A stretch of DNA of 64,000 nt from Siderastrea siderea (Eukaryota; Cnidaria; Anthozoa; Scleractinia; Rhizangiidae). Of this stretch, positions 1-64,000 are shown one piece after another. Positions within the stretch are counted from its first letter, which is position 1. Each line of letters starts with the position of its first letter. The position numbers and the translations under genes were made by a program. Location of the stretch: positions 45,095,201 through 45,159,200 of the forward strand of contig OZ034969.1 of assembly GCA_964030785.1 (NCBI GenBank), read 5' to 3'. The notes under the pieces are model-generated. The model was not told the DNA's origin and did not search any database. It saw only the letters and a list, made by a program, of their open reading frames with translations.

Positions 1-2632
1 ATGTAAAGCGATGCTAAAAGAGGGAGCGTAAAAAGAATAATCGCGATGCCCCAGCGGGCGGGCAAGTAATACTTCGTAGCCGTTTCAATCGCCTTTAAAG
101 CCGCTTGATCTGCATAAAACTATTTTGGATAACGTTTAGGCAGTCTCTGGAGTCAGCAAAAAATTGCTCGCGAACTCTTTGACGAATCTCACTATTCAGT
201 AGGATTAAACAGAGCACCAAGGTACTCCTAAAGCCTGAAGTACGCCGACTAGTCACAGCCGACTTGTTCTAAACATGCAAATTATTATGCCGTGCGCTCT
301 GAAATCGGGCACTGTAAGTACATGTCGCAGAAGACAATAGCATTGTGGGCGATGTTATTCCGGATTTAAGGAGGCTCGCAACAGTTTTTTTGACCTTGGA
401 GTGTATCTTTTGAAATCAAAATTTCGCATAGAAGATAAACTTTGAATTCGTTGATACTAGACCACCTTTTCAACATATGACCAAAGATTATTTTTTCATT
501 GGTGTCCTAGTAACAGCTGTCACCATAGTAACGGTAATGGACTACCCCTCATTTTAAACAATGTCGAATATCTCGAAAACTAGTCAGCCACTTTATGACG
601 AAACTTGAACTATTTGAACTACTCAACCTACACAACCTGTAAGCGAAATTAGAGAAAAATCTGTAAGAGCGTTTTCAAGTAAATCATGACTCATTTTTTA
701 CGGGCTGATTTTGGTCATTCCTGCAATTTTCTCCAATATTTCAAGATAGATAAAACTTAACACTTTCTCTTTTCAGTTGAAAGGTCTTTTATGATAGCAA
801 AACATTCTTAATGTACATTGAGCTTCCGAGGTGGCTGCGATTTTAAGATATTTATATTTAAAAACTGCTAAAATGCAGCGCAAATCAGCCAAAAGGTCCG
901 TAATTTGCGTAAATAGAAATATTTCTAAACTGCACTTACAGATTTTTTTCTTAAATTGATTGCGGTTAGAGTAATAATTCTTTTTGATGTTCCAGCGAGT
1001 CTTATGCTGAATAAACGTTTCGTTTATTAGATAAGAAGGCTAAATCTTGGTCAGGTTTCAGTCGTTATTAACTTTCAACGAGCAACAGTTTTATTTTGTT
1101 TTTCCTGGTCTATTTCACGGTCATTCACGTGCAAAGAATATTTATACACGCTGTGCTTGTGTCCTCCCGTAATTTATGACTGTCCTGAAGACCGCGTCCT
1201 TTACATTTCCGCTCACTGATTGTCAGGTAATCCAATTATATCACCTGTCAATGTAATCACCAATCAGAAATAGGCACGTGCTTTTCTACATGACTGACGT
1301 CCGCGGAAATTTACTGAAAACCTCAGTGTTTGGCCTAATCTCCCTTGTATCCATGGCGTCACATCTGTTTGGCGAAAGTGATCATGGAAATCCTCAACTG
1401 TAATATTTATTTTCATATCAGTATCGCGTTCTTTTTGATAGAAAGGACGCCGATGTTACTAAAATTATTTTTCCTTATTAAATAAATGAAATCAAATTAA
1501 TGATGTCTGTACCTCAGTTCAGAAGCTTCGTAAATATTCGGAAGCATTCTTTAAACGTTCGGAAATCTTCGGGTCATCCGCAAAGGTTTTCGGAAGACCT
1601 CAGAAATCTTAGTTTATCTTCAGGGGCAAGTTGCATAAAACTTAACGTCTGGCGTAACTAATTATAACGTCAGATGTTCGCTCCAGTCAAAGTCACTATT
1701 TTAACTTCTGACGTTAGCAGTAACTTCCGGTGTTAGGTATTACGGAACTCACCCCAGAGGTCCTTGGGTTTAGTCTATTGGTGAGCGGTCTGACCACTGA
1801 CTATTATTTGTGGTGTTCCGGGCGTGTTCCTTAGTGTTTCGATGGTGGTCCGAGGCTTTTCGGAAAAATACGGCTAATTCGGTACACACTATACTACTTT
1901 TTTTCCGTAATACTCTTGTTCGATTGTTTGAGATCGTTGGCGACCATTTGTACACTATCATACTCTAAGTTTCTTAAACCAGTTTCTCGCTAATAATTTG
2001 GAGTTTCCCAATGATCGTAAACAGTTTGGCTACCGAATTAGTGATATTTTGGCACGTTTAAAAAATTGCCCCTATTGTTATTTTTGTGAAAAAATTTGAA
2101 AGAAGAATTTTTCAGGAACTTTGCAGTAGAAGGTAGTAGACTTTAAGAGCTACGATATCTACTGGTAAGTTCAGAAATACAAACTTCGGGCAGAACAAAA
2201 CAGACTTTATGCATAATGTAGATGAGAAATTTATTGTTCATTGCTGACAGCAGAGTTTACTTGTGTTATATTTTATTAGTAAGAGCTAAATTTTCCAATT
2301 CGAGTGGCTCTAATATCACTGAAACTAGTTTTTTTTTGTGTAAGTTTGAAATGACACAAGCTACGGAGAGTTTTTACCCTTGTGAATTTATAATGACTTT
2401 TTAATGCTATAGTAAAAAAAAGAGACTGCAAACTCTTAAAAAGAGTTTATGTTACAACTAATCTACAACATAAAGTGCAGTGTAGGTAACAACGCTGCTC
2501 CTACGCCAAACAAGAAACAAGAACACTGTTGATATATGATGCAAAATCTTTACACATGCAGTTTATTATAACGGCTAGTTATATGAATATGGGCTCAGCA
2601 GACTGGCAGCAGTATGTTTGAATTCTTACGGT
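1..2632. other. Intergenic DNA, no gene recognised
   Basis: AT-rich sequence. The open frames are short and show no domain, signal peptide or splice context that I recognise. No tRNA or long inverted repeat was seen by eye. Confidence 0.5.
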
Positions 2633-3050
2633 TTAGCAAACAATTTCCTCTGATGAATACTGTGGACCATTGTCGATGATCACTTCAGATGGTATTCCAT
2701 TACTTGCAAATGTGGGAGATCTGTGGTATTTTAAGTGCCTGGTTCTTTGGCCTGTTAAGAAGTGTTGAGTGATAATCCATTTTTTTTCCATGTCAGCAAG
2801 AATGTGGCAATCATTTTGCAAGCCTTGAATGGTATGCGAGAAGGGTGTGTTGGCCCTTTTCATCTTTGTTGTTGGTGTTCCAAGCAAATAGTGCATCTTG
2901 ATGTCTTGTAGCTGATTTCACAATTTATTCCTGGCCAGTAAAGTACATCTTTTGTTCGTCCTTTGGATTTTTTGATCCCCATGTGGCCTTGATTTATCCT
3001 TTAAACCATCCCATTCCTCATAGTCGGTGGACAATTATTCTGTCGGTTTT
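2633..3050 (-). pseudogene. Ty3/gypsy-type integrase relic
   Basis: Read on the minus strand, this resembles the middle of a Ty3/gypsy integrase. Around 3020-2885 lies a zinc-finger-like stretch with the order GHMGIKKSKGR, then VLYWPGI, then CTIC. Around 2700-2640 the core motif GIPSEVIIDNGPQYSSEE appears, which carries the second catalytic Asp of the DDE triad. The frame is broken by a stop shortly before the zinc-finger part, and no LTR, RT or RNase H was found beside it. The motif order is directly visible; assignment to gypsy rests on family knowledge. It is a dead fragment of a retrotransposon polyprotein. Confidence 0.75.
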
Positions 3051-6000
3051 GAGAATGATATGCCGTCAAGTTCAGACTTGGACACCTGCTGGCGTCTAAG
3101 ATCTACCGCTTCTTTGATTTAATCCCGTATTAAATGTGAACGGGAGGAATTATATTAGCAGGCGAGCATGTCGTGCAGTTTTCCCGTCCATGCTTTTGGA
3201 ACTTGGTACTCGGGAGAGCCAGTTAGGAAGCTGTAACTCCTTTCTTTGCTTGTATTTCGGTGTATAGCGGTACTTTGGAATTTCAAATAGATCTAGTAAA
3301 TGTTAACAAAAGTTGACTCAAGTGGCCTATGAACTGATTTAAAGGTCACTTTCCTTAATTCCCTAATTGTGTCGATTGAACCTCTCTATGCTGATGTTAA
3401 CGGCTACGAGTTCTCTGTTCGTCTATATCTTGATTTGCCTTCTTTCTGTCAATTGTGACATGCCTTACCGTATGCAAGACACCCCAAGCCATTTCTGGTT
3501 CCCCTTTTTATGTTCCTTATCGGAGGTCGCTTTTTTATTTCCATAGCCTGTTTTTCTCCTTACTAACTCGATGTACTGAACAATCGTTGTCCAGTTGTTT
3601 CATTTGCCTTCCTTTTTTGAAAATATCACCTTTTTTTCAGAAGGTGTTATCTTGGTACCCTTAGCAATTATCTTATATTTGTGCTTCCTGTTGTAGTTTC
3701 TTGCTAAATGTGCCACGATCGCCAATGTCGATTATGGCACGAAGTACTGAGAATTGGATCCTTTTGTTCAATATAGTTCAGCTGTGTGACAGCGAAATAA
3801 AATGTGGTGGCTGCAGAAATGTGTATGGTTTTCGAATAAAATGTCTTGAACGGTTTCTGTTCGGTTTTTTCCTCGTGTTTAAAAATATATCTACTTATCA
3901 AAATGCCACTTAATAATAAAAGGGTTTCTTTTAGCTGTCAGGAATCTGAAATGTCCTTGATTTTTTTTCTGCTGTTCAATGCGATCACAGCGACGCTATC
4001 GAGCAAGTCTAAAAAATATTTCAACGCGTTATGCGTTTCCTTCTCGTGTAAGGTGCTTTCAGCTACATTAACAATCAGCAGGATTTACTTGCAATATGCA
4101 ACACCTAGTCTAGAATCTTTTAAATGTGTAAAGCGTGAATTTAGAGCAAAAAATAACTTCGTGAGGTTTAGCAGATCATGAAAAGTATGCCGATAAGGAC
4201 GGTGCCCCCTTTTGTTACTATGCATACGTTCTGCGCATCTCGGGCCTACGGTATGTTTCTCAAAAACCCCGAAAGGTTTTCGGCCCTAAAGATGTCATTT
4301 GTAAAGATGTGAAGAGCTCATTCTACAAAGCTGTTATTTTAAGATGTCTCTAGGATAAAAAAATAGCAGAAATATTACAGGAGAGTTTCATGCTTAGATA
4401 CTTCCGTGTTTAGAAGGTAGAGTGTGAATTATCGTGCCCGAAATCGGGCCGGAAAAGTTTTGTCACATTTTTCTTGTTAGATTCCAGTTGGTCTTGCTAA
4501 GATCTGCTTTTTCTCCATAGTCATAGCCTTCGCAAAAATACCCCTGTTTTAGCACCCACAATCGTTAAGTTTATTTTTCACTGGACTCCCAATACAGAAA
4601 TACTATCGTATTCTCAAAAGTGCCCCTCCCCCCCCCCCCCGGCTTAACTCCGACAATATTAACGCTTTCAAAACATTACTTCTACAGAAAATAGTACACC
4701 CAAAATGTTTTCTTTGAGGTCGGCAAGGTGACCTAATAACGTCACTTGACGTGGGAATTACGTCATGATCTTCACATCCGACATCCTTCTCGCCCGAAAA
4801 AAGTATCAATGCCCGAATGCGTGAGTGTTGGAATCAGGATACAAAAGCACTCAAATTGCATGGAAAACAAACACGTTTACAAGTCTCACGTCTAATGAAA
4901 CGGTTATTATTCCAAAAATAGTTATTTTGAAACCTCGCATATTCTAAGACCTCTATCTACAGTCTACTGGAACTAGTAAAATCAGAAACTTATTAAAAGA
5001 AAATTATTCTTCCCGCGGCATTGTCCGAAAATGTTTATTATTAGCTTGTTCACGATGACTTTATTGCCATAGGAGCGCTCGATACAGATCATGATGTTGC
5101 GGGGATAACGCCGGGCCAGAATGGTTGCGACCTTCGAAAACTCTGCCGGTCATTTCATAGAGGATGTTTTCGTGCTTCAATGACTTCTGCAAATTTTTTA
5201 TTGATTGCTACAAGTGTGCTGTCTTGAATTGACTGAACGGGTGTTGGTCTGCCTGGAGTAGCTCCTTGTCGAGGCTGTACTACCTGACAACCAGGTCAAA
5301 GCTATCACTGGTGGGCGAATCACTTAGGGTGATGTAGCCCACGCACGAAAAACATATTGGTCATTTCCACCGAAGCCATTCTCAATTTCGGTTAGGACCT
5401 TATCCAGGGAGGTGAAAAAGGTGCTGAAACGATGGAAATCCTGTGGTTTTTATGGCGGAGTAGGAGTATTGACGTTTTGGTTTTCCCCGACCAACGCTTG
5501 TAAGCGCGCTGAGGGTTGTCGTCGTGGCACACGAGCACCGCGGAATGAAAAATCGGATTCAGCTATCCACGACTTCATCTTAACACTGATACAGTTCCCA
5601 CATCGAGGTTACAGAATGAACAAATGTAATCGACAAGTTTTTCAACATCTTTCATTAACCAGTGGGATTACGAGCTGATGACACCTGATGAGACCATACA
5701 TTTTCTTTCGACGTTCGGTAGTTGCATTGGCATGTTCGCATTTAGCCCGAAGTTTTGAAACGACAGTCGCTGTTTCGTTTCTCTCTATTTGGTGTCTTTT
5801 TAGCTTTCTCCCAAGTGCTGTTGCCCGAATTATGAGCGTTTTTGCCCGAAAAAAGTTCAGGATCCCCCCCGGCTCGTACGCCTATGAAAGAATCGGCTGC
5901 TATTAGGAAGGAACACGGGAACACGTCAAACCATTGGATAAAAGCAGTACTTCTTTTTGGCTCAGGACTGAATGGCCTAAGATTTTCCTGTTATTTGAAA

Positions 6001-6100
6001 CTTTTCAAACCGCACAACGAGCTTCATATCTATTATCAGCCAACTTGGTTAAGGGATAATGCTGATCGTTTTTATAATTAGCAGCGCGGCTGCTTTCATA
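3051..6100. other. Intergenic DNA, no gene recognised
   Basis: Nothing supportable as a gene was seen. It contains a C homopolymer near 4627-4640 and several unconvincing short open frames. Confidence 0.45.
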
Positions 6101-6435
6101 CTAGAGACGTATTATCCGTCTGGGTCGAACTTGGGAAAACAATGTTTAGTTCTTGGTTAGAATGGTTATGCGTATTGTAAAAAGACGAGCACAAGACGGA
6201 TTCTCCGTCCATCCAGTTATTCCGTCTTCCAAGAGATATGTCCAGGGTAGCAGGCAGGAAAAAGCGCAAATTTCCTACCTGCGTGCAAACCTGGACATAA
6301 GTGTCTTCTAAGACGAACAAAAGCAGATAATTCGTCTTGTGCCCGTCTTTATGCGAGTCGAACCACGAGACACGTAACCAGATTAGGTAAACGTTGTTTG
6401 CCCAAGCGTGTCCCAGACGGACAATGCATCTCTAG
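6101..6435. mobile_element. MITE-like element with about 50-bp terminal inverted repeats
   Basis: The left end begins CTAGAGACGTATTATCCGTC and the right end is its imperfect reverse complement (reading inward CTAGAGATGCATTGTCCGTC). The match continues through a TTGGG and AAACAA block on both sides. It is about 335 bp with no coding capacity, which fits a non-autonomous DNA transposon. I could not define a target duplication. It lies upstream of the receptor gene's first coding exon. Confidence 0.7.
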
Positions 6436-7102
6436 AATTAAAAGGGCCAGTGGTAATACTTTTATCGGCCAAATCGTCGTCCTCTTTAGACTGACAAGAA
6501 CGTTTTTGCACATTCATTGACAACTAAGCAATACTTCAGAGGTTGGTCTTTCAGTTTTAATGGTCTTTAGATTAAAAAGTGACCATCAAAACAAAGCCAA
6601 TTTACTTTTATTCAAGACGAACTCAAAAAGGCAATTGCTTTCTTCATTGCTTTTCTCATTTGTTATTTTGGGTTTTACTTAAGCGCTAGTATAAAGGTCC
6701 TAAAAATACCTGTTAATCATTTCATCGGACTTCCTTGGCCTTCTTAGGTTGCAAGGCACGTGTATACGAAGTTGTTAACGCACGTGCGGAGATGTGTGTT
6801 TCACAGGGAAATCATGTTTTCTGGCGGTAAAATGTTTCCTTATAGTCATCTTCATTAGTGAAGAGCAAAAACAGAATGTCTCAGATATACTGTCAAAACA
6901 TTTTTGTGGGTTTTTATGGGTTTTGTGGGTACGAACACGTGAAGGCACACTTCCAGCCCCAAACTCTCTTCATAAAAACAAAGCAAACAGCATGTACATT
7001 TTACATGATTTTTATCATTTCTTTCATTTCATTTCCTTCTTTACTGCATCTCAACGTGAAAAGGATTGCACTGAAGATGAAGATATAAAGATAACGCTAA
7101 AG

Positions 7103-7154
7103 ATGAAGGAAATATTTTATGCCATTACTCTATTGACGCTCTGGAAAACAAAAG
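7103..7154 (+). CDS. Receptor gene exon 1: start codon and signal peptide
   Basis: The exon starts at an ATG and encodes MKEIFYAITLLTLWKTK. The hydrophobic run IFYAITLLTLW after a charged start is a plausible though short signal peptide that would send the protein to the ER. The exon ends in phase 1 at AAAAG followed by GCAAGT, the consensus of a GC-AG intron donor. The final G joins the first two bases of the CUB exon at 7343, also phase 1, to make an Asp codon, and this frame fit supports the call. Upstream in-frame sequence lacks a better start. A 5' UTR or extra 5' exons may lie upstream, and no promoter motif was identified. A cDNA read across 7154/7343 would settle it. Confidence 0.65.
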
Positions 7155-7342
7155 GCAAGTCATGAAACCTTGTGGCCGTTACATTGTTGTTGTTATTATT
7201 TTTCTCATTTTAAACCAGCTTCATTTATTTTGAATAAACAAATTGAAATTGGTAAACAAAGTTGCACGTATTTCAACTGATGGTTCCAACTCATAAAGCT
7301 GTGCGTATCACTTTTTTCATTCAATTTTGTTTTTACCTACAG

Positions 7343-7687
7343 ATGTGCATTCCACACCGTGCACCTTTGCTCTGAACGGCTCCAGAGGGGTCATCAGCTA
7401 TGACACATACAACAGCCGAGAATGCAGATGGATACTCAAAGCACCAACTAAGCACAACATCAAATTGAAATTTACGCTTTTCCAGTTGTATGGTTATCCA
7501 GGATTTGCAAATGAGATTGAAGTGTATGATGGCAGTAGTACTAATGATGCCTCACTGGGTGTTTTCACTGGGACACGACTGCCATTCACCGTTCACACCA
7601 GTGGCCGCTTTATGCTGGTAGAGTTAAGGAGGAGACCAACCTACCTTTGTAACTTCAAAGGTGTTTACAATTCCAGTACGATAAAAG
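7343..7687 (+). CDS. Receptor gene exon 2: CUB domain
   Basis: This 115-codon exon has phase-1 borders on both sides, with acceptor TTTTTACCTACAG and donor AAAAG/GTGAGC. The translation follows the CUB fold: an N-terminal CTFALNGSRGVISY, then ECRWIL, then a beta-rich stretch with IEVYDGSS, then FTVHTSGRFMLVELRR, and finally a GVY end. CUB domains bind protein or sugar ligands outside the cell. Length matches the family (about 110 residues). One oddity is that only three cysteines are visible: the position usually holding the third Cys, just before the YDG motif, reads NEIEVYDG, so the second disulfide is probably missing. Phase-1 symmetry is typical of shuffled extracellular modules. Confidence 0.88.
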
Positions 7688-8589
7688 GTGAGCTCTAATG
7701 TACACTAAAAAATGCGATATTCAAAATATTGTATCAGACTGTTTCAGTAACTTGAAGAACTATTTTTTAACAACTTAGTAAAGGACTTACCGCATTAGTC
7801 CATATTCTAAAAGGAGAGATATTTTTGGATGAAATGGTGAAGCGTTTTATATGTCCTCAATTTTAATTCCGACTCCGTGAAATTGTTTAAAATCGCATTT
7901 TTTTACATATTGCTTTTTTAAGTTTCTATTGACAGGTCTTGTTACAATTTTTCGGATCATGTCAGTTACGAAACCAAAATGACCAATGTTCAGTGCTAGC
8001 CCTGCTCTAGAACGCTGCTTTCTCGACGATCGTTTAAAACATTTCAAGTTTTTGGCGAGTATTGGATAAATTACAAGTGCATTGTCTGAACCTGCAAATA
8101 AAAAAGCCCTAGGGCTTGTTTATTATCAACTGCCCACACTTCTTTCTTTTTGATGGACAGATTACATTAGCTTTAGTGGGTGGGAGTTTTAACTACGTTC
8201 AGACTAGAAGAGGAAATCCGTACCTGCAAGCTTATAACTTCAAATTAATCTGCTCGATTCTAGTGCGTGTAGTTCTTGCTCGATGTTTCAATGGCAACGG
8301 TATTTAGAAAGGCAGATTTACCCGAATTTTATATTATTTTTGTTAGTTTGATTTTCCTTTAAATAAAAATCTTTAACTTTTTTTTAATTTATTGGTCTTT
8401 TAAACATCCTTGTACTTGTAACGTAGCTTCTAAGTCAATTAAGCCAAATTTGGTGGTATTAAGAGCCGTCAATACTGACCAAGGTGTAGAATTACCACGA
8501 GCAGCGAAGAGGTTGAAACAAAGCACTACCAAAGAAACAAGAAACGTTATGTCTCCCCCAAAGTATTATCCTTACATTCCCAGTCCTTT

Positions 8590-8816
8590 TATTACATGAT
8601 TTAAAACGGCAAGGTTTCAAGATCAAAGTAGTAGAAAAGGCTGGTATTGCAATTAAGAGATTGCTCCAGAGGTCTGATCCGTGTAAACCGCGACAATGTG
8701 AAAGAGAAGACTGCCTGGTATGCAGAACGGGTGGAAAAGGACCCTGTGATAGGCAGAGCGTAACATATGAAGTCAAATGTACCGAGTGTAAGAACATCTA
8801 CGTGGGAAAAACATAA
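8590..8816 (+). pseudogene. Penelope-like retroelement fragment (start of GIY-YIG region)
   Basis: A plus-strand reading shows KVVEKAGIAIKRLLQRSDPC, a cysteine-rich linker with the spacing CEREDCLVCRTGGKGPC, and CTECKNIYVGKT, then a stop. This order (RT C-terminus, Cys-rich linker, YVG of a GIY-YIG nuclease) is characteristic of Penelope-like elements. The nuclease is cut off by TAA directly after the first motif, where family members usually continue with Glu-Thr. A related but frame-shifted stretch lies just upstream (about 8480-8590). It sits in the intron between the CUB and Ig exons and is non-functional. Confidence 0.75.
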
Positions 8817-9005
8817 AGAACAGTTTTACAGTTTAATAGTTCTTACATGACCAATTTGACAATTTTATTTGCGACTGACGAGGCTCGAAGAGCGAAATAT
8901 ATTCCGCAATTTTAACAGTGTCTATATCGTTTTAGAGGTTTTAAGTGCGTCGAATGTGTACCAAAGACGTGATGTCTAGTTGTTCTCCCCGTTTTCCATT
9001 TGCAG

Positions 9006-9239
9006 ATAAACCAAAAATAAAAATTCCAGTTGCTGTGGTGCGAACAGTACCAGAGCATTATGTATGGTGCTTGGCCGAAGGGACTCCTCCCATCAGTATA
9101 TCTTTGTTCAGCGCATCTACACCCTTGGCTAGTAGGATAGGAGTAGTAGGAAGTAAAATTTCCCAGGAGGGCAACTATACGTGCACGGCTGAGAATGAAG
9201 CTGGTTCTGACAGTAAAGACGTCCTAGCCGCTTTAACCG
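9006..9239 (+). CDS. Receptor gene exon 3: Ig-like domain
   Basis: The 78-residue exon has phase-1 borders (acceptor CCATTTGCAG, donor ACCG/GTAAGA) and stays in frame with the CUB exon before it and the LRR cap exon after it. It shows an Ig I-set pattern: WCLAEGTPP supplies the first Cys, and EGNYTCTAENEAGS supplies the Y-x-C motif of the F strand. The domain is short (about 90 residues is usual). The core Trp normally found about a dozen residues after the first Cys appears replaced, as the region reads ISISLFSA. The exon probably forms an extracellular recognition module between the CUB and LRR parts. Confidence 0.85.
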
Positions 9240-10059
9240 GTAAGAATGCATCAGGTATTAACCCTCAGTCGTATGAGGAAAGTCACACCCCCACCGTGAG
9301 GCGAGGGAGGCGGGGGTTGATGAACCCCTTGGTTATTTTGTTGTGTTACAATATTTCGAAAATATTTTATCTTTAGAAGAAGGCATGTGATGTTCTCTAC
9401 AAGATGAGATGAGGCATATGTTACAGGGACTGTGACGTCATCCAAGGCGTCGGCTATCTTGGATTTTACCCAAAATTAGAAATTACCAAAAAACGGAGAA
9501 AATTGAAAATTTTTGATGTTAGACATGATATGACATAATTGAACACCTTGTTGCTTTTTGTCAACATTTCGTTTGTGTCTAAAAAAGGTGAAAAACACGC
9601 GTTTCTATTCAAAAATGGCTTTACCACGTGCTACTTATGACGTGTATCTCGTAACTATGAAAACCGATTTTTACCAAACTTCAATCTTTGACAAAACTCG
9701 TTGAGACGAACGCAATTAGCGAGCGTATTTCTCTATGTCACTGTATGGAAACACCAACAAGATCGCAAAAATGCTTTTCCTCTCCCCTCCCCTCCATCAA
9801 TGTTGTTTGGAGGCACTGAGGAATCCTCAGGGGGTTTTTGGTGGCAAAGCAACATTGATAAGGGGGAGAGGGGGGAAGAGTTGTTGTGGTAAGTGATTTT
9901 CACGGCCTAAGTTCTCATTCATTCCGAAGTGTCTCAACAGTTTTCTCCGAGATTGTTACCTCAAAATGTGTCTAAGCGATATCGGCACAGCTACTGAAAC
10001 GGGCAGATGAAAAATCGTCTTGGAAAAATTCAAGAATAACCTCATTGGGGGCGGCATCC

Positions 10060-10096
10060 AACCGACCCCCTCCCCCCCCCCCCCCCCACCCACCGT
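10060..10096. repeat. C-rich homopolymer tract
   Basis: A run of mostly C bases lies between the Ig and LRR cap exons. It is simple sequence with no coding role. Confidence 0.8.
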
Positions 10097-10577
10097 GTAC
10101 GCGTGAGGATTACAAAAGTGTAAAAAAGTGTTAATCCAAGGTTTATGCCGATCAATAACACGATTTCAAACTTCAGAAAGTCTCGCCTTATTATCAAAAC
10201 TCTAAAAGAAGGAACTGTAAACTAGCTCATTTCCCTTGCTCTTGATACGAGCAGCAATATTGATCAGCTGGATTAAATTAACAAACAGCTAAATAAATAA
10301 TTAACACTATACCGTGTTTGCCCAGTTTTTGACAGGTACCCAGTATCGGAATAACACTTAAACTGAAATTGTTGCACCGTGTTTGGTAAATTGCAGCAAA
10401 CAGAGTGTTCCGAAAAAGCCAAAAGTATTTCAGCGTTCGACTGGTAGTCTTGTCGGACTTGGCAGCAAAGGCGCCTTCTTCCGTTGAATAAGACTTCAAG
10501 GGCCAAAATAGTCCAGTTCCGAGTTCACCAAGACAGCTGGATAAAAAGACGAAAGACGCATTTATACCGGGATAGTG

Positions 10578-10738
10578 TTACTCTCAAAGAAAATATTCAC
10601 AAATACCAGCGAGAAGATGAACTATTCACAACTTTGCGCATTGTTTTATAAAAAATTTAAAATTCACAGCTCTGTGTATTGTTTTATTTTGAAATTCAGC
10701 ACTTTCTTGCTGGTATTTGTGAATATTTTACCTCAGAG
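10578..10738. mobile_element. Small foldback/MITE element
   Basis: AAAATATTCACAAATACCAG near 10587 is matched by its reverse complement near 10711-10730, with flanking ACTCT/AGAGT also inverted. The interior is about 100 bp. It is consistent with a short non-autonomous DNA transposon in the intron before the LRR cap exon. Confidence 0.6.
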
Positions 10739-10983
10739 TCAATCAACAAATGAATGTTTCTACGGTCACTAGATGGCTACATAAGTATGCTGGAGATCAA
10801 CTGGCCTCCATCTTTCACGATTTTTCATACTTTCCCGCTTTCTTCAGTGTTTCTATCCAATGTTTGTGTGATGACGTAGTATGTGGTTGCACAAAAATTA
10901 CCAGATATGGTTATGGGAAAGTCTCAAGTCGTCAGCAGATAATTGACTTTTTGAAGTGACATTCGTGTGGTCCTAATTTTTAG

Positions 10984-11113
10984 ATTGTGGACGTTTGTGT
11001 CGTACCTCTGGTACGCTAACACCAACAGGCCAAGTTAAAAACATTTATGACTGCAGTGGGACTGACTCAGCAGTTGGGATATGGAAGTGCATTCCAACTA
11101 CCACTACTATTTT
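10984..11113 (+). CDS. Receptor gene exon 4: LRR N-terminal cap
   Basis: The exon enters in phase 1 (acceptor CCTAATTTTTAG) and leaves in phase 2 (TT/GTAAGT), so it converts the phase-1 modules to the phase-2 LRR exons. It encodes a four-cysteine cap beginning DCGRLC, with a later YDCSG and WKCIP, and ending PTTTTIL. These features fit an LRRNT domain, which shields the hydrophobic end of an extracellular LRR solenoid. Joined to the exon at 16227 it reads on as an LRR without a break, which supports both splice calls. Confidence 0.8.
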
Positions 11114-11345
11114 GTAAGTGTATTGATTTACTTGAAAACATCACACCACGTGGGGCCCTTTGGTTCTCTATTCGATCAACATTAATTGTAACACAGGATT
11201 AAAAGTTAACCAAGTGTTTTGTTTCTGTTGAAAACTGTGTCTGCTTTCAAATGTACAGTACATGACATTTTAGATAACGATTTACCGCGGTCAAACGAGA
11301 AAAATAAGAAAAGTACTTCAAAGATAAGGGAATTACTTCCACTGT

Positions 11346-13666
11346 TTAAAGTGCTACTATGATCAAAAATATGAATTTTTTGTTCTCTCTATATTTCGAA
11401 AATATAAGTACATATTACTCACCGTGCAAAGTTTTAAGTCGAAATTCGTACGGGAAGTCCAATTATTTTCACTGTAATTTTCGAATTCGGCTTGCCGCCA
11501 TTACTCAATTCAAAAATGAACGGGACGAGTTGGGCCGAGTTGGCCAAGAGAGGAAGTGACGTAGAAGTCTCAACGCAACAGAACAAACGTGGCTACTTTC
11601 TTATGCATTCGGAGAGGTGTGAGGATTAGCAAGATTCATTTCTTCGATTTTGAGCTGCAGTAGGCGTGTTCGGCGCTCTGTTGTTGAAGATTACGGCAAA
11701 GAAAGCATCGATGAATCGGAAATTTCCATTCACAGTTCACCGACGAGTGGGTACGTTTATTTTAAGCGGAAAGGCTTCGTTTGCGTGGCTGACCGGAAGG
11801 ACTTCAATCCTGTTGGACACTGTTTGCTCTGTGCATTTTTACGGCTGAATGTTTTACTCGAGCATTTTATAAGAAAGGTACAAGGAAATATTTAAAACCA
11901 GGATCAGTTCCAGCCATCAGGAAGAAAAACATCAGCAATCATATCTGAGCGGGATCGTCGAATGGTGAGCGAATATTTCTATGCCGTCTGTGCTAACATC
12001 ACATAGACAGTAAGATACACATTTCCTCACACACCTAAGCATACTTCGCTCGGTTGTCTTGTGCATATACATGTATAAGTCCCAACAGATTTTGGCTTAA
12101 CTGCATAGTATATGCCCCTTCACATGAACTATTTTGTGTCGCCGCCAAGCCGGCTCCGCGATACGCAGAAATTATTTTTATTCAACTTGGTACGTTGTAT
12201 GCGGTAAGCAGAAAATAGGAAAACATTACCGTGTATTCCGCGTCCTATAAACTTTCCCCACTTAAACTTCCGCTAAAAGAATATTATTTGAAGTTCCTGT
12301 ATTAAAACTAGTGGATAACAGAACATCACCGTGTATTCCTCGTTCTATAAACGAGAATATCACTCAAAATTTCTTTGAATTACCCGGCCACATATAACGT
12401 GAAAATATAAACAACCGAGCTTAATTGACCATAACAAAACCTGTAATGTGTATTGCTTGTTCTTTTTACTGTGTAGCCAGCTCCTAACAGCCCTCGTACA
12501 TTTCAATTTATATCTCTCCGCGTACCGCGTAGCCAGCTCCTAATAATATAACTCTATTATACTTCAATTGATTTCTCTTGGCGTACGGCGTAGCGAGCTC
12601 CCAAAGTCGGCTATAATTTCTTGAGCATTTCACCACGTTGAGGGTAGCCACTTCTCTCAGTAACGCTTTTGATGTGACGGCGAATTTCACAGTTTATACC
12701 TAGACTTCTGATGGTAAATCAGAGTTTATCTATATTAATTTACATTTGCTTGTTTACTAGGTAGTAAGATTACCGTGTTCGCACAATTACACGCCGGGCG
12801 ATTCGCTACATCACTTCGTTTACGTGAATTTATTTTCTTCGACCTTTTGTCTCATCTATAAAATTCTGAATGTATGTTAGCCTCGGGGCTCTCTATATTT
12901 ATTTTAAAAACTTTCATGCAGCATTATGTGGGCTTTTCTTTTAGGAGGGAGAGCTTATTATTATGGGCTTTATTATTTATTTGTTAACTACAATTTAGGA
13001 TACTGCAACAAATCTGTGAACATAACAACAACAAACTCAACCCTTATCGGCAAGAAAAAAAGCGAGTAAGAAACAGCTGACGGACCCCAACACGACAGAC
13101 ATACGAAACAGTTAAATTTGTTGTATTATCGGAAGGATTTCAGCGTTTGTGATTTGGGATAATTGGGATATTTGCTCGGCTTCTTGATCCATTCTTGCAT
13201 TGTTTGAGACGGCTTCCTCTTCGGTAGCGAGAGGCTCGAAACTGTCATCGTATCGCGCGACTTCCGCGAGTTCGCCGACTTCGCCAAAAAAAACTTTGTT
13301 CTAAATCGCTCTCAAAAGAACTGGCGACAAATTCGACGGAAAACACATCCATAGAGTGCAATGTTTGGCTCTCTATTTTCGACTCTTCATTATAGTCTTC
13401 GTGGCGATGGTTGAGACTTCTACGTCACGAGCAAAATTCACGTGGTTAGAGGTAAGACCGCTTCCATGAAATTCGCGGGCTTCTCTTTTGCGAACTGAGT
13501 AATGGCGGACGGGTTTAACGCGGTTTTCGGACATATATTCCTGGGCCTTGTAAGCACATAGCGATCTAATTTATCGCGATTCATATAATATGGCATCTAT
13601 TGAACAGTTTGAAGTTTAAAAAAGTTGAAAACAAAACAAGAAATTTTCATCGTAGTAGCACTTTAA
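11346..13666 (+). mobile_element. P-element-like transposon with decayed THAP ORF
   Basis: The ends are inverted repeats: TTAAAGTGCTACTATGATCA on the left and, reading inward from the right, TTAAAGTGCTACTACGATGA, with similarity continuing about 35 bp. The 2.3-kb interior has a degenerate plus-strand THAP domain (11650-11960) and internal tandem repeats near 12220-12355 and 12470-12610. THAP domains are the DNA-binding module of P-element transposases, so a P-like origin is inferred. A second element at 45456-46378 shares the first bases of the TIR and also carries a THAP domain. No transposase catalytic region was recognised and the target duplication is unclear. Confidence 0.6.
11650..11960 (+). 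pseudogene. Decayed THAP-domain sequence
   Basis: Pieces of a THAP zinc-finger domain can be read in shifted frames. Around 11790-11810 there is RKDFNPVG, matching the region after the domain's conserved Trp; VCSVHFYG follows near 11820-11850, the C-x-x-H end of the C2CH finger; then from about 11848 ECFTRAFYKKGTRKYLKPGS and VPAI, the usual THAP end. Stops and frame changes between these pieces show it is broken. It would have encoded the DNA-binding end of the P-like transposase of the surrounding element. Confidence 0.6.
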
Positions 13667-13806
13667 GGTTTGATACTTTATCACCATCCTGTAGATTTAC
13701 TAAAATGTTTCGAACTTTACTAAAAAAGTTTTAAAGTGTTTGAAAACGGGAAACGGACTTGTCGGCGCGATTTGTGAAAGTAAATGTTTTCCCGGCGCGG
13801 AACATG

Positions 13807-14125
13807 TAAGGCCCGTTTACACATGCGATTTTTTGTGCAATTTTTGTCGCACTTTTCAATGCAATTTTTGTCGCGCTCGAGCTCGCGATAAAAATTGCAA
13901 GTGTAAACTAGCGGCGATTTCTGTGCGATTTGTCGCCGCGATATCGCAGAGGTTTCGAACATGTTCGAAACTTTATGCAACTTGGCGGCGATTTGGTGCG
14001 AAATTGCAGCAAATATCGCACCCTGAATCGCAGCGAATCGCTGCTAGTTTACACTTGCGACAAAAGTTGCATTGGAGAGTGCGACAAAAATTGCACCAAA
14101 AATCGCATGTGTAAATGGGCCTTTA
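13807..14125. mobile_element. Foldback MITE with AAGGCCCGTTTACAC-type ends
   Basis: Nearly the whole 319-bp segment is an imperfect palindrome. The left end reads AAGGCCCGTTTACACATGCG and the right end is its near reverse complement, with blocks of GCAATTTTTGTCGC mirrored towards a centre near 13965 (GAACATGTTCG). There is no coding capacity of its own; open frames here are by-products of the palindrome. It lies in the intron before the first LRR exon. Confidence 0.8.
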
Positions 14126-14514
14126 GATAGCAAACAAACTCGTTTATTTGAGAGAAATGAAAATATATTTAAACTCACCCACTACTTTATATATCCTTGC
14201 TCATGTTTCGACTGCATCCTGACTAAATGTTACGAATTAAAACAAAAAGCAGCCTCAGACGTTTGACCACGGTGGAAGATAACGACAATGTCAAATATGC
14301 GACACTGGTGTTTTCAGGAATACACATGCAGAAAAACCAGCATGGATAAAAATTTCTGGTTGACCAAACCCTTACTATACAACCCTATGGAGGATCTTCC
14401 AATAGTCCTATAGAATACTAATACTTGAATATTACCCTGATTTGTAGAGGAATTAAATTTGTCAACCTTTGCACAGATTTAAATTTCAAGATTTATGGAA
14501 AAGACAGAAAACTG

Positions 14515-14565
14515 TAATAATAATGATGATGATAATGATAATGATAATGGTAATGGTCATCGTGA
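14515..14565. repeat. AAT/GAT microsatellite
   Basis: Short tandem tri- to hexanucleotide repeats of the AATGAT type stand directly left of the TIR element that begins at 14583. Confidence 0.8.
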
Positions 14566-14582
14566 CTGCATAATAAAGTTTT

Positions 14583-14739
14583 AACGGTTGCTGTAGGTTA
14601 ATTTATACTCGTAATGTGTCAGAATAAATTAGCACTTGCGATAGAACCATATTAGACTGTTCTTAAGGACGTTGCCTCGTAATACAGAGGTATTTTTGTA
14701 TATGTAATCGCGTGACGCCGAGTAGAATTAAGGATAAAT

Positions 14740-14782
<43 letters not shown>

Positions 14783-15923
14783 CACAGCAACGAGGGCAAT
14801 TTGTGAAAACTTTGAAAATACAAGCGAAATTTATCCATAATTCTACGAGGACTCATTGCGATTACTTGTTTATAACACAGAGGGCAAAATTTTCGGAAAA
14901 GTTTCCAACACGTTGAAACACAATCAGCCGGCCCTCAGAATAAAAGTACCCGCTCGTAAACAATTCATCATACAAGCAGTTTAACTGTTGCTCAGCGCGC
15001 AGAACAAGAAAGACTAGGTAATTATGTACATCTTAAGAGATAAATACAATTCTAGTTCACTGACAAAACATACTTAAAACTCAAACTATTAAAGTAAATT
15101 TTATTCACCTGAGTTGCAAAGCTTCCTCTTGCTGGAAAAACTACCGACTACGTCGCTCCGAAGTTTTTAGTAGTTTTACAACAAATAACCATTTGTTGTT
15201 TCCGGTAACACATATAGGTTCGCCTTTTGGAATTTCTCTTCAAGCTAACACCCGATTTCCATACCATTTTTGCCAACCAACTCGGTTAAAAGTCAAAGTT
15301 TCAAGCGATCCTTGTGTTGAACAACTCAAAATCCGTTCTTCGTTTCAAGACGCCTACAAAATGCAAATGGCGCGCTCCCGCGGTCAGCCAATCAAATGCG
15401 AGTAATTTTTTCGCTTGGCCAATCAGGAATTAGTAATTTTGCCCTCGTCCGAAAGAAACTTAAGAAAAAATGCCCTCTGTCTCAACCAATCAGCATTCAG
15501 TAATTTTGCCCTCTATGTTATAAGCAAAAGTTATGATCATGGGGAAAAGGCAGGTCTTACCGAGGGTTATTGGAATATAAAAAGCAAAATGCGGGTAACA
15601 GCGCATTTTTGAGAGATAATTAAGCAACCATAATCCTAAAACAGCGTTAAAATACGAATAATGTATTGCATTTTCTTTCCAAATTTAAGCTCAATTATCT
15701 CTGAAAGATACGTGGTTACCCCCAATTTTCTTTTTGGATTCTAATAGCCCTTGTTAAGACCTGCTTTTTGCACGTAGTCATAAACCGCACAAAAATATTG
15801 TTTTTGGAAGCTCAACTACTGATAGCCTTGAACGCTTAATTAAGAACAGCCTAATGTAGATCTATTACAAGTGTTATTATATTCTGACACATCAGGAGTA
15901 TAAATTAACCTACAACAACCGTT
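14583..15923. mobile_element. Non-autonomous TIR transposon, about 1.34 kb
   Basis: Both ends carry a 45-bp inverted repeat starting AACGGTTGCTGTAGGTTAAT (right end reading inward AACGGTTGTTGTAGGTTAAT). Inside is a second long palindrome (about 14715-14870) around TTCACAAAATTGCCC and its mirror, so the element can form nested hairpins. No transposase was recognised. The flanks are T-rich and I could not fix a target duplication. Confidence 0.7.
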
Positions 15924-15987
15924 ATTTTTTAAAACTTGATAATGGAGACACGATGACTTTGAAACGTCGCTGTCTTTTTTCGCCGAT

Positions 15988-16015
15988 TTTTAATAATAAT
16001 AATTATGATAATAGC

Positions 16016-16047
<32 letters not shown>

Positions 16048-16115
16048 TAATAATAACAATAATAATAATAATAATAGTAATAATAAAAATAATAATAATA
16101 AAACAAAAAATTCCA
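15988..16115. repeat. AAT microsatellite
   Basis: About 125 bp of mostly AAT units with a few interruptions. The poly-Asn and poly-Ile frames across it are artefacts. Confidence 0.95.
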
Positions 16116-16226
16116 GATACCTTTATTTCATAATTTGAATTTTTAATCATCAGTTATTAGAGCTGCCAGAAATATTTTTGATGGTCACTGAAACTGGTTA
16201 AATAAAAGTTGTTTTCTCTAATTTAG

Positions 16227-16298
16227 AACTCTTACTGGGAAAAAGATAACAAATCTACCATATGGAGCATTCCGTCACATGGCTGTTCTTACAACTTT
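16227..16298 (+). CDS. Receptor gene exon 5: LRR 1
   Basis: A 72-base exon with phase-2 borders (acceptor CTCTAATTTAG, donor TT/GTAAGT) encodes one leucine-rich repeat, read with the split Leu codon as LTLTGKKITNLPYGAF followed by RHMAVLTT. The NLP and F positions match the LRR consensus; the usual Asn of the LxxN motif is Lys here, so it is slightly divergent, as is common for the first repeat after a cap. Confidence 0.85.
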
Positions 16299-16376
16299 GT
16301 AAGTAGCAATGTAATAAAATACTAGCATAACATATTGATCAGTAAGAAGCAGTGAGAAAATTGGAGCAGGTTCTGG

Positions 16377-16789
16377 AAACTTTTTTCCCTGCTAGCAGAG
16401 ACCCCATTTCCTTTGTATCCACTGAGCTGGCGGGCTGGAGGAAAAGAGACCTCTGCCCTGGGTCGAAACTCGCTTTGATTCAACTGCCGTCCACTGGTCG
16501 TGGACGGCGCTTTTCAAAACGCATGCTCCCCGTATTGTTTGCTGACGGTGACTTGAGCAAACCACGACAACAAAACTGCGCCGATTTTTGAAGCGCCAGT
16601 TGAGTGAAAGGTGGGTGGTGTCATTTGATCATGTGCTAAAAGCATCACTTGACGATTTGGTCACTAGGTAACCGTGGTGCATGCTCAACACAGTTCATTT
16701 CGACCCAGGGCAGAGGTTTCTTTTCCTCCTGCCCGTCAGCTCAGCGAATATAAAGCAAAAAGGGGACTCTGCTAGCGGGGAAGCAACTT
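16377..16789. mobile_element. MITE with about 90-bp inverted ends
   Basis: The left arm (CTGCTAGCAGAG, then AGCTGGCGGGCTGGAGGAAA, then CTCTGCCCTGGGTCGAAA) is mirrored at the right end with a few mismatches. The element is about 410 bp, with no protein, just downstream of the LRR 1 exon. It is a non-autonomous DNA transposon of unassigned superfamily. Confidence 0.75.
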
Positions 16790-17660
16790 TCAGTAACATA
16801 TGAATATTAATAACACGCGCTCATTATCAACAAACATCTACAAGTATCTTTGGTTCAATTTATTCTTGTTTTTGTACCTAACGGCGTTTCTCAAAGTGTA
16901 AAGTGATGTGAAATTGAATGAATTCATCATCATCATCAAAGTCCCTTGTCTCCTAATAAAGAATTGCGCTGCAATCGACTGTACTCTACTGGAGCCACAA
17001 AACGACATCCAAGTTTTGCCTTTAACTATAACTTATAGTTAAAGTCAGTACTGAATGTGATTTTGGGTCTTTCATCACTATATTTTTTTGTTGAAATATT
17101 CCACTCACAGTTCCCCGTCGCCTGTTTTAAAGCGATGTCCGTGTTATAAGGGTTCAGTTAAAGACAAAAGACTAAAGTAGGGAAGGGACAAACGTTAGGT
17201 CTCCACCTTAGGAAGGTTTCTATCTTAAACCTATTAAGCCTGAGCTTTCTGGAGTTCCTTCGCCTAATGGGACGGGGAGAGGGGCATAAAGTCCTTGCCT
17301 CCTAAATTCCGAGAGAATATTCATGGCACGACATCGAAACATTGAGGGTATATAAAGTACGTTCTGATATGTTTTCTTTTACATCCACAGCCTGGGTCTT
17401 TTGTGACGTGACATTTCTTTCTTTATTTATTTGTTTATTGAGAATTACGCCATTACTTGTGTCGCCCGCCCAGGCTAAACAGGGATAAATTAACGACGGT
17501 TCAGTTGTAGTGAATAGATCTCATTAGGGAAAGGACCAAATTTAGATGTCCTTGCATAGTGGAATAGTATTCCTGTTAGAGAGATGCTTGCTTTAATAGG
17601 GTGTCCATTAATAGAGAGTTAACTGAGTGTATAGATTTTCTTTTCTTCTGATATTTACAG

Positions 17661-17732
17661 GAGCCTTGAATATAATGAAATAGCTGAAATACCGGAAAAC
17701 ATTTTCTCTGGAGCTATCAGGTTGATGTTTGT
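17661..17732 (+). CDS. Receptor gene exon 6: LRR 2
   Basis: A 72-base phase-2 exon (acceptor ATATTTACAG, donor GT/GTAAGT) encodes SLEYNEIAEIPENIFSGAIR followed by LMFV. LxYNxIxxIPxxxF is a good typical LRR core. It keeps frame with the LRR exons on both sides. Confidence 0.88.
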
Positions 17733-18124
17733 GTAAGTTGACAGAATATATATCCGTTAGTCGACGAGCGTTGTTGTATTTGTTTTTTGTTTTCTTGCTG
17801 GCCATTTTTCTTTGGTCATTTTTTACTTTGCACTAAGCAGGACCCCATGACCTAGCGCGACACGAGTCTCCACGTAGCTCAGTACAGTAGTTACAGAATC
17901 CGACCCCTTACGGAAATCAAGGGTTGGATGTCGGAGACTCTCCTCCTTCTTTTCCCTTTTGTTCATCGCTTTAAAATCGAGTAGAAGCCTAGGACCTTAT
18001 CAAAATTATCGCGTAAACCACTCAGTTACAGAGAAATGGTCTGCCGCATAAAATCGCATGACAGAATAAGTAGGTTTTCAAGTTTGATTAAGTTTGGATG
18101 AAAAGTCCCCAAATATGTACAAGA

Positions 18125-18132
18125 TCTATTAC

Positions 18133-18170
<38 letters not shown>
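18125..18170. repeat. ATT microsatellite
   Basis: A simple run of ATT units in the intron between LRR 2 and LRR 3. Confidence 0.9.
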
Positions 18171-18171
<1 letters not shown>

Positions 18172-19032
18172 GGACAAAATCCCTACAGATGTCACTATTT
18201 TGAAAACATTGTACCTTGTAACCGTAGAAATCATCAGGAGCCCATATCACGGACTGTGCAGCCGCCTTACATTTGTGCGACAGCGTTTCCACAGACTAAT
18301 CTATTTTTAGGTTGAATTTACCGCGAATTAAGACTCCCAAAGGAGACTTGCCAACCAATCACAAGCCTTGCATACCTTGCGAATCAGGTATTTTAGAAGG
18401 AGAAAGAACAATAGACGGTTGCCATATCTTTGTGAATGCGGACCGAAACAAACTTACAATTTCCCGGAAAATAGTAATCTAAAAAGGTCTAAAAATATAC
18501 TGGTCTGTGAAAACGCCGTGGTATCATACAATGTTTGTTTTTTGAAAGACATTTATTCAGCCCCTATTTAACCAATTAATTCCACATTTGGTAAGATTGC
18601 CATCTGTGAGGTGTTTTGTGGGATCGTAAACATAATCAGTCACGTGTTTTTCAATTTATCCCAATTCCCTTACTCACGAAAGTATTGTTTGTTTGCTTTG
18701 AAAAGCAAAGCTGTGCATGCATACGTAAAATTGGAAGTACTTGGTAGAAGTCTATTAAGCCAAGAAAAACCAAGGAAAATTGAGATAATTTTATATTACT
18801 AATGTTTAAGCAAGTAAGGATGAATCTATTGAGTACTGACGATAAAAAGTAACAAATTGTTGCTTTTGTGAATGAAAGTCAAACTTTGTTAATTATAATT
18901 AACAATAATAATAATAGTTTTGGCTAGCTTGTTTCAGTGTTAATGATGAGGTGTATTTCGGCGACTTCCGGATTTTGTTTAATTACTTAATAAAGGTTTG
19001 ATAACTAAAGGCTTGATATTTGCCGTCTGTAG

Positions 19033-19104
19033 GTATCTCGACCATAATAAAATAGCTCAACTCCCAGAAAGAGTTTTCTCAAATATGACCAGCCTGCAAC
19101 ATCT
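19033..19104 (+). CDS. Receptor gene exon 7: LRR 3
   Basis: A 72-base phase-2 exon (acceptor CCGTCTGTAG, donor CT/GTAAGT) encodes YLDHNKIAQLPERVFSNMTS followed by LQHL. It has the full LRR signature LxxNxIxxLPxxxF, plus an N-x-T sequon (NMT) compatible with N-glycosylation in the secretory pathway. Confidence 0.92.
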
Positions 19105-19783
19105 GTAAGTTTCTACATTGATTATGGGGTTATCAATCGTATGATTCCCGATGCGTTATTTATTTGGTCAGTTTAACGAAAATTAATACTTCTTGATCAA
19201 AAAGTGTGCTATTTTTTATTAAGAGGGAATAAATGAAGGGAGGGAGGGGGAGGGCTAGCAATTGATTGTTTTGTTGTATGCAGTTGACCAGAGGTAATTA
19301 CTTTGATAATTACTTTGAGTTTTCAGTATTTTGCTATTATCCTCCATTTGTTGTTGTTGTTGGGAGCTTGTAATCATTCAAATATTAATTTTAACGTACC
19401 CCATCAATTGTGTTAAGAAAAGGTTTCCGTGAAATAGGATGGTTATCATCTTCATCATTATCAATATCCATTTAACCTTACTGGAGAGGTAAGGTAGCCA
19501 GTATTGTAAAACTGAAGGCGCCAGATTCTCGCCTTTTCCCATTATAACTTCACGGCATTTCCAGGGGTTACGATACCGAGGACGTCGGACATATGACTTC
19601 ACTGGAAGAACCTCTATAAGACGGAGAGAAATTTCCTAGCATTTGGGTGGGAAATGAACTACCAAGAAAAATGATAAAATATCAAGGTATTAGTGAAAAA
19701 AATTGTTGCTTGATCCTCTCATAATAAGTCAAAACAAAACAAAGTTTATCTCCCAGGATCCAAAATTTAACTAGATCTGTAAT

Positions 19784-20432
19784 GAATCGACTAACTTTCT
19801 TACTAAAACCATGCGGTGGTTTAATGATTTTCACAACACAAAGTTACAACTTTCCAACATAAAAATTCTATGTAACTCTTTTAAAGGCTCCTGTTTTTCA
19901 CAATTATCGAGTCCCCATAAAGGCAGACTGCGGCTATTAATTTCATTCCTTTAAGAAATTGACGAAAAAACCTGATTGAGAAGAATCTGTATCTAAGCTA
20001 TTAGAACAGTATCGTATTGAAAATTGTGGCATGTTGTGAAGAGACAACACGGCTGACAGGTCTTAATTTTTTTCCTCCCATTTTCTTTTACATTAATAAT
20101 GAAAAACATTGTGACATTAGTATTTTAGTATTAATTTGTAAGCTTTTTGTGAGTTTTTTTGTTGTTCTTGTTGTTGTTTTTTTAGTGTAATTACTAGTTA
20201 TGAGTTGTAAATACTGTGAATTCTCACTAAATAAATGTTAAAAAAACGCCTGCCACATCCCGCGCGTGAACTAACTACACTCGCCATTTCTCTGATTGAC
20301 ACGAGAAAATCGGCGTAGTCAAGTGTTTTTGTTTTTTACTTTTCAAACCTGACCAATCAGAGTGTATACCAGGGGCTAGTATACGGCCAAAGGGCCTTTA
20401 AAAAAATTCAGTTTTTCGTGCTCATTTTCTCA
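19784..20432 (+). repeat. Dispersed repeat, copy 1 (partner at 48526)
   Basis: About 650 bp match 48526-49194 in the same orientation, starting near ATCGACTAAC and running through ACCATGCGGTGGTTTA, CATAAAGGCAGACT, an AATAAA-rich tail and CACTCGGATTG-type sequence. The 5' part reads as the end of a protein (a frame ending ENCGML in the other copy) followed by 3'-UTR-like sequence, so it may be the tail of a retroelement. Family not identified. Confidence 0.65.
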
Positions 20433-20783
20433 TTCGCTATTTCCGCCATCCCGGGACATGGAACAGGCTAGGTTGTCTGACATTCGCACTCAATTTATTT
20501 TGTAAAGGAAATTCTAGTATCTTTATAATAAGTTACTTACGCACTCTGCGCTTTGCATAATCTGAAATCAGTCCCTCGTTGACTCCTACGCATGCATAAT
20601 TACCGTTCGTGTGCTCTTTTCTTTTAAAAAGACATCAATGTGCTGTTGTCTGAGATTTGGGAATACAATTGATTGAATATTTAAAAATTTATTTCTGACT
20701 GTTGAATATTTAAGGAGTTATCCTCTTTCAGTGGGTGTCTGTTAAGGCAGCGTTAACTCTTTCGTTACGTTTGACGTCTTCAT

Positions 20784-20855
20784 GGATCTTAGTAGCAACA
20801 GTCTGGTATATTTGCTAAAAACAGTGTTTTCCAAAGTGACCAGTTTCATTGAATT
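20784..20855 (+). pseudogene. Relict LRR exon with both splice sites lost
   Basis: Exactly 72 bases still encode an LRR in the right phase (DLSSNSLVYLLKTVFSKVTS, then FIEL). The acceptor position reads TTCAT instead of a sequence ending AG, and the donor reads TTGGAG instead of TTGTAAG. It is therefore predicted to be skipped. A second copy with the same defects is at 35252-35323. Confidence 0.75.
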
Positions 20856-20955
20856 GGAGTGCTGTTAGAGTGGTGAATAAGTGTCTGCTTTCAGTAGATG
20901 TCCGTTAGCATGGAGTTGACCGTATTACTTTTTTCTTTACTTTTCACCTCTACAG

Positions 20956-21027
20956 GTATCTTTATAATAATAAGATAGTTGCCTTGCCAGAAAAAGTGTT
21001 CCACGGATTGACCAGCCTCACATTTTT
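20956..21027 (+). CDS. Receptor gene exon 8: LRR 4
   Basis: A 72-base phase-2 exon (acceptor CACCTCTACAG, donor TT/GTAAGT) encodes YLYNNKIVALPEKVF then HGLTSLTFL. It is almost identical to the exons at 35433 and 35830, differing at the first residues and at the position before the final Leu (F here, N and A there). This points to recent exon duplication. Confidence 0.92.
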
Positions 21028-21651
21028 GTAAGTTTGTAACTTTATTACATGTATGTTGTTTATATGAAATATGAAATTAATTAGACGAACACTTTCTATA
21101 GCTGCATCGAATATGGGCAACCAGTAATCCGTGGCAGGCAAGTCCATCTTGCTTGCTACTTTACCCTTATGCTTTGCCCTCATTTGCAGAAGGAGTTGAG
21201 GCGTAGCTGGAGAAACAAAGTTTCCGAATTTTTTTTCTGTTTGATTGTTGGTTTTAAAAGCTTGTTGTACGTGGGAAGCCTTGTTTGCTCGCAACTTTAT
21301 TTGTCATCGGAAAAAATGGGCTCTTGTGTGTTTTTTTCTCTCTTTTTATGGTCGACACTTTTTTACAATAACTGTGAGACGTCTCCCCCGGGGATTGGCT
21401 CTTGCTTATTGTCGATGAGACTATAGGCCATAAAAACTGACGTCATTATGTAACACGATCCCGCCTGGGCTGGTGGATAAATTTTGCCAAATTGTTGTGC
21501 CTTTCCGCTTTTTAAACTTTAAGTCACAGTGCTACAGCAAATCTGAAAATATTCAGTGAGGTCACAGTCGATAATCAGTTAATTTAAACTTTTTTAAAAT
21601 ATTGACTAAACTTCTCAGAAACCAACTGCGAGGCAAAAATAAGAGATTATT

Positions 21652-21847
21652 ATGGCAAGCCGTCACTGCCAAAAGCCTATCGACTTGTAAATACCGGTCC
21701 AAACGGCTTCCAATATCATCGAGTTAGAAAGATGATATGGTCAGTTTTGGAAATGTACGGTTGAGTAACAAAAATTATATGGTCAGTTTTGGAAATATAT
21801 GGTCGAGTTCTGGAAAGCGGTGGTTGAGTTGCTTTAGAAAAGCTTCA
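21652..21847 (+). repeat. Left terminal inverted repeat of the 8.6-kb transposon
   Basis: About 196 bp, matching the reverse complement of 30063-30258 with roughly four differences seen by eye. It contains a twice-repeated block ATATGGTCAGTTTTGGAAAT. Confidence 0.92.
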
Positions 21848-22087
21848 GTTTTCGCTAGCGAGTTTTTATTTTCTCGCTAGCGAGTTTCATTTTTCGCTAG
21901 CGAGTTGTTAATTTCTCGCTAGCGAGTTTTCAATTTCTCGCTAGCGAGTTTTCAATTTCTCCCTAGCGAGTTTTCATTTTCTCGCTAGCGAGTTTTCAAT
22001 ACTCGCTGCGAGTTTTCAATTTCTCGCTAGTGAGTTTTGATTTTCTCGCTAGTGAGTTTTCAATTTCTCGCTGGCGCGTTTTTTAGC
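21848..22087 (+). repeat. Left subterminal array of CTCGCTAGCGAG palindromes
   Basis: About eleven or twelve units of 22-23 bp, consensus CTCGCTAGCGAGTTTTCAAT, cover the DNA between the TIR and the transposase start. The 12-bp core is a perfect palindrome, and the units decay towards the gene (GTGAG, GGCGCG variants). Arrays of this kind usually bind a dimeric transposase; that function is inferred. Confidence 0.9.
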
Positions 22088-22159
22088 GAGTCTTTCAATT
22101 TGTCGCTAGTGCCACGTTCTCCGGTTTTTCCAGGACGGAGTAGTCCTGGGGATGATTAT

Positions 22160-23635
22160 ATGGTGTCCAATATGGCGTACGTTGATGCTGCGGAAGAACT
22201 TCAGAGTTATTTTATTGGTTTTGATATTTTACAACAATTAGACTCCTGTGCTGACAACCTTGCGACTAAATACTTGGAAAGGAAACTGGAAGATTATGTC
22301 ACAATTTTGTTTGGGATGATTTGCCAGCTAGAAATAGGTGAAAGTGCTGAGCATCGAAACGACCTCCTTGCACTCTTGAAAATACTTTATGAATTAGCGT
22401 ATGGAAAGCTGGAGGAGATATTCAGTCAAATCAATATGGAGCAGGTATCTCTTGAGCAGAGATCTGGTTACTACGTTCCCCTTGAGAAGACAGGCGGTCG
22501 ACCCAAATTTGCGATTACTAAAGAGCAGCTTGTGAATCTTCGGGAGACTGGCCTAACCTGGGCAAAAATTGCCACCTGTCTGAATGTCAGTGAGAAAACT
22601 CTGTACAGACGAGTCCAGGAATTTGACATTGATGGCAGATTTTCTGACTTATCAAACACTGAACTGGATGAACTGCTTAAATCCATTTTGGCGGTGACTC
22701 CCCGGGCAGGAGAGAGCTACATTCGTGGGAGTTTGAGAGGCAGCGGCTTACGAATTCAGCGGTGGAGGATAAGAGAAAGGCTAAGAGCTATAGACCCTGT
22801 GGGCAGAGTAGCTCGTAGGAGCTGTGCAATTCGAAGGCAAGTATACAATGTGCGTGCGCCAAATTGTCTGTGGCACATTGATACTAATCATAAATTCATA
22901 GCATGGAGATTTGTTATCCATGGCTGCATCGACGGCTACAGTAGGACAGTTACCCACCTGAACTGTGCCACCAATAACCTTGCAGTCACTGCCCTGCAAT
23001 ATTTTCAGGAGGGAGTGAGGAAATATAGCCTTCCTAGCAGAGTGAGAGGTGACTGTGGAGTGGAGAATGTCGATGTAGCAAGGTTTATGATTTCAAATCG
23101 TGGTACCAACAGGGGAAGTTTCATAACAGGAAGAAGTGTCCACAACACTAGGATTGAAAGGCTGTGGAGAGAAGTTAATCGAGTTGTTACCAGTCACTAC
23201 TCAGCAATATTCAGGCACATGGAACATTATGGGATCTTGGACTCCACTAGTGAGCTGGATATGTTTGTCCTCCATTATGTTTTCCTGCCTCGAATAGCCA
23301 ACTCATTAGAGGAGTTTACAGTACAATGGAACTACCATGGAATCAGGACAGTTGGACACACTTCTCCACTAGCCCTATGGAGTTATGGTATGGTTTCCCT
23401 GAACGCCAATGATGACATGGTAGGAGACCTTCACAGCTACGGTATTGATTATGAAGTGCCCCGTGAGGACAGTTCGGATGATGCCATTGTCGTTCCCGAA
23501 AACCAGTTTCATCTCACAGATGAAGAGAAAGCAGAGCTGTTTTCAGACATTGATCCATTAACAGACGATGGGGACTCAGGTATAAATCATTTCTGTGATG
23601 CGCGCTCTCGAGTAATTGACAGCCTTGTGCGATAG
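22160..23635 (+). CDS. Integrase-type (rve/DDE) transposase
   Basis: The frame is open for 491 codons from the ATG at 22160; a second in-frame ATG is at 22172. Residues about 112-156 form a DNA-binding helix-turn-helix (GGRPKF, then [20 protein letters not shown], then SEKTLYRR). The catalytic core follows at about 230-345. First Asp: D241 in LWHIDTNHK, before [12 protein letters not shown]. Second Asp: D298 in VRGDCGVEN. Glu: E333 in [12 protein letters not shown]. The Asp-Glu spacing of about 35 is that of retroviral-integrase-like enzymes. Such proteins cut and join transposon ends in the nucleus. The frame is complete with no stop, so it may be active. The promoter region is the palindrome array directly upstream. 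The family is well represented in fish and cnidarian genomes, from memory of the motif pattern. Confidence 0.9.
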
Positions 23636-26462
23636 AGCATATTATCATTATCAAATGTGGATGAAAATGCACGGGGGGGGGGGGGGTGAGTACTCGGAAA
23701 AATTTTGGTGGGGTTGTGCTGCTGGGATTCTGAAACCGTTACCCTATACCAGACCACTTTCAGGTCCTTTTTGCAACCCTATTCTAGACTAGATGCCAAA
23801 AAGGCCTACCCTATCCCAGACTAGCTTTTTTCCAGCTATCTATCAGAAATATAACCACATAGTGCTTTTAATGGAATCCATACGTCGATCAGAAAAGTTG
23901 TCGGGATTTCATTTACATTTATTTCCCAATTTTTGAAACCCATTTTGGAGGAAATCTTTGACACCACCCATTTGTTTCCTGGTAATTGATATTCTAGATC
24001 TAAACTCCCTGATTTCTACTCCTTATCCCAGACCAAACTGCTTGAAAGCCATACCCTCACAGCGGCACATACTTACAATGTATACTGGTCACGTATGGGA
24101 GTACCCCCCCCCCCACAGGTAAAAGAGAGACTGACATCTGCATTTTTAGCTTAATTGTTCTAATAGTCAAACGATTTACTAACTGGAAAAGTGCGGCCTT
24201 CTAACATCTCCTTTGTTATGTCATATTTCTGGGGATACTTCTGCTACTGCATGATGACCTGAGGGATTTGTTTTGGACAAGTTCCCCTCTACTCATGAAT
24301 CTGACATTGTCATGCTTGGGTAACTAAAACAATGTAAAAAAGTCAAAATGACATTTCGTTAGAAGCTTTGTTTGAAGTTGCAGTAAGTAGCGTAAAACAG
24401 TTCTGAACGTTACATTGGGTTATCTACAGAAATAATTTGGAGTATGAAATAGCTCACCCCCTCTAATAAGTTATCCACCCCCCACTCCATGGTCATGAAG
24501 CAACAGGTTCTAAATATATCTTGTATTGGCAGTATAACATTATTTTGTATTTGAGTCATAAACGGACCATATTTTTATCTTTGAAGTTTCCAAAATTACC
24601 AGATCTCCTTGATACTGAAAGGCTTTGTTGGGCCCAATTTCAGTAAACAAGCCTTTTTTCACTGAAACAATTGGCATTAACATGATGGGGTGTCCAAGAC
24701 TTTGTTGTAAATCACCCAACTCAGAGAGTTGAGTTAATACCAGTTAGCCTGGTATCTTTGTCTCAATTTAAAAACAATTTCACAGATAAAATGGAGCATT
24801 TCTTTGATTCCAATACCACTTGTATAAGTAGAGATTACAAGAAAATATAAGGAACAGACTTATTGAGGGGTAGAGCATGTATGATTACTGCCTCTCTAGA
24901 ACCGAGTGAACTGTCTGTAATGCAAAGGTATCTGGAGAGGTTTGACTGTAATAATTTCATTAAACACAATGACAGAAATGGTTTTAAATCTTTATCCAAG
25001 AGTAGTAGTTCACATCAAGAAAGTACCTCCAAAAGACAATGTTATATCAAAGGCGTTGAATTTTTTTTTAAATGACAGGGTGGAGAGATGTTACATCCAC
25101 TTTCTAAACACAAGGATACTTTGGAAAACAGTACAGAGTAACATCCATGTTAAAGCTCAAAGTAAATTATTAGTGTTCTCCATCTTACAAGAACTACAGA
25201 AGATGACATTTATCTTATGAAACCAGTTTCATGGTCTCTTGTTATTGGCCTTGTCAATGTATATATTACATGGAAGTATGATATCTTTCACCTTAATAAA
25301 GACCACTTCTACAAGGTTCAAATTGTGTCTGAGAAACACGTCTTGGAATAAAGTTTTAAACTTTTGTATCTCATCCGGCCCTTTTTTTTAACAAGAACAT
25401 TAACATATTAGACTGCTGCAATTGAAAACATCCCAACTCACTTCCCAGTAATTATTACTAATCAATAATTAAAGCACTGGGACAAAATGCCATAAATGAC
25501 TTTTTTTGAAATGTGATATGAGTGGCTATGCCTTTCAGTTGTATGTCAACCTAAACACCTTACAATTGTTTAAGTAGAAAGTTCCCTTTATGCTGCAAAA
25601 GACCACATTTTCAGCAGCAAAAGCTCCAGGTCACTGATGACAGTTTTGCCTCCCAGACATGAACATGCCACTTTAGAATTAACATAAACGTTCTGAATTA
25701 ATGTCATATCCAGACCTTCTCATCCTTTGCTAGAGACATAATTGAAAACTGGAATAACGTACTGAATATGGGTACTGTCAAGTTTCATATTACATGTCAA
25801 TAATGTCACAAAGATGTTTCTGGGCCCCGTGATTGTCAGCAAAAAAGGGGGTGAAGGATTGGAATGAAGCTACTTGTCTAATCAGATTAGTGATCAGTGA
25901 CAAAAACGGATTTTGAAAGGTGTTGTCCTAAAGAGTAAGACGATCTGGTTATGAGATAACTTGTAACTTTCCAAGACTTGCTTGGTTTTATGATAGGTAC
26001 CTTTTATTCCAATATGAACTTAGAAACATGCCACATGCAACTGAACTGTCCAATGGCAAACTAAAATAACCTCATTACCTGTCAGGGCTGCCGTGGCTAG
26101 AAAAAGTGGTTTTTTTCATAAAACCAGGGTTGGTTGGATAGAAGAGTGGCCACTAGCTGAATGCACTGCACTGATTAAATTACCAGTTACAGTCGAAGAA
26201 AAGTGTTACAGCCACAGGGCCTGCTCCAGAACAATGTACACCAACATTATCTAAGGGAATGCATAACACTTTTTAACACTTGCCAACTATTCATCTGATT
26301 ATAATATGGAGAAAACAGGGAATTATATACGACCTAGTATAAAAAAAAAACCAGCACTGTTCTCTATTGTAACATATATGTACTTTGCTATTGAAATGAA
26401 ACTTTATACCACAAGAACTCAAAAGTAATGTCCTATTTGACGTTTTGCACAAGTTTGTTTAA
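23636..26462. other. Non-coding interior of the 8.6-kb transposon
   Basis: No convincing protein was found between the transposase stop and the 3' end of the HECT gene. Near 23674-24117 a G-tract with GAGTACTC and a mirrored GGGAGTACCCCCC suggest a nested small MITE of about 440 bp. The rest is AT-rich and may include 3' UTRs of the two convergent genes. Confidence 0.5.
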
Positions 26463-27128
26463 TCATCTCTTTCCAAATAAAGCACTGGAAAATGCACAGT
26501 CATAAATTTCGAGGAGCTCTTTATCATCTGGCAGAGAGGTTTTGCCACAAACACATCTCGGCAAATGCAGTGTATTGGAGCAAGTGTTGGCAGATGGAAG
26601 AAAGGACCAAACACGGCTGTCTTTAGCTGCAGTAAACTCAATAGAAGGTAAGATGTTGAAACCCAGAGATGGCTCCTCATCTGTTCCAGTGATAAACTGG
26701 AGAATGTGATTCAGAGTAACAGATTCTCTGAGCCCACTTCCTGCTTGCTGGCAATACCTTAAGAAAGCCTGGTATGTTGAGTTCTCATCTGTACAGGCAT
26801 TAGACCCTTCCTCTGAGAATTGGGGTGTAAGTAATGATAATAGTTTACGCCTTGACAGCATTGAAGCTGAAGATGGGCGAAAAAGATGTAAAACAGTTGG
26901 CAGTGCATTTCCAATCTGGTAAATCCCCACTTTCTGAAATCCATTTCGAAGCTTTCCAATACACTCAGAGGGTTCTCCAGATCCAAAAAGTTCCTGAAGA
27001 TGGTCTTCAGACAAACACCTAGGAATATTTCCATTCTGAAGGACACTGAGTGCCATCACAATGCCAGCAAAGTAATAATCATCAGCCAGGTGTTCCTTTA
27101 AACCATTATCAAAGTAGTCATTCCTTAT
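26463..27128 (-). CDS. HECT-type E3 ubiquitin ligase C-lobe exon (transposon cargo)
   Basis: The minus-strand exon starts after acceptor CTCTGTACAG (27128) and reads to a stop at 26463. It matches the C-terminal half of HECT ubiquitin ligases: DYYFAGIVMALSVLQNGNIP, CLSEDHLQELFG, then GFNILPSIEF, and the C-lobe motif FLPSANTCSNTLHLP, where the Cys (codon at about 26580-26582) is the expected thioester-forming residue. HECT enzymes pass ubiquitin from an E2 via this Cys to substrates. The protein ends shortly after at SALFGKR, as real HECT proteins do. It belongs with the exons at 27600-27660 and 28801-29676. I infer that it is transposon cargo, not a host gene, because it lies inside the TIRs. 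Confidence 0.82.
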   Translation of the reverse strand: MRNDYFDNGLKEHLADDYYFAGIVMALSVLQNGNIPRCLSEDHLQELFGSGEPSECIGKLRNGFQKVGIYQIGNALPTVLHLFRPSSASMLSRRKLLSLLTPQFSEEGSNACTDENSTYQAFLRYCQQAGSGLRESVTLNHILQFITGTDEEPSLGFNILPSIEFTAAKDSRVWSFLPSANTCSNTLHLPRCVCGKTSLPDDKELLEIYDCAFSSALFGKR

Positions 27129-27195
27129 CTGTACAGAGGGCCACAAGTTTATCTGTACAGAGGGCCACAAGTTTTTAGTACAGAGGGCCACAAGT
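27122..27195. repeat. Three-unit minisatellite at a HECT exon border
   Basis: CTGTACAGAGGGCCACAAGT is repeated three times and overlaps the exon acceptor, so the acceptor motif itself has been copied. The open frame through it (NLWPSVQI repeats) is probably intronic. Confidence 0.85.
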
Positions 27196-27244
27196 TTATT
27201 AGTATGTATATACTATTATGTGTTTTACCCTCTTTAAATAAAGG

Positions 27245-27245
27245 C

Positions 27246-27295
<50 letters not shown>

Positions 27296-27298
27296 CTG
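27245..27298. repeat. TTAC microsatellite
   Basis: About a dozen TTAC units in an intron of the HECT gene. Confidence 0.95.
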
Positions 27299-27599
27299 TT
27301 GAAGACACAATCTGAAGAACTCTCTTCTTGGCCCACCAGCATCACCACCAGCATCACCTACCTTAACTGGGCTGAAATTCACCATGTAATCAGGCCTTTC
27401 CAGAGTTGTTTTACAAAGTTGAAATTTGACTCACTAAGTAGGGAAAAAACATTTTCTGAACATGAGGGTGTCAGTCCAGCTTGGCTAAACCTCAGGATGG
27501 TACTTACAGTTTCAGCTAGTTACAGTTTTGAAATAATTTTGAGTTTAGAAAGATCTTACAATGACCAGAATCAATTAATTTTGATGTCAGGAAAAATAC

Positions 27600-27660
27600 C
27601 TTCAGAACTACTTGTCTTTGTTAAGTCCCAAATTGGCTTCATTACTTCCTCATCATCTTC
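27600..27660 (-). CDS. Probable internal exon of the HECT cargo gene
   Basis: On the minus strand a 61-base open segment sits between acceptor TTCATTTCAG and donor GAAG/GTATTT, encoding an acidic EDDEEVMKPIWDLTKTSSSE. A further candidate exon follows at about 27410-27358 (ending SPVK before GTAGGTG). The splice signals are good but there is no recognisable domain, so this is tentative. Confidence 0.4.
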
Positions 27661-28164
27661 CTGAAATGAAAACAAATCAAATTATTTTTTGTTCCTTGTA
27701 TACACACATTGATTTTTTTTAGGACGGTATGTACCTTGTGGATTACAACTCTCTAAAACTAACATTAATCATTAGGGGCTTGGACAGAGTGCTTACTGTA
27801 CTACCATAGGGAATTTGCAATGCTGTGATGCCATTAGCATAAAATTTGCCTTCTCTTCAACTGACTTGGGGCAAAAAATTATCGACAAGTCACGATGCTG
27901 AGGGTACAACATATAATTTATATTATAATACACATTTCAACTTTACTTTATTTTGCATTTCTGCCATGGCAAAATTTAATGTTATGCTACTATCATTTAT
28001 AGCACAACACTAAATTTTGGCGTGCTTCCATTGGTCGAAATCGATCACGTGACGCGATAGTGTCTCTCCTCTCAGCGGGCGCCTATCAGCGAATAGTGCC
28101 TGTGTGTGGCAATTTTTGCTCAAAGTTTAGCGTTGTACAATAAAAACAATAGAGTTCTGCTGTC

Positions 28165-28270
28165 TTGGGCCCAATGTGTGATAGGTTCCCTCGGAAATTT
28201 GATGTTCAAACTTCATATAATATAACATTTGCTGTGAACATCAAATTTCCTGGGGAAACCTATCACACGA
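28165..28270. repeat. Inverted repeat inside the transposon
   Basis: TGATAGGTTCCCTCGGAAAT with TTGATGTTC is mirrored by GAACATCAAATTTCC and GGGGAAACCTATCA. It is a hairpin of about 100 bp, perhaps a nested MITE in a HECT-gene intron. Confidence 0.65.
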
Positions 28271-28800
28271 TAGAGCCCTCGACAGAAGAACTCGATATAT
28301 GAAAATATTATCTGCACATAAGTTATAAAAATGACAAGGATTGCATGTAAGTCCCGATACAATACACTATACAACTGGTGATTGTATCAAAACATATAAT
28401 TGCTTGTGGTTGTAAATTATCATTCAACTATCCAATCTCCCAAGTAGTCACGTGTTGCCTTGCACTCTAGATCGTCAAGGCCAACACAAGCATGTCACTC
28501 AAGAAGTAAACACTACATTCCATCATTTGCAAGTCACACACGCTGGACTTGACACCTGACTTAACAGACAGAATTTTCCTTCAAAACTTTATTTCATGGC
28601 GCATATAGTTTGTCCTTTGTTTCAAACTAATATTTTTCATCCAGTGTGAGTTTTTGCTTTGCCACACATAATTAAGCTTTCTGTTCTTTTTTGAGATTTT
28701 TGTTTTAGTTTCACTCGGTAAATAAAGTCCTTTAAAATGTTTTCTTTCAAATTGACTGAACACTAGTACACTGCCCCCCCCCCCCCCCGAAAACTAACCC

Positions 28801-29676
28801 TCAGCTGACCTCGCTGTCATGCTTGGCTTTTTTGAACGATGGCTCCATATCAAGAATGGTTCTCATGGGTCGAATGTACACTGGCTTGTCGTTGAAGACC
28901 TTATGTTGCAAAAATCCAGACAAAACCTGCCCAGGAGCTAGCACAGGAGCCATCAATCGAGAATGCACCGGCATCAGCACTTCAATGTCATCAAAATCGC
29001 CTAGCCTTGTCGGAAATAACGACTTAAGGAAATCATGTGAAGTACTTTCGTCCCATTCCTTCAGAAACTGGGCCCCTGAAACAACGTGACCGTTTTGCAT
29101 GAGCCATGCCCGGGCTCCCTGCCGGGGAACATTTTCGTGTTGTGGTCCGCCAAGCAAAACAACGTCCTTAATAAAAGGTCCATGCGGTGTCTTACTGCTG
29201 GGTTTGCCCTTCTTGCGAACCCTTGTGTTGTTAAAATTGTAAGACAACCGAAAGCGTGGAGTCGTCGCAGAATTCGGGCTACTTCTTTGCCCTTGTTGAG
29301 AAGATTGCTCTCTGACCTGTGCAGAATTGGTGCTACTACTTTGCCCTTCCTGAGAAGATTGCTCTCTAGCTTGTGCAACTGGCTGAACTGAGCTTCGCCT
29401 GAAAATCCTGGCAACTTCTCTGTCAACATTTGATCGCCCACCGTTGTTTGCCTCGGGTGCATGAGGTCTGTCTGGCTGGCTTTCTACGCGCTGTAGTTCC
29501 CTGCCCAGTCTTCCGATGTTATCAAGTAACTGTCTTACAATGGGGTTCATCTTTAAATTGAGCGTATCTTCCGTATTATAGCCTCCCTGATGAGAATCGT
29601 CCCTGTGAGCGGACAAACTGGAACCTTCGACGTATTGGGCGCGAAAATGAGGGCGAAAGGAGTTCTGGGAAAGCAT
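28801..29676 (-). CDS. N-terminal exon of the HECT cargo gene
   Basis: The first in-frame ATG is at 29676, just inside the right palindrome array, and the frame stays open for about 290 codons. The N-terminal half is hydrophilic and low in complexity, with a repeated segment (REQSSQEGQSSS, then REQSSQQGQRSS). The C-terminal half is structured-looking: FIKDVVLLGGP, then PRQGARAWLMQNG, then GQVLSGFLQHKVFNDKPVYI and RPM. A KDVVLL start and a YIRP end before a HECT domain fit fish and cnidarian HECT proteins as I remember them. A donor-like GAG/GTCAGC lies at the frame's end, so splicing to the HECT exons is likely. It shares the transposon with a convergent transposase. Confidence 0.7.
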   Translation of the reverse strand: MLSQNSFRPHFRAQYVEGSSLSAHRDDSHQGGYNTEDTLNLKMNPIVRQLLDNIGRLGRELQRVESQPDRPHAPEANNGGRSNVDREVARIFRRSSVQPVAQAREQSSQEGQSSSTNSAQVREQSSQQGQRSSPNSATTPRFRLSYNFNNTRVRKKGKPSSKTPHGPFIKDVVLLGGPQHENVPRQGARAWLMQNGHVVSGAQFLKEWDESTSHDFLKSLFPTRLGDFDDIEVLMPVHSRLMAPVLAPGQVLSGFLQHKVFNDKPVYIRPMRTILDMEPSFKKAKHDSEVS

Positions 29677-29711
29677 CCCACTGTTCTCTGCGCCCCCACT
29701 CAAAAACAAAC

Positions 29712-30053
29712 TCGCTAGCGAGAAATTGAAAACTCGCTAGCGAGAAAATAAAAACTCGCTAGCGAGAATTGAAAACTCTCTAGCGAGAAATTAAAAACTC
29801 GCTAGCGAGAAAGTGAAAACTCGTTAGCGAGAAATTAAAAACTCGCTCAGTAGCGAGAAAGTGAAAACTCGCTAGCGAGAAATTAAAAACTCGCTCAGTA
29901 GCGAGAAAGTGAAAACTCGCTAGCGAGAAATTAAAAACTCGCTAGCGAGAAACTAAAAACTCGCTAGCGAGAAATTGAAAACTCGCTAGCGAGAAATTGA
30001 AAACTCGCTAGCGAGAAATTAAAAACTCGCTAGCGAGAAGATAAAAACTCGCT
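29712..30053 (-). repeat. Right subterminal array of CTCGCTAGCGAG palindromes
   Basis: About fifteen units of 22-23 bp, the reverse complement of the left array (CTCGCTAGCGAGAAATTGAA). Two units carry a 3-base insertion in the core (CTCGCTCAGTAGCGAG). The array abuts the start codon of the HECT gene at 29676. Confidence 0.92.
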
Positions 30054-30062
30054 ACCGAAAAC

Positions 30063-30258
30063 TGAAGCTTTTCTAAAGCAACTCAACCACAGCTATCCAG
30101 AACTCGACCATATATTTCCAAAACTGACCATATAATTTTTGTTACTCGACCGTACATTTCCAAAACTGACCATATCATCTTTCTAACTCGATGATATTGG
30201 AAGCCGTTTGGACCGGTATTTACAAGTCGATAGGCTTTTGGCAGTGACGGCTTGCCAT
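30063..30258 (-). repeat. Right terminal inverted repeat of the 8.6-kb transposon
   Basis: Near-identical reverse complement of 21652-21847, ending GGCTTGCCAT. Confidence 0.92.
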
Positions 30259-31240
30259 ATTTATTCGTGGTAGTCCAACAGCGAAATTTTTTTAATGGCG
30301 AAGATCGATTGGTGATCGGCCGTTCTAAAAAAAAAGAAAAAAGAAAAAATTAAAATCGGAATTTTGGAGAACTCAGAGAGGTTATTCAGCAGATATGAGG
30401 AATTCTTAATTCGAAAGGAAAAATGGTCAATCTTATACAAAGGGTGTGAAAAAAAAATACCAAAAAGGGTTTGAAAAATACCAAACAGGCGCCTCGAAAA
30501 TAAAGAGAGAAAACTTGTTTTCCGGTGTCTTGAAAGGCAATTTTTAGCCACCATTAAGTTCACCAGAAGAGCGGATTAAGCGCCCGTGGCAGATCTACTC
30601 CACATCGCATCCCACGGAAGAGAATCATCGCTCGTTTTATCCCCCATCCTTTATCAGCCATCTGCTAAAGAAAACATAAAACTCCACCCTGCCTTTTTTA
30701 CAAGACAAGAAAGAAACAAACAAACAAAACAATCGTTTTAGAGTAATACAACAGTAGAGTTGATGTTCGCGGGCGTAAATTGTTTTTGGCCCGACTCAGG
30801 GTTAGAATGAGCTCTGAGAAAGGCCAAAAACATATTTACGCCCAAGAACATCAACTCTATTATTATTATGATCATCCCAGAGGGTATTGAGAAAAGCCGC
30901 GAAATTATTAGCAGCATAGTGAGTGGTGAGTTGACGAAACCGACACAGCGTGTCAAATGTTTACAAAACAAACAAGGTACAATACAACCGGAAAACATTT
31001 TTCAAAATAATTTCTGCTCCAAAATGTTTGAAAGAAAAATGATTCAATCCTCAGTAGAACCAGCCGCAAATAAGTCATTTAGGAGTGCTGATGTTAATTG
31101 TACAATTTGTGAATAAGCAGTTTGGCAAATTGCCTGAACGGCCGAGCGAGTTTGGTTCGTCGACGACAAACAAACTTCTCCGCTTTGCATGGAGCTACTA
31201 CAGGCATTATTTTCAGTTACAGCTTCTTTGAGCTTGTTTA
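30259..31240 (+). repeat. Segmental duplication unit 1, right part
   Basis: From TTATTCGTGG onward this matches 36608-37402, including the AAATTTTTTTAATGGCGAAG and GTGTCAAATGTTTACAAAAC blocks. A small palindrome (30752-30862; AGAGTTGATGTTCGCGGGCG and its mirror) lies inside and is shortened in the other copy. A minus-strand frame starting MTNEQRNFQSSQLGEEDLNK ends in this block; it has no recognised domain. Confidence 0.8.
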
Positions 31241-31525
31241 AATCTTCTTCACCCAACTGGGAAGACTGAAAATTTCGCTGTTCATTGGTCACTTTTTACA
31301 CAAACACAAGAGCTCCAAAGAAGCGAGTGAAGTAAACAGAACTGACAGAGAAAACAGCGCGAACATTCGAATGGTTTCCGGTTTTCTGATTGGTTGATAG
31401 GTAAATTTTCGCGCTTCTGATTGGTGATCTGAGCGGGCTAAAACATATTTTAGCTCGCTGATTTCCCCATTTTAGCCCGCAAATACGCCACGAAGCCCAA
31501 TGAAATGATTATAATTGATCTCTAG

Positions 31526-31597
31526 GCTCCTGTCTAACAATGAAATAGCTCACCTCCTGGAACAAGTTTTCTCAAGTGTGACCGACATGCAAGTGCT
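31526..31597 (+). CDS. Receptor gene exon 9: LRR 5
   Basis: A 72-base phase-2 exon (acceptor TGATCTCTAG, donor CT/GTTAGT) encodes LLSNNEIAHLLEQVFSSVTD followed by MQVL. The Pro of the LP motif is Leu here and the donor is weaker than in other LRR exons, but phase, length and LRR pattern are conserved. Confidence 0.82.
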
Positions 31598-32654
31598 GTT
31601 AGTTTTTAGATAGATAATACGGTTTATCTGATCATGTGATTGCTTTGCTTTATTTGTTTGTTTGGTTAAACGAACATTTTAGATTCTTCAAGCTGAAACT
31701 GTTCTATGATTGCGAGAAACCTTCTGAGCGAAGTCTTAAGTTCCAAGCAAAGTCCTATACTCTATGTGCTTTTAAATTTCTGGTCCACGCGAAGGAACTG
31801 AAAAGATGTTCAGAATTTATGATTATCCGATGAGGAAAAACAAAACAGTTACGATTTCCTGTTTTAATTCGAAGGCCACAGGTCGTAAATAATTTTTTAT
31901 CTAGACAAACATGTTTTTCACTTCACAGTGGCCAGTTTAACGGGTATTCAGCTAACAGCGCTAAAAACCCTTGTTTAATATTTAAAGAAGAACCTAAGCA
32001 TAGCCGTCGAATTCTTCTCCACCTCATTCTAAGACGCCATTAGATTAGCTGATAAGAGAAACTTTACAGGAGAATTGCTGCAGCAGAGCCATCGTAAATG
32101 ATGCAAAAATTATTCTTTTTTTTTCTGTCAGCGCAATCATTTCAAGGGTAAGACAAACAGAGTGCCAAAATCGGTTAAGTTTTTAAATTTATTCCACCAT
32201 AATTCATTGCAATAAGTAATGCTGTATACGTCGTATGTGGCCGCGTATTCTCGAATGGTTCTTCTCTTTAATCACGCTCACTTTCGAGGTTGATCGATTA
32301 GTGCCTGCGATAAGACTCTATTATTGTTTAGCTTAGCAAGCCGTTTCTACGGGGCACGAGAAACAAAGAACATAAACAAAAATCAAAAGTAAAGAAAGGA
32401 AGCCGATGCAGGAAGATCGTTGCTAAAAGAGGACCTAATTGCAGATTAGATCGACTTTAACAAAATTTGCTGGTAATTATTTTGATGGTGGCTTACCTTC
32501 GAAACTCTGCTTAAAAAAACGTGGAACGAATATCACATTGATCACTTTAAGCATATTATAATAGTTTTAAATAAGGATAAGCAACCACGCATTTACTTTG
32601 AAACTGTGTACGCCTATTTTTAAACTACAAATGAAAATGGAGGAAATAACTTAT

Positions 32655-34250
32655 TTTCCGTGGCGGGCTAAGGGGAGTGGATGCCCAGTAGATGTTGTTT
32701 ACAGGTACGTTTTGCGATGCAAGATTATGAGCAAATTTCATTAAGGTGATTCCAAAGCAAATGGATTTCTAAAGAGAAAATTCTTTGCAATAATTTCGTG
32801 TTACGCAAACTTGAAGATTAAGGTGCACAATGCACTATGGGTGCGTACCCGTTGTGATACAGAGCTCCACCCTACGGCCACACCGTTAATTTTCCTTAAT
32901 ACAACCACTTCATAATTTTACCTACTTTATTTAATGCAAAACAAATGCTCAGTCATTCTCTTATATACCAGCCATTTTAAACCGGCTACCCAATAAAAAA
33001 TACGTCCAGTAGTCACAAGTTAAGCTCGAATTAGCACAGTAGCAGTAAATTAACTCTATAGGAAGGCCCTTTGTATACATTTACATTTGAATTCTTCTTG
33101 GTGACGCATTTTTGGTGCTAAATTAATGCGGCCCCACTGTACATGGTATTCGTTTTACGATCGGCAACATTTTCATAACATTTCATAGGTCGTGGTTTTA
33201 CATGTAACAGGATAGTTATGAGGTTTCTAATGCGAAGATATGTTCTTTCTGTTTTATTTGCTAACTTGACAGTACGTCAAAAAATTGTTTTTCGTCTCAA
33301 CATCTTGAAAAAGACGGGTTTTCTGAAAAGTTTGTTCCTCCTCTCTGGAAACCGCAGAAATGAAACCGAGTGCAGTTGCAAGGAAGGTTATTAAACTTAA
33401 AGCTACTGATAAGAATTTTACTTCTCAACGGTACAGAGTGAACCATTATGTGTAGCTGACGGCTGTTTCCTCATTCGTTGTGTTCTCGTCCACAGCTAAT
33501 CGGACGGGCTATATTGTGTTTCATTTCATAGGTACTAGGATTTACCCAGGGAAATCGAGTCCGTAAAATTCGTACAAATTCTAAACGTAGCCAATCAGGA
33601 GCAAGATGAATAAAATTTCACTAGTAAAAAAAACATTGTTCGTCCAATAATCAGCAACCGGAATGATGAGATTTCAATAGTGGTGAACGGACAAAGAGGG
33701 TTAAACGTCATCCGACAACTGTTGCACAAAAAATTGCAGGCTTTGAAGAAATGACTGATTACAGATTTTGCGTGTGACGTATGGGCTATTGAAGCCCCAG
33801 TCTTGTTCCTTTAGGAATGAGAAAACAAGAATACCCGTCAAAAAACTCAACGAGATGTAAAATAACTGTTAAGGAAGGGAAAATTACTGAAAACGAAGGA
33901 TGACGTCGTTTTGAAGTTAAGTGGTTAGCTTTGAACGACACGTGAAAAAAAGAAGGCTATTCTGCAAGAAAACCAGAAGAGTTCTTCACTCCAAACAAAA
34001 ACAGCTAACGAAGCAAGGCAAGGGAAACAAACGCGAAGCATCGGTAGCTTTGACAAGCGGCGAATTAAAAAATATTGTTCGAGTGGGTTTACTTCCTATT
34101 TTTTTCTTAATTACGTTTGTTAGCTTCCGTTGTAAACTATGCTTTTACAAAACTGTAATTATTGATAGTCATGCAAATAATCCTTGTTGTTGTTGTTGGT
34201 GGTGAAACAACATTCTTCCAAGGTGCAAAGAACGTCGTGATATGTGCTGG
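32655..34250 (-). mobile_element. Short element sharing both ends with the DIRS-like element
   Basis: Its left part (32655-32900; GAGTGGATGCCCAGTAGATG) matches 38668-38892, and its right part (about 33466-34250; CTAATCGGACGGGC, CATAGGTACTAGG) matches 47333 onward, both in the same orientation. In the long copy those parts flank the recombinase and gag ends of the DIRS-like coding region. The 32.9-33.46 kb interior is unrelated and non-coding. I infer a non-autonomous derivative of the same element. Confidence 0.55.
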
Positions 34251-35251
34251 GAGATGTTAAGCTACAGCAAACAGCAAGCAGAGTGGTGCATCTGGAGTTC
34301 AATCAAGGACAAGAAAAATAGAAGTGGATCAGACTGCCGCGATGTCACAACAGTCCCAGCAAAAACGTTTGCCGCCAATGAAACTGAAAGAGATCCTGTT
34401 GTGGTTTACACAGTTTCGCTAAGAAAAGACCTTAACATACGGATCAAGAATATGGTCTCTCTTTCCTGGTGGTAAACAACAGTTTGAAGGCACAGTCGCT
34501 TGTAACGGAAAAGCTAGTTCATGAGCAGTGCTGTTGATGTAAACAAACTCAAAGGTTTAATGAAAACAATGGCTCAGAAAGTGAGTCTTGAAAACATCAA
34601 GCCTCGAAAACATAGCGGCAGAAAACCCATATGATCCACTGAGATGTTTAGAGAATATGATGTGCCACCCACACAAATTGCACAACTATCTGCCCCTAAG
34701 AACATGAAGAGCAAAGAAAACTACTGCAGTGTGTCGACGAAACGACAGATGCACATCTCCAAAGTGCTAAGCAGTGCCAAGACCGTACCTGTTCTTCGTG
34801 TTCTATCTCTCACTATCTCTGACCTCTCGCTTTTTTTTCTTCTCACCTCGTTATTAATTGGGTTACATTGCGATAGTGTTATTAGCATCCCATTTTCAGT
34901 CCAACGAAGAGCTTGTCCTCGTTTTAAGACAATATTTTTATTCCTTTGCAAAACTCCCCTCCCACCCACCCACACTCGAAACAAAGTCTAAGAAATAAAT
35001 CCACGGGCTTATAACGGTATTCCGTGAGAGATCCACGCCAGAAGGTGCGCCTCTATGGCGTGTATACTCGAAGGTATCAAACGTGTTGCGTATCAAACGT
35101 GTTGAACCAAAATAATTAATCATGGCTTGCAGTCCCGTTGAATCCAGACTTTTTAAACTCTCGCATCTACAACTTGCAACTCGCAACTGCAAATTTTAGT
35201 GGGTGTCTGTTAAGGCAGCGTTAACTTTTTCGTTACGTTTGACGTCTTCAT

Positions 35252-35323
35252 GGATCTTTGCAGCAACAATCTGGTATATTTGCTGAAAATAGTGTTTTCC
35301 AAAGTGACCAGTTTGTTTATATT
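35252..35323 (+). pseudogene. Second relict LRR exon
   Basis: Seventy-two bases encode DLCSNNLVYLLKIVFSKVTS, then LFIL, a sister of the relict at 20784. The splice sites show the same losses (TTCAT upstream, TTGGAG downstream), so they were lost before the duplication. Confidence 0.75.
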
Positions 35324-35432
35324 GGAGTCCTGTTAGAGTGGTGAATACATTAAACATGTGTCTGCTTTCAGTAGATGTCCGTTAGCGTGGAGTTGACCGT
35401 ATTACTTTTTTCTTTACTTTTCACCTCTACAG

Positions 35433-35504
35433 GTTTCTTTATAATAATAAGATAGTTGCCTTGCCGGAAAAAGTGTTCCACGGATTGACCAGCCTGACAA
35501 ATTT
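35433..35504 (+). CDS. Receptor gene exon 10: LRR 6
   Basis: A 72-base phase-2 exon (acceptor CACCTCTACAG, donor TT/GTAAGT) encodes FLYNNKIVALPEKVFHGLTS, then LTNL. It is a near copy of LRR 4 and LRR 7. Confidence 0.92.
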
Positions 35505-35829
35505 GTAAGTTATACGTGTATGTTGTTTATATGAAATATAAAATTAATTAGACGAACGCGTTTTATAGCTGCATCGAATATGGGCAACCAGTAATCCGTA
35601 GCAGGCAAGTCCATCTTGCTTGCTACTTTACCCTTATGCTTTGCCCTCATTTGCATAAGGAGTTGAGGCGTAGCTGGAGAAACAAGCCTTCCGAAGTTTT
35701 TTTTTTCAGTACGGTGGACTGGAGTGCTGTTAGAGTGGTGAATACATTAAGCAAGTGTCTCCTTTCAATAGATGTCCGTTAGCTTGGAGTTGACCGTATT
35801 ACTTTCTTCTTTACTTCTAACCTCTACAG

Positions 35830-35901
35830 GGGTCTTTCTAATAATAAGATAGTTGCCTTGCCGGAAAAAGTGTTCCACGGATTGACCAGCCTGACAGCTT
35901 T
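35830..35901 (+). CDS. Receptor gene exon 11: LRR 7
   Basis: A 72-base phase-2 exon (acceptor AACCTCTACAG, donor TT/GTAAGT) encodes GLSNNKIVALPEKVFHGLTS, then LTAL. It lies only 325 bases after LRR 6 and arose by tandem duplication of that exon with its flanks. Confidence 0.92.
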
Positions 35902-37402
35902 GTAAGTTTGCAGTTTTATTACATGTATGTTGTTTATATGAAATATGAAATTAATTAGACGAACACTTTCTATAGCTGCATCGAATATGGGCAACCAGTA
36001 ATCCGTAGCAGGCAAGTCCATCTTGCTTGCTACTTTACCCTTATGCTTTGCCCTCATTTGCATAAGGAGTTGAGGCGAAGCTGGAGAGACAAAGCTTCCG
36101 AAGTTTTTTCTTTTCTGTTTGTTTATTTGTTTGTTTGTTTAAAAAGCTTGTTGTACGTATTTCATCGTTGAGTGCTAAATTTATGTCCAAATGAGTTGCG
36201 TTTTTTAACTCGGAGCCGCCTTTTCTTACAAGTTGGAAGCCTTGTTTGCTTGCAACTATATTTGTCATCGAAAAAAATGGACTCTAGTGTTTTTTTTCTC
36301 TCTTTTTATGGTCGACACTTTTTGCAATAAGTGTTAGACTTCTTGCCCGGGCATTGGCTCTTGCTTATTGTCGATGAGAGTCTAGGCCATAAAAACTGAC
36401 GTCATTATGTAACACGATCTCGCCTGGGCTGGTGGATAAATTTTGCCAAATTGTTGTGCCTTTCCTCTTCTTAAAATTTAAGTTACAGAGCTACAGCAAA
36501 TTTCAAAATCTTCATTGAGGACACAATCGATAATCAGTTAATTTTAACTTTTTTAAATATTGACTGAACTTCTTAGAAACCAACTGCGAGGCAAAAAATA
36601 AGAGATTATTCGTGGCAGTCCAACAGCGAAATTTTTTTAATGGCGAAGATCGATTAGTGAACGGCCGTCCCTAAAAAAAAAAAGAAAAAGAAAAAAATTA
36701 AAATCAGAATTTTGGAGAACTCAGCGAAGTTATTCAGTGGATATGAGGAATTCTTAATTCGAAAGGAAAAATGGTCAGTCTTATACAAAGCGTGTGAAAA
36801 AAATACGCTCGTTTTATCCCCCATCCTTTACTAGCCATTAGCTGAAGAAAACATAAAACTCCGCCCTTTTTTACAAAACAATAAACAAACAAACAAACAA
36901 AACAATCGTTTTAGAGTAATTTGCTAGTATTCAGAACATTGTTAACGGGCATTTTTGCCCTTGAGCAAAAGGCTAATTTCTAATATAACAATAGAGTTGA
37001 TGTTCGTGGGCGTAAATATGTTCTTGGTCCCAAATCAGGCTCATTTTAGCCCAAGCCGCATTGAGAAAGAGCATAGTGAGTGGTGATTTGACTAAACCGA
37101 CACAACGTGTCAAATGTTTACAAAACAAACACGGTAGAATACAACCGGAAAATATTTTAAAAAATAGTTTCTGCTCCAAAATGTTTGAAAGAAAAATGAT
37201 TCAATCCTCAGTAGAACCAGCAGAAAATAAGTCATTTCAGAGCAGTGTTGATGTTAATTGTACAATTTGTGAATAAGCAGTTTGGCATAATTGCCTGAAC
37301 GGACGAGCGAGTTTGGCTCGTCGACGACAAACAAACTTCTCCGCTTTGCATAGAGCTAATACAGGCATTATTTTCACTTACAGCTTCTTTGAGCTTGTTT
37401 AA

Positions 37403-38660
37403 GGTGGAATGGTACCTTAGTATTCGAGATTTTGGTCGCAAAAGTCATCTTTTTGAAAAAGGAAAAATTGTAGCCTTTAGTCACTTGTGAATACTGCCGT
37501 GAAAGTATTTCGCTTGATTTCCAGCATTAAATAGGCGAATTGACAAAATCTGAACAACAGTACGAATTTTTGCCATAGCAACGGCCATAGCAATCAATGT
37601 TTACATTTATTAAATGCGAAACAATTATTTATTTTTATTTATTTATTTTCTTTATTTCTTCTTTTCGTCTTTTTTTAATTGACTAATTAATTGCTTTCAC
37701 CAAGCTTTAGTGCCAACCTACCTCTGTACTTAAACATCACTTTGTTTTACTCAGCTCGATTAGCTTTATAGTTATCCTGAGTAAACATTACCTATTTTTG
37801 TATTAATATATTATATTGTAAAGTTTAACTTTTTTTCCTTTTTTCTATTTGGTAATAAAGCTTGTTGTTGTTGTTGTTGTTGTAAAAATGACTTTCTAAA
37901 AGGAAAATCCACCCCCCCCCCCCCTGCTTCCCTGCACAAACCGACTCCAGTGTTCTTCTAGCGAAACACCTGCCTGAGAAGAGGAGAGATTTTTGGTCTC
38001 TTCGTTTTAATTTGCAAAACAAGTCCTAGTTCTTACAGAAAACATGTTTTTTTCTGAACAGGAAAGTCATTCAACTTACATTTCAGTGTGACAAATTTCA
38101 TTTGACAATAGTTTTAGGGCAATAAGCGACGAATTACTGTCGAGAATTCATTCCTTTATCTTTAAGACCGTTTTCCTCGAATAACAGAATTTCCTGGAAT
38201 AGAGGAACTCTTAACAAAGATGTCTCCCTTGCATTTTATCCACTGTTGTCAAATTGTCATCAATATTAAAGTATTGTTTTTTCGGTGCAATGAACCTAAA
38301 AGAGAATATACAGGTTTGAAGTACGTGTCATTAATTGACTCTTTGTCTAATAATTATTTCCTGTCACCTGAAGTTTTAAGAAAAAATTTTTTTAAAAAAT
38401 CGAATGAAGGAAAACTGGCTAATTATTGAGGTTCATTGCACAGTCATGTCATTTATGTACACGTTAGAGTTGGTTGATGCTTTTCCAACCGTGCATTAGT
38501 GAGTTATCGTTGTTACCGTGAACATCACTTTTTCTAACTTAAGACGCTAGTATATCATTAACTATTGTGACATGTGACCTGAAAACACTTACATTGATGT
38601 TAGGGCGTGAAGCCCTATAAAGTGATGGTAGAAGTTTCCCACAAAGTTCTGTTCTAAAAA
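37403..38660. other. Intron DNA without recognised features
   Basis: AT-rich sequence with a GTT microsatellite near 37862-37883 and a C tract at 37911-37924. No coding or structured element was recognised. Confidence 0.5.
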
Positions 38661-39189
38661 ACTTCATTTTCTTTGGCGGGCCAGGGGGAGTGGATGCCCA
38701 GTAGATGTTGTTTACAGGTACGTTTTGAGATGCAAGATTATGAGCAAATATCGTCAAGATGATTCCAAAGGGAAATTCTTTGCAATAATTTCGTGTTACG
38801 CAAACTTGAAGATTAAGGCGCACAATGCACTGTGGGTGATAGCGTACTCGTTGTGATACAGATCCCCACCCTACGGCCACACCGTTAATTAAGTGCGGAA
38901 AGAAAATACGAGTCCTTCTTCCAAAACTCAGAAGATGTACGAGCAAGGTATGAATATTAACAACTCGGAGAAAAATACTTACCAAAGAACAGCAAAAAGC
39001 GTGAGTACCAAAGAGATAAATTGTGCAATTTATTACCTGTTACAAGATATCGGGAACGTCACAAGCTGCAAATCTACAAATTAATCAAACACTTAATGAA
39101 AACCCGAGAGGTTATTAAACTGTTTATAGCTAGCAATGCATTCCTCGGACGTCTTGTCCCCGGTAGGGAGTTTACCCGCGGCGAGGACG

Positions 39190-40345
39190 GAGGTTGGACT
39201 TGCAACCAGTAATGCTTCGTGCAGATGATTATAATGGTCTACCATGGCAGGCGTTCGCCAACCAACATGCCGTGCTACGTCTTGTTTGGGAACCCCAAGT
39301 CACTCTAATGTGACAGAGCATCAGGAGCGTATGGTGGTGGGGGGGGGGGGGGTTCATCAATTCCTAGGTCACTAAGATACCCCTTAAGGCGATTATAGGG
39401 CGCAGAACCAATAAAAGGCTCCTCTGAAATTGCAACGTGCCTCGTTAAAGAGCGAAATAAAAACCCAGAAAAGATATCTACCTTGATTAATCAAAATATC
39501 CAAATAAAACTTGAAATTGGAAACAGGACATACGATGGAATGGCGGGAAGCCCGAACGCAAAAAGAATGGGTCGAACCGTCTCTAAGAGTTTTTCCAAAA
39601 GTATGATTAAAAAGCAATCCTGGAAAGTCCGGCAGGTATAAGACCTCCCTGGATTTGGAACGCCCTAAGTCTGACGAAAGACTGGCCAGCATAAAAATCA
39701 ATGCAAAAGAAGGCCAATTATCTACTAAGCACATACAACAGGTGAGGAGGAGTATTACGATTCCTAAGCTTTGACAAAATATGCTTCGCTATTCTAACAA
39801 GTTTGTCCTCAAAATGGGGAACAGCTTTGTGGGGCTGCACCCGCGCTTGCGCCTGCTCTTCCCTGACACTCTTAAGGTACTCTTTAATAGACGGATGCGA
39901 TTTCCAAATACTCACACGATCGTCCCATTCGCCTCCCAACCTTTCCTGGATAAAAATAGCACGGATCTTCTCCACAAGACTGCCTACAGTTCCGGCGGAT
40001 AACCGCTTAGGGCAACGACAAGACTTTGGTTGAGGCTGTCCCAACTCAGGGCACGAGGAACCATGAACGACAGTCTTTCCAAACCAAGAACTTTAAAATA
40101 TCAGAAGGATACGCCGAAGCGAAACTTTTAGCAACTGGAAGTGACGCCAAAAAACTAGAGAGCAACTTGTGTAGGGCTGATTTCTGACGCTCGTAACTCT
40201 TATTTGACCTTTGTTGCCGTAAATGATCCAATCTACGACCGATAGCGGCGAGATCAACAACCAATTTTGCCCGGGAACCAAGATCTGCTAAGACTTTGCT
40301 ACGAAAGCCGCACCTCTGGCAGAAGTTGAAGTCAGCGTCTTTCAA
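39190..40345 (-). pseudogene. Tyrosine recombinase of the DIRS-like element (broken)
   Basis: The N-terminal part (40345-40046) includes FCQRCGFRSKVLADLG and SYERQKSALHKLL. After a frameshift, 40090-39718 continues with SAGTVGSLVEKIRAIF and EYLKSVREEQAQARV. The catalytic part follows from 39734 with SDLGRSKSREVLYLP and LLFNHTFGKTLR. Past a G/C homopolymer and a stop, LGVPKQDVARHVGWRT and VDHYNHL supply the late His and the likely nucleophile Tyr near 39220. The second catalytic Arg box is not preserved. At least three frame changes make it inactive. Family members cut and rejoin DNA through the Tyr to insert the circular cDNA. Confidence 0.72.
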
Positions 40346-40843
40346 ATAGGCACATTCTGGGCAAGGCGCGGCGGGCTTCCAAATCCTTGGACGTAGAGCC
40401 TAGGAGCGAACAAAATCAGGATTAGGGACAATCCTAAAAGCCATTAAGTCCCATTGCAAAGGGCGAGTATTGAAGTAACCTTGTGTGCCAGGAAAAAAGA
40501 ACACTCCCATATCACCTTTGCGACCCAAAGTGACGGAATGAGTAGCTCTGGCTTGCAGTATTGGCCACTAATACGGGATTGGAGTGAGCTTGGGCACAAC
40601 AATTGTAAACACAACTTCCCTGAGAAAACGGAGCACCGGTCCCACCATAACAAACGGGGAAAACACATATGCGTTTTCAGCAGGGGAAATATGCTGTGCA
40701 AAAAGTTTGACACCATGTGAAGCGGGTGGACGAACGAGGTGAAGTGCTTTAGAGGTGCTCCAGAGGAGTCACGCTCAGCGTTAACATCGACAGCCATCAG
40801 GTCAACGGAGTGGGGCCCGAATAGTGTTTCGAGCGCGACCTAG

Positions 40844-41416
40844 CTATCCGGGCCAGCGTACAATCCTTATCAGAAAGAATTTTGAAAGGGCGTCAGCAGG
40901 ATTATGCGCCGAAGTTATGTACTTGACGTCTAAAGAGATGTTTTGCTTGAGCATGGTATGGTATAAGATCTTCAGCGCGTCGTTTAACTCTTTGCTTTTC
41001 CCACCTTGCCTCCCCCAGGATTGATTGAGGGCCCTGGAGTCAACGTGCGCATCAAGACGACAATTCTTAACGATGGCGCTGGCCGATTGAATAGTGAAGG
41101 CCAAAGCGAGAGGTTCTTTAGCAGCAATGGACTTGTCCTTATCGTTGTCGCTCCACAGACCGTGACATTCCAAAGGCGGACCACAGGGGTTCTCCACAAC
41201 GCCGTCCCACGCGAACAGAGAAGCATTACTGCTCAATTTGACCACCATGTGCGGCGCATCTAACCAACGCAAGCTTTGATTCCAGGAGCCGAGGAAACGC
41301 CAATATCGGATTTCAGCTTTAAGATCGCCCACTATTTTAATAGGACGAGAGGAGCGCGTTGCTCTGGCCATAGCACGGTAAATTTCAAGAGCATAAAGCT
41401 TGGCCGCTGGGACAGC
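40844..41416 (-). pseudogene. RNase H region of the DIRS-like element
   Basis: From AVPAAKLYALEIYRAM the frame runs through SSNASLFAWDGVV (first acidic strand, the usual leading Asp reading Asn), KEPLALAFTIQSA (Glu), LDAHVDSRALNQSW (Asp) and VKYITSAHNPADALSKFF (final Asp). This is the RNase H signature of retroelements that removes RNA from the RNA-DNA hybrid. Upstream, between it and the RT frame, a small deletion and a stop disrupt continuity. Confidence 0.75.
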
Positions 41417-41478
41417 CTGCTAAGCGTTGGAGTGATTTAATAGAAGCATTACCCTGACAAAGGTTTGACTCACGCAGG

Positions 41479-42516
41479 CTAGCAAACTTCTCCTTCCTGA
41501 CAACTGGAAGAACGAAAGCCTGCAGATCTGAATCGCATAGGAAATCCAAAAAACAGACTATTTTGGGGGGGGGGGGGGGGTAAAATAACGCATTTGTTGA
41601 GACCTATATAATACCCAAGATAGACCAGAAGGGCACAGGCTATGAAAGCACCAGCCTGCGCCAGTTGGAGATTGGACCATCGAAAATGCGAGCCTTGAGG
41701 TAATTGAAGTTGGCCTACGTGACGGTCATCGATGCAAGGAACGCCAAATAAGCGAATTCTATTGGTAGCTGCCATTCCTATGTTGTGGTTGATATAGGCA
41801 CTGGCCTTCCATCCGAAAGGAATAATTCTATATGTAACAAACCAGCCCTTCCACGCCAGGTCAAAATACGTTGTACTCTCGGGCGATACGATAACGTGAT
41901 CGTATCCGCTCTTGTCGTCAAAAACCGATTGGAAATGCCCATGAAACACATGACGAGGGAGGTTGGAAATGTAGTCGAACGAAAGAGGAAGGTCCTTAAT
42001 CCACAGGCTTAGGAAGCGCTCATCATGGCACATTCGCGGCTTAGAAGGTTCAACAGTAATAGGCATTATAAGATGAGGCGGCGCCACTTCACCAATTCTG
42101 CCCCAAATTGAAAGAGACCCATTAGAAACGCGATCCAAAATAGTTGCACTAATAAAGTCTTCAAATTGCTTGCGAATCTTGCTATTAGGGAAGATTGCAG
42201 CCGGAGGAGAAGGAAGGTTGTAGAATTTCCCCTGAAAATCTCCCTTGAAGTGGACGAAAAAGTCAGACACCTTGACACCGTGAGAAATATAATCGAAAAA
42301 CTCCTGACGCTTAGGATAATCTTCAAGAATCCAATCCCACTGCAAAAAGTGGCGGTGTATTTCCCCAGCCACGAATGTTTTTGGATCGCGGAACAGAACC
42401 TGCGCGGGGGATGCGAAAACAGAAACACACGAAACCATTTCCAGCGAAGGGTTGGGGCCCGCCATGCGGGGTTTTTCCCCTTTCCAGTCACACCAATCGA
42501 GCTTATTAGGTACCAC
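41479..42516 (-). pseudogene. Reverse transcriptase of the DIRS-like element
   Basis: About 345 codons are open; reading continues upstream to about 42555, where an acceptor-like TTACTATTAG lies. Motifs: PSKPRMCHDERFLSLWIKDL, then FDDKSGYDHV (motif A, catalytic Asp), FDLAWKGWFVTYRIIPFGWK (motif B region) and GVPCIDDRHVGQL (motif C). Motif C keeps the two Asp but the Tyr that should stand two residues before the first Asp is absent, apparently from a small in-frame deletion. The remainder is degraded by a homopolymer at 41567-41580. Not functional as it stands. Confidence 0.78.
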
Positions 42517-42798
42517 TCTCTCGGGATCAAATTCTAAGCGAGGTTTTTTCAGTCCACTAAGGCACTAATAGTAAACAGGAAAGGGGAAAAAACTAACCAC
42601 ACGGCTAGCCCCGAAATACCTCGTCTAAGACAGAGTGAAGGTTTTAGATAGCCCCTTCGGGACCATCCGGAGGTTGGCAGAAAAAACACAAACGAACCAA
42701 GAAATATCCACAAGAGACAAGAGAGCAGTTTATTGGTCATGGAAAACTAACACAATACAATTACGAATAATACGAAAAGTCACATACAACGCAATAAA

Positions 42799-43317
42799 TT
42801 ACTTGCGCGGAGCCAATGGGCAATTACGCGCCAAGTGCCCAACTTTATTACACAAAAAACAACGCCTCCCATCAAAATAAAAGGGGCCTAGGGTCCATCT
42901 ACGACGACCCCGTCGCGAGCCAGAAAAGCCACTGAGAGGGGACCTGGGGGGTGCCTCCTGCCACGATGGCGAGAACGCCACATGCGCAGGGCTGGATTTG
43001 AGAATCTTACTGATTTGCTGGGCTACATCTTTATCCTCTTCATCCCCGAGAAGGTGGACGACAACACGCGCCATATTTGAAGAGTTGACCAAGGGACGGC
43101 ACTGTGTGAATATGGCCTCAAATTTCTTCTGGTCTGCATGGCCCGACTCCCTGGCATTGTCCGCCAGCTGTTCAAGGCTCGCCAAAAGCGCAAACGGATC
43201 AATGAGGTTCCTTGGCCTGCTGGCTAAGCGCTTAACCGTTTCAAGGGCTTGATCTACTTTGGAAGCATCTAGCTTTTGCTGAAGGCGCCTGACTTTCTCC
43301 AAAACTTCATTGAAACC
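42799..43317 (-). CDS. Gag-like protein, exon 2 (CCHC zinc knuckle)
   Basis: The exon begins after acceptor TTTTCCTTAG at 43317 and reads GFNEVLEKVRRLQQKLDASK to a stop at 42799. It has an N-terminal coiled-coil-like part, a helical middle, a basic Arg-rich stretch and a C-terminal CCHC knuckle with the spacing CFLCNKVGHLARNC, typical of nucleic-acid-binding gag proteins. The frame is intact, and the join to exon 1 keeps phase 0. Confidence 0.75.
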   Translation of the reverse strand, partial: GFNEVLEKVRRLQQKLDASKVDQALETVKRLASRPRNLIDPFALLASLEQLADNARESGHADQKKFEAIFTQCRPLVNSSNMARVVVHLLGDEEDKDVAQQISKILKSSPAHVAFSPSWQEAPPRSPLSGFSGSRRGRRRWTLGPFYFDGRRCFLCNKVGHLARNCPLAPRK

Positions 43318-43500
43318 CTAAGGAAAATAGTAATAGACGTAAAATTTGGGGGGGGGGGGGGGGGGAAAGTGAGCCAACGCCAAACGGATCAAGACAATTT
43401 GATAGCTAAAACAAAATATCCAAAACACCTGAAAAGAAAATACCCAACCTAGAACAAAAGAACGACTCCTGAAAAACAGTAGCTATTTCTCGCCTGAACG

Positions 43501-44878
43501 TAACCTGCGATCAGGCCGAATTTTAGCATCGCTCTCATATTCTCTTACGTTGGTCGCTCGCTAAAATAGGGCCTGATACAATCTCTCACAGGAGTTCGTG
43601 TCGGCGGCCAAATTTTGGCCTCGGGAATCTCGCAATCTGATTGGCCCTTTAACAATAGAGCTGTCAACGGAAGTAAATTGTCCACGAGACTCGCTCACAA
43701 TTTCGATCAGACCGCTATCGCCAAGGAACAACCAAGGAACAAGTCTACCGAAGTAACATGTGTTGCTCTAATAAATTCTTGTCGTTCTAGGAGAATTGTC
43801 ACCATTTCTTTCTCTCCTGAGAATGGCGTTCGGTTTGACGCAAGCTGTCTCTCACCTGGAGCAGAGAAGTACAGCAACAATGAAGTATGAGTGAAGTAAG
43901 CTTATGTATTCCGTTTTATCGCATCGTGTCTCGGAATTTTCATTTGACGGCTTTCAGCTGGTATTAATAACACGAATAGAGCAGTGGTTGTTTCCGCGTT
44001 TTACGAAACAAAACAAACAGCAGACGAACAAGTATCTTTCGCCAAGAATGATCAACAAGTCAACCGATATAATTCGGTAAACTTAACGGCAAACTGATGT
44101 TTGGCGAGAACTGCAATCAAGTCGCAATACAATTTTCAGTTTATTCATTCATTGTTTAATACTTATGTCGTTTTATTGATCTCTGACATTGGCATCAAAG
44201 GATCTGACTAGTCTTATAATAAATGTTCTTCGTTTTAAAATTCGCTGCTGTTTAGAGATAAAATTCGCTGGTAATCTCAAACATTTAAGTCTTATCACTT
44301 CTGGAACTAAATTAAATTACAAAATACTCCTTTGTTTATAAACAGTTTTATTTGTATCTTCATTCTAAAGAATGAAACTGAAGGTATTTCTCTTAATTGC
44401 CCAAGGTTTTCTTACGCAGAAAATCGGTGACAAATGCGAACAGAATATTTCCGGATACCTGAAATGGGAAAGGATTCAAGCATGCAGCATATTTTGGTAC
44501 ATGACAACCTCGTCGTGTTTTGAATTTTCATTCAGTTTCAGCTCAGACAGAGCAACCATGTACAATACCGGAACCTTCAAGTTAGCAATCGTGTAAATTT
44601 GAGTGCTTGTGTCTAGAAGATATATCGTAGCCTATGATTTTCTTATTTTGCCGACATTTGCGTGACTTTTTGCGAATTGCCGTTATGGGAAATTTGCATA
44701 CCGCGGATCGTGCAAGCAGAAGAAATTTTGATTGGCTATTTTGTTGAATGTCAATCAATCAAAAACGTGGGTGGTAGACGTTCCGTAGAAGAATTGTATC
44801 AGGCTCTATTTTTCCTTTCGCCCGTCGTGCCTGAATGTTTCACCGAGCGAAACGAAAATAGAGCCTGATCGCAGGTTA
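43501..44878. mobile_element. TIR transposon with 9-bp target duplication
   Basis: Ends read TAACCTGCGATCAGGC on the left and GCCTGATCGCAGGTTA on the right, a perfect 16-bp inverted repeat. Both are flanked by GCCTGAACG (43492-43500 and 44879-44887), a perfect 9-bp direct repeat. A 9-bp duplication fits Mutator-like or Merlin-type elements. The 1.38-kb interior has no recognised transposase, so it is probably non-autonomous. It is nested in the gag intron of the DIRS-like element. Confidence 0.85.
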
Positions 44879-44971
44879 GCCTGAACGCGACCATTCTTTT
44901 CCTCATACTCGTTCATTTCTTTCTTCTTGGTTGTTTGGACTTTTCCTCCTTTTGTTTCTTCCTTCCAATTT

Positions 44972-45126
<155 letters not shown>

Positions 45127-45455
45127 TCCCCTCTTTCTCTCTTTTTCCCTTTCCCTCTACTCTTTTCTTTTTCTTTCTGATAACACGTTCTTCTTCTCCG
45201 GGTTTTTTTTAACCTTATTTTCCGCTACTTCCATCCTTTTCTTTTAAAATCTTCCTGTCCCCATCTTTTTTCTTAAAACTACCAGTCCCCTTCTCTCTCT
45301 CCTTTTTTTTTGCCCTCCCCCTTTGCCGCTCTTAACTTCTGTTTTAAAACTGTCCTCTTTTCTTACAATTCAAAATACATGAAAAATAACAATCAAAATA
45401 AAAATCCCGTAACTTAAAGGTGCAACAAACACGCGCAAGGGAGAAGAATAACTAA

Positions 45456-46378
45456 TTAAAGTGCCCATGTCACCAATTTTTTTAAGTTTTCAAGTAAAAG
45501 TCCACATTGAAAAAGGAACTTCTGCGAAAAAATTTTTTGATTTGAACAAAACGCGAATTTTTTATGAATTTTTAAAGCCTACTTTTGTTTGGTTCACCCC
45601 TTCCGCTGATCGTAAAGCGCGGGCTCACCATGTGACGTAGTTTCAGGAACGCTTGTTGCCATGGCTCTTGCGTTCTCTTGTGTTTACTACAGTTTACTAT
45701 CAGCAAATGACGGGTTGTTGGCTAGATCTTGTGAATATTCATTGAACTGCCAGCCGGAACAGCTTAGAGAAATGTGTTCATTAGAAGAAAGTGCTTCTGA
45801 AACGGAAAGCGACCGATATAGCAGTGAAAACGAAGAGTATCAAATAGAAGTTGAGGCCGATTGCGTCTTCGAACCTGACGAGAAGCCCACGCTTTAAAGT
45901 GTACGGAGCACAGTGAGGACGTTTTCCCGGGCTCCCAGTTCTTCCTTCGCGCCAGGACGAAGTCGATCCATCTTTTCCTTCTCCTTGTAGCTATGGCGTT
46001 ATCAGAGTTCAGAAAAGGAATTCTGTGCATGCTGATTCCTTTTACGGGATCTGCTACGTTGTCGCATCGTGCAGCAACGCATCTTTCGGGCATTTTCCGA
46101 GTTTATAGCAAAACACTCGATGGAATCCAGGTAAGATCTCTCTGAAGTTTATTTGGATATGTGGTCACGTGTTCCTTAACCTACGTCACAACTTCTTTGT
46201 GACCGAGAGAAGACTAATACGAGTGGTGTGCCAAAATGGCGGCAATTTTTCGCGTTTAAAAAAATTCATAAAAAAAATCGCGTTTTGTTCAAATCAAAAA
46301 AATTTTTCGCAGAAGTTCCTTTTTCAATGTGGACTTTCACTTGAAAACTTAAAAAATTTTGTGACATGGGCACTTTAA
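45456..46378 (-). mobile_element. P-like element with THAP gene and 120-bp TIRs
   Basis: The left end (TTAAAGTGCCCATGTCAC onward) and right end are inverted copies over about 120 bp, including TTTTAAGTTTTCAAG, GTCCACATTGAAAA and CAAAACGCGAATTTTTT blocks with few mismatches. The 923-bp element contains a THAP-domain frame on the minus strand and lacks room for a full transposase. The shared TTAAAGTG terminus with the element at 11346 suggests one family. P-like membership is inferred from the THAP domain. Confidence 0.7.
45764..46093 (-). CDS. THAP-domain protein fragment
   Basis: From ATG at 46093 the first about 67 residues form a complete THAP zinc finger: MPERCVAARC (C2), a helical linker with the invariant-type Trp in RKRWIDFV, then NWEPGKTSSLCSVHF (C and H of the C2CH site). 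THAP domains bind specific DNA and form the N-terminus of P-element transposases. After the domain the reading may leave at a donor-like CAG/GTTCGA near 45875; residues beyond it look non-THAP. A plus-strand frame (45661-45897, acidic and Ser-rich) overlaps and could be another element exon, but I do not recognise it. Confidence 0.7.
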   Translation of the reverse strand: MPERCVAARCDNVADPVKGISMHRIPFLNSDNAIATRRRKRWIDFVLARRKNWEPGKTSSLCSVHFKAWASRQVRRRNRPQLLFDTLRFHCYIGRFPFQKHFLLMNTFL

Positions 46379-46932
46379 AGCACCAAGTAGCAACGGCTGA
46401 ACAAAACAAAGGGTGCTGTACAAAATAAACAAGAAGGACAAACAATAAAACGCAATATAAAATACGAAAACGTAAAGCTAAAAATAAAGTAAAGAAAGAA
46501 ATATTATGACAAAATAAAGTAAAAGGAAAAACCTAAAAGTATACTAAAGCTTAAGTCCCGTGGGGAAGAAGGAAAACACGCGGCGGCAAACAATGCAAAC
46601 TTTCGAGAAAAATAAGAATACAAAACCCATTACACCCGAAGCAAATGGGTGGCAATGAACGAAATCACAAAGCACAAGACGAGTAACGAAGCTAATAAAC
46701 AAACGGAGGGAATAACCAAAACCCGAACAAATGGCGCTAACAAGAAAGGAACAAGCTATGACAAAAACAACGTCAGCACAAACAACATGCGAACCAACAA
46801 CGAAACTCCATAAATGAAACAAAACCCGACAAGTAGGATGCACTAAAACCGAACAGAAACCAAAACCGGGCAGGAAACGCAAAAACAAAGGGGCGAAATA
46901 CAAGCGAAGACCCAAAAAGACAGAAAACAAAC

Positions 46933-47115
46933 CTCTGGAGCTTGCTGAGCCTCATGCGGTTGCCCTTGAGCGGGCTGGTCCGGATTCGCAGGTTGAGGTT
47001 CTTGAACCGCAGGTTGTGCCGGAGCGGGCGCCTCAGCGTCAACATTTGCACCTTGAACGCCGTCTAAACGGGCAGCCAAAACTCCCGCGTCCGGGGCAGC
47101 AGGAACTTGAGCCAT
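46933..47115 (-). CDS. Gag-like protein, exon 1
   Basis: A 61-codon exon starts MAQVPAAPDAGVLAARLDGV and is rich in Pro, Ala and Gln, ending HEAQQAPE at a donor GAG/GTTTGT. It joins in phase 0 to exon 2 at 43317. A TATATATAT box lies about 110 bases upstream of the ATG. The intron of about 3.6 kb has been enlarged by nested elements. Confidence 0.6.
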
Positions 47116-47221
47116 AATACAGCTAGAGGAAGGTGCAGCGATGACCACGAAGAAGTATTCGCTGATACGTGAGTCCTGCAGCAATTCACGAAAAGACAGA
47201 GTACACGCGAGCTGAGAAGCT

Positions 47222-47234
47222 CAATATATATATA
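47222..47234 (-). promoter_or_regulatory. TATA-like box for the gag gene
   Basis: An alternating ATATATATATAT run upstream of gag exon 1 on the minus strand is at a plausible promoter position. It is inferred from position only. Confidence 0.35.
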
Positions 47235-48059
47235 TCCACAAGGTCAGCGGCATAACACGTGATCGCCAAAAATAACTGGGCCCGTGGAATAGAAAACTAG
47301 GGCGATTGTTAGCGTGGGCTCCGGTGAGAATAGTTTCCTCCTCATTCGTTGTGTTCTCGTCCAGGGCTAATCGGACGGGCTATGTCGTGTTTCATTTCAT
47401 AGGTACTAGGATTTACCCAGGGAAATCGAGTGCATAAAATTCGTACAAATCCCAAACGTAGCCAATCAGGAGTACGATGGATAAAATTTTACTAGTAAAA
47501 AAAACATTGTTCGTCCAATAATCAGGAACTAGAATGAGTGAAATTTCAATAGTGGTGAACGCACGTACAGGGTTGAACGTCATCCGACAACCGTTGCATA
47601 AAAAATTGCAGACTTTCAAGAAATGATTGATGAAACATTTCTCGTGTGACGTATGTGCTAATGAAGCCCCAGTCTTGTTCCTTTAGAAACGAGAAAACAA
47701 GGTTACCCGTCAAAAAACTCAACGAGATGTAAAATTACTGTTCTAACGAAGGAAAAAATTACTGAAAACGAAGGATGGCGTCGCTTTGAAGTTAAGTGGC
47801 CAGCTTTGAGCGACACTTGAAAAGAAAGATGGCTATTTTGCAAGAAAACCAGAAGAGTTCTTCACTCCAAACAAAAACAGCTAACGCAGCAAGGAAAGGG
47901 AAACAAAACCCGACGCATCGGTAGCTTTGACAAGCGACGAATTGAGAAATATTGTTCGAGTGGGTATACTTCGTTTTTTTTCTTAATTACGTTGTTAACT
48001 TTCGATATGAACTATGCTTTTCCAATATTGTAATTATTTTTGACATTTATAGTCGAAAT

Positions 48060-48235
48060 TGACCAACTCCCAGTTGGCTTGATAGCTCAGTTAGTTAGAG
48101 CGCTGCACCGGTATCGCGGAGGTCATGGGTTCGATTCCCGTTCAAGCCTGAATTTTTTTTTTCAATTTTCTTCTTTTCAACTGCTTAAGTTGAAAGACCT
48201 TCACTGCGATGATCTTCATTTAATTCTACCAAATA
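48060..48235 (+). mobile_element. tRNA-headed SINE-like unit
   Basis: About 175 bp that interrupt the block otherwise shared with 33466-34250: a tRNA-like head, a T-rich spacer and a body with CAACTGCTTAAGTTG and CACTGCGATGATCTTC. The same head and body occur four times in the transposon at 51008-52555. Its absence from the short copy shows it was inserted. Confidence 0.65.
48076..48148 (+). tRNA. tRNA-like gene, cloverleaf with GGT anticodon position
   Basis: The sequence folds as a full cloverleaf: acceptor GGCTTGA/TCAAGCC (7 pairs), D-stem GCTC/GAGC, anticodon stem CTGCA/CGCGG with one A-C mismatch, loop CCGGTAT, variable AGGTC, T-stem ATGGG/CCCGT and T-loop TTCGATT. The anticodon position reads GGT (Thr), unusual for eukaryotes, and position 33 is C instead of T. 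RNA polymerase III A and B boxes look intact. Because it heads a SINE-like unit it may be a tRNA relic, not a translation tRNA. Confidence 0.6.
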
Positions 48236-48239
48236 AACC

Positions 48240-48410
48240 TTGTTGTTGTTGGTTGCGGTTAAACAGCACTCTTCTAAGGAGCAAAGAACATCATAATATG
48301 TGCTGGGGAAATACAACAAACTCAGCCCACATCAGACGCCGAGTTCGGGAATCGCACCTGGGCCACATTGGTGGGAGGCGAGTGCTCTCACCACTGCGCT
48401 ATCCTTGTTT
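48240..48410 (-). mobile_element. Second tRNA-derived SINE fragment
   Basis: On the minus strand GGATAGCGCAGTGGTGAGAG resembles a pol III A box and GGTGCGATTCCC a B box, followed by GGCGTCTGATGTGGGCTGAG. This head-body pattern is common in cnidarian genomes from my recollection. It is truncated and degenerate. Confidence 0.6.
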
Positions 48411-48525
48411 CCCCCATTACTGTAACTACCTGACAAGATATTACATATATACATACATAAACTTTGTTCCTATTTCGTCATTGGTCCATATTCGGATACA
48501 ATAGAATATTCTTTTATACACTGTA

Positions 48526-49194
48526 ATAATCGACTAACCCTTTTACTAAAACCATGCGGTGGTTTAGTGATTTTCACAACAAAAAGTTACAACTTTCGAA
48601 CATACAAATTCTATTTAAATCTTTTGAAGGCTCCTGTTTTTCACAATTATCAAATCCCCATAAAGGCAGACTACGGCTATTAATTTCATTGCAAAAGAAA
48701 TATCTATATACCTGTAAGAAATTGACGAAAAAACCTCATTTAGAAGAATTTGTATCTAAGCTACTAGAACAGTATCGTATCGAAAATTGTGGCATGTTGT
48801 GAAGGGACGACATGGCTGGCAGGTCTTGAGTTTTTTTTCTCCATATTCTTTTCTTAAATAATATGTATATGCATTAATAATGAAAAACATTGTGACGTTA
48901 GTATTTTAGTGTTAATTTGTACGTTTTTTGTGAGTTTGTTGTTGTTGTTGTTTGTTAGTGTAATTACTAGTCATGAAAATTGTGAGTTGTAAATATTGTT
49001 AGTTCTCAATAAAGAAATAGATAAATAAATAAAAAACCCCTGCCACACCCCGCGCGTGAATCTGATTGACACGAGAAATCGGCGTAGTCAAGTGTTGATG
49101 TTACTTCTCAAAACTGACCAATCCGAGTGTATACCAGGGGCTTGTACGCGGCAACAGGGCCTTTAAAAAAACTCAGTTTTTTGTGCTCATTTTC
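48526..49194 (+). repeat. Dispersed repeat, copy 2 (partner at 19784)
   Basis: Same orientation as 19784-20432. It contains an open frame (48554-48802) starting MRWFSDFHNKKLQLSNIQIL that is partly preserved in copy 1, then an AATAAA-rich tail and CCTGCCACACCCCGCGCGTG. Possibly the 3' end of a retroelement; unrecognised. Confidence 0.65.
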
Positions 49195-49389
49195 TCTATG
49201 GTTGGCTATTTGTTTCAAAACTATGACGCGATATACGTTGGTCTTTTGACGCGTATACTTGTTAAGATCCCTTATATATGGGCTTTTTTCCCACGTATAC
49301 GGCCATTTTCAACGCATATATGCGTTCAAAACTCGCGTGTATACGCGGCTTTCAAGGGCCATATAGACGAGGGCTAAAGTGCGGGTATA

Positions 49390-49830
49390 CGCGATTACGT
49401 AATCGTATATGCGCGGTTTAGAAATTGTTTTGTATAGGCTGGCATGAAAAGTGCCTTCCTTCGGAAAGGCCTCCATGTATGATGCCAATGAAAAGTATCT
49501 TTTTAAACGAGATGTAAACATGGCGGCAATTTTAAGAACTCTGGTTAAATTGTGGCCTGCCTTCTCTTACATATTTGCAACCGCTCTGCTACAACGGAAC
49601 TGTTGGAAACTATTACTCGTCTTTGAACTGACTGTTCAAGATTTTATTCTTACGCTGATGGCAACACGGCAGAGAACTTGATCGTCCACCTTGAGGTTGC
49701 TTTGGAGTCAACTTGTTTGGTTAATTTGTTTGACAGAGATGAACAAGCGAATGCTGGGAGAATACCACATCTTGAATCACTGGTGAGACAGCTGTAAACC
49801 TTATTACATAGATGGGAATTGTTCGTAACA
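49390..49830 (+). repeat. Inverted-pair repeat, copy 1 (partner 59650-60135)
   Basis: About 440 bp occur again in opposite orientation at 59650-60135, with blocks such as CGCGATTACGTAATCGTATA, ATGGCGGCAATTTTAA and AGATGTGGTATTCTCC-type sequence. An open frame here (49451-49681) begins before a conserved MAAILRTLVKLWPAF; its mirror copy has stops. Family unknown. Confidence 0.6.
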
Positions 49831-50234
49831 AGAGCAGTTTTGTGTACTTCAGTACGTCCCATTAAAACGGCTTTGCCAGGTTTGTCGGCTACACCTGATT
49901 GTCTGGTCTACGGAATTCATTACCTAAGAGTTGCTAAGAATCCCAGATACTTTTCACTAGACCTTCCTCCACCGTAGGGAGATATGGGGCATACTTGGGG
50001 ATTTGTAGGGCCTTAGGGGCTTAGTTCACTTTAGAAAGGCACTCTACAGGACTCAAGTACAGAAGCACATGTTGTTAAAAAGTTAGATAGGTTTGAGCAA
50101 CTCCCACAGGCATGGTTGAAACTTTTTGTTGTTCATAGTTTTGCTTTCCTGGAAGATACGTGCCACAACGTATGGAGCATATGTGCCACCATGGTCATTA
50201 GGTCTTCATCTAGGGGTCTTCTGAAGGTTCCTTG

Positions 50235-50400
50235 GTCCAGTTCTAAGTATGGCGACAGATCCTTTTGCGTTTGAGCACCAACCCTTTGAAATGGCCTACC
50301 TGCTCATTTGAGACTTTCAGTGGACCTGCCTTCTTTTAAGCATGATCTTAAGACTTGCTTATTTCGCCAGTCTTTTTTATTAGTGTTTATCTTGTGATGT
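50235..50400 (+). pseudogene. 3' end of a non-LTR retrotransposon RT ORF
   Basis: A plus-strand reading gives YGDRSFCV, two stops, then NGLPAHLRLSVDLPSFKHDL and KTCLFRQSF. This is the conserved tail of CR1/L2-like and related non-LTR reverse transcriptase proteins (YG.RSF..AP.LWN.LP). It is followed by a short 3' region and the ATT microsatellite at 50458-50515, which likely grew from the element's tail. Confidence 0.7.
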
Positions 50401-50457
50401 AGGCGAAATTGTTGTACAGCGCCTTAGAACTTTGGGATCATGTGCGCTATATTAAGT

Positions 50458-50515
50458 CTATTACTATTACTATTATTATTATTATTATTATTATTATTAT
50501 CATTATTATTATTAA
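50458..50515. repeat. ATT microsatellite
   Basis: Nearly pure ATT/ACT units, directly after the LINE 3' end. Confidence 0.95.
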
Positions 50516-51371
50516 ATTATTCCCTGAGCAATGGTTGTTTTTCCGTGATTTGTTCACAAGAATTTCTTTTAAATTAGGCACTGATGGAAGACGTTTTCTT
50601 TGTGCATTTGTTGGAGGGCTTGTGCCCTGTCTTTGAACTTCACTTCTGACGCATTTTTCTGGAAAACGTTTTGGGGTAAACACTCTTGAGTTGGTTTTTT
50701 AAGACTCCTCTATTTTCTTCTCGTCAAATAAAAGTGTTTTAGAAGAGTTTGTTGAAAGAAGTCTTAAAGGCTCTCTTTTCACAAATCCCTTTTAACACAA
50801 GGCGCGTGACAGGAGGAGAAATTCAATGAAACACTCTGCTCTGTTTGCAGAAGTCACTAAAAGTTTTCATACTCTTAAAAAATCCAAACCTTAAGAGGGA
50901 GCTTAGACCTAACCCTTGGAGGTACAAGCAAAGTCACCCCCCTTCCCCACAGTGGCACAAGGGGGGAGTTGATGGAACCTCTACCCCATGTTTTTGTTGT
51001 GTTACAATACCGTAAACTGCCGCTTATAAACCCTGGGCTTATACAACTTCATAAGGGGTTTTGGGTGGGCTTATAAACGGAGGGGCTTATATCCGGGGGG
51101 GCTTATAAGCGGAATAAGAAAAAAACGTTTCGAAATGAGCCACAGCAGTGTTGATCGAAATACGTTTTTAATTTACCATTTTTTTTATTAACCTTTGAAA
51201 CGCCATAATAAATCGAATTCATTTCAAATTTAACAACAAAATCAAAACTGAAATTATGAATATATGAAAGTCATATATTTGAACTGCGGAATGAAGAAAT
51301 AAATGTAAAGAAGATCCTCGCAGTTATTAATGCAACTTATGCAGTTGCTAAAAGAAAGCCTGAAAAAATCA

Positions 51372-51442
51372 GACTTGCCGGGACTCGAACCCTGACCTCT
51401 GCGATACCGGTGCAGCGCTCTAACCAATTGAGCTAACAAGCC
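51372..51442 (-). tRNA. tRNA-like copy, inverted unit
   Basis: Same sequence as the three plus-strand copies, read on the minus strand: GGCTTGT acceptor, A box, CCGGTAT anticodon loop, B box GGTTCGAGTCCC. Confidence 0.55.
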
Positions 51443-51673
51443 AACTGGGAGCTGGTCATTAAATTGGTTCGTAATATACCCGGGAAAGATGAAGATGAAA
51501 TTATGAATATATGAAAGTCATATATTTGAACTGCGGAATGAAGAAATAAAAGGATCTTCTTTACATTTTTTTCTTCATTCCGCAGTTCAAATATATGACT
51601 TTCATATATTCATAATTTCATCTTCATCTTTCCCGGGTATATTACGAACCAATTTAATGACCAGCTCCCAGTT

Positions 51674-51744
51674 GGCTTGTTAGCTCAATTGGTTAGAGCG
51701 CTGCACCGGTATCGCAGAGGTCAGGGTTCGAGTCCCGGCAAGTC
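51674..51744 (+). tRNA. tRNA-like copy, tandem unit 1
   Basis: Acceptor GGCTTGT/GCAAGTC pairs with two wobbles. D-arm and T-loop are intact, the anticodon stem CTGCA/CGCAG has one mismatch, and the anticodon position is GGT. The T-stem CAGGG/CCCGG has one mismatch. Pol III boxes are present. Confidence 0.55.
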
Positions 51745-51920
51745 TGATTTTTTCAGGCTTTCTTTTAGCAACTGCATAAGTTGCATTAATAACTGCGAGG
51801 ATCTTCTTTACATTTATTTCTTCATTCCGCAGTTCAAATATATGACTTTCATATATTCATAATTTCATCTTCATCTTTCCCGGGTATATTACGAACCAAT
51901 TTAATGACCAGTTCCCAGTT

Positions 51921-51991
51921 GGCTTGTTAGCTCAATTGGTTAGAGCGCTGCACCGGTATCGCAGAGGTCAGGGTTCGAGTCCCGGCAAGTC
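51921..51991 (+). tRNA. tRNA-like copy, tandem unit 2
   Basis: Identical by eye to unit 1 across the tRNA part and exactly 247 bases downstream of it. Confidence 0.55.
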
Positions 51992-52167
51992 TGATTTTTT
52001 CAGGCTTTCTTTTAGCAACTGCATAAGTTGCATTGATAACTGCGAGGATCTTCTTTACATTTATTTCTTCATTCCGCAGTTCAAATATATGACTTTCATA
52101 TATTCATAATTTCATCTTCATCTTTCCCGGGTATATTACGAACCAATTTAATGACCAGCTCCCAGTT

Positions 52168-52238
52168 GGCTTGTTAGCTCAATTGGTTAGAGCGCTGCAC
52201 CGGTATCGCAGAGGTCAGGGTTCGAGTCCCGGCAAGTC
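52168..52238 (+). tRNA. tRNA-like copy, tandem unit 3
   Basis: Identical tRNA part, 247 bases after unit 2. The unit's body is cut short at about 52310, where the transposon's right end begins. Confidence 0.55.
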
Positions 52239-52561
52239 TGATTTTTTCAGGCTTTCTTTTAGCAACTGCATAAGTTGCATTAAAAACTGCGAGGATCTTC
52301 TTTACATTTATAAAATCAAAACTGTAACACGGAACGTAACAAAACAGAAGCTCAGAGTTCATCTTCGCAGTGTTCTGTGAGAGTGCTTAATATTAAGGAA
52401 ACAAGGAAGTAGAGGGGGGGTGGGGGGGCTTAAATCCGGAGGGGCTTATAACCGGATGTATTTTTTTGTTTACAGGTAGATGGGCCTATAACCGGGGGTG
52501 CTTATAACCGGGGGTGCTTATAAGCGGGGGGGCTTATAAGCGGCAGTTTACGGTATTACAA

Positions 52562-53672
52562 TAGTTAGCCTGTAATGTGCTCTGCAAGATGAACCATTTG
52601 AAAGGAATGGTCACACAATGCAACTCTGCGGTATGGCCAGTACCTTACGCATGCACACAGCCACATCACCTGGGCGGTGGCATCCGTGGATGTAGCTGTT
52701 TCGTCCTTGTTAGGACTCATCAGCATAGCATATCCAGGTGTTAGGGTCTCACAATAGATCATCGACCCCGCCGTTTATTGCCGAGCCAAGGTGAGTGCAG
52801 AAGCACTCCTTTAAGCGCCAGCTCTACACAAAATGAGAAATGAACAAAAATCTCTTTTGTGTTTAGGAGAGCTGTCCCAGTCGTCCTTCTACACAACGTT
52901 TAACATGTCTCCCTCAGTACAGGTGGGGTTTCCAGTGACAATTGTACAACAAGAATGTTGTTAGTGTAGCGATCGTCACCCAAAGCTTCAACAACTCACT
53001 TTGCTAGAGTTTCGACGCACTATGAATTGCGGGGATATACTTTACGGACAGTCACTTGAATTAACTTGATCGATTTATTACAAGAAACCGAGAATCCAAG
53101 ATATTATCGTAAACTGAAATAGTAATACAAAGGAAAACTAATGTAAAACCTGGTAAGGGATGTACTAACATTCCAAAAATTCCATTGCAGAATCGTAGGC
53201 TTAAACCGAAAAACTAGCATACACAATCAACAAAATCAAATTATTACACTACTAAAAACGCTTAAACCGTAAACGAGGTATATAGCTCACAAACTAGTGA
53301 AAAACTTAACTAATATCGACGAAAACCGTATTGCCAGGCTCCAAACAGCAATCAAATGCCATATCACGTGGTTGAAACTTACCAAAATTGCGATCTAAAC
53401 TATAGAGAAGAATAAAATCACTTAAAAGAAAAAAAAGTTACTTACATAACAGTCCCGATCTTATTCCAAAATTTTCAGTGTTTTCACTGAAAACTTCTGA
53501 TCTGTGCGCTACCAGGCCCAAAGCCAACTAACTAGAATGCGGTTTCGGGCGAAACTAAAGCTACTCTAAAATCACGTGTAAATTATCATCCACAAAATGT
53601 AATAAAAAAAATCAAACAAAACTTAAATTAAATGTCCGGGAAGTGGGCGAACAGTGCCGTTACAGTTAGTTT
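52562..53672. other. Intron DNA without recognised features
   Basis: No coding frame or repeat end was recognised between the tRNA-carrying transposon and the gypsy element. Confidence 0.5.
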
Positions 53673-53676
53673 CTAG

Positions 53677-54011
53677 TGTAGTAGAGTTCACCAAAGCGTG
53701 ACATAACAATTTTAGGTAACATTGATTGCGTGATTGTAATCGGAAATATGATCTTTGTTTGACCCATTGTTTGTTAAAGTAAGCGTGCAAATATTCTAGT
53801 ACCTATTCTAAGTACGTGTCGCGTGGAATATCAAAATGTAGTTCGTGTTTTCCGTCTCAAGACACGTAGGAAGACTAGTTCCTTCTAGTACCAAGTTTCA
53901 GCTCGCATAATCGCCTAGTTCCGCAAGATTTAGGTAAGTTTTCATCCATATCTCTGTAGTTGCGGTTATTTCAAAATTAAGTTGCTTATCCCAAAGGAAA
54001 CCCCATTTATC
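53677..54011 (+). repeat. Truncated 5' LTR
   Basis: Matches the first about 340 bases of the 3' LTR with scattered differences and stops at CCCCATTTATC, where the internal deletion begins. Confidence 0.85.
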
Positions 54012-54019
54012 ATGATCTC

Positions 54020-54346
54020 TTGTTGGCCCGAGTGGTGACGCAGCCTAAGGAAAACATGGTGCCAGTCCGTGTCTTGAACCCGTCACCTACTCCTGTGACC
54101 CTTTACCAGAACACATCTGTTGGTACCTTCAGCCAGCTGGAAGGTAGTGCATTGGAGCCAGCCAGTTGCAACCGGCTTGCAACTAAGAAGACCCGGAGGC
54201 AGACAAAACCATCAGCGTCGGAGCAGTTTGACCTGGACACCATGAACCTGACCAGTCTGCAGAAGAAAAAACTTGCTAACCTCTTAGACGAGTTCTCAGA
54301 TATCTTCTCAGCGGGCCCAGAAGACCTTGCCGTACGGGTATCGTAA
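54020..54346 (+). pseudogene. Gypsy pol: linker before RT
   Basis: The frame reads from the region between protease and RT (VRVLNPSPTPVTLYQNTSVG) to LANLLDEFSDIFSAGPEDL, the usual lead-in to RT, then leaves the gypsy sequence and meets a stop. The RT domain itself is deleted here. Confidence 0.75.
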
Positions 54347-54353
54347 AGCACCA

Positions 54354-54608
54354 AATAGATACTGGGAGCGCCTGTACAGTGCCACCAAAAAGGAGATGTT
54401 GGCTATGGTGTACACCATCAAGCATTTCAGCCGCTACCTGTACGGGAGACCTTTCACCTTTAGAACTGACCACAACGCACTGAAGTGGCTTCAGAGCTTC
54501 AAAGAGCCCGAAGGCCAGGTAGCCAGATGGTTAGAGAAGCTTGCACAGTACGACTACAAGATTGAACACCGCCCAAGTGGTCGAGACCAATGCAGTAGAC
54601 AGCAGTAA
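54354..54608 (+). pseudogene. Gypsy pol: RNase H fragment
   Basis: ERLYSATKKEMLAMVYTIKH, then YLYGRPFTFRTDHNALKWL and GQVARWLEKLAQYDYKIEHR represent the middle and end of gypsy RNase H, including the catalytic Glu and the Asp of RTDH. The beginning is missing and the frame shifts at about 54590. Confidence 0.82.
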
Positions 54609-56178
54609 CCAGACGTGGCTTCAAGATTGGACGGCAGCTGACATGAAGTTAAAGCAAGAAGCAGACCCGAACCTGAGACAGATACTGTTCTGGAAACAGA
54701 ACCGAGCTGCGCAACCAACACAGCAGGAAGTACAAGGTGCCAGCAAAGCCACCAAGAGCCTGTGGGCGCAATGGAACCGGTTACAGCTGGAGAACGGTGT
54801 GCTCTACCGTAAGTGGGAGACCGAAGATGGTCACGGTACCCGCTTACAACTTGTACTTCCTCGGTGGCTGGTACCAGATGTCCTGTCAGCTCTTCACAAT
54901 GCCCCGTCAGCCGGACATCTAGTTGTGACCAAAACCGTCGAACGAGTGCGAGAAATTTATTGGTATGGCCTACAACATAATGTCGAAGACTGGTGCCGAC
55001 AGTGCGAAAAGTACGTGAAGAGGAAGTTCCCCCAGACCACAGCTCGAGCACCATTAGTTAGCAGCTGCCCTGGTTATCCATTCGAAAGAATCGCATTGGA
55101 TATCATGGGCCCCCTGCCGACTACAGAATCCGGTCAAAAGTACATCCTGGTTGTTGGCGATTACTTCTCGAAATGGACAGAGGCGTTTCCCCTCCCGAAC
55201 CAAGAAGCGAAGACAATGGCAGAGAAACTTGTTAATGAAGTCATTGCCAGGTATGGGGCACCGGAGAAAATCCATTCAGACCAAGGACGTATCTTTGAAG
55301 CCCAGCTGTTCCAGAAAATGTGCATTCTGTTCAACAAGGATAAGACCCGTACCTCTCCATATCACCCAGAAAGTGATGGAATGGTCGAACGAATGAATCG
55401 TACCCTCCAGGATATATTGGCCAAGTACGTTTCACACCATCAGCGTGACCAGGATGAGCACCTGCCGTTGGTAATGATGGCCTATCGGTCAAGTATTCAT
55501 GCATCCACCCAGTACACACCTTTTAACCTTTTGTTTGGCCGTGAGGTGCGATTACCAATCGACGTGATGTTTGGATGGCAGCCAAACCACCAGCCAGAAG
55601 TATCCGAATATGTAAGGGACTTGCGTGACACTCTATAAGAAGTCAATGAGCACGCCAGAGAGCACCGTCGGACTGCCCAGAAACGTCAGAAGGACCTTTA
55701 CGATCAGCGAATTGCTGGAGAGCAAATCGAGGTTGGCGATCGAGTGTTCCTTCATGACACCGCAGTCAAGAGAGGGCAGACTAAGAAGTTCCACTCATCA
55801 TGGCAAGGTCCTTACATTGTAGTGTCCAAGATTGGTGATGTGACTTATCGTATCCAGGCAGAAGACAACCCCAGCAAGAGGAAAGTGGTACACTTCAACC
55901 ACCTGAAACCCTGTGGTGTAGCTAAACCAGTGGATCAGCAGCGCGGACCTACCCAGACTGCTAGCTCTGAGCCTAACACTAAAATACGAAGACCGCATGT
56001 TCCACCACAGTATGTTCCTGGTGAAACTGACCTCATGTACATGGATGAGACAGCAGCTGATGCGGAAGCCGCAAGCCCTGAACACCTTGACCGAGATCAG
56101 GAGCCGCCCGCTGCAGTCAATGACCGACCAGTACATGCAGAAAGCCTAGACGAGAAGTCAGACCACCAATCTGGATGA
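54603..56178 (+). pseudogene. Gypsy pol: integrase with one in-frame stop
   Basis: Zinc-finger region: AGHLVVTKTVERVREIYWYG and DWCRQCEKYVKRK, where the usual second Cys is Tyr. Core: LDIMGPLPTT (first Asp), KIHSDQGRIFEAQ (second Asp) and DGMVERMNRTLQ (Glu), a complete DDE set. The C-terminal part after the TAA at 55636-55638 stays in the same frame (GDRVFLHDTAVKRGQTKKFH, then FNHLKPCG) up to a stop at 56176. A single nonsense codon therefore separates the core from the C-terminal DNA-binding part. Integrase joins retroelement cDNA to host DNA; this copy is broken. Confidence 0.88.
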
Positions 56179-56346
56179 GAGACTTTGTATCTTGATCAGT
56201 AGTTTACTTAGTTTATTGTCTTAGTCCAGGACATTTAGCAGATCATGCTTTAGACCGAAAATAGTAGTTTTGTTAAGATCTAAGTGTTGGTTAACACCTC
56301 CCTATAGCTCTGGCATGGGGACATGCCTTTTTCAAAAAGGGGATAG

Positions 56347-56899
56347 TGTGGTAGAGTTAACCAAAGCGTGCCAAAGCGTGACACAACAATTTTAGGTAAC
56401 ATTGATTGCGTGATTGTAATCGGAAATATGATCTTTGTTAGACCTATTGTTTATTAAAGTAAGCGAGCAAATATTCTAGTACCTATTCTAAGTACGTGTC
56501 GCGTGGAATATCAGAATGTAGCTCGTGTTTTCCGTCTCACGACACGTGCGAAGACGAGTTCCTTCTAGTACCAAGTTTCAGCGTAGGATTCTGCTCACAT
56601 AACCACCTAGTTCCGCAGGATTTGCGTAAGTTTTCATCCCTATCTCTGTAGTTGTGGTTATGTCATAATTAAGTTTATCCCAAAGGAAACCCCATTTATC
56701 TCCTATATTTTCTAGCACGTATTAGTTAGCTACCATCATGTATATAAGAACGTTGATCCAAGCAATAAAGTAGGCTAAGTTGATTGTACAGCAGTTGAGT
56801 GTGTCTCACTCCGCGAGTGTGCTCCCGATAAGCCAAAAGCCAGCCCAAGCATCGCAACAGTTCGACGCTAACCAACCCTCGGCCGTGTTTTTCACTACA
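56347..56899 (+). repeat. 3' LTR with promoter-like signals
   Basis: 553 bp starting TGTGG and ending CACTACA. It contains TATATAAG at 56741-56748 and AATAAA at 56764-56769, fitting an LTR promoter and polyadenylation signal. Confidence 0.85.
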
Positions 56900-56929
56900 C
56901 TAGGACAACTTTCAGTGGTGTAGACCCTG

Positions 56930-57300
56930 ATAAAAATCCTATACAGGATCCTACAGGATTTTCGAGGATCCTACGACATCCTGAAAGTTCACACAGGATC
57001 CTACTCAGGATCCTAAATGGCAATAATCCTAACCATGTTTTATAGGATCCTACTCAAGATCCTGTCAAGTCTTTCAGGATCCTGCTTAAGATCGTCTAGG
57101 ATCCTGTTTAGGATCCTATAGGATCTTGTTTAGAATCCTGTAGGATCCTATAGCCTAACAGGATCCTATAGGATCTTGTTTAGGATCCCGTAGGATCCTA
57201 TAGGATCTTAAACAGGATCCTATGGGATCCTACAGGATCTTATGTAGGATCTTATCAGGATCCTGGGTTAGGATCCTTCAAGATACTGTTAGGAGGGGAG
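56930..57300. repeat. GGATCC palindromic minisatellite
   Basis: Dense irregular repetition of AGGATCCTATAGGATC-like units; about a dozen or more GGATCC hexamers occur in 370 bp. Individual units are short palindromes, so the same pattern appears on both strands. It starts 30 bp after the gypsy element. Confidence 0.9.
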
Positions 57301-57642
57301 TTGAAAACAAGGAGTCATTTTCCAGTCTCGAAGTCATTACACAACCATATCAGATTCTAGATCTGATTTAGACAAATTAATTCAACAAATAAGAAGTGGG
57401 TTTCCCAGTTCAGGTATCAGCATCACAACTGGGACATTTGTGAAGAAGAAACATCACACTTGTAATGGGATTCTTCTCTTGATGCAATTCCAAAGTTCAA
57501 CTTGACAAAGGCTAACTGAGTGCAGAGAATAGCTGTAAGGCCTTATCTTAGTTTCAAAAGTTTTAATAAATGCATGTACTTCTTTGATAGGAAAGTTTGA
57601 ACAGTAATAATAAGTAACAAAGATTTGATCAAGTTACTTGAT

Positions 57643-59475
57643 AGCAGAGCTCGCGGAGCACCATGGGTAAGCAAATGTGGTAACCCGTTGATCAGAAAAA
57701 TTTTGGTTCTGACGTCAGCGTACGTCCATCCGTCCGACCGTCCGTCCGTCCGTCCGTCCGTACAGACTCTGGGGGAGGGTGAGGGGAGTCCCAAGATAAC
57801 CTGACCAGGGGAGGCGGAATGCCCTTTTTTCCTTGTAGCTGAAGTAAACAATATGGCGGCTGGTTCCTCGTACGCTCGATTTTCAATACGATAATTGTAA
57901 TACATTCTTGGAATGAAGACTTGTAACAGTTGATCATGAAAAGGAAAAGGATTTCTTCAATCTCGATGGCGCATATAAAAGATATTGGAGAGCTTGAAGG
58001 CAAGAAATCCTTTTTCGAGGACATACTTGTTTTTTTTCAGAGCTAAGGAGATCTGGAAAGAACCCGGCGACTTTCGTTTAGATTTTCAAGTCCTTCTTTC
58101 AGTTCAGTAGTAAAGTAAACTAAAGATGTGATTGTGGATTTACATTGTAAAAATTGTTTAATTAAGGGACTTTACATGTTTAGTAAATTACGGTAATTTT
58201 CTTGAAATGTTTTAAAAACTTGTTTAAACTATCTGTGAAATTACCCCGTAGTTCCCGTTTGTCGGCTTGCGGGTGACTTCACTCGAGGGGACAATTGAAT
58301 GCAGTTTGCTTTCCTAGGCAAACAAGTGCTTCGTATGTGAATGACATTTCTTGTTTTTGAAGGTTTCTTGTCCCTTTTTCTGTGTTTATTCATTAAAGGA
58401 ATTTTCATTGGTGAGCAATCTGATATCTATGTGCAATTTTCTTTTGAACTTTAGTGCGTAATTTTCAATATTTTTCTTTGAGCAATTTTAGTCAGTAGTG
58501 TATTCGTGACTATTCTAGTTTGAGTCTGTGTTGTTTTTTCAATGTAGGTTGTTTTTCTTCGGCTCCGCATATTGGGTTGTTTTGACTAATTCGTAATTTA
58601 GTATTCAACACCTGAAGAGTCGCTCTGTCGTGAATATTTTTTAATTAAATTTATAGTCTTAGTGTAAAGCTCCATATGTTTTTTCTTCAGTCGTGGAATA
58701 TTTTATCTTCCTTATATTTTTATATATTTTTGGTTTCTTCATTTGAAGTGAATGACATTTCTGTCCCAATTTAGCGACTAAACTTAGAATCGCCGTTTCA
58801 GTGAGTGAGTTCAGTGTGGCATGTTTTCATGTTCGTTTTGGTTATACCGGTAAGCCATTTCAGTGTGTCTTTAGTTACAGATCGAAACGAAATCTTTATT
58901 TAAGTAACTACAAGCAAAGCATTTCTCGGTTTAAGTCTATTTTGTCTAAAATGAGACTCTAAAAGCTTCCTAAAATTGGTTCAGGGTGTGTTCTTGAGAG
59001 CGCCCGATTAATATATCGCGGGTTAAAAACTTGTGTCATTTTCTCTTGATAATTATACGTGTGCTTGAAAGTTTCCGAAAACATTTTTGGGTAATTTTTT
59101 GTCACTAAACGGTTTGATGCCGGGAAAATATTATTTATTTTAGCAAAATAGATTTCGAGAAATGTTTCATGGTTAAAAGAATTAAGCAGACAGAGGGATG
59201 AAAGTTTTACAAATACTCTTCTTGAACTTAATAAGCTAGCTTTCGAAAGAATGCTACAAGAAAGCTGTCGGTGAAAGTCGTGCTGAAGTCTTCTGTTTGA
59301 AGAAAAATAAGCCAAGTCACAGTTTCCTCAGTGGTCCGCATGTTTTCCCTTGCTGTTTTTCGCCTCTTGGCGAATAACTGTACAACTGAAATTTAATGTG
59401 TTTTACGGGCCAACAAGCATGAAAGAGAGGTGTGGAGCTCCGCTTTTAGGCTTGGCTAAAACTATATATTATGTA
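57643..59475. repeat. Dispersed repeat unit with GTCC tract, member 1
   Basis: The left end has AGCTCGCGGAGCACCATGG, then TGGTAACCCGTTGATCAG, a TGACGTCA-like block and a GTCC microsatellite (57725-57762). The right end has GGAGCTCCGCTTTTAGGCTT, GGCTAAA and CTATATATTA. A second unit at about 61112-61965 shares both ends in the same order. No protein was recognised; probably a non-autonomous element. Confidence 0.5.
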
Positions 59476-59649
59476 CTGTATCATTTTGATTGTAACAACA
59501 AAGGTGTGCTACACGTATATGTAATTCTTAGCATGGAGTACAAATGATAATTTGTATCTCAACAGTTATCATGTCTTATGCCAAAAATAATAACAATAAC
59601 AACTAAAATTTCCTCTAATAAATACAACAAATGACCACTTTTTGGACTG

Positions 59650-60135
59650 AGGCACATGAAACTGCTCTTATTGCGAACATTTCCCATCAATTTAAGTAAG
59701 ATTTGCAGCTGTCTCACCAGTTATTCAAGATGTGGTATTCTCTCAGCTTTCACTTGATCATCTCTGTCAAACGAATTAACCAAACGAGGTGAATCCACAG
59801 CAACCTCAAACTGGACGATCACTCGCAGTTCTCGGCCGTGTTGCAATTAGCGTAAGGACAAAGTCTGAACAGTCAGTTAAAAGACGAGTAACGGTCTCCA
59901 ACAGTTCTGTTGTAGCAGAGCGGTTGCAAATAATCAAGAGAAGGCAGGCCACATTTCTACCAGAAATCTTACCATTGCCGCCATGTTAACATGAATTGTT
60001 TTTAAAGGGTACTTTTCAATGGCATTATATATGAAGGCCTTTCCCAAGGACGGCACTTTTCATGCCAGCCTACACAGATCAATTTTGTAAACTGCGCGTA
60101 TACGATTACGTAATCCCGTTTGCGCGCATTTTAAC
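59650..60135 (-). repeat. Inverted-pair repeat, copy 2
   Basis: Reverse-complement counterpart of 49390-49830 with several indels. It ends near CGCGTATACGATTACGTAAT. Confidence 0.6.
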
Positions 60136-61111
60136 CCTCGTATATCTGACTGATTTTACAAAAACATACCTATACAAAATTCAAGACAGTTTCCAACTTT
60201 GTTCATCTAAGGCCTCTACTAATCAATAGGCAGCCCTAAATTAGGGCTGAAACTGACATACATTTTTGACAGGCTAGGAAATTAATCATGACCTCTGATC
60301 TCTTGAGAAGGTGGGCTGCAAAGTGCAAATCTCACTTAAAATCCGATCCGTTTGAGTTAAAATTTATCTTTCTAAGGACAACTAGCCTTAAGCAAAGTGA
60401 AACAGCGTTTTCAATCGCGACTTGATCGAATTCCTACATTATTCACTGTTCCAAATAATCAAACAAATGCAGTCTGCTAAGATTTAGTCACACGTCTGGT
60501 AAATGTTACGTCAACTCTTCAGCGGAAATGACACAAATCGACACTTTGAAAGCATCAAGGCCACGACATAACTTCCCTCTAGCGGCAAAAACGAAGACAA
60601 AACGAAAATTTATTCAAACTCACGCTTTTTCGAGCAAATCTCTTCACAAACTCTTTCTCTGCTCGCCATCCTAGTTGAAGTCCAAGATGTTGAGAAAATT
60701 TTTCAAAAAGACATCGTCATACCGCCGCCTTTGACAAAAATTTTTCTAAGTCTTTGGCCAGGTCAAAATTTAAGTCCAATTTTGCTCCGTCCACTTAGAA
60801 AAGATCCCTAAGACCTACTTTTCGAGGCCAAAGACTTGTTACCACCTCGAGCAAAGCCCACAATATCAATCCCTGCAAATGGACCCGAGTCAAAGCCCCG
60901 TTAAGTTCAAAAAGCAAAACAAACTGCAGGTAAGATATTAGACGACGCATCAAACCAGCAAATCGTAAGACTTTTTCCATCACTAGGCTTCATGATGCCT
61001 TCAGGAAAACTTTGCTCAAGGCAGCCAACTGAAAATCTAGATCTATTCATTTTAATCTGAGCGCAGACAGCGCCAATTCCAAAATGTCGCTAACTTGTGT
61101 AGGAGAGAGAG
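60136..61111. other. Intron DNA without recognised features
   Basis: No gene, RNA or repeat end was recognised. Confidence 0.5.
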
Positions 61112-61965
61112 AGAGAGCGGAGCTCCATTGCTAAGGAAATTTGGTAACCTATCAAGCCAAGAAATTTTGGTAGTGACGTAATAGTCACGTGACCGTCCGT
61201 ACGTAAGTACGTACGTACGTACGTACGTCCGTCCGCACCACAGGGTTACCAATACACTTCATACACTGGATAAAACCCTGTGCTGAATCCCATGTGTTTT
61301 TGGCGCGAACTCGCATGTTGACCCGCGTTGTAGCAAAACAAACGAAGACAACAAAAGTCATAAACAAATTTGTTAATGGAAAAAAAAGTTCAAAAGAATA
61401 CTCAGTTGTCTTTTTGGTGGAAGGGGAAAAGTTCAATTTAGGCGAAAAAAATTAGGCGACAAAGTTCAGGCGAAAAGTTTAAATTTGCCGCGTCGGTTCT
61501 GTTCGAACTCGGTCGGCACAACGCTTGAGTTCGCAGCTTTTCGCAGCGGTTTCGACGCCAAATATAGCAGAACTAGAGCTTTCTGGTTTTTTCTGTCCAC
61601 AACCATGGTTTTTACGGCGTTCCCAACACATTTTGCCAGGAAAAACACCAGCATTTTCATGCTGATAGGCAGCTTGTCACGAAGAAAGAAATAAGTATTA
61701 AAATTAACTTAGAAAATGTTAAGGAACGCTCATGGCCAAGTGGACTAATATCCGACTTCATATGCCGCCGATCCGGGTTCGACTCTCAGCGAGGGTACGA
61801 ATTTTTTTCTTTTGTTTTTCTTTTCGTTTTTTTTTTTTTTAATTTAACGACTTGAATGAGAGTATTTTCACAAATTAATAACTGCCAGCAATAAACAAAC
61901 AAACAAACAAACAAACAAAACAAAAAGGGGGGCTCCGCTTTTAGGCTTGGCTAAATCTATATATT
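61112..61965. repeat. Dispersed repeat unit with GTAC/GTCC tract, member 2
   Basis: Shares GGAGCTCC, TGGTAACC and AAATTTTGGT at the left, a GTAC/GTCC tract at 61192-61232, and the GGGGGCTCCGCTTTTAGGCT end at the right with member 1. A tRNA-like stretch and a CAAA microsatellite (61896-61920) lie inside. Confidence 0.5.
61727..61800 (+). pseudogene. Degenerate tRNA-like sequence
   Basis: TGGCCAAGTGGA resembles a pol III A box and GGGTTCGACTCT a B box at proper spacing. The T-stem (CCGGG/CTCAG) and acceptor do not pair well, so it is a tRNA relic. Confidence 0.5.
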
Positions 61966-62438
61966 AGGCTTAAGTGCATTTGACGCCTTGAGAGCTCTTC
62001 CCAGTTTAATTGTTTCCGTATTTGTGCTGAACGCACATCATAAGCTTGAAAGGATATTATGCGTGCAGCACGAGTTTGCAATTTCTGGAGTTTAGTAGCA
62101 AGTCCCTGATCTAAATTGTCCCAAACAACGTCACAGTAGTCAAACACAGGCTGGATAAGAGATTTGTAAATTGTGTTTAGAACATATAATGGTACATAAT
62201 CACGTGCCTGTTTAAGACCACTGATAGATCGATTTACTTTTGAGCAAAGTTTATCAACATGCTCGTTCCATTTAAGATTTTCATCTAAGTCAGTTCCTAA
62301 ATATTTTGTTGTTTGGACTAGTTTTATATGATTGTTGCCAATCTTAATTGGAAGATCTCTTCCTAAGTTCGACAATTTGAAATCAGTTGTTAAAAACATA
62401 TACTCCGTTTTAGTGACATTTAAACTTAACTTAACCAT
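61941..62438 (-). pseudogene. Non-LTR retrotransposon RT C-terminal fragment
   Basis: The minus-strand frame reads KLSLNVTKTEYMFLTT, then TKYLGTDLDENLKWNEHVDK, VNRSISGLKQARDYVP, then NTIYKSLIQPVFDYCDVVWD and LATKLQKLQTRAARII. This is the thumb and connection part just after the catalytic palm in CR1/L2/RTE-like reverse transcriptases. The catalytic box itself is upstream and absent, cut by a GA microsatellite (62449-62472). The 3' side ends abruptly at the repeat-unit terminus. Confidence 0.85.
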
Positions 62439-63040
62439 TTGGTTTTCTGCAAGAGAGAGAGAGAGAGAGAGGAAAGAGATTCCTACCTCCTGAAATATTC
62501 TTTAATTTGTCAAAGTCAGAACGGTTGTAAGTTTGACTCATAACCTTTTTTGTTTATTGTGAGAAATGATGATCATCGTAGGCTAATGACTTTAGTGTAC
62601 ATGAGTATATTTTTTGTGATTATGATAAAAAGCTGTCACAAATGCTGACTGCAGTTTTTCTATATGTGATTTCCATCACACAAAACTTTCGTTTCTCCTT
62701 TGAAACAAGTGCTGACACGAGGGATTAAACTATTTGGCTGAGTGAGACGATGATTATACTGCCCTCATACATAAAGATTAACGTCCAGGTTTTATTTTTA
62801 ACAGATCCGATATAAGAAAAGCGTGATTAGCGATCTGTCAAAGTTAGAGAAGTTGCACGTTTGACTAATATTCTTTTTGTTTAATAAAAGAAGTAATGAG
62901 ATCATCATAAGCTGAATACTTTCTTGTTATCCATCGCAAAATCCGCCGTGTATTTTATTTTACGTCACATTTCCAGGAAAAACAATAAAATATTGAAATA
63001 GCAAAAGCTAAATACTAATTGCCAACTTTGTTTTTTTTAG

Positions 63041-63112
63041 GGGTCTTGCAGAAAACCAAATAAAAAAAATCCCGGAACAAGTATTCGCCCAGCTGACCAA
63101 CCTGGAATACTT
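63041..63112 (+). CDS. Receptor gene exon 12: LRR 8
   Basis: A 72-base phase-2 exon (acceptor TTTTTTTTAG, donor TT/GTAAGT) encodes GLAENQIKKIPEQVFAQLTN, then LEYL. It follows a 27-kb transposon-filled intron after LRR 7. The phase means at least one more exon must lie downstream, outside the window. Confidence 0.9.
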
Positions 63113-63132
63113 GTAAGTTTATTGATATCTTA

Positions 63133-63820
63133 GGGACCGTTCACTTTTTATGAGGTAGGGGGGGCTGGTGGGATTTGAGGGGGGTCATGTGAAAAAATTT
63201 GGCTTCAAAGGGGGGGCCAGCCGAAAAAATATGGTGTGTAAAGGGGGGGTCACCAAAAAAAAATGCCTTTAAGTTTATTAGTGACAGCATCTCTAATGAT
63301 GCAAACATCAGTGCCAGAAGGCCAAAAATAGCATTTCTAGGGTTCTGAAAATTCAAATTTTCGCGGGGGAGAATGCCCCCGGACCCCCCTACTTTATTAT
63401 ACACCCAACGGCAACTCTACTCCACCAACTGTTTCATTACAAAATACAGCCAAGGGAATGTCAACTCTTTTTTGCCCTCTGCTGATCTGATTCTTAAACA
63501 GCTAATAACAGTGTCCAAAATAATGCTTTCAACCCTTCATGAATTGTCTGTTTATGTACTTCAGAATAAGCATTTACTTCTGCAGGACTTGAGTGTTAAC
63601 TGATTGACTGTTTAATTTAAGCTTCATAAGTTTTAGATTTACTTTGTCACTTTTTCTTGTTTTCACTTTTTGGGGGGGGGGGGGTCATCTCAAATATTTA
63701 GGACTACAAGGGGGGGCCAGGTAAAAAATTTCTAACGTAGAGGGGGGGTCATTATATTCTACAGGTACTACCCATCAAATCCCACCAGCCCCCCCTACCT
63801 CATAAAAAATGAACGGTCCC
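63133..63820. mobile_element. Harbinger-like non-autonomous transposon
   Basis: Ends GGGACCGTTCACTTTTTATG and its mirror (CATAAAAAATGAACGGTCCC) extend as about 45-bp inverted repeats through GAGGTAGGGGGGGCTGGTGG. TTA flanks both sides (63130-63132, 63821-63823), as in PIF/Harbinger elements with their TWA target duplications. GGGGGGTCA-type motifs are repeated subterminally. No transposase. Confidence 0.8.
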
Positions 63821-64000
63821 TTATTAGTTGTATCAATTGTACAATCAGCGTTGTTTCAGTTTTTTTAGTTAGGTTAATGATTGTACTAACGTCCTTGTGA
63901 ATGGTGGCTCGCCTGGAGTTTGTAAGACTTCATATTATTTTGCAGAATATCCGAATACTTTTGTCTACAGCTAAAATATTTGCTGTCGTTTTAACATGAA

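Follow-up and report, generated by a model that had tools for sequence, protein, structure and literature searches.

Transposons of the IS3EU superfamily end in TA..TA termini and usually generate a 6-bp target-site duplication (TSD) (PMC10045372), and in rust fungi their ends follow the pattern TAYGG..CCRTA, again with a 6-bp TSD (PMC12730594). Shorter duplications are given for the Ginger elements, 4 bp for Ginger1 and 4 or 5 bp for Ginger2 (PMC10045372). The word HECT is absent from the main text of PMC10045372. In the open-access literature, no paper naming IS3EU and HECT together was found, and no HECT-bearing transposon of the type described below was found among open-access titles and abstract openings; Repbase entries may record such elements. 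Blastx matches reported for the unclassified repetitive elements of a fish include one to G2E3 (PMC5638112).

The locus analyzed here lies in a 64,000-nucleotide stretch of Siderastrea siderea DNA, referred to as the window. Positions 21651–30259 hold an 8.6-kb two-gene DNA transposon bounded by inverted repeats about 240 nt long. It has in common with IS3EU/GingerRoot elements, as these are described in PMC10045372, the TA..TA termini, a 6-bp TSD (at sister copies), and an integrase-like DDE transposase. Comparisons were made with pieces of the same genome picked by a HECT or transposase match (L-numbered loci) and with protein relatives (P-numbered).

Outline and genes of the window copy

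The termini of the whole element (21651–30259) read TATGG..CCATA, the IS3EU-type TA..TA form, and the element matches positions 86–9191 of locus L010 end to end except for a gap in the HECT gene. A pair of inverted-repeat arms at 21646–21887 and 30023–30264, 242 nt long and 97% complementary with 8.1 kb between them, encloses both the transposase and the HECT gene, as the initial annotation had proposed for one near-identical pair of terminal inverted repeats (TIRs). By repeat search and alignment, the TIRs were placed at 21651–21890 (plus strand) and 30020–30259 (minus strand), and the alignment of their outermost 200 nt contains three differing positions. The element as outlined earlier, at 21652–30258, was recovered with both exact ends moved one base further out. 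Inward of these outermost 200 nt, both sides carry 22-nt tandem repeats containing CTCGCTAGCGAG, at 21844–22082 on the left (plus strand) and 29708–30058 on the right (minus strand). A TSD is the mark of a single insertion and can be lost. The window copy has no 6-bp TSD, its flanks being GATTAT and TTTATT.

The transposase gene occupies an open frame at 22034–23635 on the plus strand, with the start codon at 22160, and encodes a DDE transposase of 491 aa (22160–23635) that matches the Pfam family PF24764 (rva_4) with an E value of 3.3e-75. The residues D241, D298, and E333, with 34 residues between D298 and E333, are exactly those previously claimed for an intact rve-type transposase. A helix-turn-helix (HTH) stretch upstream of the rva_4 core matched PF13384 under its Pfam cut-off; among the six Pfam rows at E up to 1, there was no zinc-finger family, and upstream of the core only HTH-type, sub-cut-off matches appeared among these Pfam profiles. 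A search for relatives gave 1051 matches among 8000 scored candidates, and the named proteins among the best 120 of these 1051 came from corals, a sea anemone, soft corals, a mussel, fish, and a beetle. The nearest named protein matches of both the transposase and the ligase are cnidarian.

The second gene lies on the minus strand, convergent to the transposase. Its C-terminal part is open at 26463–27131 (minus strand, stop codon at 26463–26465), is 94% identical to the relative P0122 over 222 aa, and ends in a HECT C-lobe (PF00632, E 2.8e-10), in which the codon of the catalytic-type cysteine in the SANTC motif is at 26580–26582 (minus strand); the corresponding alignment column has the same cysteine in most of the relatives. 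At the other end of the gene, the first exon (28810–29550, minus strand), 47% identical to the relative P0121, encodes an N-terminal helix and, judged by fold, a ubiquitin-like (beta-grasp) domain; a further in-frame ATG is present at 29676. A small middle exon is probable at 27600–27660 (minus strand) in a gene model drawn from GT/AG splice sites and similarity to P0121, assessed by eye. A structural model of P0121 matches HECT structures, with a best E value of 3.7e-11.

The HECT gene of the window copy is broken, as the start of the domain is missing and the exon is interrupted by a simple-repeat piece. This piece, at 27132–27295, consists of (TTAC)n and about three copies of a 24-nt unit, and it splits the HECT sequence at residue 174 of P0122, where the relatives are continuous. 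It is absent from the five sister copies compared (L009–L013), and no second match to it was found in the window or in the compared loci. Adjacent to it, a remnant of the HECT N-lobe (GGPRREFFRLCLQQ) at 27296–27356 (minus strand) forms the edge of a deletion. The two pieces of the window HECT together reach profile positions 43–284 of 285, and residues 1–162 of P0122 (395 residues) have no counterpart anywhere in the window. Three long blocks of the window copy are 95–97% identical to L010, and the region L010 2906–3582 faces window 27133–27356, with collinearity stopping at 2906 and resuming at 3582; of this region, the window keeps only about 3532–3582, as the remnant. The earlier description of a convergent gene with a HECT C-lobe and a cysteine in SANTC was thus borne out, and the idea that this gene is intact was not. 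The window copy could supply transposase at best, and any ligase that it might require would have to come from elsewhere in the family. A four-exon gene model in which the (GTAA)n piece was spliced out was rejected, as P0122 and L010 read straight through, and a stretch earlier modelled as the start of the HECT domain proved not to be HECT on comparison with the relatives and L010.

Frames resembling parts of other elements were also noted in the window by eye: open frames suggestive of a Gypsy-type LTR retrotransposon at its integrase end (54535–56178, plus strand), frames suggestive of a DIRS-type reverse transcriptase and RNase H (40844–42564, minus strand), and a frame like a LINE reverse transcriptase tail (61941–62501, minus strand).

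Sister copies and superfamily assignment

Four loci (L009, L010, L012, and L013) carry the window TIR at 97.9–99.6% identity with HECT and transposase sequences inside. The HECT gene is accordingly neither lacking from all other copies of the TIR family nor a single-copy host gene outside such TIRs, the two outcomes that the initial annotation had named as speaking against its reading. Among these copies, the transposase is truncated in L013 and contains one stop in L012; the pieces compared for L009 and L012 stop short of the outer right end. L010 is complete, with ends at 86 and 9191, an exact TSD (CAAACG), and both frames open. In L009, L010, L011, and L012, the HECT domain was matched from profile position 1 in one frame.

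Ends of the form TATGG..CCATA were found in the window and in L010, L013–L016, L029, L030, L031, L033, and L034; in the other loci of the 26 scanned, the ends were not found, were unclear, or were outside the piece. An exact 6/6 TSD accompanied these ends in six of the 26 loci (L010, L014, L015, L016, L029, and L034). The TSD was inexact in L033 (five of six bases), L013 (four), and L031 (three), and there was none in L030; L025 has the TSD GAAAAA if its last base is counted as mutated (by eye). Since L010 belongs to the window's own family, a 6-bp TSD is present at the family level. The suggested placement within IS3EU fits by the TATGG..CCATA ends, the integrase-like DDE core, and the 6-bp TSDs of the sister copies. 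The TSD length is at odds with Ginger1 and Ginger2, being 6 bp in six loci as against 4 bp and 4–5 bp for those elements.

Pairing and constraint of the two genes and apparent exchange of ligases

Searches of the 831-Mb assembly gave at least 137 HECT profile matches in 96 clusters (129 of 278 candidates scored), part of which look like multi-exon host genes, and at least 95 transposase matches, spread over 87 loci (with 87 of 983 candidates scored). By coordinates alone, and among the matches listed, the two lay within 15 kb of each other at 12 of the 87 transposase loci and 12 of the 96 HECT clusters; all 12 of these pairs were convergent, against a chance expectation of 0.084. Twenty HECT loci were then picked by hand from the 96 clusters, a non-random choice of mostly repeated or long-frame matches that excluded the window copy. 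A transposase was present in 17 of the 20 and was convergent in every case (17/17), a count that includes L024, in which the profile matches to both transposase and HECT are weak. No transposase was found in the 10 kb examined at each of L011, L021, and L028.

Six transposase loci, likewise not a random sample, were picked to span families from the 75 at which Pfam gave no HECT match within 15 kb. Every one of the six holds a convergent gene that shares the N-terminal domain of the ligase, weakly in L034 (E 0.001). HECT was clear in L031, L033, and L034 and missed the Pfam threshold in L029 (E 1e-4) and L032 (E 3e-4). L030 gave no HECT profile match; its frame resembles that of L029 by eye as far as the TCGP.LELPSTY motif, from which we infer a HECT domain in this locus as well. 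The second genes of L029, L030, and L032, whose HECT is barely or not seen by Pfam, keep the N-terminal domain and the TC motif, and they possibly represent a separate HECT subfamily. The partner gene in six transposase loci lacking a Pfam HECT match nearby shows that Pfam misses ligase partners, and 12 of 87, a count among the matches listed, need not be the true proportion. The pairing of transposase and HECT is recurrent in this genome rather than a one-off, and the best reading is that its IS3EU elements commonly encode an E3 ligase. Two further IS3EU-like loci, L025 (75–6889) and L026 (from about 3333), are 99.7% identical, with TIRs of about 550 nt and the HECT sequence in three pieces, which suggests a young and possibly recently active family.

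A search for ligase relatives gave 57 matches, of which 51 were aligned and 6 left out; the query was the rejected gene model, and the matches fall in its correct parts, the first and last exons (five checked). The catalytic cysteine is present in 48 of the 51 aligned HECT proteins. P0122, a close relative of the window ligase, has a tyrosine in its place, and some ligase copies may, as this residue would suggest, be catalytically dead. For the HECT of L034, 15 of the best 120 of 121 relatives are named 'G2/M phase-specific E3 ubiquitin-protein ligase(-like)', and those among the matches listed came from a gorgonian, corals, sturgeons, groupers, crucian carp, a catfish, a crinoid, a brittle star, an acorn worm, and a firefly. 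These fish and invertebrate proteins are relatives of the L034 HECT and differ in being annotated as host genes.

Within the window's family, dN/dS was 0.10–0.34 for the transposase, 0.29–0.83 for the last HECT exon (exon 3), and 0.36–1.17 for the first exon. Over a wider set of within-family pairs, including L009–L010, HECT dN/dS ranged from 0.12 to 1.00 with few changes, and some within-family values exceeded 1, again with few changes (transposase to 1.65, N-terminal domain to 2.26). Within families, the constraint on HECT is mild, with dN/dS only mildly below 1, and is weaker than that on the window-family transposase. Between families (five pairs), HECT dN was 0.43–0.53 with dS saturated, and because dN stays at this level despite saturated synonymous sites, constraint has acted on the HECT protein over longer times.

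Co-inheritance of transposase and HECT, which was expected, was not found across ten families (45 pairs; Mantel r 0.03, p 0.37). The transposases of these ten paired families are 25–67% identical to one another. L019 and L022 have transposases that are 67% identical and HECT sequences that are 19% identical, and in L019 and L034, the values are 32% for the transposase and 52% for HECT. The transposase data reject the clade L019+L020+L034 (p-AU 0.00013), and the HECT data reject the transposase clade of L019, L020, L022, L023, and L027 (p-AU 0.0057); these p-values are indicative, as the clades were named after the distances had been seen, the branches are long, and five transposase rows have less than half of their columns filled. 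Because the HECT and transposase trees conflict, we read the ligase modules as having been repeatedly exchanged between transposase lineages or captured anew.

Proposed role of the ligase and comparison with known transposons

In the mechanism that we propose, the rva_4 DDE transposase would act on the long inverted ends to cut the element out and paste it elsewhere, leaving 6-bp duplications, and the convergent gene would give rise to a ligase carrying a ubiquitin-like domain at its N-terminus and a HECT domain at its C-terminus. An intact ligase is predicted to pass ubiquitin via its cysteine to a substrate, which would be a shared host factor that limits transposition through silencing, DNA damage signalling, or the cell cycle. 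The sequences themselves bear out the two-gene layout, its recurrence with the same TIRs and in distant families, the conserved DDE residues and cysteine, and an apparent swapping of HECT types. We are very confident of the two-gene IS3EU-type anatomy of the element, and it is likely that this anatomy and a working role for the ligase within the element hold together.

The substrate is a more tentative matter. A host factor is the more likely target because the ligases appear to have been exchanged between unrelated transposases, and the chances that the ligase acts on such a factor rather than on its own transposase can be put at a little under even. The ligase might instead tag its own transposase or strand-transfer complex, either to disassemble the complex after integration or to limit the amount of transposase. 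This would agree with the keeping of both genes together in one element across many families and with a role of the ubiquitin pathway in transposition, which has been proposed from the OTU and Ulp1 domains of Ginger1 transposases (PMC2836005); however, the exchange of HECT types between transposase lineages is unexpected for a close co-adapted pair, and the two genes are separate and unfused, so that we consider a target within the element's own machinery unlikely.

Whether the ligase serves the element at all was also weighed. The idea of a host ligase gene captured by chance, and carried as a passenger to no benefit, has on its side the broken HECT gene of the window, within-family dN/dS reaching 1.0 in HECT (from 0.12) and 1.17 in the first exon, and the likeness of part of the genomic HECT matches to multi-exon host genes. 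Such a passenger is nevertheless improbable given the always-convergent pairing in ten families with such divergent transposases, the partner gene recognized by its N-terminal domain in six of six loci chosen by transposase alone, the protein constraint between families, and the cysteine kept in nearly all aligned relatives. Even less credible, to the point of being negligible, is the explanation that only the left-end frame belongs to a transposon, the HECT pieces having come from a host gene or an insertion unrelated to it. The lack of a TSD at the window copy means that its outline could stem from recombination, but in L010 both genes lie between these TIRs with an exact TSD, and the locus aligns end to end save for the HECT gap.

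Returning to a host-directed ligase, we put forward, as somewhat less likely than not, the broader proposal that a HECT ligase with a ubiquitin-like domain is the standard second gene of animal IS3EU elements, a swappable module directed against host silencing or cell-cycle control and exchanged as TET/JBP genes are in fungi, and that transposons are the true owners of many animal genes now called 'G2/M phase-specific E3 ubiquitin-protein ligase-like'. Such elements could account for some unclassified repeats, and for 'G2E3-like' gene models, in the genomes of fish and invertebrates. Ligases that recur and yet are swapped resemble a toolkit under host pressure, and jumping genes may in this way manipulate the protein-tagging system of the host. 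As a two-protein element, its parts are testable in cells.

Among known systems, those Ginger1 transposons that bear an OTU or Ulp1 protease domain, many of them in the cnidarian Hydra, share with this element an integrase-type transposase and a link to ubiquitin or SUMO (PMC2836005). As described there, the Ginger1 enzymes remove such tags, are domains of the transposase itself, and go with a 4-bp TSD, whereas the ligase here is encoded by a separate, convergent gene and the TSD is 6 bp. With mobile elements that write ubiquitin marks, the enzymes known from transposons would include a writer as well as the removing enzymes OTU and Ulp1, and the participation of the ubiquitin system in transposition, proposed in 2010 (PMC2836005), would become testable. 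The closest parallel in layout is provided by the fungal IS3EU elements bearing TET/JBP genes, which have TAYGG..CCRTA ends (in rust fungi) and a 6-bp TSD in common with the present element and in which an alpha-kinase gene is opposite in orientation to the transposase (PMC12730594), a similar arrangement with another enzyme, in which the two genes may be convergent or divergent. The partners of the fungal transposases are thus a kinase and a TET/JBP dioxygenase in place of the HECT ligase found here, and the accessory TET/JBP genes likewise move between transposon lineages (PMC12730594).
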